Shown here: piece after piece, positions 1-64,000 of the stretch
How the letters are laid out: each line of letters starts with the position of its first letter
How positions within the stretch are numbered: the first letter of the stretch is position 1
Notes under the pieces: model-generated
The model's database searches: none
The model's input: only the letters and a program-made list of their open reading frames with translations
Told to the model about the DNA's origin: nothing
Translations under genes and position numbers: made by a program
Assembly (NCBI GenBank): GCA_950295325.1
Contig: OX485804.1
Coordinates: 25,296,001-25,360,000, forward strand
Source: Polytrichum commune
Lineage: Eukaryota; Streptophyta; Polytrichopsida; Polytrichales; Polytrichaceae
Reading direction: 5' to 3'
Length of the DNA stretch: 64,000 nucleotides

Positions 1-2
1 AG

Positions 3-2208
3 AGTACGAAATCAAGAAGAATTGTCACAGCTACTAGTAGTTTAGCTGAGACTCAACCCGTTAAGGAGCAAAAGATTTTGCATTGTTGGGGTTGTGGAGA
101 AGCTAGTCATTCGAAGAATGATCCCAATTGTCCTAAGAAGAAGAAAACTCAGCCTTTGGAAAAATTAAAACAAAAGATGGAACCAGTAAAGACAGGGGAC
201 AATTCTAAGAAGAGACAATTGAAATGTAACCATTGTGGTGGCACTAATCACGATGTGGATCATTGTTTCCAACTTCATCATGAGATGCGGCCTGCCAGTT
301 ATGTCACTGGAAAGTCTCCAAGGGAGCATAGTCTTGAGGCTAAGGTGGCAGAGCTTGAGCAAAAGCTCAAATCTTCTACATCTTTTGCTCAAATTTCTGA
401 GCCGTATGCGGGTGGTGGCACCTCGGGGTCGGACATGTATATGTTTGGGGCATCTGGAGAGGTGGTGGCTGCGGCTTCTACGCGATCACAAACATTGGCA
501 AATGCGGTGGCTTTTACAAGTGGTGGTAGCAACAAGGTGTCACATCTTCGCCATGCCGGACCAGCGGATCAAGTTGGTCAAGCACGTTTACCTCTCTCAT
601 TTGGATTGGTAGACACCACTGTTGTTGGGGCTAAAAACCCTGTACCTTTGAGAGATGGGGATTCCATTTCGAAGGTTGTTACGTAGGCATTGGCATATAA
701 AATTCTCCATATACCAAAATTCTCGGGTTCGGAGTTGATGGCTCTGGATTTCAAGCCTGCTGGAGTTTTCCATTTAGCTGGCAAAATGTTAGAAGGTAAG
801 GCGAATATGCCATCCCTTCAAGTATCCCAAGCTGTTGTTGACGTACCTGTGGCTGAGGAGGTGGAGGACTTAGCCAATTTACGAGTGAGCCTTGCGGATG
901 CGGCGATCATTGCTTTTGGTAAGCACACTGATATTCCTCCATCAACAATTTCAGCAGTGGACACGTCCTTTTCGCATTATGCAGCGGGAGCGGCATATCT
1001 TGCAGATATTTCTGCAAGGCCTGCTCGCGAACGGCATAATTTGCAACCTGGAGTTGTACGGCTGATGAACGACAAATCTTTGTTTGTCGTTTCACACGCG
1101 GATATGCCTACTATTCGTGCTACACCACTGAGAGTTATGATGGATTCCGGTGCTCAACCGGTTATGATTGGCAAAGGACTTGCTGACAGTCTTGGATTGA
1201 CGCCAACAAACTTAGATTCTTGTCCGTTCACAATTGTGACTTCAGTAGGGGGCACTGAACGTGCAACAGGTTACACCAAGACACCTCTACGTTTGATTTT
1301 TAATGTGGGGGCAGGACCTACCTACATCCATTTGTCAATGAAGTGTGTTGTTACTAATGCTACCAACTATGATATACTTGTTGGTCAGCAAGCTCTTTAT
1401 CCACTTGGCTTTGGTTTGGATAATTGGACTGAAGAGGCATGGATTAGACCGGGATGGTCTTCTGGAGATGGCAGGAAGGTATTTATTCCTGTAGCATTTG
1501 CAGCTACTTCTATGACTATGGTTGCGGAGACAATGTTTGGTTGCAGCGGTTCAGTTGCGGATTTGCCTTATGCTCCAGTTTTGTTGGAGGAAACATTGGA
1601 CTACGCTTGTAATGCAGCAGAACAACAAATTTTTCCATCTTTACAAATTTCTGCTCGACATTTCAAGGATCCACCTCCACCATGGCATACTCCTAAGGAA
1701 TTATCCGACCATTGTCGACACATTGTAGCGGATTTGGGGCTTGGAGAGACACCTCCAACGTCATCCTCATTTTCTTTTGCTCAATCCATTTGTTGGCAAC
1801 CACCATCTGAAGGTATTGTCCTTGTAGAAATCTTTGGGGGCATTGGCACAGGTTTGGCGGCAGTGTTGGAGGCTAGGATTACAGTTAGGCGATATATTCA
1901 TGTGGATAATGGATATGCAGCCAACAGAGCCGTCCGACATCACATTCAACAATTGTTGTTGAGGTACCCCGCACAATTGTCAGCCACTACCATTCTTGGA
2001 TGTTGTGGTCAACTTCCTCAAGATGTCACTATGATTAGTGATGAGGATTTGAGAAGATTGGGCCACGTGAATTTAATTATTGCAGGATGGCCTTGTTAAG
2101 GCCATTCACGGGCAGGAACTGGCCAGGGTTTGGATGATCCTAGGTCTAGTTTGTTCGCGGATTTGATGCGATTGATACAATGGTGGTTTACCCACCAATC
2201 AACTCCGC
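3..2208 (+). pseudogene. gag C-terminus, protease and N-terminal half of C5-methyltransferase (copy A)
   Basis: The frame runs from base 3. Two zinc knuckles come first: CWGC...H...C near 81-130, with a six-residue last spacing, and a canonical CNHCGGTNHDVDHC near 229-270. A retropepsin site with DSG in the context MMDSGAQPVMIG follows near 1138-1170. Methyltransferase motif I reads IFGGIGTG near 1828-1851, followed by an acidic motif II (HVDNG) and motif IV GWPC near 2085-2096. Stops interrupt the frame at 684-686 (TAG) and 2097-2099 (TAA). Copy B has CAG and CAA at these places, so both are C-to-T transitions. The frame then continues to the insertion point at 2208. The motif order and the later AHR.R.FW signature point to a DNMT3-like enzyme, not the rearranged DRM type. 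Confidence 0.88.
2199..2208 (+). repeat. Left target-site duplication of the giant transposon (10 bp)
   Basis: TCAACTCCGC occurs here and again at 26715-26724, on either side of the 24.5-kb element. Removing the element and one copy restores the methyltransferase reading frame across the junction. A duplication of 9-11 bp is typical of Mutator-like elements. Confidence 0.93.
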
Positions 2209-2268
2209 GGACGAAGCTATTTTGCGAGTGGTGAGCGGTGAGCGGTAACTTCCGAGATATTTTGATTA
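2209..2268 (+). repeat. Left terminal inverted repeat of the giant transposon
   Basis: Starts GGACGAAGCTATTTTGCGAG and continues with tandem GAGCGGT units. It matches the reverse complement of the right end. The left copy has fewer GAGCGGT units, a gap of about 12 bp in the alignment. Similarity fades after about 60 bp. The tandem units could be transposase-binding sites, which is inference. Confidence 0.9.
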
Positions 2269-2664
2269 AAATGTTATTTTAAACAGTAAATTTATGGTAT
2301 TGTTGGACTAAATTTATTTTTAGTAAATTTTTTCTAAACTTAGTGAACATTGTGACCTATGACCGTGGACAATTAAGGGCTCTGATACAGGAAAAAATGT
2401 TATTGTATCAGTGAAAAATATGGTTTAGGATGTTAAATTGAACATTTGGAACTAATATCAGTAATAAATATGGGTTTGTCTCAAGTCAAACACGTATTGT
2501 TTCAGTATAATGAGAATTAGTGGTACTCTAAAAAGGTCACGCAACTTTGGAACAACGAAATACATGTGGTGCGTCAAATGTCTTGTAGTGGCCCTTTTAG
2601 TCTCACTACATCATGATTATAACAAATCTTACATACATATGTTACTTTAAAGAAACAAAAAACT
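2269..2664. other. Left subterminal non-coding region of the giant transposon
   Basis: About 400 AT-rich bases lie between the left inverted repeat and the stop codon of the transposase gene. No coding potential is visible. It probably holds the transposase 3' untranslated region. Confidence 0.6.
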
Positions 2665-5600
2665 CTAAGAGTCAAGGTACTTCAGCAAACCACCTTCCAA
2701 AACTCGCTTCACTTCATTGAAGCTAAAACTAGCTGCATGAATGAACGTGTCTGATTTTGAGTCCAAACCACAGACTACAGTAAACAAATAGTACAAATGC
2801 TTACAATTGGCCCATTGACCCCTTTTCCAATTGCTTTAGTCGCCATGTCCTTGAAGTTAGGACAAGTGCATGCTGGCAGCTGCGAAATCATCAAGTAGTA
2901 TTGCTGAACCTTTGGGGGCGTGCCGGAATCCAACGAGACGATGCATCCTAAGGCAAGGGCTGGAAGCATGCACAATTTGTGCACTTTGGCTTTCAGTGAT
3001 AGGGCTGAGGCACAATTATTGGCGTGTTTTGTTGACGGGGCCTTCTTGTTGCGCCTAATCAACTTCCCTGAACGCCGGGTGGGAAACTCATCCGGATATG
3101 CAAGAGTCGTGTAGCTTGCTAAGTCCAAAGGTAACGGGTGGTCCTGAAAATTTCTGGAAGGTGTCATCTCCTTCCGCTGGGGCAGTCTAAATCCTGCGTT
3201 TTCTAAAGAGAGGATCTCTTTGCAGGTTAAGTTGGTCCCCAACTTAACCGGCCATACCTCCGGAACGTTCGGGACTGAGACCACCCACCTCCTTTTTGTA
3301 CCCTTAACGCATCTCTCAATGTCGTCATTGCAGAAAAGAAGTCTTGAGGGTCCAATCTCTTCTTCCGATAGGTATCCATGAGGCCTGAGTAGGTAGGTGC
3401 AGCGGTGCTCTTCCCGTCTTGTACAATCCGAGCGACGCACTTCTTCTTGGTGATTGCTTGTAGAGCAAAGCAAGCCTTCGCAGATGTCTTAGGCAGCCGT
3501 GCAATGTGCCACTGGGCAGGGTTGCATAATGTCTCCTCAATCGCGGTGACGTGGTGCCGATCCACCCGCTGCGGAGCGTCGTGTGTTGGAAATTGCGGTT
3601 GGTTTTCATCTGCAGTTGTGGGAGAATCTGGAGTTGTCACAGGAGGTGGAGAATCGTTCAGTCGGGCAGATCTGGTTTGGACGCGTGGTCGGGATATACT
3701 GATCTTGTCTGGCTTGTGAGATTCACGTTCGTCACCGAAAGCAGTATCTGGTTTACGCTTCAGAGAAACAAATATCTCTTCCCCTTCGAGGTGGGGAATC
3801 CTGGTGCACCACTCGTCACCGCCAGGCATCTTCAAGATGGCCTCATGCAGCGGTTTCGAAATTCCTGTTTTTACGGCAGACCTCTGAGCACGCCTCAGCT
3901 TCAATTCCTCCTTCGACGGTCCAGTTCCAGGGTTCTCTCCCTTTAGGAATTGGGAATATGCTGAGCACTGCATGAAAGCACGCACGAAGTCATCGATTGT
4001 TGCCACATAAAGGTCGCTGCCCCGATCGCCAGATTGTTGCTTCCACTTGTTGTGGATAGATTTAGCAAGGTTACAGGATGGCATTTCCGCTAGTTCAGCT
4101 TCACTTAGATCCTGCAATGCCCATACAGTCCGAATTAGAATAATGGCGGAATCAATGTAGTTGAAGCATAAAGTGGAAACTATACAGGAAATATAGAGGG
4201 AAGCATAGACTTACCAACTCCATAAATCCACCCCATTGGCGGTAACGGAAATGCCAGAAGGCCAGCCAGAACTCCAGTCGAGGTAGACCTTGTTCAGTTG
4301 CTGCCCCGGATGACATCCACCATGCCTGAATTGCCAAATACTTTGTCTCGGCCTCCGCCATTGATTTTGCATTCTTGTATTGCTGGCATAGTATTTGATG
4401 CTGATGTTGCAGGTCTTGACGGATATCGGCCTTGGTATGTTTCTCCAAGGACTGTGTTCAATGGAAAAGACAAGTCCTCTCTCTATCCACCATCTTCTCA
4501 GACACATCTCCACTTCCGTATATGATTCGAACAGCATTCCAGTTGGCTTGGGCACTGTCGGCCATGAAACCTTTAAAATTGACTTTGTCCACTCTATGTT
4601 GAGCCATGAGAGCGTTCAGGTTCTTCCATACGACTGACTGGGCTGCAATATCTTCAGACTGCATGTCGCATACTGCGATGGTCATGACACGGCAATATGT
4701 GGAATCGTACACATGGCAAGCCATTGTCGTCCACGACCTGACACGTTTGACATGGTCAAACATTATCCAGGAGCTCTCCAAGTCACCACCGGGTTGCATT
4801 CGTTTGACAAGGTCGACTCCGCTGCCCGGTCCAACTTCAGACATCTTGAAGACAAAGACCTTGTCCATGTCCGCTCCTTGCCCTGGAAACCTATTATGTT
4901 GCACGAACCTCCAATTGCTAGCACCGCGTAACTTGGTAATACTGTCCATGACTCCAAAGCGACGCATAGTCCTGAACGTGGTGACTGCGTTACGAATGTT
5001 GGGCGAGGTGAGGTGCTTACACCGATATAAAATAACTTGCAGCTCGTCCAGCTCCAAGATCTTTTGTGGGTCACCTTCTTTAGCAAGGAGGAGTGGGCCC
5101 AGTACTTCCTTTGCAGTTTCAAGCACAATAGCGGAGTTAGTGGCTAATGGGGTGCGTTCGACTTGATCCCCAATCAAGGTGTTTGTCAAATCGATGAAGT
5201 CCCGATGATCACCTGACTTGACGGGATGGTCGTGAGATCCCAAGTGCACACAAGCCCTCGTCATGTGAGGTGTCGCGGTAACATAGTAGATCTTGGCAGT
5301 GCAGACAGCAACACAGGTGGGAGGGACGTTACATGATTTGCAAACAACGGTCGAACCAGTTGGAGGCTTGGAACCCACTTCAAACAATTTCTCAGATAAT
5401 CCTTCCCACTCTGTTTCATTCACTTTGGAAGTCCTATGGTCTCGCTGAAGATACTCACAGGCAGGATTGTCGCAACGGAGGTGGCCCAAACAAGAAGATG
5501 CACGAAACAAAAGCTTCAGATCATTTTGAATATTGGATGTAATTGTGCGAGTCCAAGCATGGCCATCGTACCTTCTATCCATTCCACGAAGCAGCTTGGC

Positions 5601-6321
5601 CTTTGTATTATGGCCATGGTCACCTAAAGGTGGAAACTCGAAGATAACATCCCCATCGTAACGACGAGGAAGGTAATCAACCTGCTGGAGTCTGATCGCA
5701 TCAAAGTTAATTCGAGATAACACACTTTTGGACCGCTTACGAGCTCCAAGGCGCATCAATGAATGAATGATACTGACAAGAGGACTTGCCACAACCTTGG
5801 CCTGACCAGGATTAGGAGACGGACTAACAGGAGGAGTTGTTTCCTTGCGAACTACTTGTGGAGACAACGAAGCTTGGACTCTGCTCGCTGATTTTAAGAA
5901 TTCAACATCGCCGTCGGAATCATCATTCAACTCATAAATTGTATTTAGACCAGGCTCAATTTTGACCTTAGACAGCACCGGTCTCTCAATGCTAACAGTG
6001 GAAGACTCCTTGGGTGTTAGAAGTTCAGTGGAACACTCAAACATAGACTCGGAGACTCCATATACATGATATTTTCCAGGCTTCAACAACCAGAACGTAC
6101 CGACGTCATTATCTACTCTAGTCTGACAAACTGCATGTGAAACTAGACCGGTATGATCGTCAAAAACTTCTTCTTCAACAAAGATAGTGACCTCACGATA
6201 TTGAAACCTCAAACTCAATGTTGCACAAGTGACTATAGTATGACCGTCTTCACCTAATGGAAAGAGGACCGGAACAGAATGAGGTTCAGCATGAAGCAGG
6301 GCCATAGTATACCACAGAACT
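2665..6321 (-). pseudogene. SWIM-type Mutator-like transposase (main exons)
   Basis: The gene reads leftward. One exon runs 6321 to 4215, bounded by a TTTTGTTCAG acceptor and a GTAAGT donor. A second runs 4111 to the TAG at 2665-2667, after a TTGCAG acceptor; phases match. In order it shows a proline/serine-rich leader, a Cys/His cluster (CLGHLRCDNPAC near 5500, then H.GSHDHP near 5230) resembling WRKY-GCM1-type transposon zinc fingers, a DDE-like core with MFDH near 4765 and FMADSAQANW near 4560, CxxxHW near 4465, and a C-terminal SWIM finger (CTCPNF near 2860, CKHLYYLF near 2795). Three lesions are seen: TGA for Trp at 4458-4460, a frameshift near 3293-3300 at an A5 run, and another near 2819-2826 that splits the SWIM finger. 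Orientation and position fit the element's own transposase. Confidence 0.8.
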
Positions 6322-6764
6322 CTGAACAAAACAAGTACTGTGAACATTGAAATGGCATGAATATATAAGAGGGAACAAATTACTGTGCAAACTGGTAATT
6401 TATGTACCAACAAGCAGAATTTCAGAAGATAATAGAGAGACATGGAGAGTAAGCTGAAAGACGGCTGAAAAACCATTTTTGGATGCAAGTCCCAGATAGG
6501 TAAGAAACCGATATCTATTTCAAACATAATATTCCAATATAAATAGAGCAAAAGAGGTGGACGTATCATATACACTCACAAGGTGTTATGTTTACCTGTT
6601 TTCAAATAGTAGAAACCAAGAACAGACATACATTCTAAACATTGTTGGTTATAATATATATTGGCAAATAAGGCCATAAGAATGACGGCCGCCACGAATA
6701 ATGTGGAGAGCATGATAGTAGCTCTGCAATAATAAATCCCAAACAATAGAATGCTACATTATGA

Positions 6765-7193
6765 TTAATGACAAAGACGCTTATGGGGCCCTTTGCCATT
6801 TTTGTCACCGTCATGTTTATGACAATGGTCAATCCCTAAACTATGAACTGCAGTGCATCCTGCGCAACCGAGTTTCTGTCGTTTGGGAAGTGGGAAACTC
6901 CTTAATACAGATCTAGAGTACGTGCCCGGTTTAATAACCCCTGCTCTAGAATATGCATGAATCTGTAAAGTAGACAAGTCCTCTATCAGTGTTGCAACAT
7001 CCGCTTGCAAGGATGGAGTCCGTGCATGTGGATTCTGAACCACAACCGCCGGAGTGACTGAGGAGTCAGGTGGGTTGTCAATCTTCATGTTGTTGACAAC
7101 TGCGAAACCATCGATGGACAACGTGGTGTGAACTTGAGATGTACTAGGAGAACCTAAAGGAGCAGGGCTTGGGAGACTTGAGTCAGTACCCAT
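6765..7193 (-). CDS. Candidate 5' exon of the transposase gene
   Basis: The frame opens with MGTDSSLPSP near 7193 and runs about 140 residues: a Ser/Pro-rich head, then a Cys/His-rich end (CAGC, then HCHKH) that could bind zinc. A TATA-like sequence (TATATAAT on the minus strand) lies about 50 bp upstream. It lies just upstream of the main transposase exons in the same orientation. I could not find a donor that joins it in phase to 6321, so it may be a separate small gene, or the first exon may use a site I missed. Confidence 0.4.
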   Translation of the reverse strand: MGTDSSLPSPAPLGSPSTSQVHTTLSIDGFAVVNNMKIDNPPDSSVTPAVVVQNPHARTPSLQADVATLIEDLSTLQIHAYSRAGVIKPGTYSRSVLRSFPLPKRQKLGCAGCTAVHSLGIDHCHKHDGDKNGKGPHKRLCH

Positions 7194-7633
7194 TGGAGAA
7201 GAATATGATGAGATGACATGAAGGAATGGGTACAAGCAATCAGGTATTATATACACCTAGGATAGACACCAATGCGCGAATATTTGATAACATGTTAGAT
7301 CAATTAATAGTCAATGTTTATTTATGTAAATGTTGGACACCCTGTTTCATGTAGGAAAAGAATGTACTACAATAATAGTCAATACTTTATCAACCACCAA
7401 ATATGTGACATGGCAGGATTCTATTATGTAGAATAGGTTTTAGTGCCGCCAATTGTAGTGTATTAATGCTGTGTGGATTAACAAAGGAATAAATCAAGGA
7501 AATGCAGATTAATTATCTAAATCCAATGTGAACACAATTATCCAAAATGTGAACATAATGATGGAGAATAGATGTTAATTATGACAGAGTTGACAATGAT
7601 ATATAAGATCTGTTTGCTTCAATATTATTAGAG
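7194..7633. promoter_or_regulatory. Divergent promoter region between transposase and cargo gene
   Basis: About 440 AT-rich bases separate the minus-strand start near 7193 from a plus-strand ATG at 7634. TATA-like sequences face both ways: TATATAAT near 7247 on the minus strand and TATATAAG near 7600 on the plus strand, about 30 bp before the ATG. This layout suggests shared control of transposase and cargo. No experimental evidence is available here. Confidence 0.5.
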
Positions 7634-7909
7634 ATGAACACTAGGTTGAGAGCGAGAGCAGATCGAGAGATTAGGAGGACTATTGAAAAACAGAGGCGTA
7701 TTGAGAGAAGGCAAAGGTTAGAATCAAGAGGGAGCTTAGGAACGCCGTACAACTTGCGGACAACAATGGGTAGACGAGGGGTTAATTCTTCTAGGGGCAC
7801 AGGTAGAGGTTCCAAAGGGGAAAAAACGTTTGATGTTTCAGAGGTAGCTCTAGTAGTATTATTTCCTGTATCGGAGGAAGACAACGAATTTGACAAAGGG
7901 GGCAGTGAG
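7634..7909 (+). CDS. Probable first exon of the cargo gene (basic N-terminus)
   Basis: An ATG about 30 bp after a TATATAAG box opens a 92-codon stretch. It begins MNTRLRARADREIRRTIEKQ, is strongly Arg-rich like a nuclear-localisation or DNA-binding tail, and ends acidic (SEEDNEFDKGGSE). A candidate donor (GAG|GTGATG) leaves phase 0, matching the phase-0 acceptor TTTTGCAG at 17464. The implied intron is about 9.5 kb and would contain the satellite and the solo LTR. Without those later expansions it would have been much shorter. The donor is weak, so the link is inferred. Confidence 0.42.
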
Positions 7910-8574
7910 GTGATGTTTATCTGCAATCATAATGAAATTTTTATATGTGCAATCATAATGTTAAGTTCTATCACGGATAGTTGGAACATATGAGACTCTC
8001 TAAATTCCCTTGTTGTGTGGGTAATGGTATCGGCTCCTTTATGTTGTGTTTTATGTTTGGTGGGGGATTGTGAATTGGGTTTGGTTTGGGTATCTGGAAC
8101 AGGGAATGACGCAGACACAGGTTCAACCTGAGGCAACCTCCAGTGCCTCAACATCAGATCAAAGTGAGGAGCAGGTTTGTAAAGATTGTAATCAATTGGT
8201 GACTTGAATGGTTTTGGGTTTAGGGTAAGGGGTCTTTCAAATGCTAACATTGTATAAGGCCAAATTCATAGCTAATGAGCACCGGACATATACACTTAAC
8301 AGATCCTTGGCGAATTCGATCAAGGCGCTGATAAAGGTGATCTTCGCGAAGCAAGAATCGACAATGAAGAACAACAATTCGGGGAAGAGGTACGTTGTCC
8401 CACACAAAAACACCATGAATTTTTTTTTTTTGCATAGTGTTCGGAGATCCAAGATTGTGAACTGAAATAAGGTAGACACCTATACCTGCCAAGGGAGACA
8501 TTTCTGGTGAGGGGGAGGGTTCACGGTTGAGGGTGAAGGTGAGGGTTTTGTGTCGTTCTTGGAGTTCTTGAAAT
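7910..8574. other. Non-coding stretch before the satellite, with one doubtful frame
   Basis: No recognisable gene. A 74-codon plus-strand frame at 8241-8465 ends beside a possible donor (AAGAG|GTACGT near 8390), but it has no acceptor or family resemblance. An A/T homopolymer lies near 8420-8432. Probably intron or spacer. Confidence 0.5.
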
Positions 8575-11500
8575 TTGATGTGAGGTCTAGATATGGACGT
8601 ATTAAGGTCAAACTAATGTGAGGTTAGATATGTGGGTTACAAGTGTTAGGTTTTCTAAGGTTAGTTAGCTATGTTGGGTATTAGGGTAATCTGATGTAAG
8701 CGTAGAAATTTTGAAATTCCATGGCCGAGTTTGAGTGTCTCGGTGCCGAGACACGATTTTTGGTATTCAAACTGTAAACCCTACAATGATATTTGATATG
8801 GAAATCTAGATTTATTTGGTATAAGGGTACTCTGATTTGACACCAAACATGTGTGTTTGAAGTGCAATCTAATGTTAGGTCTAGATATGCTAGTATTAAG
8901 GTCAAACTTATGTGAGGTTAGATATGTGGGTTACAAGTCCAATCTGATATGAGGTAAGTTTGGACTTGTGGGTATAAGGGTGATTAGATGTAAGCTTAGA
9001 AATTTTTGAAATTCCAGAGCCGAGTTTGAGTGTCTCGGTCCCGAGACACAATTTTTGGTATTCAAACTGTAAACCCTACAATGATATTTGATATGGAAAT
9101 CTAGATTTATTTGGTATAAGGGTACTCTGATTTGACACCAAACATGTGTGTTTGAAGTGCAATCTAATGTTAGGTCTAGATATGCTAGTATTAAGGTCAA
9201 ATTGATGTGAGGTTAGATATGTGGGTTACAAGTGCAATCTGATATGAGGTAAGTTTGGACTTGTGGGTATAAGGGTGATTTGATGTACGCTTAGAAATTT
9301 TTGAAATTGCAGGGCCGAGTTTGAGTGTCTCGCTCCCGAGACACAATTTTTGGTATTCAAACTGTAAACCCTATAATGATATTTGATATGGAAATCTAGA
9401 TTTATTTGGTATAAGGGTACTTTGATTGGACACCAAACATGTGTGTTTGAAGTGCAATCTAATGTGAGGTCTAGATATGCAAGTATTAAGGTCAAACTGA
9501 TGTGAGGTTAGGTATGTGGGTTACAAGTGCAATATGATATGAGGTAACTTTGGACTTGTGGGTATAAGGGTGATTTGATCTAAGCTTAGAAATTTTTGAA
9601 ATTCCAGGGCCGAGTTTGAGTGTCTCGGTCCCGAGACACAATTTTTGGTATTCAAACTGTAAACCCTACAATGATATTTGATATGGAAATCTAGATTTAT
9701 TTGGTATAAGGGTACTCTGATTTGACACCAAACATGTGTGTTTGAAGTGCAATCTAATGTTAGGTCTAGATATGCTAGTATTAAGGTCAAACAGATGTGA
9801 GGTTAGATATGTGGGTTACAAGTGCAATTTGATATGAGGTGAGTTTGGACTTGTGGGTATACGAGTAATGTGATTTAATTTTTGAAATTTTTGAAATTCC
9901 AGGACCGTGTTTGAGTGTCTCGGTGCCGAGACACAATTTTTCGTATTCAAACTGTAAACCCTACAATGATATTTGATATGGAAATCTAGATTTATTTGGT
10001 ATAAGGGTACTCTGATTTGACACCAAACATGTGTGTTTGAAGTGCAATCTAATGTTAGGTCTAGATATGCTAGTATTAAGGTCAAACTGATGTGAGGTTA
10101 GATATGTGGGTTACAAGTGCAATCTGATATGAGGTAAGTTTGGACTTGTGGGTATAAGGGTGATTTGATGTAAGCTTAGAAATTTTTGAAATTCCAGGGC
10201 CGAGTTTGAGTGTCTCGGTCCCGAGACACAATTTTTGGTATTCAAACTGTAAACCCTATAATGATATTTGATATGGAAATCTAGATTTATTTGGTATAAG
10301 GGTACTCTGATTTGACACCAAACATGTGTGTTTGAAGTGCAATCTGATGTGAGGTCTAGATATGCAAGTATTAAGGTCAAACTGATGTGAGGTTAGGTAT
10401 GTGGGTTACAAGTGCAATCTGATATGAGGTAAGTTTGGACTTGTGGGTATAAGGGTGATTTGATGTAAGGTTAGAAATTTTTGAAATTCCAGGGCCGAGT
10501 TTGAGTGTCTCGGTCCCGAGACACCATTTTTGGTATTCAAACTGTAAACCCTACAATGATATTTGATATGGAAATCTAGATTTATTTGGTATAAGGGTAC
10601 TTTGATTTGACACCAAACATGTGTGTTTGAAGTGCAATCTAATGTTAGGTCTAGATATGCTAGTATTAAGGTCAAACTGATGTGAGGTTAGATATGTGGG
10701 TTACAAGGTCAATCTGATATGAGGTTAGTTTGGACTTGTGGGTATAAGGGTGATTTGATGTAAGCTTAGAAATGTTTGAAAGTCCAGGGCCGAGTTTCAG
10801 TGTCTCGGTGCCGAGAAACAATTTTTGGTATTCAAACTGTAAACCCTATAATGATATTTGATATGGAAATCTAGATTTATTTGGTATAAGGGTACTCTGA
10901 TTTGACACCAAACATGTGTGTTTGAAGTGCAATGTAATGTTAGGTCTAGATATGCTAGTATTAAGGTCAAACTGATGTGAGGTTAGATATGTGGGTTACA
11001 AGTGCAATCTGATATGACGTGAGTTTGGACTTGTAGGTATAAGGGTGATTTGATGTAAGCTTAGAAATTTTTGAAATTCCAGGGCCGAGTTTGAGTGTCT
11101 CGGTCCCGAGACACAATGTTTGGTATTCAAACTGTAAACCCTACAATGATATTTGATATGGAAATCTAGATTTATTTGGTATAAGGGTACTCTGATTTGA
11201 CACCAAACATGTGTGTTTGAAGTGCAATCTGATGTGAGGTCTAGATATGCTAGTATTAAGGTCAAACTGATGTGAGGTTAGATATGTGGGTTACAAGTGC
11301 AATTTGATATGAGGTGAGTTTGGACTTGTGGGTATACGAGTAATGTGATTTAATTTTTGAAATTTTTGAAATTCCAGGACCGTGTTTGAGTGTCTCGGTG
11401 CCGAGATACAATGTTTGGTATTCAAACTGTAAACCCTACAATGATATTTGATATGGAAATCTAGATTTATTTGGTATAAGGGTACTCTGATTTGACACCA

Positions 11501-13368
11501 AACATGTGTGTTTGAAGTGCAATCTGATGTGAGGTCTAGATATGCTAGTATTAAGGTAAAATTGATGTGAGGTTAGATATGTGGGTTACGAGTGCAATCT
11601 GATATGAGGTAAGTTTGGACTTGTGGGTATAAGGGTGATTAGATGTAAGCTTAGAAGTTTTTGAAATTCCAGAGCCGAGTTTGAGTGTCTCGGTCCCGAG
11701 ACACAATTTTTGGTATTCAAACTGTAAACCTTACAATGATATTTGATATGGAAATCTAGATTTATTTGGTATAAGGGTACTCTGATTTAACACCAAACAT
11801 GTGTGTTTGAAGTGCACTCTGATGTGAGGTCTAGATATGCTAGTATTAAGGTCAAACTGATGTGAGGTTAGATATGTGGGTTACAAGTGCAATTTGATAT
11901 GAGGTGAGTTTGCACTTGTGGGTATACGAGTAATGTGATTTAATTTTTGAAATTTTTGAAATTCCAGGACCGTGTTTGAGTGTCTCGGTCCCGAGACACA
12001 ATTTTTGGTATTCAAACTGTAAACCCTACAATGATATTTGATATGGAAATCTAGATTTATTTGGTATAAGGGTACTCTGATTTGACACCAAACATGTTTG
12101 TTTGAAGTGCAATCTAATGTGAGGTCTAGATATGCTAGTATTAAGGTCAAACTGATGTGAGGTTAGGTATGTGGGTTACAAGTGCAATCTGATATGAGGT
12201 AAGTTTGGACTTTTGGGTATAAGGGTGATTAGATGTAAGCTTAGAAATTTTTGAAATTCCAGGGCCGAGTTTGAGTGTCTCGGTCCCGAGACACGATTTT
12301 TGGTATTCAAACTGTAAACCCTACAATGATATTTGATAGGGAAATCTAGATTTATTTGGTATAAGGGTACTCTGATTTGACACCAAACATGTGTGTTTGA
12401 AGTGCAATCTAATGTGAGGTCTAGATATGCTAGTATTAAGGTCAAACTGATGTGAGGTTAGGTATGTGGGTTACAAGTGCAATCTGATATGAGGTAAGTT
12501 TGGACTTGTGGGTATAAGGGTGATTTGATGTAAGCTTAGAAATTTTTGAAATTCCAGGGCCGAGTTTAAGTGTCTCGGTGCCGAGAAACAATTTTTGGTA
12601 TTCAAACTGTAAACCCTACAATGATATTTGATATGGAAATCTAGATTTATTTGGTATAAGGGTACTCTGATTTGACACCAAACATGTGTGTTTGAAGTGC
12701 AATGTAATGTTAGGTCTAGATATGCTAGTATTAAGGTCAAACTGATGTGAGGTTAGATATGTGGGTTACAAGTGCAATCTGATATGACGTGAGTTTGGAC
12801 TTGTAGGTATAAGGGTGATTTGATGTAAGCTTAGAAATTTTTGAAATTCCAGGGCCGAGTTTGAGTGTCTCGGTCCCGAGACACAATTTTTGGTATTCAA
12901 ACTGTAAACCCTACAATGATATTTGATATGGAAATCTAGATTTATTTGGTATAAGGGTACTCTGATTTGACACCAAACATGTGTGTTTGAAGTGCAATCT
13001 GATGTGAGGTCTAGATATGCTAGTATTAAGGTCAAACTGATGTGAGGTTAGATATGTGGGTTACAAGTGCAATCTGATATGACGTGAGTTTGGACTTGTA
13101 GGTATAAGGGTGATTTGATGTAAGCTTAGAAATTTTTGAAATTCCAGGGCCGAGTTTGAGTGTCTCGGTCCCGAGACACAATTTTTGGTATTCAAACTGT
13201 AAACCCTACAATGATATTTGATATGGAAATCTAGATTTATTTGGTATAAGGGTACTCTGATTTGACACCAAACATGTGTGTTTGAAGTGCAATCTGATGT
13301 GAGGTCTAGATATGCTAGTATTAAGGTCAAACTGATGTGAGGTTAGGTATGTGGGTTACAAGTGCAAT
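8575..13368 (+). repeat. 295-bp satellite array, 16 units
   Basis: A sequence containing GGTTACAAGTGCAATCTGAT recurs every 295 bp with very few indels; the palindromes sit at about 8735 + 295n up to about 13160. Units differ mainly by point substitutions. Two sub-variants alternate: one with a ttaatttttgaaatttttg segment and an accgtgtttgag core, the other with taagcttagaaatttttg and gccgagtttgag. Each unit carries one palindrome GTGTCTCGG-TC/TG-CCGAGACAC. The short minus-strand frames in each unit are not a tandem protein, because 295 is not a multiple of three. The array would lie in the first intron of the cargo gene if that exon is real. Confidence 0.96.
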
Positions 13369-16235
13369 TGTGGTACTTTTGGGCCACCCCCTTTCGAGGG
13401 AGCCTAAAAGTATCACACAAGCCCTTCGGTGAAGGTGGCCTGCATTTGCAGGCGCCAAGCCGAACCCGGATGATAGGTGTATAACGTGAGTAGTTAGATT
13501 TTTAAGGGAGATTAAATATGCGTCGTAGTACCTCCGGAGGTTAGGCCTTAGTTTTTTACTAGTGTGGCTTTAAACTCCACTAACCAATTTCATATCTAGT
13601 TCTAACCTTAACCTACAACCTATTCTACGCGCAGACGCACCAGCCTTGAAACCAAGGCAATCCTAATTTGTGAATTGTGATGGTTCTGATACACCCAACC
13701 GGGTGTGACTCATACCACCCTAACTCAACGAACGGAATAACGATAATTTGATGGACCATTCAATTCTTCCTATTTCTTTATTTAGTTCTATTTAGTTTTC
13801 TAAGCGGGGGAACTTGGCCTAAGTCCCACCCTTCACACAAATTCCTTCTTAATTACTTACTTTTGTTTACACGTCCTAACTTACTACATTAACATATTAG
13901 GCATCACCCCTTACCTCGGGTCTCTTGCCAACAAGGGTTTACGATTTATTTTGTATGTTTTGATTGTTAAATGTGTTTACACTGGATAGATCACGAAATG
14001 CAACTCAATGGGACCAGGGTGACGGGCGACCTGTAGGTTCAACCTGTTGCGCAATCTTCATAAATTGGGGCCATTACTCCCAATCTATGGGGCCAACAAC
14101 ATAATAGTGGATTCGCGGGTCATTAACCCCACCTTTCCACCAACAACATTCAGAGTGGTCGTGTCGGTGATTAATCCGACTTACCACACACGAAACTTGC
14201 TAATAAATGAAGCTACTACCACAAAACATACCAAGGGCCCCGAAAACAATGGAATTGGGTACTCCCTTGGCGGTCAAGTGGTCAAGCCACTTGACCTTAC
14301 GAGATAGGTGAGTGGGTTTAGAGATGCGTACCTTAGCCGTGCTCCCTCCAATCCTAAATGGAAGGCTTAAGGTTAGTTAATTTACCTCAATTTTCCTCGG
14401 TTGATTTGGGCTTGATGTAGGCCGAGCCGCTACCTCCTTCCTTGCTCCACTTTCCGAGCGTCGACCTTGCCTCCTTCTTTGTAACTAGTTTGGTAGTAAG
14501 CGTACCTTAGTTAACAATTAAAATATAAAGTGTTATTCTGCCCTGTAATTTAATCCTAAGCATAATATTTATACTTAGTGCACCAAATTATCTTTCCAAT
14601 GATCTAAAAATCACTCTAATCGGATAAGAAATGCAAAAGTTATGAGGGTTGGAAGTGTGAGGTCGATTCAACCGACCCTTCCAACCCACCTATCTACCTT
14701 CTAACTTCAAAAATTCATAGCACATTCCTTACTACTTGGATCTAGGCTTTCCTTATACCATTGGAAAGCTATGAACAAGCTCTAACTAGAAAAATTATGA
14801 CATCAGCAGGTTAAGCTAATAGAAATTCAGCGGACTCCTTGTAACACAGCAGTTAATCAAGAAGGCTTAAACTATGTATCTCGCCTTCAACAATTCATAT
14901 CTAATTCAAATCTTAGTCAAATCAAACGTTCTATATGACCCTGGAGAGATATTTAAAATATGTATTTGATAAAAATATGTGATTAGAAAGGTAAGCCGAA
15001 GTGAACCCAGCAGGTCCTCTGTAATGCAGCAGTCAACCAAAAGTTCTCAAACTATGTGTCCCATCTTGCACAATTCATATCTAATTCAAATCATGCTCAA
15101 ATCAAATGTTCTAAGCCATTTTGGAAAGCTACACAAAAGTTCTACTTGGGAAAAATATAATTTCTTGGAATTAAAATTCCTATTGGGCTCGCAGGTCTGA
15201 TCCAGCAGCCGCTACCCACAAGACCACCCAGTTTTTCTACTCCATCTTTGAAAATCCATAACTAATTGTCATCTCAACCAAATCACAAATGGAAAACGGC
15301 TATGGATAGCTATATGAAATCTCTCTAAGAGAAAAATGATAAGTATCTTGTTCTAGCTTTTGAACTAAGCCTTCAGGGCATTGGCAGATGAGGTCTATAA
15401 TGCCTCTACTCAAAACTCTACCATCCAACCTACCTCTACAAAAGAAGGAATAATTTTGTTGGTGTGTTAATAAACACACAACCTAACTAGGAGAGAGAGA
15501 GTAGAGGAGGTTCTCAAGCCTTTTTTTTAGACCATTGAGAATACATGCTAAAGGATTTTTTCCTAACTACATTGAAGCAGGGCTTCGCCCAAAAACTAGA
15601 GAAAGAGAGAGAGCTACAAGGTGGAAGGAGGGGTTTTTAAACCCTCTCACAAAAGGGTTGGACCCCTCCTCCACCGGATCCATTTTTCAAACCCTTTCCC
15701 GAAATTTTGGCTCGGGGGTTTTCCCGGTTGAGGTTGCCACCCTCTCGCCGAGGTGGCTCCGACAGAAAACCTTTAGAAATCTTTCTAATTTTTCCGCCAT
15801 CGAGTTGGCAAGGGGGCAAGTGGGCAAGTATCCCCCTTGCTCTCTTTCTTTTTTGTCTTCAAAATTCTTCACGCCGATTTTATCTTCTTACGTAAAACAC
15901 CTCCAATAGTCTTGTCTGCCTCACACTAACTAATAAACTAACACTTGCTTAGCTAGCATCTACTAACATTTGCTTAATAACTAGCATCTACTAATATTTG
16001 CTTAATAGCTAGCATCTACTAATATTTGCTTAGCTAGTTGTTTTCACTAGCTAGCATATTTTTTTCTACTTTGCTATCTTCTAGCACTACTTAGTTTCAT
16101 TTTGACCTTCCTTCTTCTAGGCTAAATGCTAAATGAACTAATTTTCCCTAAATTCCCTATCAATTCTAGCTTTTAATGCTAACATTCTAACTAAAAGTGA
16201 TCCCGCAGAGTGGTGGACCACTCAAAGGGTTCACA
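13369..16235. mobile_element. Solo LTR (2,867 bp) inserted in the satellite
   Basis: The insertion begins TGTGGTACTTTTGGGCC and ends AAAGGGTTCACA, so it has TG...CA ends. It is flanked by the direct 5-bp duplication GCAAT (13364-13368 and 16236-16240), and the satellite sequence resumes at once on the right. There is no internal LTR-LTR repetition and no coding frame with retroelement motifs, which fits one LTR left after LTR-LTR recombination of a large retroelement. Composition differs sharply from the surrounding satellite. Orientation cannot be set from the sequence. A large terminal-repeat-poor non-autonomous element is the alternative. Confidence 0.85.
15919..16050 (+). repeat. Short tandem repeat inside the solo LTR
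   Basis: Four imperfect copies of a unit of about 30 bp containing GCTAGCATCTACTAATATTT, followed by TGCTTA. Confidence 0.75.
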
Positions 16236-17440
16236 GCAATCTGATATGAGGTAAGTTTGGACTTGTGGGTATAAGGGTGATTTGATGTAAGCTTAGAAAT
16301 TTTTGAAATTCCAGGGCCGAGTTTGAGTGTCTCGCTCCCGAGACACAATTTTTGGTATTCAAACTGTAAACCCTACAATGATATTTGATATGGAAATCTA
16401 GATTTATTTGGTATAAGGGTACTCTGATTTGACACCAAACATGTGTGTTTGAAGTGCAATCTAATGTTAGGTCTAGATATGCTAGTATTAAGGTCAAATT
16501 GATGTGAGTTTAGATATGTGGGTTACAAGTGCAATCTGATATGAGGTTAGTTTGGACTTGTGGATATACGAGTAATGTGATTTAATTTTTGAAATTTTTG
16601 AAATTCCAGGACCGTGTTTGAGTGTCTCGGTCCCGAGACACAATTTTTGGTATTCAAACTGTAAACCCTACAATGATATTTGATATGGAAATCTAGATTT
16701 ATTTGGTATAAGGGTACTCTGTTTTGACACCAAAAATGTGTGTTTGAAGTGAAATTTGATGTGAGGTCTAGATATGCTAGTATTAAGGTCAAACTGATGT
16801 GAGGTTAGATATGTGGGTAACAAGTGCAATCTGATATGAGGTTAGTTTGGACTTGTGGGTATAAGGGTAATATGATTTAAGCTTCGAAATTTCTGAAATT
16901 CCAGGGCCGAATTTGAGTGTCTCGGTCCCGAGACACATTTTCTGGTTTTCAAACTCTACTACCTACAATCATAGTAGATATTGATGTCTAGATATGCTTG
17001 TTATAAGTGTACTCTGATATGATGTTAGAAATGTTTGTTAGAAGTGTAATCTGATCTAAGGTTTGATATCTGTAAGGATAGGTAGGTTTGAAATTGAATT
17101 TTATAGTTGATTTCTAGTTTCTCGGTCCCGAGAGACTATTTGAGACTATTAAACTCTTCCACCTCACTATGACTTTAGGGGCTATAAGTGTAATCTGATA
17201 TAAGTGTAACCTGATATGAGTGTAATCTTATATAAGTGTAACCTGATATAAGTGTAATTTGATATATTGTAAATTTGCAATGTGAGCTAAGAGGGTGATC
17301 CGATGTAAGGATCACTATTTCATGAGTTGAATATTTGTGCCTAGTACTAGTGTCTCGGTCCCGAGACATGTCTTTTGATGGTCAAACAATACCACATACA
17401 CTTGTAATTGATGGCAGCTGAGCTCATGTTCTCTCCTTGA
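16236..17440 (+). repeat. Satellite continuation, two regular units then degenerate copies
   Basis: The array resumes right after the solo LTR. Palindromes at about 16327, 16622 and 16917 keep the 295-bp spacing. Further right the units become AT-rich and diverged, yet the palindromic core persists near 17118 (variant arms) and 17350. This stretch runs up to the cargo-gene acceptor. Confidence 0.9.
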
Positions 17441-17464
17441 TTAACTAGTACATATATTTTGCAG

Positions 17465-18384
17465 GTACAGAACAACGCAATGGAGGATGTTCCTGCTCTT
17501 TCTCTGTTTTTTCTAGACTATTCTGAAGAGGGTCAGGATGAGGATGAAGAGGGGCTTGGAGATAGAGATCCATATGAAGGGGATGAAAATGATATCAGGA
17601 CCCGACAAAAACTTAATTCTGTTGCCACGATTTCTCGACTAAGAGTCCAACCCCTGAGTTCCTCAAGGTTCCCTATTCCCTTGTGCAGAATGTTGGCCAT
17701 GCCTATGGTGAGGCCAACTCTCCCAAGTGATCTTGCTAAATTGGAGCAGGAGTTTGTGCATGGGTATAGAGAGGGTGCCTCGGTATTTTATGTGACAATA
17801 ACAAATGAAGAAGGGAAAACACATGAGGTTACTGAGGCTGATAAGGCATCGTGGGGTCCTATTTGGAGTGCCAAAAATGAACAATTCAACTCCTTTCTTC
17901 TGTCCGTTCCAGAGTTAGCCGGTTTTACGAATTTGATGTTCTTTGTTTGTGATGGGAACCATAGGCGGCAGGCTTGGTTGAACCATATTGAACGACTTCA
18001 CAAAACAGAAGAGTCCTGGCATTTTTTGGTGGATAGCATCCTCCTTGACACCAAGGGAAAAATTGGTATTGTTATGCAAGTTATACATAATATCAACAAG
18101 TAAGTTTTCTAAGTCCATTTTTTGAGGTTTTCATCTATGTACATATATTATGTTGTTCTTGTCTTTAATATATGATTGTTACTTGTAGACATACGGAAGA
18201 CTCTCACGTGAAGACAAACACAGTTCACACTCTATTTAGGGTGCAGAAGTATGGACTTATGCCGCTCAAACAGTACCAAAACATTTTGACTCCCTCTGAC
18301 ATTAAAAGGTGCAAGAAATCTCAAACTTCAAAGAAGACATGGTATTCATTAAATCTACATGTATTCACGAGCTTCATCTTCCAG
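17465..18384 (+). other. ParB-like region of the cargo protein (exons 2-3)
   Basis: The motif FVCDGNHRRQAWLNHI resembles the nucleotide-binding GxxR-type box of ParB/sulfiredoxin-fold proteins. It is followed by a hydrophobic strand (HFLVDSILLD) and a helix with HNINKHTEDSHVKTN across the 18099/18189 splice. A lysine codon is split by the intron and restored exactly. Substrate and partner are unknown. The assignment is from motif shape only. Confidence 0.5.
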
Positions 18385-18624
18385 GTATGATGTGATGTTG
18401 ATGCTTAATGATGTGATTACTCTTATATCTAATTCCTTTCAACATTTGGTACTTATAATTGATGTTTGAATGTTTTTGTTTCTTTATGTGCTTTCATAAC
18501 ACCTTTTTGTCGCAGTTGTTTGATTACAAACTAACTATGGTAATCCCTTTCCAGCACGAACTGGCACTTGCTGCAGATGAAGGCGTTCGTCAACTTCTTG
18601 AGCAAACGGATGGAGAGGTGTCTG

Positions 18625-19704
18625 CAGGGTTGTCTATCGCGACGTCATGACGGGGTCGTGCCATCATGACGCGTCGTGTCGGGTCGGACCCCTCCGTCAC
18701 GACACAATAGGCTCCTCGTAGGGTCAAACTAGGGTCAACCTAGTAGGGTGGGTAAAATACTTACCTTCTTGCCAAGGTGGCGTCCTATGTGGCAAAAAAT
18801 GCCGACGTGGATGTGCATATTTCCCTTGGCATGTAAACCATTTTGCCATTGTGTTTACCATTTTGTTAAAATCAAAGTAATAAAATATTACTAAGGAGGG
18901 TGTAGGTCGGACGGGGGGAACGGGTGGGGAGCGCGGGGGAACATGGGGTCGGATGGGGGTGAGGGTCGGGCGGGGGGAAGGGTCGGACAGGGTGGGGAGG
19001 GGTCGGACGGGGGGGGGGGGGGGGGAAGGGTCGGACGGGGGTGGGAGAGGGGTCGGTCGGACGCGGGGGGGGGGGGGGGGGGGGAGGGTCGGACGGGGGG
19101 GAGGACGGGGAGGGAGGACGGGAAGGTAAGTGGGAACGGGGGGGGGGGGGGAGGCGGACGGGGGGGAACGCGGGGAGCGTGTGGGAACGTGGGGAGCGGG
19201 GGATGGGAGCGGGTTTAGGAGGTTTGGATAGGACGGGATGGATGGGAACGAGATTAGGGGAACGGGGGAGGGGAACGGGAGGGAGGACGGGGGGTCGGAC
19301 GGGGGGGAGGGTCGGACGGGAGGGTCGGATGGGAAAAGGGAGGACGGAAAAAGGTCGGACGGGGGGGTCGGACGGGAGGGAACGTAGGGAACGGGTTAGG
19401 GAACATGTTATTGGGCTAAGGGAGCGGGGTTAGGGTACGGGGAATGGGGGCGGACGGGAGGGCGGACGGGCGCTAGTAATTTTATTCCCCACTTTACCTC
19501 TACTTTGCTGACATGTCATCACACGTGGACATCGTAACTCCTACGTGTCCGCAATGGGGTAATGTAAATACACAACAAATTCGGTAAAATTCAAGTCCGG
19601 CAGGATAAAGACATCATCCGTCATAATGTCGTGATGGATACGTGTCGTGACGGCACGACATTATGTCGGGATTACCCTCCGTCACGACATAATAGACAAC
19701 CCTG
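18625..19704. mobile_element. Non-autonomous hAT element (1,080 bp) in a cargo exon
   Basis: Ends are CAGGGTTGTCTAT and its inverse, flanked by the 8-bp duplication GGTGTCTG (18617-18624 and 19705-19712). CAGGG ends with 8-bp duplications are hAT hallmarks. Taking out the element and one duplication rejoins the cargo reading frame exactly. No transposase is encoded. Most of the interior is a G-rich tract. Subterminal sequences contain repeated TGTCGTGACG-type palindromes near both ends. Confidence 0.92.
18898..19470 (+). repeat. G-rich minisatellite (GGTCGGACGGGG-type)
   Basis: About 570 bp is made almost only of G with interspersed TCGGACG and GAACG, including G runs longer than ten. C is nearly absent from the plus strand outside CGGACG. 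Long glycine/arginine reading frames here come from composition, not genes. Many G-quadruplex patterns are possible. Confidence 0.93.
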
Positions 19705-20559
19705 GGTGTCTGCTGCTGAAAAAGCAGCCGCCATGAAGGTCGCTGCTTCAAAGAGAGCCGAGGCACTTCATAAGAAAATGTCAAAACTAGTTTGTGTGGC
19801 AAACCCAGACTTGACAGATGGATGGCTTCGGGAGGTATGTCCACTACTTTAAAACCCATTCTACATTTTTCAAGTAATTCATTAATCTCCATGATCTTAA
19901 TATATTGCTCTATGGGTCACAGATTGCGCGTCACTATACTCTTAACTCAATTGCACCCGAGCTCAACTTAGAGAAATTGCAGTTGATCGCTACTGCAAAA
20001 GCATCACCCGCTTGTAAAATCAAATGGTTGGAATATTTCAATTCCTCTTCATCAACACGTGAGGCTCGCAAACTGCCAACCAAGCCCACCAATGAGGACA
20101 AATTGCAGGCATTCCTAGCCAAGGCATGTTTTTGGGAAGGAGTGAGTACATAATCCCCTATGTACCCTTTAGTTCGGTGTTACTTGATTTGATCCCTTAC
20201 ATTAATTGGTCTTTCTCTTGGTTTCACGGTTATTTCAATATATGAATCGATGTTGCTCAAATTCTTGTTCATATTCACTCTCTGTATATACAGATATCCG
20301 ATCAGGCTTCCATTATATTTGAAGACACTTTGCGCCAAGACAGACTTGCTATCAACTTTGCACTACCCAGCGAGCCCTTGACCTTGGTTGCATACATCGA
20401 GGACTGTAGAATGAAATTATGGGACAACGCGTTTCCCACATTCTTCCGAGGGCAGGAGGCCTTTAACAAAACTCACGAATTTGAGGGATTTAACGAGACA
20501 GACTTGATTGTCCGAAGAGTTATCTTTCGGTGAGTTCTCTCCTTTCATACTACAGTTCT

Positions 20560-21530
20560 ATATGTGTGTTATAAGTGTACTCTCATATGATGTTAGTATG
20601 CACTTTGAGGTATTAGGGTAATCTGATACAAGGTTAGAAATTTGTGTTATATGTGAAATCTGGTGTGTGCTCTACATTTGGTTGTATTAAGGGTTATATG
20701 TGAAATCTGATATGAGGTTATATATGGTTGATATAAGTTTAATCTCATATAAGGTTAGTTAGCAATGTTTGATATCTACAGGTACTTCTTATAAGTGTAC
20801 TCTGATATGAGGCTAGATATGTGTGTTATAAGTGCATTTTGATGTGATTTCTAGATATGCTTGTATTAAGGTCAATCCGATATGAGGTTAGATTTGTGTG
20901 TTATAAGTGTAATATGATGTGAGGGTAATCTGATATAAGCTTAGTTAGTGATATCTGATATAAGCTTAGTTAGTGACATCTGATATAAGCTTAGTTAGGG
21001 TAGTCTGGTTTAAGCTTGGTTAGTGCAATCTGAGATTAGCTTAGGTAATGAAATGTGATACAATCTTAGTTAGGGGAGTCTGATATAACCTTAGTTTGGG
21101 TAACCTGATATAAGCTTAGTTAGGGCCTAGTTTCATATAAGCCTAGAAATCTCTGAAATTCCAGGGCCTAGTTTGAGTGTCTCGGTCCCGAGACACATTT
21201 TCTGGTATTCAAACTCTACTACCTACAAACATGGTTGCTATTGATATCTACCTATACTTGGTATAAGTGTACTCTGATATGAGGCTAGATATGTGTGTTA
21301 TAAGTGCATTCTGATGTGATTTCTAGATATGCTTGTATTAAGGTCAATCCGATATGAGGTTAGATTTGTGTGTTATAAGTGGAATATGATGCGAGGGTAA
21401 TCTGATATAAGCTTAGTTAGTGTTATATGATATAAGCTTAGTTAGTGACATCTGATTTGGCATAGTGTTTTGGTTTTTAATATGGCAGCTATGTCAATTG
21501 CAAGGTATTTAATGATGAGCTGTGTCTTTC
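20560..21530 (+). repeat. Intronic degenerate repeat tract with short tandem units
   Basis: The intron between 20529 and 21537 consists of diverged copies of the satellite-related phrase TCTGATATGAGGTTAGATAT. It also has a run of units of about 20-24 bp containing ATATAAGCTTAGTTAG (20930-21130, again near 21400). One palindrome core is intact near 21178. Confidence 0.85.
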
Positions 21531-22619
21531 CCGCAGGTATTTCAAGTACGAGCTCCTTGCAAAAGGAACAATAACAAAAGAAGATCTCCCTATATTCCTC
21601 TCAGCATGGCTTGACAGGTCTAACTCCACGTGCATGTTCTCAGCAAATCAACAACGTACATGGTCAACCTCACATCTCACTGGAGGTGGTTGGTACCTTG
21701 ACTGTGCTCCTAGTTTCACTCCTTCCTTTGAAACTGAACTTAGGAAGTCAAGGGAGGCAGTTGGAAAATCTGGTGTTGAGATGATTGACTTACAGGGCAT
21801 AGAAGACGAGCATGAGAGGGCAAAGGCCCTATCCCGACGTCTAGAAGAGGATAGGAAGAAGGCGCTTAGAGTAAAGGAAGCAGAGGAGAAAGCCGCACAG
21901 AAAGAGATGGAAAAACTTCAAAAATCATTGGAGAAGACTACCATGAAGGGGAAAAAGAAGATGAACCCCCATTCTGAGCTAGAAGGAAGAGTCCCGTTGC
22001 TCCAAGTCCAACCTATGAATCTGGTTCTCATGCTCCAACATTTTCTAGAGGAACAAAACGCGATTCCTCCTATGAGCAGTTGAGTCAAATTCCTATTTTG
22101 ACATTGGGGGAGGAGCTCGATATCCATATTCAAGAACTCATTCTCAACGCCTCAATGGAGGACGTTCTTAGCGGTGACACGGAGGAATTCACCCCTTCCT
22201 ACAACGAGTTGAAAAGATTCATGCTCAAGGTACTGCTCTTCCTTAATTTTGTCATAACATGTTTGCATTTAAATTTATGCATTTCAATGTGGTCCACATT
22301 GAACATTCAGTAGGTACTACTTTTCATATTTCAGTAATCGGCCATAATTTTTTTCGGGACCGAATCATGGATCTGACGAGTAAGGTTGGTAGGGTATAGT
22401 TTATGCGGGACCCAAACACCATGTGGAGTGCGAGCTGAGCCCTCAATGGACTCGGCAATTTGTTTTGTGCTTGCAATCGGCCATTTGTTTTGTTGTACCA
22501 TTTTGTTTGTGGAAATTAGGAGTTGAAATATGAATGGTGAGGTGTCAAGTTCATTTTTGAACTTTTTTAGTCGGAACACTGTTTAAGTGAAATCCCCGCC
22601 CTCTCTAAATTCTACCTTC

Positions 22620-23560
22620 TCTGAAATATGATGTGAGGTCTAGATATGCAAGTATTAAGGTCAAACTGATGTGAGGTTAGATATGTGGGTTACAAGTGCA
22701 ATCTGATATGAGGTTAGTTTGCAATTTTGGGTATTGGGGTAATATGAGGCAAGTTTAGAAATTTCTGATTTTCTAGGGCCGAGTTTGAGTGTCTCGGTCC
22801 CGAGACACATTTTCTGGTATTCAAACTGTAAACCCTACAATGATATTTGATATTGAAATCTAGATTTACTTGGTATAAGGGTACTCTGATATGAGACTAC
22901 ACATGTGTGTTTGAAGTGAAATTTGATGTGAGGTCTAGATATGCTAGTATTAAGGTCAAACTGATGTGAGGTTAGTTTGCAATTGTGGGTATAAGGGTAA
23001 TTTGATTTAAGCTTAGACATTTCTGATTTTCCAGGGCCGAGTTTGAGTGTCTCGGTCCCGAGACACATTTTCTGGTATTCAAACTCTACTACCTACAATC
23101 ATAGTAGATATTGATATCTAGATATGCTTGTTATAAGTGTACTATGATATGATGTTAGAAATGTTTGCTAGAAGTGTAATCTGATCTAAGGTTAGATATA
23201 TGTGTTGTAAGGTCTATCTGAACTGGGGTTGAATATGGGTGATATTACTGTAATCTGATGGGAGATAAGATATCTGGGCTATATCTGTTATCTGATATCG
23301 GGTTAGATATGTGTGTGATATGAGGTTAGATATGTGTGTTATGAGTACAATCTGATGTGAGGTTATATTCGCATGTTAGAAGGTCAATCTGATATGAGGT
23401 TGAATATGGGTGTCATAAAGGTACTTTGATCTGTGGTTAGATATGTGGGTAACAAGTGTAACTTGATAAGAGGTTAGATTTGTGTATTATATAAGGTTAG
23501 TAATGAGTATAGATATGTTTGATATAAGGGCTAGTACTAGGCAATGTACAAAGCAAGGAG
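22620..23560 (+). repeat. Intronic satellite-related tract with two intact palindromes
   Basis: The intron between 22229 and 23603 contains two satellite-like units, with palindromes near 22790 and 23048, then decayed copies. These were probably seeded by the same family as the main array. Confidence 0.85.
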
Positions 23561-23602
23561 GATTATTTTAACACCAAACCTGGGTGTCCTTTGATTGTGC
23601 AG

Positions 23603-24699
23603 CACTCAAAAGACAAAACCCGGCACTACAAGGGTTCTCCGGATGACCATCCCTGTTTGGACTTGATTCTTGCAAATATACCGGAAGGTCTTCCTGTTCC
23701 TGGCATATCAAACCCACCGCCGTCCATTCCCGCTTGGAATCAAGAATCAAAAGAGTGGTTACAACCACTCTTTGACTTTGCCGACGAACATCTGCACGAC
23801 GACGGGGCAATTATTTTGTTTCACCCTTTTCGCATGAGTACGAAGTCCAATATTCTTGGATATTGCAAATCGTATGGTTTTGCAATTCGGAAAGAGTGGT
23901 GGGGAATGAACCGCCTTCATCTTACATCTCCAATAAATCCAGCATCAACTGTAAGATAAAGCTTAAGTCTTCTTTCTGATCACCGCATTCAGTTTCAATT
24001 TCATCCTTGAGGTAGTTCTGAGTGTAGACCCACCTGACTATTATACTCACGCAGTTCTGTTGTTCACTTTGTAAAGTAATATTGATCTTTATGTCTGGTA
24101 CATTATAGACCACGAGGTTCGGTATTTCATTGGCGGTCAGGAGCGTGCCGGGGTCACCTGCATCAAAGTTTTCATTTCGCCATGTCCCTGAATTGGATCC
24201 TTATGGGGTGGATGTTGCACGGGATGATATTCTCCAGAACTTGGTCTCTCGTGAGGACCAACTAACTAATGGATCCACACCATGGCGAGGGCCTCGTGAA
24301 AAGTCCGTGCTTCTAATGCAAATGCTAATTGAAGCATGTAGCTCCCCATGGGATATTATTCTAAACTGCACGGCAGCGACCGGTATGTCTTTGTAATCTT
24401 GCATTTTAGTTGGTTAATTGTTAATATTGTTTTGTTCTACAAAATTCATAGTGGTTTTTGTACTAAGTTTTTCCAACTTCTTTATTTGCAGGATCTTCCA
24501 TTCATGCATGCCGCAATGTGCACCGTCACATTGCGGCATTAGAGGTTGATGTAGATATTTTTGAGGCCGTACTTGCTCCATTGATTATCTCTAGAGCAGC
24601 CTCTGAAGTCACTCTTGAAGACCGTGTCACCAGTGTAGAGGATCCTGAGGGTGAAGATATTCCCGTTGAGAGGATTGTGAAGAGATCTCGGTTTACTAA
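23603..24699 (+). other. Beta-class N4/N6 amino-methyltransferase-like domain of the cargo protein
   Basis: The order catalytic region first, SAM-binding region last, is that of beta-class N4-cytosine/N6-adenine methyltransferases. The catalytic strand reads LDLILANIPEGLP near 23655-23693, where a DPPY- or SPPW-type motif is expected. Further on come GAIILFHPF and YGFAIRKEWWGMNRLHL. After EKSVLLMQMLIEACSS the motif-I strand is IILNCTAATGSS, where an FxGxG-type loop is expected, followed by HRHIAALEVD, which fits the acidic SAM-ribose position. Fold conservation is good but both key motifs are altered, so activity is doubtful. Confidence 0.6.
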
Positions 24700-25085
24700 G
24701 TGAGTATGGTCCACAAATTCTCTTACCAATGTTATGTTTTTTGCTGTCATTTCTTCTAAAGTTGAGTTATGAACATGGTACCATTGGCATTTGCAGATGC
24801 GATAAATTGAGCTATCCTATTCACCGGCCTTTTTTTTGTGACCCTAAATTCTATCCCAGCCCTCCAAAGTCTTGGCAACTTCCTACATATGCAAATGTTA
24901 TTGCTAATCAACTAGCTGGAGGTTCTTATCAGATTTTTACATCTAAATATCATCCGGGAAGAGTTTTAGAGTTTTTGGATATAGAAGCTTTAGAATCAGA
25001 TGGTCAGGCCTCCTCTGATGCATATATTAGTGATTCTAGAATGTCTTCATCATCACGTGATCACAGTGATTCGGATTTGATGTAA

Positions 25086-26642
25086 TAGCTTCATGTGAAT
25101 GTCTGTGTACTATCTAATATACCGGTTTTTCTTCCGTTGGTTTTTCAGTTTGTGCACTCATTCCGCATGAAATTCATTGTATTTGTATTACTTTCGGAAT
25201 TTATGGGATTGCATATATAAAATTGCAGATTTAGGTTAACTTTTGACTTCGTGTTTTCTGATATTGTTCACTTAATTCCATAATCGGCCTATTAGTTCAT
25301 ACCCTTCTCTTTGAAATTTAAGGGTTTCCACTATTCTTCTATTATCGTTTTCATATACTTTTTCAATGCTTGCTTACGATTTTAGGCGAATGTTGGGTTG
25401 AATAATTCACCATCAACCTCACCATTAATGTCACCTCATGAAATTTGGCATTCAAGTGTCTTGACTAATATCTCAGCATTAGTATGTTCCACAATGATAT
25501 GAAGTGCACACCTATATTACACAATGGTCTACAAGTTGACTAAAGTGTACACCAACGACACTTGACATTGGTATGCTCAAGAATATCTTCCCCTTGCATA
25601 CTTCAACGCGGTCTAACAAACTTTTAGTACATATAGATCCATCTCTAGTTAATTCTACTAGAATAATTCAAGGTCTTTGATCTTGATTAAGGTGTTAATT
25701 GGGTTTAGACCAATCATTCACATGTTCTACATGATAATTAGTTTCTTTGCTCTCCCCTTTAGTAGGTGTCAGGAAACTTTAATCCCAATCAAGGATCAAA
25801 CATTATGGCAATACTATGAGTTGAAGGTGACAAAAAGTTTATTGTTTAATATCGCTTAGGTTTTTAATTATTAAGACATAATTTACTTTAGACTCATGAT
25901 CATAGATATACTCCAAATGAGGTTAGAATATGCAATTTTAATGTCAAAAACTTCCAAGTTCACATAGAATTGTGGTCATTGGATTGGATCATAATTTTCC
26001 CATTTGGCTAGCGACTGAGAACCAAGAAAATTTTTATTTCATGTTTCAAAATTGAAGTTGAGATGCAAAGGTTATAATAAGTCAAAGTGAAGAATTTAAT
26101 TTTTTTAAATGATGACTCGAGACCTCCTAGTTGTGTTGAGTGTTAAACCAAGAAGGCTTGTGCTTAAAATATGGACATCATCCTAGGTTTTATGTTCAAC
26201 ACAATTGCTCTTCTTAAATAACCACCTATATTTGAGTGGTATATAGTAAGGTGTTGTTGTCAGAGGAACATGTTGTAAACACTTCCAACATTTTCAGTTT
26301 CTTTAATATTTTCTTTAAGTTTCTTTCAACATTTTAAGTTTATGCTCATATATATATATATACACACACATACAAACGGATGGGTCTTCATGGGCATTAC
26401 GTGTGAGGCCTGCAGCATTGGGGTTTGGAGATTCCCTCACTACAATAGATGGAATCTTACTTGCTAAATTGCTAGAGGTTGTCATGAAATTGTCGTGGTC
26501 AAGTAATATCCTGAACCTCCAAGAAGGTGCAAGCAAATACTATATAGGTTCCTCCACCACGGTTATAGGTTCTTTTTGTCAATAAATATTTCAAAAGTTA
26601 GCTCTACACCACGGCCATAGGGCATGTTTCACCTGACAAAAT
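25086..26642. other. Right subterminal non-coding region of the giant transposon
   Basis: About 1.5 kb of AT-rich sequence between the cargo stop codon and the right inverted repeat. There is a short TA/CA microsatellite near 26347-26372. No gene is recognised. Confidence 0.6.
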
Positions 26643-26714
26643 TTCAATATTCTAGAAAACTTACCGCTCACCGCTCACTGCACACCGCTCACCGCTCGCA
26701 AAATAGCTTTTCCC
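26643..26714 (-). repeat. Right terminal inverted repeat of the giant transposon
   Basis: Read on the minus strand it starts GGGAAAAGCTATTTTGCGAG and carries four GAGCGGT-like units plus a diverged one. It pairs with the left end over about 60 bp. Confidence 0.9.
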
Positions 26715-26724
26715 TCAACTCCGC
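26715..26724 (+). repeat. Right target-site duplication of the giant transposon
   Basis: TCAACTCCGC, identical to 2199-2208. The retroelement frame resumes immediately. Confidence 0.93.
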
Positions 26725-29700
26725 CAGGGTACATTTTTGAAAATGTGCCGTTATTGGGTGATACACGGCACAAAGTGGTGAAGGATGGTGAGTACATTAA
26801 CCAAATTCTGGGTACTCCAACATTTCTGGATGCTGCATCCTTGGGATCCTTTGCTCATCGGCCTCGTTGGTTTTGGACCAATTTGGTATCACCTCAGGTG
26901 CTTTCAGCGGCGATCGCCCGCATTCCCCGCCTTATGAATCGCAAGGTGGATGACATTTTGGATGATCATCGTGTTTCCGTGGCAGTTTCGAAGGATGACA
27001 CCTTGTCATTTGCATTAATTAACAAGGTGGGAATTCCGAGAGGTGCACTACCTACTTTTGGGACATATCCACGGTCTTTCGCATTTCGATCTCGTGGACC
27101 AGGCATGGTTTGGGATTCAAAATCCCAAACTCATGATGAGCCTACGGCAGATGAGCGGGAATGCGCCATGGGTTTTCCTACAGGCACCACGGCTGCTCAT
27201 GGGCTTCAGGAAGGTCAGAGACGTTTCCTATTGGGACAAACTATGGATCTCAATAGCATGGTGTGGATAATTGGAATTTGTCTTGCCGCTCAACAACGTA
27301 TGGATGACCAATTGCTTCCTCTGAGGGCAGAGTACAATGGTCAGGGGGCAATGGAGCCGCAATCCAAGGATCACTTGGAGGTCAATGACACTGAGGAATT
27401 ATTTCCTTTGAAACTTCATATTGCGGAAGAGCTTCGACCCCAACGTGTTTTTTCGGCTTTGGCCCAAGAGTTTGGGAAGTTGGAGGCCCATAAAATGTTT
27501 CCACTTCTATTTCTTGGTGACACTTCATATGTGGGTAGCTATTTAGCTACACAGACTGATTGTAGTGGAAAGGATACGCATTTGGATTCAAGTACAGATG
27601 ATGGGGGCAAAGGTGTTGCCCTCTCTACGGACTAGCAATCACAGGCTGTGCTGGCACCAAATGGCAATCCTTCTATGAAGAAGGAAACCACGGAGTTTGA
27701 CGATTGGCCAATTGAAGTGGGGCCAAAACTTACTGGTGTCGAAGCATGAAAGGTACGGGCATTTATTCGCTCTTACCGTAATTGTTTTGCCTTTAGTCTT
27801 CATGATCTTGAAGGATATAAAGGTAAACCTATTCGTATTCAACTCGAGGACGACCATCCTATTTTCAGACGGCCGTACAGACTTAGTACATCTGAAAGGT
27901 TGGGTGTTCAAACTCGATGTCAAGAATTATTGGCAGCGGAATTGATTGAACTCTCCAATGGAGAGTATGCTTGTGCCATGGTTATGCCTTCAAAGAAAGA
28001 TATCTTTGGCAACTGGACGAAAAAACGGATGTGTGGTGATTATCGTCCAGTCAACCGCAAGACCAAGTCGGATCGATATCCAATGCCGATGCCCGAGGAG
28101 TTGTTTGATGCACTGGGATTTGCTAGAATCTTCAGCGCTCTGGATTTGAGGTCTGGTTATTATCAATTACCTTTGTTTTTGGGTGATCGGGTGAAGACCG
28201 CATTTTGGGGAATTGATAAAGATGGCAAGGATCAACTTTATCATTGGAAATTTTTGCCATTTGGTCTTAAGAATGCACCAGCTGAATTTCAGCGGGTGAT
28301 GGACCAATTATTGGCTGGTTTACCGTTTGCTAGATGTTACATTGATGATGTTATCATCTTTAGTAATAGTTCACATGATCATGTGAGACATTTGCAAGCG
28401 GTATTTGAACGACTACAACGGTGGGGACTCCGTTTACATCATGGCAAATGTAAGTTTTTCCATGATCAATTGCCCTATTTAGGCCACATGATTGTTTCTG
28501 GCGGTCTTGGTGTGCAACAGGCGAAGGTGGATGCTTTGCACAAAATTCCCGCACCTAGTGATGTACCACGACTTCGGGCATTTCTAGGATTGGCAAATTA
28601 TTATAGAAGGTTTGTCAAAAACTTTAGTTTAATTGCCAAACCTCTTACCATTCTCACGGGAAAAGACCAACCATGGATTTGGAGTCGGGAACAATAACAT
28701 ACATTTGATACATTGAAGCAGAGGCTCGGTTCAGCGCCAGTGCTTCGACGCCCGGATGTGTTTAGAGCTTTTCAATTGCACACGGATTGGAGTGCAGTGG
28801 GATTCGGAGCGGTATTGACACAGAAAGATGAAGAGGGAAAAGAATATGTGGTGGCTTATGGATCTAGAAGGAATAATAATGCTGAATCTAATTATTCTTC
28901 TTATGAAGGCGAGGCCTTGGCGGCCATTTGGGCCATTGCACATTTTCGACCTTATTTGTATGGGCAAAAATTTACTTTGGTGACTGATCATCAGCCTTTA
29001 AAATGGCTTATGGAATCAGATAAACTCACTGGAAAACTTGCTAGGTGGGCATTCTTACTTCAAGAATATGACTTTGAAGTTGTTCACCGAGTAGGAATTG
29101 CCAACTTGGATGCAGACGGATTGTCTCGCAATCCAAGTCCTTCAGATGAGGATTTAACTGGAGCCAGGTGGCATGGAGATTGTGATCGTGAGGCAGTGCC
29201 GGGTTGGCATGCTGCCACATATCTCACAATAATGTCGGGATTGGCTGCTGAGATCCTTGTGGAAGAACAAGATGAGGAGGTTGATAAATCTGTTGTTGTT
29301 AGTAATGTGTGGGGAGACCAGACGGTCTTGCACAAACTTCAACAAGGGATATTTCTTCTTAGACTATCTGCTATGGAACGAGATAGAGTTAGTCACCGGA
29401 TAACAAGGTTTCGTTGGGCAAACGGCTTGTTATCTCGTGTGTGGCCAAACAGAACGAGGCGCATCGTTCCAAGGCCAGATCAAAGAGCTTCTTTAGTGCG
29501 GCAAGTGCACGAGGAGCTTGGACATTTTGGAGTGCGAAAGACACACTCTATGTTGCGCAACCAATATTGGTGGACTGGGATGTATCAACAGGTTGCCACT
29601 TATGTTTCTAGGTGTGAAGTATGTGACCGGGTCAGGTCAAGTTTTAATACTTTATCACCTCAACTTCAGCCTTTACCTATTATGGGCTTGGGATATCGTT

Positions 29701-30779
29701 GGTCTTTGGATTTTGCCGGACCGCTTACTATCACTCCCCGTGGGGCAAAGTATGTGCTTGTGATGGTGGAGCATTTTAGTAAGTGGATTGAACTCGTGGT
29801 TCTTCCCCAAAATTCCTCAGAATTGGCGGCTATGGCATTTCTTGATCGAGTTTTGGCACGGTTTGGAGCACCTGCAGAGGTGTTGACGGATCAAGGGAGA
29901 GAATTCCTTGGATCTTTCGAGGCTTTGTATACTAAGGCTTTGATTGATCATCGAACAACTTCCAGAGATCACCCTGAGGTAGATGGCTTAGCTGAACGAG
30001 TTGTTCAGACTGTCAAGCGCGGTTTGCGGAAGTATGGGTTGTTTCATGGCAACCATCGTGATTGGGACATGATGTTACAATGGATAGCAATGGGTTACCG
30101 TTTCAGCAGGCAATCATCTTTGGCATCCTATAGTCATTACCAACTCTTGTATGGACGGGAACCAATTTTACCTAGCTCTGTGCGAGAGAAATTGGCTCCT
30201 GTGGTAGACTTGGTTGATCCAGATGTTTGGGCTCAATGTCTTCATGACCGAGCAAAATTCTTTCAAAAGGCCATGCCTATGGCCATGGAGAACTTAAACA
30301 TAGCTCAACATCGTGATACATTACGGTATGCCCGGATCCGCAGTGGAGCTTATCGACCTCAGGTTCGTAGATTTTCCAAGGGGAATTATGTTTACTTGCA
30401 ACGGGAGGCGCCTACGACATTGGATGTTAAGGCTGGGCGCACAATTTTGCGGGTAAAAGATGTTTTACCAAGTGGTATATTATTGCTTGAAGACAAAGAT
30501 GGACGGGAATGTCGTGAGCATTCAAAGAATTGTGCTCCATGTCACCTTCCCATCGACAGCTCTGTACATCCCGAGTTGGCGGTTGTACCACAGGGTCTGC
30601 CTTGTTATGTGTGTGGAGAGAAGAAAGGAGCTGCAACAATGTTATTGTGCGACCATTGTCAACGTGGATGACACATGGCATGTTTGACACCTCCCCTTTT
30701 GACTCTTCCTTCTGGCAATTGGGTTTGTCCTCGTTGTTGGAAAGCCTCCCACTCCATGGCCGTTGATGGTCATGATTAG
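26725..30779 (+). pseudogene. C-terminal half of C5-methyltransferase, RT, RNase H, integrase and PHD finger (copy A)
   Basis: One frame covers the region. Methyltransferase motif VI (ENV) is at 26739, the motif VIII-like AHRPRWFWTNL near 26850, and motifs IX-X with ECAMGFPTGTT and LLGQTMDLNS near 27160-27260. RT follows, with YIDDVIIF near 28340. RNase H shows TDWSA near 28780, YEGEALAA near 28900 and TDHQPL near 28985. Integrase has HEELGH...CEVC near 29510-29625 and a D-D-E core (DFAG near 29710, TDQGREF near 29885, GLAERV near 29985). The C-terminus is a C4HC3 PHD finger (CYVC, CDHC, HMAC, CPRC; 30604-30740). Stops at 27633, 27747, 28695 and 30669 are all explained by single C-to-T changes on either strand. 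The final stop is TAG at 30777-30779. Confidence 0.92.
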
Positions 30780-31092
30780 GGACTTTGTGGATGTTTGCCA
30801 CATGTCTTAGTGGTGAAGTTGTCATCTAGTTGGTCGGAAGTTTTATGGGATTGAAAATCACATTGGGAGAGTTATCAAAGAATTCAACATAAATTGTTGA
30901 AGGCGATTAAGGATGGGGCTCACATTGCACCCAACCTACAGTTCTTGGGTTACTTCCTCAACCATGAATTTAATTCCTTAGATTACCACTACCCAATTGG
31001 ATATATACAGATGTAGCAACAACTTCATCATGTTCAACACCTCTACCGATGAGTGTGTTTGTTCCTAGCCGATTGGAGGGACTCCTTATCTG
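30780..31092. other. 3' untranslated region of copy A
   Basis: About 310 bases between the end of the polyprotein and the polypurine tract. No coding signal is seen. Confidence 0.6.
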
Positions 31093-31106
31093 CTAGGGGG
31101 GGCACT
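31093..31106 (+). promoter_or_regulatory. Polypurine tract of copy A
   Basis: CTAGGGGGGGCACT directly precedes the TG that begins the 3' LTR, the expected place for plus-strand primer formation. Confidence 0.7.
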
Positions 31107-31645
31107 TGAAGAGGTGGTTGTTTAGCATATTAGTTTGCTATGTTTATTTTGCTAATTGATGTTGATGACGACACTCGATCTGTTGTGTTTAACGATCTTA
31201 GTTTACACGACAGCTGTCACGTGAGTTGACATCGGGGGCTAAGTCACGTCGAATTAGGAGTAAATGGACTCCATTAGGAGTTCATGTGTGTTTGGATGAG
31301 TGATGGACTCCATTGGGAGTCCTAGTTAGTTGTTCATCCACTCCATGGATGAAATCCACATAGGATTGGGGTTATGTGGAGAGGAAGGCATCTTGACTTG
31401 CCATTGTTGTCAAGTCAAGTCTTGTGAGTGTGTTTTGAGAGAGAGAGAGCTTGTTGTTGCTATCTTATGGCTATGGTGTAGTAGATCATGAGTAAAGCCT
31501 TTGCATTCTTTCTCCATCACTTGCACTCTTGGATTCTCCCTTTGTGGAGTGAGAGATAGCTTGACTCTTGTGTGTGAATTTCAAAGTTTCTTGAGCTTTG
31601 TAAGAAGACTTCTTAGTTTCTTGAGCTTGGAGAGAGAAACCCTCA
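31107..31645 (+). repeat. 3' LTR of copy A (539 bp)
   Basis: It starts TGAAGAGGTGGTTG and ends GAAACCCTCA, next to a polypurine tract on the left. Its last 431 bp match 36210-36640 in inverse orientation. Its first 106 bp are repeated identically at 31649-31754, three bases after its end. It contains a GA-rich tract near 31438-31450. Confidence 0.8.
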
Positions 31646-31648
31646 TCT

Positions 31649-31754
31649 TGAAGAGGTGGTTGTTTAGCATATTAGTTTGCTATGTTTATTTTGCTAATTG
31701 ATGTTGATGACGACACTCGATCTGTTGTGTTTAACGATCTTAGTTTACACGACA
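31649..31754 (+). repeat. LTR head fragment (LTR bases 1-106), plus orientation
   Basis: Identical to the start of the 3' LTR of copy A, including the preceding CT. It stops at CACGACA and is followed by four unplaced bases (ACAA) and then inverted methyltransferase sequence. It supplies the part of the LTR missing from the right end of copy B. Confidence 0.85.
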
Positions 31755-31758
31755 ACAA

Positions 31759-34700
31759 GCGGAGTTGATTGGTGGGTAAACCACCATTGTATCAATCGCA
31801 TCAAATCCGCAAACAAACTAGACCTAGGATCATCCAATCCCTGGCCAGTTCCTGTCCGCGAATGGCCTTGATAAGGCCATCCTGCAATAATCAAATCCAC
31901 GTGGCCCAACCTTCTCAAATCCTCATCACTAATCATAGTGACATCTTGAGGAAGTTGACCACAACATCCATGAATGGCAGAGGCTGACAATTGTGCGGGA
32001 TATCTCAACAACAATTGTTGGATGTGGTGTCGGACGACTCTGTTGGCTGCATACCCATTGTCCACATGAATATATCGCCAAACTGTAATTCCAGCTTCCA
32101 ACACTGCCGCCAAACCTGTGCCAATGCCTCCAAAGATCTCTACAAGGACAATACCTTCAGGTGATGGTTGCCAACGAATGGGTTGAGCAAAAGAAAATGA
32201 GGATGAAGTTGGAGGTGCTTCTCTAAGCTCCAAATCCGCTACAATGTGTCGACAATGGTCGGATAACTCCTTAGGAGTTCGCCATGGTGGAGGTGGATCC
32301 TTGAAATGTCGAGCAAGAATTTGAAAAGATGGTAAAAATTGTTGTTCTGCCGCATTACAAGTGTAGTCCATTGTTTCCTCCAATAAAACTGGAGCACAAG
32401 GCAAATCTGCAACTGAACCGCTGCAACCAAACATTGCCTCCGCAACCATAGTCATAGAAGTAGCTGCAAATGCTACAGGAATAAATACCTTCCTGCCATC
32501 TCCAGAAGACCATCCCGGTCTAATCCATGCCTCTTCCGTCCAATTATCCAAACCAAAGCCAAGTGGATAAAGAGCTTGCTGACCAACAAGTATATCATAG
32601 TTGGTAGTATTAGTAACAGCACACTTCATTGACAAATGAGTGTAAGTAGGCCCTGCCCCAACATGAAAAATCAAACGTAGAGGTGCCTTGGTGTAACCTG
32701 TTGCACGTTCAGTGCCCCCTACTGAAGTCACAATAGTGAATGGACAAGGATCCAAGCTTGCTGGCGTCAATCCAAGACTGTCAGCAAGTCCTTTGCCAAT
32801 CATAACCGGTTGAGCACCGGAATCCATCATAACTCTCAGTGGTGTAGCACGGATAGTGGGCATATCCGTGCGTGAAACGACAAACAAAGATTTGTCGTTC
32901 ATCAGCCGTACAACTCCAGGTTGCAAATTATGCCGTTCGCGAGCAGGCCTTGCAGAAATATCTGCAAGATATGCCGCTCCCGACGCATAATTCGAAAGCG
33001 ACGTATCCACTGCTGAAATTGATGCTGGAGGAATATCAATTTGCTTACCAAAAGCAATGATCGCCGCATCCGCAAGACTCGCTCGCAAATTGGCTAAGTC
33101 CTCCACCTCCTCAGCCACAGGTACATCAACAACAGCTTGGGATACTTGAAGGGATGGCAAATCCGCCTTACCTTCTAACATTCTCCCAGCTAAATGAAAA
33201 ACTGCAGCAGGTTTGAAATCCGAAGCCATAAATTCCGAACCCGAGAAAATTGGCATATGGAGAATTTTATATGCCAATGCCTGCGTAACATCTTTCGAAA
33301 TGGAATCCCCATCTCTCAAAGGTACAGGGTTTTTAGCCCCAACAACAGTGGTGTCTACCAATCCAAATGAAAGAGGTAAACGTGCTTGACCAATTTGATC
33401 AGCTGGTCCGGCATGGCGAGGATGTAGCACCTCGTTGCTACCACCACTCGTGGAAGCCACCGCATCTGCCAATGTTTGTGAGCGGGTAGAAGCCGCCGTC
33501 ACCACCTCTCCAGATGCCCCAAACATATACATGTCCGAATCTGAGGTACCACCACCCACATGTGGCTCAGAAATTTGAGCAAAAGATGCAGAAGATTTGA
33601 GCTTTTGTTCAAGCTCTGCCACCTTAGCCTCAAGACTATGCTCCCTTGGAGACTTTCCAGTGACATAACTGGCAGGCCGCATCTCATGATGAAGTTGGAA
33701 ACAATGATCCACATCGTGATTAGTGCCACCATAATGGTTACATTTCAATTGTCTCTTCTTAGAATTGTCCCCTGCCTTTACTGGTTCCATCTTTTGTTTT
33801 AATTTTCCCAAAGGCTGAGTTTTCTTCTTCTTAGGACAATTGGGATCATTCTTCGAATGACCAGCTTCTCCACAACCCCAACAATGCAATTTTTTTTGCT
33901 CCTTAACGGGTTGAGTCTCAGCTAAACTACTAGTAGCTGTGACAATTCTTCTTGGTTTCGGACTCTCTGTCATCCAAGATACCATATCCGTGGCATCATG
34001 TTGGCAAAGAGCCCGATCACATCTCTCAACCACGGCAAACGCTTGTGCAAGCGTAGCTCGGCCCTCGTAGTCGAGGATAATCCGAGGTGATGCCAACTCA
34101 AGTAGCCGCTTGTCAATCTTAGACAAAAAGATTTTAACAAGCTGACTTTCAGCAAAAACACCTCCCGACTCCACAACAAATCGCGCGAGTCGCGTATACA
34201 TGGTCCGTGGAGTATCATCCTTCTCTCAGCGGAAATCTTGGATGCGCTGCATCTGGTCTCGCCAAAATCCACCATACTCCACTTCCAAATGTGCGACAAA
34301 TTCAGTAAGGGGATTAAACGGAGGTGGTGGACCAACAGCCGTCAATGCTGCCTGTGTAGCACGTGCCACCCGTGAAAGGGTTGCCGTGCTACTGTTAGCC
34401 ACCATTGGCCCAAGTGCCAGTTCCGTGTCCTTAGACTCCGCCGGCGATTCCTCCTCCTTTAAGGTGGGTGGAGCTAAGGTAGCAACCGCCCCATCCTTAA
34501 GGGCTGAAATGAGCTCAACCCGAGCCTCCCAATACTGCTCCACCTCCCGAAGTTGTCGCTGATGACCCTCTGTCCAGCGTTCATAAGTTTGGAGTGCCTC
34601 ATACTCCAAATGTTGAGGCACAAGTTCAAAGGCATACCAATCATTGAAATTGGAAGACCTTTGACGTTTCTCCTTAATCCAGGTACGAAACCGGAGTTTC

Positions 34701-34945
34701 CAATCGGGCAAGGAAATGCCCCCAGCTCGACCTGAAAACCGATCACGCACTGAATTGTGGCGATCATCCTCCATTTCGTCGAACGTGCCGACACTCCAAA
34801 TCCGAGGCCTACTAGTAGTGTCCAACGCCGAAATAGGCTCAAAAGCCTCGTTGGTATCTACCTCTGGCTCAAGATTTGTGGTATGCACGTCCTCCAAGTA
34901 ATCTGGTGATGGAGATCGATAATATCGGCTCCTAGTTTGCACCAT
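31759..34945 (-). pseudogene. gag, protease and N-terminal methyltransferase polyprotein (copy B)
   Basis: The frame starts MVQTRSRYYRSPSPDYLEDV at 34945 and gives the full gag that copy A lacks in this window. It has an acidic head, a capsid-like helical region (FRTWIKEKRQ, then YTRLARFVVESGG), and two zinc knuckles (CWGC, CNHY). The second knuckle has lost a Cys to Tyr. The DSG protease and methyltransferase motifs I, II and IV follow. One TGA at 34226-34228 interrupts gag (Arg or Trp expected). The catalytic Cys of motif IV is Tyr here (codon 31873-31871), while the following GlnGly is kept. The frame is otherwise open for about 1,060 codons, longer than in copy A. Confidence 0.88.
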
Positions 34946-35169
34946 AAAATAATCACTTGAGTACCTGCAACTAGCTACAAGGTAATGGCAACCTGCACCT
35001 GTTGCGGGCTATCTAAATGGCAATCCCTTGCCAAATGCCAAGTGTTTATGCCCCCAGAATTCCAAAATTGTGCAAAGGTTTGAGATTGGTAATTAAAATG
35101 AAAAATCAGCGTTGAAAAGGCTCATTTCCAAGGTGATTATGGACTCCAATCAACAAACTAAGTGCACCA

Positions 35170-35520
35170 ATGGACTCCTAGGAAGATTTCACACAAATTA
35201 GGCTCAAATTTCACTCCGTTCGGAGTTAATTTGCTCCCAAAAACAAAAATCAGCGTTGAAATTAATAATTTCAGCAATGATTTTGAATTCCAATCAACAA
35301 TCCAATTACACCATTGGATTCCTTGGCAAATTTCACACAAGATAGGCTCAAATTTCACTCCGTTCGGAGTTAATTTGCTCCCAAAAACAAAAATCAGCGT
35401 TGAAATTGCTAATTTCAGCAATGATTTTGAATTCCAATCAACAATCCAATTACACCATTGGATTCCTTGGCAAATTTCACACAAGATAGGCTCAAATTTC
35501 ACTCCAATCGGAGCTAGTAT
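35170..35520 (+). repeat. 144-bp tandem repeat in the copy B leader
   Basis: GGCTCAAATTTCACTCC recurs at about 35201, 35345 and 35489, giving about 2.5 units of 144 bp. Both strands have open frames across it because the unit length is a multiple of three. I see no protein family. Confidence 0.9.
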
Positions 35521-35587
35521 GCCCCCAAATTTGAACCTCAAAGTTTGTGAGAATTGGATGCCAAGTTTGAAAGGTGAAAGTAAAAAT

Positions 35588-35880
35588 GTGAAAAAAAAAA
35601 AAATTAAAAAAAATTAAATATTTGTTTTAATTAAACAAAACAAAAAGAAAAAGAAAAAAAGAAAAAAAAAGAAAAAAGAAAAGAAAAGAAAAAGGTAAGG
35701 GTATATTACCTGCCTGCCAGGGCCTGGCTGGCGCCCGCCCGCCCGTGGGGCCTGGCCGACGCCCGCCCGCCCCCGGCCCCGGCCCGGCCTGCGCCGCCCG
35801 CCCCCGGGATTCAGAATTGGAGCTCCAGGAGCTCCAGGAGCTCCAAGAGGGTCCGGTGAGCTCCGGATCCGTCCGGAGCT
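35588..35880. other. A-rich tract followed by GC-rich block in the copy B leader
   Basis: Bases 35588-35695 are nearly all purine (A with G, plus some T). Bases 35715-35875 are very GC-rich, with CCCGCCCG-like units and GGAGCTCCA repeats. Frames here reflect composition. The block could form stable RNA structure in the retroelement leader, which is inference. Confidence 0.8.
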
Positions 35881-36209
35881 CAACCAAAATTAAAAATAAA
35901 TCGGATTTTGATTGTGGTTTATGTTTGTATTTAAATTAAACTTTGCTTCCACAATTTGCAAGCAAGAAAATGTGACTTGAGAATCTTGAAACTAAATGGA
36001 ATCTGAAGATTCAACCATCAACAATTGAAGAAAATACAAGAGACAACAAAGAAAAATGGGAAGATTTCTCTCAAAATTTTCTTGAGGGTTGCAAGAAATG
36101 ACGAACTAAGCTTTCAAACACTTGTATCATTCATTTACTCTCATTACTAGGCCATTCTAGCTCAGAAATACAACCAAAAATGAAAAAATAGAGCCATTGT
36201 TGTCAAGTA

Positions 36210-36640
36210 TGAGGGTTTCTCTCTCCAAGCTTAAGAAACTAAAATGTCTCCTTACAAAGCTTAAGAAACTCTAAAATTCACACACAAGAGTCAAGCTATC
36301 TCTTACTCCACGAAGGGAGAATCCAAGAGTGCAAGTGGTGGAGAAAGAATGCAAAGGCTTTACTCATAATCTACTACACCATAGCCATGAGAAAGCAACA
36401 ACAAGCTCTCTCTCTCTCAAAACACACGCACAAGACTTGACTTGACAACAATGGCAAGTCAAGAGGCCTTCCTCTCCATACAAACCCAATCCTATGTGGA
36501 GTTCATCCATGAAGTGGATGAACAACTAACTAGGACTCCCAATGGAGTCCATCACTCATCCCAACACACATGGACTCCTAATGGAGTCCATTTACTCCTA
36601 AATTGACGTAACTTAGCCCCCGATGTCACCTCACGTGACA
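36210..36640 (-). repeat. LTR of copy B (bases 109-539 of the LTR)
   Basis: The reverse complement starts TGTCACGTGAGGTGACATC and ends AAACCCTCA, matching 31215-31645 with scattered differences. The next bases to the right (36641 on) do not match the LTR head, so it is truncated. Confidence 0.88.
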
Positions 36641-36911
36641 AAGAAGTTGGCATGTAGCCAAGTCCATTTCCAATGCCCATGGTAGACAAAACAAGAACTT
36701 CCAAAGGTAGGGCTAATTATAACATATCATATCTTGCATATCATATAAGCCTATGTACGATTATAATGTTACCAAGCAAGTAAAAACAATAATTTCCATA
36801 GCATAGGCTAACCACAAGTTCTTAACCTTATAAACCTAGATTTAATTTTACTAGGCAAGTAGGCTTTACTCACATAACATAGCATAGCATGAGTGTCATA
36901 AAAGCACAAGC

Positions 36912-38046
36912 CTAAAAATCTTCATCCCATCCTAGGATTTCGTCATAGTATTCCTCCCCACAAATTCCCATGGTAAAATCCATCCGTTGATGATGCAAAA
37001 AGTTAGTAAGCAAACAACCCACATGGAAGAATTGGCAATGTTTTAGTGGAGTCGAATCTAACCTCTTAAGCAACTGTTTGATTTTTCTATTTAACCCCCT
37101 ATTGCCCATTCTACTTGTACTTTATATCCAACATGCATTTTATTAAATACATTGATTGTGGGGATGTCTACACCTGGGGGGGGGGGGGGATCTCACTTCT
37201 TCTCATCCTATGCAAAATGGAATGGTTAGTCTCGATGTAGCTGACATCCCCAAGAACCAACTCAAAATATTCATTAGTATGGGTGAAATATTGGCGCCGC
37301 TGAAGATCCAAGTTTGACTCACTTAAGCATGTGACATCATGAAATGAACTAGGGTACGTAACCGGGGTCAATGCAAATGAAAAGACCATTCTTATCTGCG
37401 ATGACAATACTATCATGATTTTTTTCCTACCATGAAACCAACTACTATGGTCCACATCCTTATACGGCTTGCATATTTTGATGAGTGTGCCGTCAACATG
37501 CCCAATCACTCCTTTCAAACCACTAGCATCTCTCCTAACATGACATGGTCATAAGCATCCCATCATTTGAGCTCATGGGAGATCACACGCAATAAAAAGT
37601 GCATCATCATTAACCGCACTCTTACTTCAATTCCACTATAATGCTTCAGAAAACAAGGTGTTACCATGCTTTAAAAGAAGAAGCAGGAATGCAAGAAAAC
37701 GTTACTTAGGGTTAAGTTTGAATGGGCGACTGCAAGCAGGGGCACGTAACTCACCAGTAGACCAAGCATGTGCCTTGATGGTTGGGCAAACATCGAAATA
37801 AAGGATCTTCGAGCTCATTCAATGTGCATTTTAATTAGATTTTTGAACATCAATGGCTGCCAACTTATCATGAACACCTTCCATGGGATTCATCGGGGTG
37901 ACCGGCCTCATCCAGCTTGTTGGCGGTGAAAAACTCATTGTGTTACTAGCAGTGAGAGCATTTTCCATGAGGATTATCAACTCCCGGTACCACTCTTGAC
38001 TATGAGAAGGAGCTCTCATCACGCCAATTGTGGTTGGACTCATCAT
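36912..38046 (-). pseudogene. PIF/Harbinger transposase relic (DDE_4 type)
   Basis: Three blocks in order on the minus strand: 38046-37831 (leader), 37518-37168 (DDE core) and 37109-36912 (C-terminus). The core shows GVIGHVDGT, WFHGRKK, a diverged PSSFHD region and LVLGDVSY. The end shows KHCQFFHVGCLLTNFLHH, as in HARBI1-like proteins. The core is interrupted near a G/C homopolymer at 37177-37189, and the blocks are out of frame with one another. No inverted repeats were identified. It lies just outside copy B. Confidence 0.75.
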
Positions 38047-38480
38047 AACTCATCGGAAGGGTGTAGGAAAACTAGTGTGGAGACCCAAAATGTAAGGGAT
38101 AGAAGACATACTTTCAAGAAGTATATGTAAGATATGATTAATGAATCATTTCCCAACAGAAGCTACTATTCAATTGTTGAGTCGCATAGGTCGCTTGTGC
38201 ATTAATTTGTACAAGTTATTGGTGACGAAGTTCGCTTATTGTTTGTCAAGCTGCATTATCTGATTAATGACTCGTTTGTCGTAATGGAATTGATGAAATC
38301 CAACTAAGTCAAAGACAAGGTGCCTAATGACAAGTAAACCTTGTACATTTAAAAAAAATGAATGGGTTTCTTACTCTAAAGGGCTGGTTATAGTAAGCCT
38401 AAGGACTAGTCATATTAAGCCTAAGGGTTGGGAATGCAGGAACGTCAGTCCTGTCTGCACAAGGCAACACCACGGTTTGT

Positions 38481-38615
38481 ACATGGGAACATGGGAACAT
38501 GGGAATGTGGGAACATCGCAGTTTGAATACGGAAACATGGGCATGAGACTGTTTGCTGCTGGGAACATGGCAACATCATGATTTATTGATGGGAATGTGG
38601 GAAAGTGGGAACATC
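38481..38615 (+). repeat. GGGAACAT-type minisatellite
   Basis: Irregular copies of ATGGGAACATGGGAAC and GGGAATGTGG. No coding meaning. Confidence 0.75.
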
Positions 38616-39719
38616 CTCCACCGACCTTCTGTATCCACTTAGCTATATGTTATGACTTTCCAGATTGGATGGTTGGGGACAACGACTCAAAAATGCTGGG
38701 AGATGTCACTTTATGTGAGAAAGGGCTCCGTGATTAGGGCCACCCTGCACACGAGACTGAGAGCCCGTGACCAGTACACTTCAGGCACTCTCATCGGTGG
38801 AAAAGGCGGAGCCGGTCCAAGTTTGCTTCACACTATGCTTGAGGGACCAATGGAGTATGTGAATGCAAGATGGATGTAAACGTCTACATGGATTCCTACA
38901 TGGTGTCGAATGGATCATGTTTCATGGTCACTTGGATTATTTTCAAAAACCATTTCTTGGAGGTAGGCCTAATACCAAACTGGGAGACCATGGTACTCTG
39001 AACAACACAACCATTGATTTATTTTATTTTATCATGTGTGAGGGCCCACATGAATAGAGATTCATTAAAATAGCATTTGGTTGAGGGCCCGGTCACATAT
39101 GGCCTCACACCACACTTGAGAATCCATGACCACACTACATGATTTTGGACGTATGTTGGGACGGCCTTTGGACACTTTCTTTTGGGCTCTCACAATTTCG
39201 TGGTCACGGCTCTTGGCTCTTGGCTGGTGTGTGAAGTGACCCTTAGACTGTAGCCGTGGTCCAACCCCTCCTTGCAACCAGTCAACCCCCACAATACCGG
39301 TTGCGGATAATTACTGGGCTCACACTGGGGATAAAGCATGAGAAATGGGGCCAAACGGGGCATCCCTTACGGGAAATCTGTAATACTTCCAATACAACAA
39401 AGCCTCCCTTGGCTGCATAACCGCATGCCACTTCATTGTGAAACAAATGAGCTCCAAAAATCAAGTGTTTCATAACCACAGATGCATGTGACTTGTCATG
39501 TAGATCTGGTACTATACGGGTAAGATGTAAGTACTAAGTACACATACTTGTTTGCAACAATTCTCATCAATTCCCTCCACCCAGGCTGGGATTGAATAGT
39601 GTGCAAGTGAATGAACATCAAATCAAGACCCCCAGTGGCAACTCTCCCCTTTAGAACAATTTGTAATGAAAGTTAATTCTACTGCTTTTAACAATTTGAT
39701 AATGTATTAGTTCACGAAA
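38616..39719. other. Stretch without a recognised gene
   Basis: About 1.1 kb of mixed composition. Short frames exist on both strands but none shows family motifs, splice support or repeated conservation. Confidence 0.5.
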
Positions 39720-40350
39720 AGGAGCAACATGCTTGGAAAGTGGCATTGAGAGGAATTCATTTACACAATATGTGATTAAATTGTAAAAGGTTTGCACTTT
39801 TAAATGCCATTTTAAGAACCAACTAGAAGCATTTTTTCTAAATAGGGGTCACTATTTAGACCCCTTAGATATTGAAATTTGTTTTTCAAAAAGTTGAATT
39901 GATGTTTAAGTGAAATTGGAAAAAGTGCAAGTCTACATGACAACTTGTTGAAATCTATCGTCGGATCTTCCCATAGAATAAGCAAATGATAATATCTTAT
40001 TGTATGATCACTACTTAAAATTTTATAATATTTGACATAAAAATATGTTTTTGATTTTCCCATCATGTTGTAAGATGATAAGATTCAAGTGTTCACTGAG
40101 GATTCACATATCTCCCATAAAACTTAGATATTTTCTTGGGTGTATATCGACGGACCTGCCCATAGAATTGAAGCAACCAGAACTGCCACGATTTTGAGAT
40201 TGTGTCCCAATTTACTTAAATACTAGTTATTTATAAAATTTTCTAGAAATTATAACCTTTAAAGTGCTTATAATGCGAAAATAACTCCAAAATAATGCTT
40301 CTCAAAAACGGTTTAACAACTCCAAGTTCTAAAGACGATGACCCCTCCAA
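39720..40350 (+). repeat. Old direct duplication, copy 1 (partner at 43765-44470)
   Basis: Shared phrases in the same order include AACATGCTTGGAA, GAAGCATTTTTTCTAAA, then ATAATGCTTCT and TTCTAAAGAC. The two copies are about 4.05-4.1 kb apart and considerably diverged. Confidence 0.65.
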
Positions 40351-40601
40351 ATGTTGCAAATAGTTGCCAACCCGGGATTAAGACTCAAAGTTCCTCACAA
40401 GTAGTGTGGATTTGATTATACAACAGTAGAACGCCTGCAACAGTACAGGATCTGTGTATACCATACAGTGCACAAGCAAGAGTTGCAGTAATGTGCACAC
40501 GAGTTCACTAGCTACCAAAGCACTTGCAAATTCCAAAGATATATTTATTTACTTACTGCCTGCTTGATTGTCGTTGGATCCGTGGTTCTAAGATCCTATC
40601 C

Positions 40602-40790
40602 TCAGGCCTCTCGCACTACCATACTATTTGCTAAGCCCTGCACTGTCCAGATGGGCCATAGAAAGCAGTCTTTATTACTTTTCTGTACACAATGTGCATC
40701 TTCCTTGTACGAATTGTTCTTAATTCGCTTTTCGGCCTCCCAGAGTTTTGTGTCCGCAGCATTTGATTGTGCGCTTTGGTACATGTCCCC
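40602..40790 (-). CDS. Putative downstream exon of unrecognised gene 1
   Basis: A TTCCTTGCAG acceptor precedes GGGGACATGTACC; the frame reads GDMYQSAQSNAADTKLW and runs about 60 residues to a stop. The paralogous block has the same acceptor and GGGGAC start at 60875, with a related peptide (TYKEDA). It is Lys/Asn-rich with no known domain. Pairing with the exon at 42160 is assumed from position. Confidence 0.3.
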   Translation of the reverse strand, partial: GDMYQSAQSNAADTKLWEAEKRIKNNSYKEDAHCVQKSNKDCFLWPIWTVQGLANSMVVREA

Positions 40791-41742
40791 CTGCAAGGAA
40801 CATTAGAAGAACCTACCTGTTAGGAACATTCGCAGCAAGGAAGTTGGGTACATTTGACACCGCTCCATTCAAGATTCATTCTACACAAACTGGCTTGATT
40901 TGACACACATATATACTGTAAGACTTCCTAGATTACCTGTGTATCATGGGTCTTGTGAAATGGATCGTCGATTGAAAATTTGACAGCTACAATCTCACTG
41001 GGCTGAAGACTTAGTGTATCGGACAGGCTTTGACTTGATAGATGGGTCAGGTTCCTTCATTTGAAGCGTTGATTTGAGCCCTTTCATAGATTTTCATGGG
41101 TGGGAAGGGACTAGTTACAACATGACAACATAGGGAACTGCAACCAAAATAGAAAGACAACACATCTTAATTACAACTCTAATTGCGTCTTGACCCTGAT
41201 TCTGAGAAGTCTTGAAATGACAGTCGGTTGTGATTCATCGCAATTGCTGACGGGATGAGAAAATTCTTGGTTCAATCCCACGGTCAAACTTGCTTTGTGC
41301 GGTTCAAAGTGTCCAGTATAATAAGACGAGTGAATATGCAGAGAGCATCAACATTGTCTCATCAATCATAACATGCGTAAGCATGTCTAAGACATTCTCT
41401 TTCTACTGTAGCTTCGAGGATAAAGGCTCCAAGATTCGAGACCCTGAATACATGCATGAATGCCAAGCACAGATAGATATAGATGCCATCTTCTTACGGA
41501 GAACGATGAATGGGGAAAACCAGCCACTAGATACAGATAAACCGGTTCATTCTCCCGAATCACTGGCTCGAAATCAAAACTTTAGGAAGTGAACCGAACC
41601 AAATTTTTGAAAATTCTACTCTTGTAAGTAACTGCAACTGGAATAACTGAAGCAATTTTATGAATAACCGGTTGATGATAAAGAAGTACGGATAGTAACC
41701 AAGTTAGCTCAAATTTCTCCCCGTTCACTGCACTACACCACT

Positions 41743-42160
41743 TCAAAAAGTTATATATGAACGATTATCAAAATTATACTTCACCTGTGTGTCATATCCA
41801 TCCTGCGAACTGGACGTGGCAACTTCTTCAGTTGCGGCTGCGGCTCTGGCCAGCTGACGAGGCGCTGCCTCTCTGATCATGTCTGCCGGTCCCCCCTGGA
41901 GCTGATCCTGCGGTTGATCGACCCCCGGCGTTGCCATCTGCAGCAGCTGGTGCATGAGGTCTGTTGGCCGTGTTATCGCGATGATTGGGGCCATTCACCG
42001 GCTGGCCATGATCCACAGCGTTGACGTCCGCACCCCTCGCATTCCTCCCGCCGGCCGGCATTTCTAAGTTGAGTTCCCTCACATCGTTGGCAGTAAGAGT
42101 GAGCTTCGGGGGGATGCTGAATGGGTTATACTGGCTGCTGTTGGTTTGACGATCGGCCAT
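41743..42160 (-). CDS. Unrecognised gene 1, first exon (paralogue of the gene at 62295)
   Basis: It starts MADRQTNSSQYNPFSIPPKL about 90 bp after a TATATAAA box and ends either at 41828 in frame or by a donor (CACAG|GTGAAG near 41780) in the neighbouring frame. That other frame contains LMHQLLQMATPG, resembling DLLQHIM in the paralogue, so a frameshift is likely. The rest is rich in Gly, Ala, Asn and Arg. No family is recognised. The promoter, start codon and opening residues (MA, then PKL..SA/TA.DV) are shared with the second copy. Confidence 0.35.
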
Positions 42161-42248
42161 GATGCAGGAGTGATTGAGTAGGTGCTCGACTCGAATGGAA
42201 TGGAATGGGAATTGAAGTGAGAGTTTGTCCTCGACGACCTTGGAAACC

Positions 42249-42258
42249 TTTATATAAG
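42249..42258 (-). promoter_or_regulatory. TATA box of unrecognised gene 1
   Basis: TATATAAA on the minus strand, about 90 bp before the ATG at 42160. The equivalent TATATATA lies near 62388-62396 before the paralogue, and both regions share a GGAAT-rich tract between TATA and ATG. Confidence 0.5.
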
Positions 42259-42300
42259 AAGATGGAGGTCTCGTTGTCGTCGTAATCTATCATCCACTCT

Positions 42301-43354
42301 CTTCTCCTTGGTTATGTAATTCATAAAACCTTATTAAATAAATTCAAATTGACGATGAGAATGTCCACCACCTTAACAGGAGGCTCCTGTGTTGGTTTGG
42401 TTTTTGGATCACCGTCCAGTGAAGCTTCGAAACCCTTCTAACTTTTGTGTGCAGACATACTTTTGGTGCGTGATAAACTGGAATCTCTATCGATTGCTAA
42501 CGATCTTGAATCATTTCAAACCAGTGCTTTACAGTAGTGGGATGAGAAGCTGTACTGGGAGCTTGCTAGGTACTTTTAGCTCGTGAGCTGCCATAGTAAG
42601 CGCAATTGATGGAATGTGGTTGCCCGTATGCAAGCTGGAGGTGCGTGAGAGCTCCGCAGAAGTACAACTGCCTTACCATGAGGTACGTGGCTCGTCCAAG
42701 GAGCCATTTTTATTTCAAGTTTTCAAAGGAGGAGCATTGGCCACCACCATTGGAGTGACGAAGCCACATATGAATGAATACACAAAATCTCATCCAAATG
42801 TGTACACATCCATCCAAAAGTTGGCGACTTCATCTAAGTTTTCAAAATTTTATGAAATTTTTGGCTCTTGCATCCAAAAAAACATCATGGAATAACTGCA
42901 ATTTTTAAATTTTTAAATTTCACAAAGTCAGCTATAGATAGATAGTTAAAAAGTCATTGCTTCCAACTGCACAAACAATTTTGGCCATTTGATGTCTTGA
43001 CATCTGGTTAATGATTGTGATGAATCGCGAAGATTATCATTACAAGGTTAAGATATAGAGTTGAGATGCAAAAGTCACAAGAGATCACACCACAAGCATA
43101 TGAGTGTTAGGAAACTCATCTCGTGTTGGTGAAAATTGTCTTGCGTCGATGAAAATTCCAAAAACGTACCACCGTAATATGATTTGCAAAAAACTTAACC
43201 GATACAAGATGAGTTGCCTAGGTCTCATATACTTGTGGTGTCAAAGTGAAGACTGGCTTTCTCTTGCGGTGATTGCATAAGCTTGGAATAGGCCCTCCCA
43301 ATTATGTCAATAGTTGAAACACGTGTCATAATGTAATCAATGAGGTGTTATGCT
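42301..43354. other. Stretch without a recognised gene
   Basis: About 1 kb, AT-rich. No supported gene or repeat was identified. Confidence 0.45.
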
Positions 43355-43480
43355 ATACTACTTGCAGGAAATGAGGATGCATGTAGCTTGTAATCTTGTA
43401 TATCTACAATGTTTACAAGAATTGCAAGACAATACCTGCAAAGTTCAATTGAAATGACTTTTACCCCAACAAGAGGAGTG
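43355..43480 (+). repeat. Dispersed repeat (inverse partner at 63535-63690)
   Basis: GAGGATGCATGTAGCTTG...GCAAGACAATA here matches GAGGATGCATCTAACTTG...GCAAGACAATA on the minus strand at 63535-63690. Confidence 0.6.
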
Positions 43481-43764
43481 GTAGTTGTAGGCTTATTGGG
43501 AATGTATGTGCATGAGTGGGTGGCTTTGCTTTTGCATCCAAGCTGGTGAAACACAATCAATTGCAACTTGCATGTGCCAAATTATTTTGCGAAGAAAATA
43601 TGGATGCAGGTTGATTGTAAGATCATACAAATATGTGTTACTTAGAGGAAATGCAAAATATTATTTGCAAATCTTCAATTCCTGGGATGGCAACTCATTC
43701 TCGTAGAACAATTTTGCTAAATCACCTCTAATAAATATGGTACATCGATGATTTATTCTTTCAC

Positions 43765-44470
43765 AAATAGGAGAAACATGCTTGGAAGAGGGCATCGGGA
43801 GGCATCCGGTTGATACAATTTGTCTATGAATGAAAATCTCTAGAATCATTTTTAATTTGAAGCATTTTTTTTCTAAAACAAGAATCACCATTGAGACCTC
43901 TAGGTGTTGAAATTCACTACTAAATCAACTTAATGTTTTTCAACAAATTCATAATCTCAAAAATGTTTATAATCATAACATTCCTCAACCACTCACTTCT
44001 ACTCCCCTTGTACAAGGGCAATGGGAAGTGAGAGGTTGACATCCTCCATGAATTCTGCACAATTTGTTTTGAAATGTGCGTGGTGACTCACTGTTGACAC
44101 CCTGGGTCAACCTAGTCAACATGTGCCAATTCTAACATGGAACACTCGGTGCGCATCCAGAAGAACAACAACGAGTTTTATAAATTTTAAACATGCAAAC
44201 ACTTCCCAGTAAGAGTACAAGCTAGGTCGAGGTAGGTATTAATTTCCACGGACAACAATAAATAATACTCAAGCTAAATACTATTCACCTTGTGAGAGAA
44301 GCCAAACATAAAAAGGAACATAACGTCTGTCAAATTCTTGGCTCCACAGTGCATATGCTTACAACTGAATAATGTTAAGGCAAAAGTAATTCTCAAATAA
44401 TGCTTCTGAAGAAACAGTTTAGTCGCTCCAAACCAAATTCTAAAGACATGTGACCCCTGCAACCAATGAC
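43765..44470 (+). repeat. Old direct duplication, copy 2 (partner at 39720-40350)
   Basis: See the partner entry. The same phrases occur in the same order. A 62-codon minus-strand frame lies inside but is not conserved in the partner. Confidence 0.65.
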
Positions 44471-45190
44471 CCAGGAGAACTGACCGCTAGTTACAGATGA
44501 ACCGGTTGAGTTTGAGAAATAATGGCTTGAAGTTCAAGACTGCAGGAAACTTACCGATCATTGTAGTGGAATCTATAGAATACACATCAAATTAAATATT
44601 TTATTTTGGAAAGATCACAACATGTAAACCATTTGGACCTGGATACACTAGGATGCAATGAATGAGGAGAACCAACTGCTAGTTACAGATGAACCGGTCG
44701 AGTTTGAGGGATAACCGGTCGATGTTCAAGACTGCAGGAAAATCATCGGTCATTTTAGAGGAGTCCTTGGAACAAACCTCATATCAGTAAAGAAAACCCA
44801 AAAGATCCCAACATGTAACCGGGATTTGACCGACGATGCCCAAATCAATGCTCGGGGAGAACCGGTTGAGTTTGGGGGATAACCGGTCGATGCTCAAGAC
44901 TGCAGGAAAATCACCGGTCATTTTAGAGGAGTCTCTGGAACAAACCTCAAATCAGTAAAGAAAATCCAAAAGATCACAACATGTAACCGGGATTTGACCG
45001 ACGATGCCCAAACCAATGCTCGGGGAGAACCGGCAGTTAGTTACAAATTAACCGGTTGAGTTTGAGAAATAACCGGTTGAAGTTCAAGACTGCAGGAAAA
45101 TTACCGATCATTTTCGAGGAATTTATAGACTATACCCCAATTTAATAAAGGAAAACCGGAGGATGCCAACATGTAAACGGTTGGACTAGC
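44470..45190 (+). repeat. Tandem repeat of about 170-195 bp with AACCGGT core, four units
   Basis: GAGAACCGACCGCTAGTTAC-like openings and GAACCGGTTGAGTTTGAG recur near 44477, 44670, 44857 and 45025. Each is followed by AAGACTGCAGGAAA and a CATTTTAGAGGAGT-like segment. Single related units occur near 41512 and 61120. Confidence 0.85.
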
Positions 45191-46189
45191 ACACACTAGT
45201 ATCTCAGCCGATTATGCCCAAAAATCTCCCCGATCACTGGCCCAAACATCTCCCCGAACACTGCCTGCATGCGACTGCCGGCCGAAACAGCCTGCGACCG
45301 CTGGCCGAACACTGCCTGTATGACTGCTCCAGATACGTAGCTGCTACGCGGGGGTTCAATTTGACTTTAACACTTTCTGTGTGAAAGTGTGTGTACTGTG
45401 TGATGGCTTATCGGGGAACCGGGTATTGGTACCGGTGAAAAGATGCAAAGTCTCGATCGCCTATCCATACACCGACGAGGTGTGTCGATCTTAGTACGTG
45501 AGATAATGTACGTTCAGCATGGGTGGTGATTCAGATAATGAACTCGGGATAAACTTAAAACTTTCCACTTTTCACGGGGTCGATGGTAGCCATATATGAA
45601 TCCCACCTGCCTGCCAGCCTACACTGCCACATGTACCAATGGCCACCACGGCAGCGTCGATTCGGAAACCGCGGGCGCTCGGGTGGTGAGGAAAAGGTGC
45701 TAGACGACCACTGCATGGAGACCAGACAGTCGTTAGAAAGCTAGCTTATACCTGCTTAAATCTTGAATCTTGAGCACCCCAAGTACCACTTTGAACGAAC
45801 TTGGAGCATACCCGAACCACTCAATTCCTCGAGGAGCCTCTCAAGATCTAAGTGGCAAAGGATTTTAAGTAGGCAATGATTGCCAAATTTTTAATACATC
45901 TTATACACCCTTCTAATCAACCAAACCTTAATTGGAGCTCATTTTTTGGTCCACCGCGCTTCTTGACGATTCTAGTTTCAGTTGTGTTCCAAAAGCACAC
46001 TCCATAATCACAACCAAGATTTAACATAGTTTCATGACTTGTAGCAGTAAGAACTTTACTATGCTCTTATATAATATGCCAACCTAAACCCGAGTCAATT
46101 GGATTGCCATTCAATTAACAAGTGTACTTCTGGAATTCTAGATTCCCCTACCTCTTGCATAAGTGACAATGGATTTTACATTAGATTGA
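45191..46189. other. Stretch without a recognised gene
   Basis: About 1 kb of moderately GC-balanced sequence. No long frame or repeat was identified. Confidence 0.45.
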
Positions 46190-46630
46190 GAGGGCATTTC
46201 AACATTTTCATGATCATCAATCTGAACATCCAAGGCATGTCGAAGCTCACTTCGCAACTCCACATCTTCATGTAAAACCTTTGCAATCTACGACTACATC
46301 AATTTTGTCTCTACGACAATATCCTTGCACATGTTTGAATTGTCTTTTCCAACACTAAATTTTCCCTCGTCACCACCTTGTGCACTAGAATCATCAATCC
46401 ATGTGAGATCACAATAACGTTCCTCATCCTCCTTCATACTTCCAAATAAATGAGCCTTAATAAGCGACACTATCATACAAATGCCATATATTTTCTAGAG
46501 GTTCATACATGTATATAACTACAAATTATAATTTGTGTAACATGTGTATACATAATATGAAAAAGTTCAAATTAAAACCCCTTTTATGCATTCACATATA
46601 CTCATATGTGTTATGAAAGGTGCACCCCAG
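46190..46630. repeat. Dispersed repeat of about 430 bp, copy 1 (partner at 50215-50645)
   Basis: Shared runs include ACATCCAAGGCATGTCGAA, CATCCTTGCACATGTTT, CTTCATACTTCCAAATAAA and ATGAAAAAGTTCAAATTAA. Identity looks near 80%. A minus-strand frame (FGSMKEDEERYCDL) is partly kept in the partner (FGSMKK.DE), so it may derive from a mobile-element coding region. Confidence 0.75.
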
Positions 46631-49600
46631 GAATTCTCACTACCTTCCACTACATAATGCTGCAGTGAAACAAGGATTGTTGCCAAAGATTGCTATGCTG
46701 GACGCATGTTCCACTAAGCCTAGGTGGACACTTCGGGAAGGTCTACCATGGCCACCAACACTATTGCATTCCACACTCTAGCAATTCCAACAACAACTAG
46801 AAGTTTGCAGTTGGATATTTGGGTCATAAGCATTCCCTAGCAGGGAGGGAGAGATAGTTGCAATGATGTGAAAATCTTGAATATCTTCCTGATTATAAAA
46901 AACAAAAGTGCAATGCAACATTTTGTTCATACTCTGCAAAATTAACAACATGGACATTGAGAAAGGTGGAACTCCAAAACCTAGTCACTCACAAGATGTT
47001 CACTACAGGAGATAGATTGACTAGACAAATTAACCCACAACGAGACTTTCTTGCAAAAGAACAATGCGAATATCATGGATCAAGAAAATTGCATTCTTAG
47101 TCAGGACGGCGAAACAAGGAATGCCACCGGAAAACGCTAAGTAGGATGCACATCGCACCAAATCTAGTTGCTGGACACTTCAACTTCTGAAAAGTCCGCC
47201 ATGTATACCACCACCATCACGATTTGCATTGCATTTCACACACTCAGACGCTTGGCATTAGCTTTGGGAGAAACTTGTAGGTAGCTGGAAATTGGGACAC
47301 ACCGAACCTACAATGATGCAACAATCTTGCATATCTGCCTGATGATTTAGAAAAAGATCGGTTCAGAGGTACTTATTGAGTTTCTTTGTGGAGTTTCTTT
47401 GATGAGTATTGAGTTTCTTCGTGGAGGTTCTATCAGTGGATGTAAGGAGACACCCGTGACTACATAATTAGCAGTTGAATGAATTTTGGAGGTGTTTTAA
47501 AAAGTTGGTGAACTTGGTAATGATATTGTAATCTGATGCATTCATACAATGATTGGTACTGCATTGAATGAAAGTGGGCTGATTATAGCTTAGCAGATCT
47601 GAGAACGGACGATTCATGGGCCCCTCTCTTAATTATGAGAAGTATGAGACAGCTGCAAAGATTCAAGCAGCCTCCCACATAACATTTTCCAGCTAGTACT
47701 GTTCAGCTGGGTGAGGCGGGAATGAACTAATTCTATTTGGAACTATATCATGCTTATTCTCTCTTATCAACATATTCAACTTGATAAACTCAGGTGAAGC
47801 ACTATTACTGATAATTATATTAGAATGGAACGGTTCATAACAAACTAAATAATGTTATGCAAGTGGAAACTTGTAACACGTAATTTTATGTTTTATCATA
47901 TTTGTCTTGCATATTTCCATGTTCACAGGTTTGTTCATGAGGTTAGTTGGGTCTCTATACTTTACCCACCTATTTACAATCTTCCGACACATCCTATATA
48001 CCCTACCAACTCTTTGTACCTAATGACTTTGATGATTTGTGATGATAGTAGATGAGATATCCATAAGTTGGATAAAGTGAGGAGATATTGGATGATTATC
48101 TTCAATCTAAGCCCTTAGTAACTTTCTAAAATCTCCTAATCATATGTATGTCATAATCATAGTCATAATTTATATCCATTGTGTGCACCCACGTGCTACA
48201 TGTACAAAAATCTAGTGTACCCTCATACACCAAGTACATACTAGATTCAATAGGGAACATAATTTGGAGGGCCAATGTGATCACCTAAAGATAAAGAGGT
48301 GTCAACTTTGGACCTAGTATGGATTTAAAGGTGCCCACAATAAGGTCACATATCTCTGATAACCAAAATTGGGTGCAATTTCAATATTCTACATAACAAT
48401 CCGCATTCTTTAGGATGTGCTCCCTTTACATTAGTAGCAAAGATTATCATTAGGTCATAAGGTATACATATCTTATATGGTCATTTGTCTTAATATGTGT
48501 TCAACAAGTCAAGGTTTTTAAGTGGACTTAAACCACGAATTAATTTGGCCACATTTTGATCTTGTGTACATCATATGTGATCAAACCATTCTAGGCATAG
48601 TGCAAAGCCTCACATCCACATTCATCCATGAAACTTGAACTCGGCATTGAGAAATAGGTTGAACCACTTTGGGACCACTTCCGATGAAGAGGAATGAATT
48701 CTTGTATCTTAACATTATCATTGGTTTAAATGTTGTTTGGACCCTTAACAAAGGTAGAGAAGTAGAGGAAAATTATGCCAACAATTTTGTGTTAGATTTG
48801 CTCATAAGAAATGACCTCACCTACTTTTCACATAACCCAAGATATGATAGCTCACACTTGAATGTGAATAGTGGCCAGAGAGTATATATAGATCTATGCT
48901 GCAATTGACCTATGATATGCAAACCCAAAACCAACATCATGTATCATTTTCATGCATTTAAAGTTCCCAAAGATATGACAATAGTACATTTCATTGGATC
49001 TAGGTATAGATCTTTTAGGTCCACTTTATGAGAGGGCGTCCATTATACGCATTAGGACAACTCCCATCTATAGCTATTGTCCCTGTTAACTCATGTAGCA
49101 ACCATCTTGTTGTCGAAGCCACTTTGTAATGAGTGGAATCATGGTACGTCGCTTTAATATTATGCATATTCCTACGTACGGATAATATATTATTCTAAAT
49201 ATAGGAAGTCTTTAAATCATAATCAAACATGAACTACATGTGGTATTTCAATGACACAACATTATCTTGTTAGATTGGTGCCAAAAATAATTATCGAATC
49301 CCAAAATGAGCTTTGGTATAGAAACTGGATAAGCATCCCAAAGATGAGGGTTTTGTTGATTTGAATAGCACATGCCTAACCTATATATAGCACTGACAAC
49401 CTTAAAAAGAGAAAGTCCATAAAGTGCATGTATTCTTAACACTAACCTTGACTACATTATCCATCCTCATCTCCATCTTCAACTTCCTTTTCATTGTTGA
49501 CATCATTTTTGTAGGTGCAATAGGCTTCCAAGCACAAAGTAGCTTTTTTTTCTATGTTTATCCAAATTGGCCAATATGCCGAGTCAATTGGCTATTTGAA

Positions 49601-50214
49601 ACTTTTTTTTGGTGTTCCAACCTAAATAGGTGCACATTATGTTTTGGTCTTTGATACTAGGACAACAAGTATTCCACCTCACTGTGATGAAAATCGGGTC
49701 TAGTTAGAACAAAATTGGGGGATGACATAGCTTTCACCAACCAAATTTATTTTGGGTGCTCTTCATCTCTCGCACATAAGAGGACCATAAAACCTTCATA
49801 GTAATCTTTCATTAAAAACTAAGAAACATGTATGTTCGCAACATACTCTACATACCCCTTATATTCAAGGGCAATATGGTAAAATCAAGCAATACACGTA
49901 CACTTTCAATGAAAAAAATAAAAGTGACAATATGTATATGTATAAAGTAAAAATTAAAAATCATATATAGTCATTAACATAAGTATACAAATATGCTTTT
50001 GAATAAAAATGAACCCCTATCATGCGTAGAATGTAAAACCCTAGCATTCATAAAGAAAGTCATGAAAGACTTTTTCATCGCCTAAATGTAACTCATAAGC
50101 ATTTAAGTTTAAAATATATGTCATAGAGGTTATTGCAATTCTTGTTTCTAAATCTACCATCAAATCATCATCAAGATTGTAAGTCCGTGTCCACTTATTA
50201 AGAGGAAATTTCAT
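46631..50214. other. Long AT-rich stretch without a recognised gene
   Basis: About 3.6 kb. Only short unsupported frames are present, none with motifs or splice-consistent neighbours. Confidence 0.5.
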
Positions 50215-50645
50215 CATTTTTGTATTCATCAATTAAAACATCCAAGGCATGTCGAACAATAATTTTCAACTTCACATCTTCATGTAAATCATTTTCAACC
50301 TACAACTGCATCAATTTTGACTTTATGACAACATCCTTGCACATGTTTAAATTGGCTTCTCCAACAATAAATTTTCCTTGTCATCACCTTGTGCATTAGA
50401 AGCATCAACCAATATGTGATGATAATCACACTCATCATTCTTCTTCATACTTCCAAATAAAAGCTTCAATAAGTGACCCTACCATACAAGTACAATTATT
50501 GAATTTTATCTAGAGGTCCTCCATACATGTACATAACTACAAGTTATAATTTGTGTAGCACATGTACACGTAGTATGAAAAAGTTCAAATTAATACCCCT
50601 TTTGTGCACTCACATATACTCATACGTGTTATGAAAGGTGCACCC
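50215..50645. repeat. Dispersed repeat of about 430 bp, copy 2
   Basis: Partner of 46190-46630, same orientation. Both end in ATGAAAGGTGCACCC. Confidence 0.75.
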
Positions 50646-53600
50646 TGGGATGTAATGCTCATCCACTGCGAAGTCCTCACGTACGTCTCCAATGCTAAAG
50701 AATATGGCATCAAACTTCACAATTGTCACCTGATTTTGAAGCCAAAATTCTTGGGTCAAAGACAAACCAACATTGGGTGCCAAAAAAGCCAATCAAATGC
50801 AATCCCAATACGCTATTAGTGGTTCATGGGTGCCTTAAACAAGTCTAGTGATTTCATCTTCAGACAACTCTCTCCAATATTCAATGAATCTAGATATACC
50901 TTGAATGGTTTGTGGTTCATTCTTCATGGGGTCTAGTTAAGAAGGTTTGGGCTCCCCATTGGACAACATACATTTCCCATCACTATTTTGACGCCACACA
51001 ATTATACTGTCCTCCGGGCCCAATTAGGTGATGTGCACAATATCTTAAATTGCATGGTAAAGACACCCCTTTCAATGTGTATGGCTCAATGAAGGCTTTG
51101 AAATTGGTGCTTCTTCAATCAAGTTTTAAATTACTAGCACATTGTCCAAATCCACGTATGATCTTATGAGAAATGGAATGGTAGGAACATCCTCCTCATG
51201 CAACTTCATGCTCCAACGAACGAATGATGCATCAATATTGGCGTCAAGAGGAGCTGAGGGCTTCAAACACAAAAACTGAGCTCATACTGGCAATGTTGAA
51301 CAAAATGCAAGGTTCCGTCCAGGTTTCTCAACTAGCATACAAATTTTCTCCTAAAACATATGCCTCGGAGTGTACCCCCTTCCACCTTACCCTCCTCATG
51401 AGCCATACCCTAGTGGTCTTTCTTACCATGAGACACCCACACCAATTTCAACACCTCCGCCGACTCCAATTTTGTTGTCCCATGATCATGTCTTGTGGCC
51501 CATACATGAGGACCAAGAAAAACAAACACGTGTTCATGAATCCTCAAGTCCAACAATTTTCCCCCTTCTCGGGGGGGGCACTGGCGAAAAACGTAGGAAC
51601 TACGTGCGATAAAATATAGGGTCTTGTATAAAAATTTGGCGTAAAATTTGTAAAATTATTAGATGTAGTATAGGGTGCTCTGGGATTGTGAAACATGATT
51701 ATATGTAATATAGCATTTGACAAAACATGATTAAATTACCTAAGTGGTACATATAAAATAGCATGGAGAAAAAGCGATAGTTTCAAAAATTAAATACTTT
51801 GCCACCAAAATATAAAACCGGCCCCACTTTAGACCTTTCAGAAATTGCATAAATGAAAAAAAAATCCGGCTAATTGCCTAAATACATTAGGAAATGGGGG
51901 CTATCAACCGATAAATTTTGCACTCTCTAGGCCCACTCTCGGGTAAAAATTGAAAAATCCGAGCTACCTCCAGAAAGCTTGGCAATTAGCTGTTTCCTCT
52001 ACAGAACTCCCCGGACTCTGCTCCCGCCCTCTCTCGCCCTCGCCTCCGTCAACCCTAGTTGGCAGACCTCAACTTGGTGCAAGAGTGGCACTCTGCTTCT
52101 CCGAGGCCCTGGAACAATCGGAGGATTCGGCTTCCAAACAATCGAAAACAATCAAGCAATCACCACCGGAAGCCTGGACATATAAGTAATATAGGGTACC
52201 ATAAAATCAACCATCCAAGAATTTATAATTACCAATAGGGTGCAAATAATCACAATAATTTACCATTATTTCAAAAATTAGCATCCCTTATAATCCTTTC
52301 TCATAGGTAAATAGCCCCCATTTTAATAGGTCATTATCGCAGGTTTATGCAAAATATACAAGGGAGTGCCCCCCCCTGAGTCCCCCTTCCATCATTAAGG
52401 GTTGGATTGGCAACCGAGAGAAACACGCCTACATTTATAAGTGTCTCTGGGGTCGTAGTTGGGTTGGGCGATGACATTGTGCCACACACTGACAATGTAA
52501 AGGATATGCAAGGGAGACTAAATGACTAGGAATGGGTAGATAGGGAGTTGACATATATGGAGGTCGAAGATATCGGAACCTCTGGAGGTGTTGAGAGTGT
52601 ACATATGTTCACTTTGGACTTTGGAGAACTACCGACAAGACCAAACCCATCCCAAAGACTCAGGCATCTCAAGCACATGCGGATGATGATCTCATGGACA
52701 CACAGATAACGACGAGGTGTTTGTTGAAGAGAATATTATGAATGTGTGTTCATTAATCGTTGAGGATTGAGTGGTTGTTTGATCCAACAACAAGGCCCCT
52801 CCTCGTGATGAGAAGGTAACCCATCTTTGAGAATGCCCATTACATTCCTGCTTGTGGATGCAACATATTTCAACCACCTGCTTATCTTTTGATGCTTTTG
52901 TTACCTCAACAACTGCAACCATTTTGAGCCTTTTCATTATGCTCTCTTAGACTACAAAGTTTTGTAAAAAAAGATGACATGTGCCCTTAAAAACTTGTGC
53001 AATAAATTTTTGACACTTGAGTAACTTGTACATTTCCCATAGTATTAATATGTATTGCAAAAAAAAATTCCATCTGATACCCCGACCCCTTGCACTCCAC
53101 TTGTCACTTGTGTTGCCCATATTCATTCTCAATTGCATTTGCTATTGAGATGGACCTTCTATGTCCACCTCATTTATGAGCGAGCGTTATGTGAATGTTT
53201 TACCACTCTACATGAGGCCCGCATACACAACATAGATCATAGTATTAAAACTAAGTGCCACGCATTGTTCCATTCACCTTCACAAATGAGCATTCATGAA
53301 GGCTTGATCCCATCAGCTATGGCTCTTTCACAAACGAGGGTTCATGAATAATGAGCACCCCCTTACCATCATGCAATCACGAACGCTCATTCATTATGGA
53401 GCCATAGCACTCATCCTCACATAACAACCCACCCATGGATAGGATGCCTCTACTTTTGCATGTCCTCGCATTCTAATGTTGTAATAATTTATCTCCCACA
53501 TCTTTTATGTAGGGGTTTGTTATGCTTTCAATCATATTTATTCCATTCATGCTTAATGTTTCCTTGATTTGTACCGTAACACTTTCCTACTCAAAATGTC

Positions 53601-54871
53601 TACCATGGAGGACCCCGGACAACCACCTTGATAATTTCCCCAATTTTGTCCTTTCCCACCCAATTGGCAATAGACTTCTCAACCCACGTATTGTTGTATA
53701 TAAGGCTTTTGTAAAGTTTGTGCGACTCAACAAATTAATTTGAACACTGATCCTCTTGTGTATATGCATCTTCTTGTATATTATGTCCATATCTAATGAT
53801 TTTAAATTTTTAAATTTTCTCAAGGTTTCATTTTTTTTTGGGTTGCATCTCCTCGCTCCACCAAGTGTGGCACAAGTGTCCGTTAGCCCGTCTGCATCTT
53901 TGGTGTCCCTTGGCTCTCCTTTCAATAACATTAGCAAATTCCCCATCCATCACTTTACCAATTCTTTGTTGTGGATGCCGCCTTGGCCATGGATTACTCC
54001 AAGGATGTCAGGGTTGAGGACGAAGTTATGGACAATCCTCCTACAAAGGTGGTTAGCCACACCTACGTTTCGTCCCCCTTCTCCCCTCTGCAACAAAAAG
54101 TATGTGTGTGTTCCCGGTGTGAACACATTGTTGTCCAAAGAATCCACCCCCAAGGGCCAAACATGCGCCTTTGCATTGACCAACCCCAATGTTGTGACGA
54201 TCCCACAATTCTCAACATCTCCATAGTTTCCAAAGTCCTTGTCATTCTCAAGGTTTTTGTCATCCTAGTTGTTTCTGTTGATGTCCCAATTGTGCCTGTG
54301 CATGCTGCCAAATTTGTGCACACTGACCTTAAAGTTTTAAAGTGAAGGTTTTTGATAGGAGCACGTTGGCAAATATGGGCAGCTTTTTATTATTATCCAA
54401 TCCAATATAAAATAGAGGTTACATCTAGTACGGGCCTGAGATTTTCAAGGTCATTGAGATGATGAGATCAAAAGAAAAGGAAATTTCCACAAAGGCTATA
54501 GCCAAAGAGAAAGAAGCATTTGCAAAGGTTGTCACAAAAGAAAGAGGTGGAGGTTCAATTCACATTCCAAACGTGTAGGGATTGCTAGTTCTATGGTTAT
54601 GATTTGTAGTTGGTTATCAAATGTATTAAAAGGATTGGCTCTTTAATGTATCAATGGGTGTTTCCCTTATATTATATATTGTGATCCCAGTATACATTCA
54701 ATTCTAATTAGTCCCCACATCTTGCCTTCCAAATGGTCATAATTTTTTTTTCATGCAAATTGTTTGATAGCTTCCTCAATTTCTTAATGTGATGACATGT
54801 TTGTGTGTCATTATGGTTAGTGTTGTACATCCAAGTCAAATTATTTCATCTCAAATTAGACATGTTGCATA
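50646..54871. other. Stretch without a supported gene; two doubtful coding relics
   Basis: A plus-strand frame at 51224-51619 (ELRASNTKTELILAMLNKMQ) seems to shift near 51365 into a Pro-rich frame (TPISTPPPTPILLSHDHV). This could be a decayed gene but fits no family I know. Another plus frame at 53971-54345 (Val/Ile-rich, several Cys) is also unassigned. Nothing else coding is visible. Confidence 0.4.
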
Positions 54872-55816
54872 CCGTAGTTTACTAGCAGGTTCGGCAACTT
54901 GCTGCCTAATATTTAATTAAAGTTCAAAAAGTAGGTTCGGCACCTAAAAATAGTATATTCATATTTTAGGCAATTTTCTCTTTTAATTTTTAAAAATTCG
55001 GCTTAAATTCATTTTTAATTTTCTATCTAAGCTTATATCTTGTACATCTCTCTTGCATTGAATGACAAGTAAGATGTGAGTGAAGACTTGAGAATGCTCT
55101 GTGCTTTATGCAAGTAGAGTGGAGTTGTGTTCAACAATGCATATGGGATATGTAAACTTTGAGGTGAAGCACCTAGTTAGACTTCATTTTTATAACACAC
55201 ATAACTTTTGCACAGAATCTTCAAATGACATAAACTTTGTTGGAGGTGAAAGATTACTTGATTTCTAAACTTTTCTTAGACCAACAAAATTCCAAAAAGT
55301 TGATCTTCTATGCACAAATGAGCTCCAAAAAACTGTTATGAACGCATTTTAATTTTTTGATCTAAGTTACACGGCTGCAATGTTTTGTCCATATCTTTTG
55401 CATAAAGACTTATTTTGACACAAAACTTGTTGGAGGTGGAAGAAGGATTGATTTCTCAACTTTTGTTAGTTGGACAAAATTCTATAAAACTTCATCTTCT
55501 ATGCTCAATTGGACTCCAAAAATTTGTGTACAACACATTTGAAAAGCCTCACCTAGAGTCTTGCTACTTCTTAACCCATATTCTTTGTGGACTAATGTAA
55601 GTGAGCTTGATTACAAAAGGAGCACCTTCTCTCCTTCAAAATTCACATATGCTTCCACTGTAAGTAAAACTCTAGTGAGAAGTAAAAATTTATTACTTTT
55701 CGGCAATTTTGAAAAATAATTAATTTTATATTCGGCAAAAAATGCCAATAATATCTCAAAAGTTTAGACATCTATTTTTAGAATTATTTTGTGCTGAACC
55801 TGCTATTAAACTACGG
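54872..55816. mobile_element. Small TIR element, 945 bp, TA duplication
   Basis: Ends CCGTAGTTTACTAGCAGGTT and the inverse of CCGTAGTTTAATAGCAGGTT, flanked by TA. Contains TGCCTAATATTTAATTAA near the left end. An internal duplication of about 190 bp (TTGTTGGAGGTG...CTTCTATGC, near 55230 and 55425) is diverged. No transposase is encoded. The TA duplication fits a Tc1/mariner/pogo-type MITE. Confidence 0.72.
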
Positions 55817-57429
55817 TATATTTTCATGTTTTTCTTGTTCTATATTTCAAAGACACATCCTTAAATAATCTCAAAATCATGACAAAGTCTTTGCTTACCG
55901 AATATAGTGTTACTAACGGCTAGCTAGCAAATGGACTTGTGTACCTATATTAAGCTATTCAATCTAAAGTGATAAATGCCTTCATTACATATACAAAATA
56001 TAATTCATGAATTGAATATGCTTTCATGTTCACTTTCAGAAAGTCATTGAGCATTTCTTCATCAATAGCATCAACAAACCAAGACAAGAGCTTAATAACT
56101 TAGCCACAATGTGGAGAACAAAACTCAAGGGAGCCCACAAGCACTTCAAGAGCCTTTAGCTTCTAAAACTCTAGAACCCAAATGCAAACCCTAAAATGAA
56201 TGAACAAGGTAGCCATTAAGGACTATGACCATATGACAACAATGGATGAAATTGTGAATTGGATGAAACTAACACATCTATTGTTAATTTTTTTCTCTAA
56301 ACCTTATGGCCGCTTTATGTACATCTACCTGTACTTGAAAATTCTTATTAACCTTTTTAAATATACACACTAGAGAAAAAAAATAATACTTCTCCCTTAC
56401 ATATACTATGTACTCTAGTGCCTCAATTAATACTCCTTCTTTCACTCATGTTAGTTCATACACGATATAAAGAGTCCACCCTTGGGGTTTTAAACAAGTT
56501 GAATCGACCAAAGTTGTGTGTTTGTCTTCAAATCTCAATAAACTCACTTCAATTGTTGTGCACTTGCTAGACAACAGACAACGACGAGTCACGCATGGGG
56601 CATAGTGCCACACACATTTGTCGTCAAAGGTGAAAGGTTAAAGGTGACATGAGGAATTAGTAAAGGTCCTTGTAGGGAATTCTTCCCATTTCCATTCCCA
56701 TGTGAGTTGGGCCTTTGGGGACCACTTCATGGATTGCAATGTAATTCTCCCAAAAGCATACAAACAATATACTTTTACATGTGAGGTGATGAATCTTATG
56801 GCCTCTTTAATCTCATCAATTTTGATAGAACTTTTGCACAAAATAAGCTATGTCTCAAATCTCAACTTTTCAAAGATATCTTAAAATGTTTAAAACATCT
56901 ATAAAAATCAATAACCTTAGAGGATTCAGTTTCTATGTTGTTTGGCAACCACGTGGACGCCCCTCACACTTGTCAATAGGCTAATGTACTAGGTACTATA
57001 GTAGTAAGTTATATCGCAAAGTTGCATTATCTAGGTGATTTGCAAATCAATCAGACTAACATATATAAATCAAATAGATAATTAGACATGTAGTACTCGA
57101 AGACTCTTCATAATTTACCAAAGGGACATTGCACTATCATTGCAATGTCCTAATTGGCATTGGCCCTAGCTGATGAATTCTATGCTTATAGATCACTCTG
57201 ACAAATATTTCATACAGACATTGAGGACAAATGATTACCACATTATGCGTTTCTTTATCATTTAACCCTTTGACAAGTTTGCTTCAATACCCACTGAGAA
57301 AAATAAAAATAAATTGAATGTATATTAAGTACAAAAGGTGATAGGAAACTACATACCGAAACATGTACAAAAAAAATGTATATGTTGTAATACTCAATTC
57401 TCAATGCTCATTACATCAAGTTCTTTTTA
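55817..57429. other. Stretch without a recognised gene
   Basis: About 1.6 kb, AT-rich. No supported feature. Confidence 0.45.
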
Positions 57430-57878
57430 TCGTAGGTTGATAAGAAGTTGGGGAGATTTTGCCTAATAATTAATTGATGTCAAGAAAAAAACTTAGGCAA
57501 TCCACATTTATGAAAATGTAGGCAATTATGAACATTTGCATCTATTCATTTAGGCACATAGCATAATATCTTACATACAGATGCATAAACTGTAGCTTAT
57601 TTTTCATTCATTCATGGCGGCTAAATACATGTTGTTAGCCTTGAGGGTTTAGGTCAAGCCATCTTAGTGTGCTAATTAACGTTGTGAACAATGTTTTTTT
57701 TTATCGTTTTGTGCTCATGTTCGGTAGAGGTTGCTCTAGTGCACCAAATTCCCAAAATTGTAGACATTTGGATGATTGAATTTTCTTTCATGTAGGCCAT
57801 CTAGCCCAATAATTTCCAAAAACAATTAGGTTGTATTATTTTGAGTTATTTTCTGTCCAACCTGCTAACAACCTACAA
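57430..57878. mobile_element. Small TIR element, 449 bp, same family as 54872-55816
   Basis: Ends TCGTAGGTTGATAAGAAGTT and the inverse of TTGTAGGTTGTTAGCAGGTT, flanked by TA. Shares the TGCCTAATAATTAATT segment near its left end with the 945-bp element. No coding capacity. Confidence 0.62.
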
Positions 57879-58289
57879 TAATACGAAGAAAAAAAAACCA
57901 AACATCAATATATAAGATATTAAAAAAAAACCCACGTAAAATAACATGAGGGCAATTGGCATCAAGAGGAGACCCTCACACTTCCTAAAGCTTTGAAAAA
58001 AATATTGAAAATGTGTGACTTTGTTACAAACTTAAGATTAGGTAGTTATCGGCATTGCGAATGCTCACTTTGGGCGTGCATTAGTAGGAAAGAGGGTCCT
58101 TTCCCACACAAAAATGACACCAAACTGACATTTTTCAGGGATCATGACACATGTTATAGAAGTTGTAGCCACTATACAAATGTTGTCTTCTTGGACCTCT
58201 CCTATATTTTGAAAAACGGGATGTCAAAATCATGTCGTGATAAACGTAGGTGCAAATTTTACTATGGTGGTAATTTACTGCCTATTATT
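57879..58289. other. Stretch without a recognised gene
   Basis: About 400 bases. The plus frame from 57993 has no motifs or support. Confidence 0.4.
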
Positions 58290-58690
58290 TATTTGTAGTA
58301 TATTTATTAATATTTATTGCCTATTATTTACTCTTTGTAGTATATTATTTATTATTTACGGTCTGTTATTTATTATTTTCTATTTATTGTCTACAGACTA
58401 CTGTTAATTGTTTGTAGTATATATTACTTACTATTTATAGTCAATTGTTTATTATTAAATTTTTATTTTCTACAAACTGTTTGTAGTATATTATTTAAAT
58501 TTTTACTATTAATTATTATTTAATATATAATATTCATATTTATTTATTATTGTCTACTAATTATGATTTAATGTTTACTGCCTACTATTACTATTTAATA
58601 TCTATTATTTATTATTTATTATTTATTGTTCTCTATCTATTATTTATTGTATATTATTTACTATTTGTAATGTACTATTACAATGCTTTA
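58290..58690. repeat. TATTTATT low-complexity tract
   Basis: Irregular TATTTATTATTTACTGTCTA-like units over about 400 bp. Confidence 0.9.
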
Positions 58691-59175
58691 ATGTCTGATG
58701 AATAAAATATACACTTGTATGCGGTAATTACCTCTCTCCTACTTTAGTAGTTAATGAAAAAGGTGACTCACATCTAGGTCTAGATCAAGCTAGAATATTT
58801 ATATAATTAAAGAAAGATAGAACATTCTTTCAGGGACCTTTTACATGACAATGAAGTGACACAACTCCCACACCTGTAAAATAAAGTGCGCGAAGTTCAA
58901 AACTCCAATACGAAAGTTTTTTATGTCGTGGCCATATGTCAAAGTGACCCTCCTTCCTACTAGTGGTGTAAAGGGCCTTGGGGTATAAAGAATAGATTCT
59001 AAGCTTATCAGATAAGGTTGATTCTTTCCCAATTCCCAAACTTAACTTCAGCTAGTATGTCTCCACCTCAAGGAAATGAATAAATTCTTTGAGCCAGGGG
59101 ATGTCTTGGTTTTAAGATGTAAGCTAGTTTCTGGAAGATCAATATTGAGCATAGCGACCAAGAATTAGTAGGTAC

Positions 59176-59793
59176 AATAATCTCTCGCTTAAGTACGCAC
59201 TTTGAAATGGAGCCATTCGTGCGCACTTAGTTGGTAGGTGAGTGTTTTACTCATATCGTCAGTGTTCCATATTGGGCTAGTTGGAAAAAGTAACCATTTA
59301 ATACCCATTTAGCTTACCCCCGAAGAATACATGTTAGGGTGCTCACAAAGCCACTAGTTTTGTTCAATCCCCTTCCCATTGAGGCTTGATGTTGATGGAC
59401 AAGCTTCGACAACCTTAGAAGAAGAACCACCTATTGATGACGAAATCTAGCCTATCGAGACATTTGTTGAATTTAAAAGTGCTACCGACTTCAAAGGCTT
59501 TGAAGCTCTACACAACATTGTCCTTGGCATCGACAACCAATTGCTTTGCTACGATGTTCAAACGAAAGTTGGACATATGTATGATGAACTGCGACGATCG
59601 TTTGAGACATTTTAGCTAAATGTTGATCAACTGACATTGAATGTCAAGCGCATAAAATTCATGCATTTGTGACAAATGATTGTGCATGACATGTCCAAAC
59701 AATAAAATACGAACCATGATTTTTGTCAAAAAAATTGCGCACTTAACTGGGATGCGTACTTAAACAAGTGTGTATTTAAGTGGGAGATTATTG
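59176..59793. mobile_element. Deleted pogo/Tigger-like element (618 bp)
   Basis: Ends CAATAATCTCTCGCTTAAGT and the inverse of CAATAATCTCCCACTTAAAT, with further matches to about 28 bp, flanked by TA. The interior holds a plus-strand coding fragment near 59400-59615 (PIETFVEFKSATDF, DNQLLCYDVQTKV) with internal stops, resembling the C-terminal tail of a pogo-type transposase. The DDE domain has been lost by deletion. Confidence 0.72.
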
Positions 59794-60469
59794 TAGTGCT
59801 TTTCAAAAGTTAGTCCCAAGTCCAACTTAAGATAATTCTTGTTTAAAACGTCTTAGAGAGTACATCATGGTACACCATTTATGGTATTTAGTGAGATGAA
59901 GTACACTATTTGCCAAGGGCCTAAACATGCTAAACTAGATGCCTTGTAGGTCTCAAAGTGTCACGTCCACTAGTTGCCATTATGATCTTAATTGTCAACA
60001 TAAGAGATTTTTTGAAGTCCCGGAGCATTTACATTATGACATTTAAAGTAGTGCATTAGGATATTTGAGATAACAATTTTGCGGCTGGTATGTAAGGGAA
60101 AGATATTTTCGAGCATACTCGTGCAAGGTGTCATTTGTGTACACTTTTAGTTAACTTGTAGATCATTGTGTAACATAAGCATATACCTCATATTACTCTC
60201 AACAATACTCATGCGAATATATGAGTAAGCGCACTTGAGCGCCAAGTGTCATGAGGTGACACTAATGGTGAAGTTGTTGATCAATAATGTTACCTAGAAT
60301 ACGCCTCAAATTAGGCTAAGTGACACTATTTCACATGTGACACTATATACCATAAACAGTGTAGTGAGAGTTAAGTGCACACAATTCCCAACAATTCATT
60401 GCAGCCATGTGTGGAATTACCAGTGTGCACGCTACCGAAAGAACAAAAGACTCAAGTCCCTGGCTGCAA
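59794..60469. other. Stretch without a recognised gene
   Basis: About 680 bases, no supported feature. The start of the segmental duplication follows. Confidence 0.4.
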
Positions 60470-60659
60470 TTAGTGTAGATTTATATATACAACAGTATTT
60501 TAGGCCCTCCAAAAGCACAGGATCTGTGTATAATGTACAGTTTGCAACCTGCCAGTAGCAGCTGCTAAAAAGTTAATCTGCATATGAGTTCACTGCCGAA
60601 GCACTGTCAAACTCCAAAATATATACTTACTTATTGCTGGCCTAACCATCATTGAATCC

Positions 60660-60875
60660 TGGGTAATAAAACCATATACATACTCAAGCTTCTCATGAGC
60701 CACACTACCATACCATTTGCTATTTAACTTATTTCCTGTACTATCGAGCTGGGCCATGGAAAACGGTCTTCATTACTGATTCTCTGCATGTAATATGCAT
60801 CTTCCTTGTATGTTCTAGTAACTGATTTTGGCTCCCAAAGGTGTTTGATTTGTGCACTTCAGCACCGACGTCCCC
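60660..60875 (-). pseudogene. Putative downstream exon of unrecognised gene 2
   Basis: Acceptor TTGCTGCAG and GGGGAC start as in gene 1. The related peptide (TYKEDAYYMQR) appears only after a frame change, so this copy is probably broken. Confidence 0.28.
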
Positions 60876-61829
60876 CTGCAGCAATCACATTCTAGTTCCA
60901 GATTTGTGTTAATATTTTACTATCTGAAACCAACAACTTAAAAATCGCAAAGTAGGGACTTTCACAACAAGGAAGCAGGGGTCCCAGTTTGCACACATTT
61001 TTATTTTAGAAGTTTTGGCTTCAGTTGATATGTATATTATTATAGGTCCTAGACTAGCCATGTAAAATGACTCATTTCAAATGGATCTGGACGTAGTCCT
61101 GGTTGCAATGATTGGGGAGAACCGACCGCTAGCTACAGATGAACTGGTTGAGTTTAAGATTCAAGGAAAAGTATCCGATCAATTTTAAGTAATGTATAAT
61201 AATGCACCTCAAATCAATAAAGAAAAACTGTAAGATCACAACATGCAGTGCAACCATTTGGACTTGGAAACACTAGGAAATACTAGGATTTTCTCCCCCC
61301 ACACTGCCTGGTTGTGATAATTTCTTTGAAGATACGACAGCCACAATTTCAGTCTGACCGTAGTGTATCTTGATTATTACATTTGACAAACTCGGTCAGT
61401 TTCTTGAAATACAAGGTTCATAGAACATGCAACGAAGCCCTTTCATAATCTTAATGGGACTATGTTGTTCCAACATGACACCGGATGGCAAATGACATCC
61501 ATCCTTTCATATTCAAGGCATTCTCAAGCATGGGTTAGGACATTCTCTTCCTATTCTAGCTTCAAAAATCAAAGTCCTTCATCAAAGACATGAATGCCAA
61601 GCACTGTGACTTGGCAACTGAACTCATTAGTCAACACCTCATTGTTACCTACCTATCTTCGGACAAAGCCTTCTCCCATCTATCAAGTATCAACTTAAAA
61701 ACCTTGTCCCAGAAAATCTCTCCAAGATCTATACTCTCCAAGATGCTATTCTAGGGAGAACATGTCAAGAAATCACCCACTGACACCACCACTTAAGAAT
61801 GTTCTCTTAAATCTTATAACTATAAGAAA

Positions 61830-61862
61830 TAGATAGATAGATAGATAGACAGATAGACAGAG
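61830..61862 (+). repeat. GATA/GACA microsatellite
   Basis: AGATAGATAGATAGATAGAC followed by further GATAGACA units. Confidence 0.9.
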
Positions 61863-62039
61863 ACACCAGCGTTGTGGGGAAGCAAGCATGAATGAAGAAT
61901 CTCTATGCCTGCAGGCTACTCCCACCTTTCGGTGAGGAACTTTGTTAACCTTAAAATACAGAAACAGAAGATTGAAATTGCAACGTGGTGGCTATGTCTG
62001 GTATCTGGCGGCATTGTATCAAGAGACCATTGCCACAGC

Positions 62040-62295
62040 AATTTACGTGTGAATTTACCCGCATTATGTGCTGCAGCAGGTCCATTGCGTAGAGTCAATT
62101 GCCGCCTGGAGCTCGACCTCTGCCGTTGCCTTGTGCACCACCTGGTGCCTGTGCAATGGCTCCATTATTCGGGCCGTTGTTTGGCTGGGCGGCCACAGGA
62201 GGTTCCCTTTGGTATTGTAAATGCAGGGTGTCCACATCGGCTGCAGAGAAAGCGAGTTTTGGTTCAACCTGGAAGTGATCATAACAATTGGCCAT
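62040..62295 (-). pseudogene. Unrecognised gene 2, first exon (paralogue of the gene at 42160)
   Basis: It starts MANCYDHFQVEPKLAFSAAD about 95 bp after a TATATATA box and becomes Pro/Gly/Asn-rich. A TGA at about 62094-62096 interrupts it, and the same frame continues (MDLLQHIM) to a possible donor (CGG|GTAAAT). A GGAAT-rich tract lies between TATA and ATG, as in gene 1. No domain is recognised. Confidence 0.33.
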
Positions 62296-62400
62296 GATGG
62301 ATGCAGGATGGCTCGACTGGAATGGAATGGAATAGAATGGACTGAGAGTGGATTTGCAAGACTGGAGGAGTGATGGAGCTCAGTGGCTATATATAATGGA

Positions 62401-63534
62401 TGAGAAGATCGTGCAGAACTGCAAGTACTCAGGTAGGTGGGCCTTAATGTGGTTGATTCTATTCATTGATTAGCAGCCTAAAACTGAGTGGAGTATGGCA
62501 AGGCCTGTAGTCGAGAACAGAAAACAAAAGACACGCGCTACGATGAGATTGGACTACGTTCTCAAGAAATAGACACCTTTCTGGGTTCATAGTGAGAATT
62601 ACAATAGGGAGCATAGCATTACTTAGCATTAGGTTCTCAATGCACCGTGGGATCAGGAATTGAACGGGCATAAGGCTCTTTTTATGTTGGGGTGTTCTAA
62701 CAAAATGAAGAGTACTTAGGTTGAGTATTGTTCTATTTGCCACATCGTGACGGCAACTGGGAATTTTTGAGCTTGTCTTCCTAAGAATTTTTGGGCTTCT
62801 TTAATTTAATGATGCCAAAGTGTTATTGCTTAGGGTCCACGTGGTGCGGCACACTTACTCGGTAGGTTACCATTTGTGCCAACTTTACTGGCCTTCAATC
62901 AGGTGAAGGATCTAAGCCAGGACTCAAGGTTACTTATCAATGGTCAGGGGTTACCCTCTTTCTTTAGAAAGGGATCTAAACATACAAGCTTAGTGATGTT
63001 ATGAGGGCATGTGTGAGGGACATGTAACATGAAACTTGAAATGACAATGTTCTTGATAATTTGTAATTTTTGAGCCAAATATAGTTTGTGAGAAGGACTT
63101 GAAGCACTAAATCATGTGAACTTTATGCAATCACTCTTCTCAATTGAACACTTATATTTGAATGGTACATGGCAAGACTTGGTGTCAAGAATGGACACCA
63201 AAAGGACACATGCTACAATGAGATTAGACTACTTCAATATCTATACACAATAGGGCCACACACCTTACCAAGTGTGCTACATTAGAACTACACTTGTTTT
63301 TTACACTTGTGTAAGCTAGTGAATATGCATGAGCATCTAAGCTTAAAGTGGATTCTAAGAATGTGAAATGAATCGACATCTAGAGTAGCTAGGTTATAGT
63401 TGCAAGCGTTGCAAGATCGTCTGAGCTAACCATGCTAGAATGTGGTAGGATGTGGATAGAAAATGCAATGACCTAATACTGGATTTCTAATCATCTATCT
63501 ATGGGCAAGGCCATTGAGAGCGAGACCACTCATG
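62401..63534. other. Stretch without a recognised gene
   Basis: About 1.1 kb. Short frames only. Confidence 0.45.
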
Positions 63535-63690
63535 CCTTTATCCCCAACAAGCTTATCACACTTCAATCTATTTGGATTTGAAGTCAATTTGAACATTTGC
63601 ATGCCATATTGTCTTGCATTTCTTGTAGATATCGCCAATACGTGTGATTCCAAGTTAGATGCATCCTCACATAGCTACTTGCATTGGCAT
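63535..63690 (-). repeat. Dispersed repeat, inverse partner of 43355-43480
   Basis: See the partner. Flanking sequence on the right (CATGAGTGGCCTTGCTTTGC and TTGCAAGTGCCA) also resembles 43510-43590 in direct orientation, so the unit is compound. Confidence 0.55.
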
Positions 63691-64000
63691 TTCTTAAAGG
63701 AAAGGAAGTGTCAATTGTCAATAAACAAGCATGAGTGGCCTTGCTTTGCATTTACATCTGGGGTGCAACATGCATGCATGAGTGGTCTTGCTCCACATCC
63801 AAGGTGATGAAATAAAAGCAAATGCGATTTGCAAGTGCCATCCTATTTTGTTAAGGACAAGAGAATGCATACATGTGGCTTGATATTGTGCACATTTGCA
63901 ATATTTATGGGAAATACAAGACTTTACTTCCAAAATAATCTACTTCACTTCGATCTTAGATGGATGTGCAATAGTTTAACGGAGATGTAAGTGTGAGTGG

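Follow-up and report, generated by a model that had tools for sequence, protein, structure and literature searches.

The window, i.e. the whole 64-kb stretch of DNA analysed here, harbours a Mutator-like element of 24.5 kb (positions 2209-26714), which is delimited by terminal inverted repeats (TIRs) and an exact target site duplication (TSD) and which carries two divergently oriented genes, one for a transposase and one for an accessory protein with a methyltransferase fold.

Anatomy of the element

The TIRs, about 35 bp each, are located at 2209-2246 on the transposase side (plus strand, GGACGAAGCTATTTTGCGAG...) and at 26677-26714 on the methyltransferase side (minus strand, GGGAAAAGCTATTTTGCGAG...), and the 10-bp TSD, TCAACTCCGC, is found at 2199-2208 and 26715-26724. 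According to the available text of a review on Mutator-like elements (MULEs), these have TSDs of 8-11 bp (PMC6446971), and the element exhibits both a TSD within this range and terminal inverted repeats. It sits inside a Ty3/Gypsy-like element, the reading frame of which is thereby split in two. Identity as a KDZ transposon was considered and dropped, as the 10-bp TSD fits a Mutator-like element and the transposase lacks any Pfam match. An Rfam search of the 64-kb window gave zero matches. In the genome (408 Mb, 64 contigs) a 15-mer of the TIR occurs 74 + 75 times and its reversed control 0 times. Eight of ten fetched elements have an exact 10-bp TSD, one matches in 9 of 10 bases and one has none, the TSD of the window element being exact.

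The transposase gene region spans 2778-7256 on the minus strand, with a main ORF at 4461-6575 that ends at a TGA. This stop is private to the window copy: of 30 copies fetched, three failed to match the search pattern, and 26 of the 27 readable ones have a Trp at this site. A CxC SWIM-like motif (ACTCPNF) was spotted by eye near 2860, the remainder of the motif being untraced, and Pfam gave no match, including the MULE transposase domain PF10551 and SWIM, for the transposase ORFs of the window and one longer copy.

The accessory gene (17480-25085, plus strand) is transcribed rightwards and the transposase gene leftwards, i.e. the pair is arranged head to head. The gene is readable as ten coding exons with GT-AG introns and consistent phases, the initial annotation having given at least ten. 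Exon 1 (17480-18099) encodes the putatively ParB-like segment with the motif DGNHRR and is followed by exon 2 (18189-18384) and exon 3, the 5' portion (18555-18624) and 3' portion (19705-19834) of which are separated by a hAT-like insertion of 1080 bp (18625-19704; ends CAGGGTTGTC...GACAACCCTG) with an 8-bp duplication, GGTGTCTG, that constitutes the opening bases of the 3' portion. Exons 4 (19923-20141) and 5 (20294-20529) precede exon 6 (21537-22229), which contains a charged, lysine/glutamate-rich and coiled-coil-like stretch, a central coiled coil having been described in that annotation, and which is broken in frame near 21975; exon 6 of a relative, L099, is open. The methyltransferase part comprises exon 7 (23603-23950), with strand 4 and an altered motif IV, which reads NIPE in the window copy and D-x-P-E in most relatives, exon 8 (24109-24382), with the start of motif I and an RGPREKS helix that aligns with HP-x-x-KP in phage methyltransferases, and exon 9 (24492-24699), which completes motif I and contains the acidic motif of strand 2, HIAALEVD. 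Exon 10 (24797-25085) encodes the C-terminus through the stop. All exons lie on the plus strand.

This exon reading is supported by homologous proteins that match the exon 1-3 and exon 7-10 pieces in alignments: the former matched 234 proteins (120 listed), the latter nine proteins with a single sequence and 80 with an alignment as query. Named homologues come from the moss Ceratodon purpureus (P0001 and P0002), one of them on the U chromosome, and on this basis the host of the element appears to be a moss as well. The window copy of the element is dead, carrying the exon 3 insertion, the exon 6 frameshift and the private transposase stop; that this copy is broken had been missed in the initial annotation.

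The accessory gene is borne by the transposon

The copy lists used comprise at least 63 transposase, at least 77 methyltransferase-exon and at least 133 N-terminal (ParB-part) places. Of the 63 listed transposases, 46 have an accessory gene on the other strand at a distance of up to 40 kb (shuffle maximum 5) and 41 at a distance of up to 20 kb (shuffle maximum 3), in agreement with the earlier proposal of a transposon accessory gene. Moreover, 50 of the 133 listed N-terminal places have a methyltransferase exon within 20 kb on the same strand and one has such an exon on the opposite strand. Copies beyond those listed as well as truncated elements may explain part of the listed transposases and accessory copies that lack a partner.

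Among the first 100 of 149 TIR sites there are 24 inward-facing pairs less than 60 kb apart, of which 13 hold both genes, one the transposase and a methyltransferase exon, three the transposase only, three the N-terminal part without transposase, three a methyltransferase exon only and one none of these. Where both genes are enclosed they lie on opposite strands in 13 of 13 cases. The ten fetched elements of the TSD count above belong to these 24 pairs. As TIR pairs enclose both genes and TSDs are present, the family has moved as one unit. The accessory gene is real and is borne by the transposon; homologues that are ordinary host genes without transposon ends, named earlier as an outcome that would refute the proposal, were not seen among these sites, 13 of the 24 pairs holding both genes.

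The N-terminal segment

The N-terminal half of the accessory protein is strongly conserved, with 49 invariant-or-more columns among about 206 listed, and carries FFVCDGNHRRQAW. Its description as ParB-like held for the motif DGNHRR, over which 13 of the 30 related members show a weak match to phrog_1033, a 'ParB-like partition protein' (best E-value 0.082), but not for the fold: Pfam ParB gave no match in 30 members, a PDB profile search with the segment and a profile-profile comparison of it with eight bacterial and phage ParB sequences yielded none either, and the AlphaFold model of the segment was unusable (pLDDT 42.8) and had no structural match. The N-terminal part is thus weakly supported as ParB-like, namely by motif. 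A search of the genome with PF02195 matched only on the small contigs C12 and C23, the moss family being unmatched.

The C-terminal methyltransferase fold has an altered catalytic motif

In exons 7-9 motif IV lies ahead of motif I, which is the layout of a permuted amino-methyltransferase. On the basis of profile and structure matches, the structural model having been built from the relative P0132 and not from the window copy, the C-terminus is a permuted beta-class N6/N4 DNA-methyltransferase fold, the initial annotation having proposed a beta-class N4/N6 layout. The methyltransferase halves of the moss family and of phage and bacterial ParB-methyltransferases align profile to profile. Chains of METTL3/METTL14, MTA1 and type III Mod also match the model at lower Z; these matches reflect the common fold, not family membership.

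Motif IV of beta-class amino-methyltransferases reads (D/N/S)-P-P-(Y/F/W). This canonical form is absent from the family: x-P-E is found in 32 of 32 genome copies read with a pattern that required one spelling of PEG, PEN, PKN, PPY, PPW, PEA or PER, the window copy having NIPE and the 31 other fetched copies D-x-P-E (30) or HIPE (one). Among the homologous proteins, E or K (x-P-E, rarely x-P-K) occupies the key site in 53 of 53 that were matched by a pattern biased to the family spelling (with [GNA][LQIVF]x[VIA][PLS] required downstream of residue four), which allowed Y, F, W and H at this site; 28 of 81 were unmatched, some of them, e.g. P0001, not spanning motif IV. Two proteins, P0005 and P0200, begin at PEG. 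Motif I persists as a D-C-T-A-A-T-G type that has lost the canonical F-x-G-x-G, and the acidic motif of strand 2 is likewise retained.

Purifying selection acts on exon 7, the median omega of which is 0.16, below the value of 0.35 for the transposase (65 of 561 exon-7 and 250 of 435 transposase pairs used, pairs with saturated or low dS being removed). Judged by its motifs, the methyltransferase part no longer looks catalytic and may be regarded as a maintained pseudo-enzyme. The protein might instead be a working enzyme that methylates N6 of adenine or N4 of cytosine in the DNA of its own element, as Dinatale et al. propose for an Ectocarpus protein, the available text of their paper suggesting that the latter binds and modifies the sequence of its transposon (PMC12477816). 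The retained fold, motif I and acidic strand-2 motif as well as the selection on exon 7 are in line with such an enzyme; as, however, the relatives read have substitutions at both the aromatic residue and the first proline of motif IV and F-x-G-x-G is gone from motif I, we consider it improbable. The earlier suggestion that the protein marks DNA by methylation is set aside for the same reason, motif IV lacking its aromatic residue.

It is still far less probable that the gene was captured from a bacterium or the host and is carried along without a function, or that it is a decayed remnant. Gene pick-up is known for Mutator-like elements, as stated in the available text of the review (PMC6446971), and the window copy is broken, but this explanation is contradicted by both selection and linkage; the median omega below that of the transposase, the at least 133 copies, the constant divergent placement and the homologues in Ceratodon purpureus speak against it.

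Palindromes within the element

The element contains 24 copies (up to two mismatches) of a palindrome, TGTCTCGGTNCCGAGACA, between the two genes and in introns. Sixteen of them are located in a 295-bp tandem repeat of 16.2 copies (8578-13368), five in similar repeats directly upstream of the accessory start codon (16236-17369) and three in introns 5 and 6 (21178-23065; starts 21178, 22790 and 23048). The core TCGGNNCCGA is found 23 times in the window element, 18 times with fully paired 4-bp arms, and is absent from the remaining 39.5 kb of the window; shuffles gave at most one.

The palindrome was first noticed in the window element and the core was set after viewing L098 and L099, L100 and L101 being the only looks after the motif had been fixed. 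In these fetched loci, which share ancestry, so that the copies are not independent, L098 has 14 cores (10 with perfect arms), L099 eight (five), L101 seven (three) and L100 two (none). L101, an 86% relative in the N-terminal part, is thus a clear case, and L100 (66% identity in the ParB-like part) a weak one and a counter-example, the 4.3 kb that were read containing no palindrome with perfect arms. Outside the palindrome, the repeats of L098 (139 bp) and L101 (234 bp) show hardly any alignment with the 295-bp unit, so that the palindrome is carried by repeats that are otherwise unrelated.

The arms vary in pairs, TGTC/GACA, TGTT/AACA, TGTA/TACA, GGTT/AACC and GGGT/ACCC being observed, and three of the eight copies in L099 have the unpaired arms GGTT/ACCC. 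As paired changes are expected of a site that is read symmetrically, the palindromes may be recognized by a dimer, for example.

The element L098 (8.8 kb, exact 10-bp TSD) has lost the N-terminal part together with almost the entire transposase gene and has kept both ends and the palindrome array. This is what would be expected if the palindromes were required in cis, as sites at which the transposase or a host factor acts in transposition, promoter function or recombination, and if the ParB-like/methyltransferase protein were a structural helper of transposition instead of an anti-silencer; their position between the two genes also suits a promoter. Most palindromes of the window, however, lie in the 4.8-kb array and in introns, distant from the TIRs at which transposase targets are expected, and we regard this explanation as unlikely, if worth serious attention. 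The retention in L098 and the intergenic location are also compatible with an anti-silencing role of the accessory protein.

Proposed function of the accessory protein

We tentatively suggest, at somewhat less than even confidence, that the accessory gene of this giant Mutator-like element encodes a dimeric reader of the element's own palindromes that counteracts silencing. The accessory protein would dimerise and recognise dyad-symmetric sites, consisting of the TCGGNNCCGA core and subfamily-specific 4-bp arms, that are carried in tandem repeats between both genes and in the accessory introns. The methyltransferase fold may serve DNA or partner binding, a non-catalytic role for which METTL14 beside METTL3 provides a model. 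By coating its own DNA the element might evade silencing by the host or undo it, in the way that VANC proteins act for the VANDAL elements of Arabidopsis. The chances that the accessory protein binds the palindromes appear to be evenly balanced; that the outcome of binding is anti-silencing is possible, although doubtful, and is favoured by analogy because the element is organized like VANDAL elements with their VANC-bound motifs. Against the suggested reader, the palindrome may be a site of the transposase or of some host factor, the palindromes of L098 occur without the ParB-like part, which would require help in trans, and L100 is palindrome-poor in the 4.3 kb read.

Bacterial parS is TGTTTCACGTGAAACA, and one palindrome variant, TGTTTCGGTGCCGAAACA, presumably has arms equal to those of parS. 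In a ParB/parS-like form of self-recognition the ParB-like part would load at the palindromes, spread and shield the whole element, the dead methyltransferase fold being a dimerisation or DNA-reading module and arms and protein evolving in concert within each subfamily; we consider this very improbable.

Comparison with known systems

The assumption of an undescribed system was too strong. According to the available text of Dinatale et al. 2025, a ParB-like + N4C/N6A methyltransferase protein is encoded on the strand opposite to the transposase in a 21.5-kb Sola1 element of Ectocarpus (Sola1-1_Ec32), and green- and red-algal transposon proteins combining ParB-like and methyltransferase parts are cited there (PMC12477816, its references 50 and 51). 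The moss protein resembles the Sola1-1_Ec32 case in its methyltransferase domain, the giant DNA transposon and the strand opposite to the transposase, the ParB part being so by motif only, but differs in superfamily, host lineage, the altered motif IV, the barely detectable ParB part and the palindrome arrays described here, the algal proteins being compared by description. A land-plant or Mutator-type case of ParB plus methyltransferase was not found in the literature searched, and the terms 'moss', 'bryophyt' and 'accessory' are absent from the available text of the Mutator review (PMC6446971). Taken together, the class is already known from brown-, green- and red-algal transposons, whereas the Mutator-type, moss form with altered motif and palindrome arrays is new as far as the literature was searched.

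Phage and bacterial ParB-methyltransferases, e.g. from a small contig of the assembly (L001) and a Desulfofustis phage (L066), likewise have a ParB-like part followed by a permuted beta-class methyltransferase. L001, however, retains D-P-P-Y and a Pfam-detectable ParB, whereas the moss protein has neither and contains an extra coiled-coil-like middle. N4CMT from the bdelloid rotifer Adineta vaga (PDB 8s9o) makes an epigenetic mark, as reported in the available text (PMC8885841), whereas motif IV of the moss family is altered.

To our knowledge, how plant transposons evade silencing is open outside VANDAL elements. In the available text on these elements, VANC binds short motifs in tandem repeats and causes loss of DNA methylation (PMC5735166; PMC10398659). 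As in VANDAL elements (PMC5735166; PMC10398659), the accessory gene of the moss element belongs to a Mutator-type transposon, and short motifs are located in tandem repeats, introns and upstream regions and vary among related elements. VANC, however, carries DUF1985/DUF287 (PMC5735166), whereas the moss protein has a methyltransferase fold, and DUF1985 was not among the Pfam matches of three accessory protein pieces. Moreover, the VANC motif YAGTATTAY is non-palindromic and that of the moss element palindromic, and binding and hypomethylation are proven for VANC, whereas the moss protein has a candidate motif array, deduced from sequence. With this family the algal-transposon class would extend to a Mutator-type element and to a host that appears to be a moss. 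If our suggestion is true, a family unrelated to VANC has reached the same solution, i.e. repeat arrays as self-tag and a reader protein, and has built this reader from bacterial DNA-modification parts, the catalytic motif being changed and the fold kept under selection.

A deletion derivative from the family of giant Mutator-like elements (locus L098, 8.8 kb, G000:C4:21846150-21855050), flanked by an exact 10-bp target-site duplication, retains both ends, a palindrome array and exons 7-10 of the accessory gene; the N-terminal part of this gene and almost the entire transposase gene are missing. Several copies of this kind are also found among the matches listed for the genome search with the methyltransferase exon. 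Subterminal repeats of the 131-bp type lie near the methyltransferase-side end both in L098 (8091-8693) and in the related element at locus L099 (near 283). The L099 repeat contains another perfect palindrome, GGCCTCGGATCCGAGGCC, and the L098 repeats carry imperfect copies related to it.

Within the window, exon 3 of the accessory gene is interrupted by a non-coding hAT-like insertion (18625-19704) with an 8-bp duplication, the middle of which is very G-rich.

The giant element is itself inserted into a Ty3/Gypsy-like element, whose two parts flank it (window 1-2208 and 26715-30671), and a second copy of this Ty3/Gypsy-like element is located on the minus strand (31745-34225). The only Pfam match in the Ty3/Gypsy-like reading frame is an aspartic protease. 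By eye, the frame also contains FGGIGTG, AGWPC and ENV, which we take to be C5-cytosine-methyltransferase motifs, and, judged from the sequence, a C5-cytosine-methyltransferase-like domain appears to be present. The minus-strand copy ends (31745-31770) at TCAACTCCGC, followed by other sequence; the same ten bases constitute the insertion site of the giant element in the first copy, an agreement that may reflect coincidence or a common breakpoint.

Two small contigs in the assembly, C12 and C23, seem to be contaminants of bacterial or phage origin. C12 encodes a complete ParB-methyltransferase protein (L001, 1468-2799) with an intact DPPY motif, and phage-like genes adjoin its gene.
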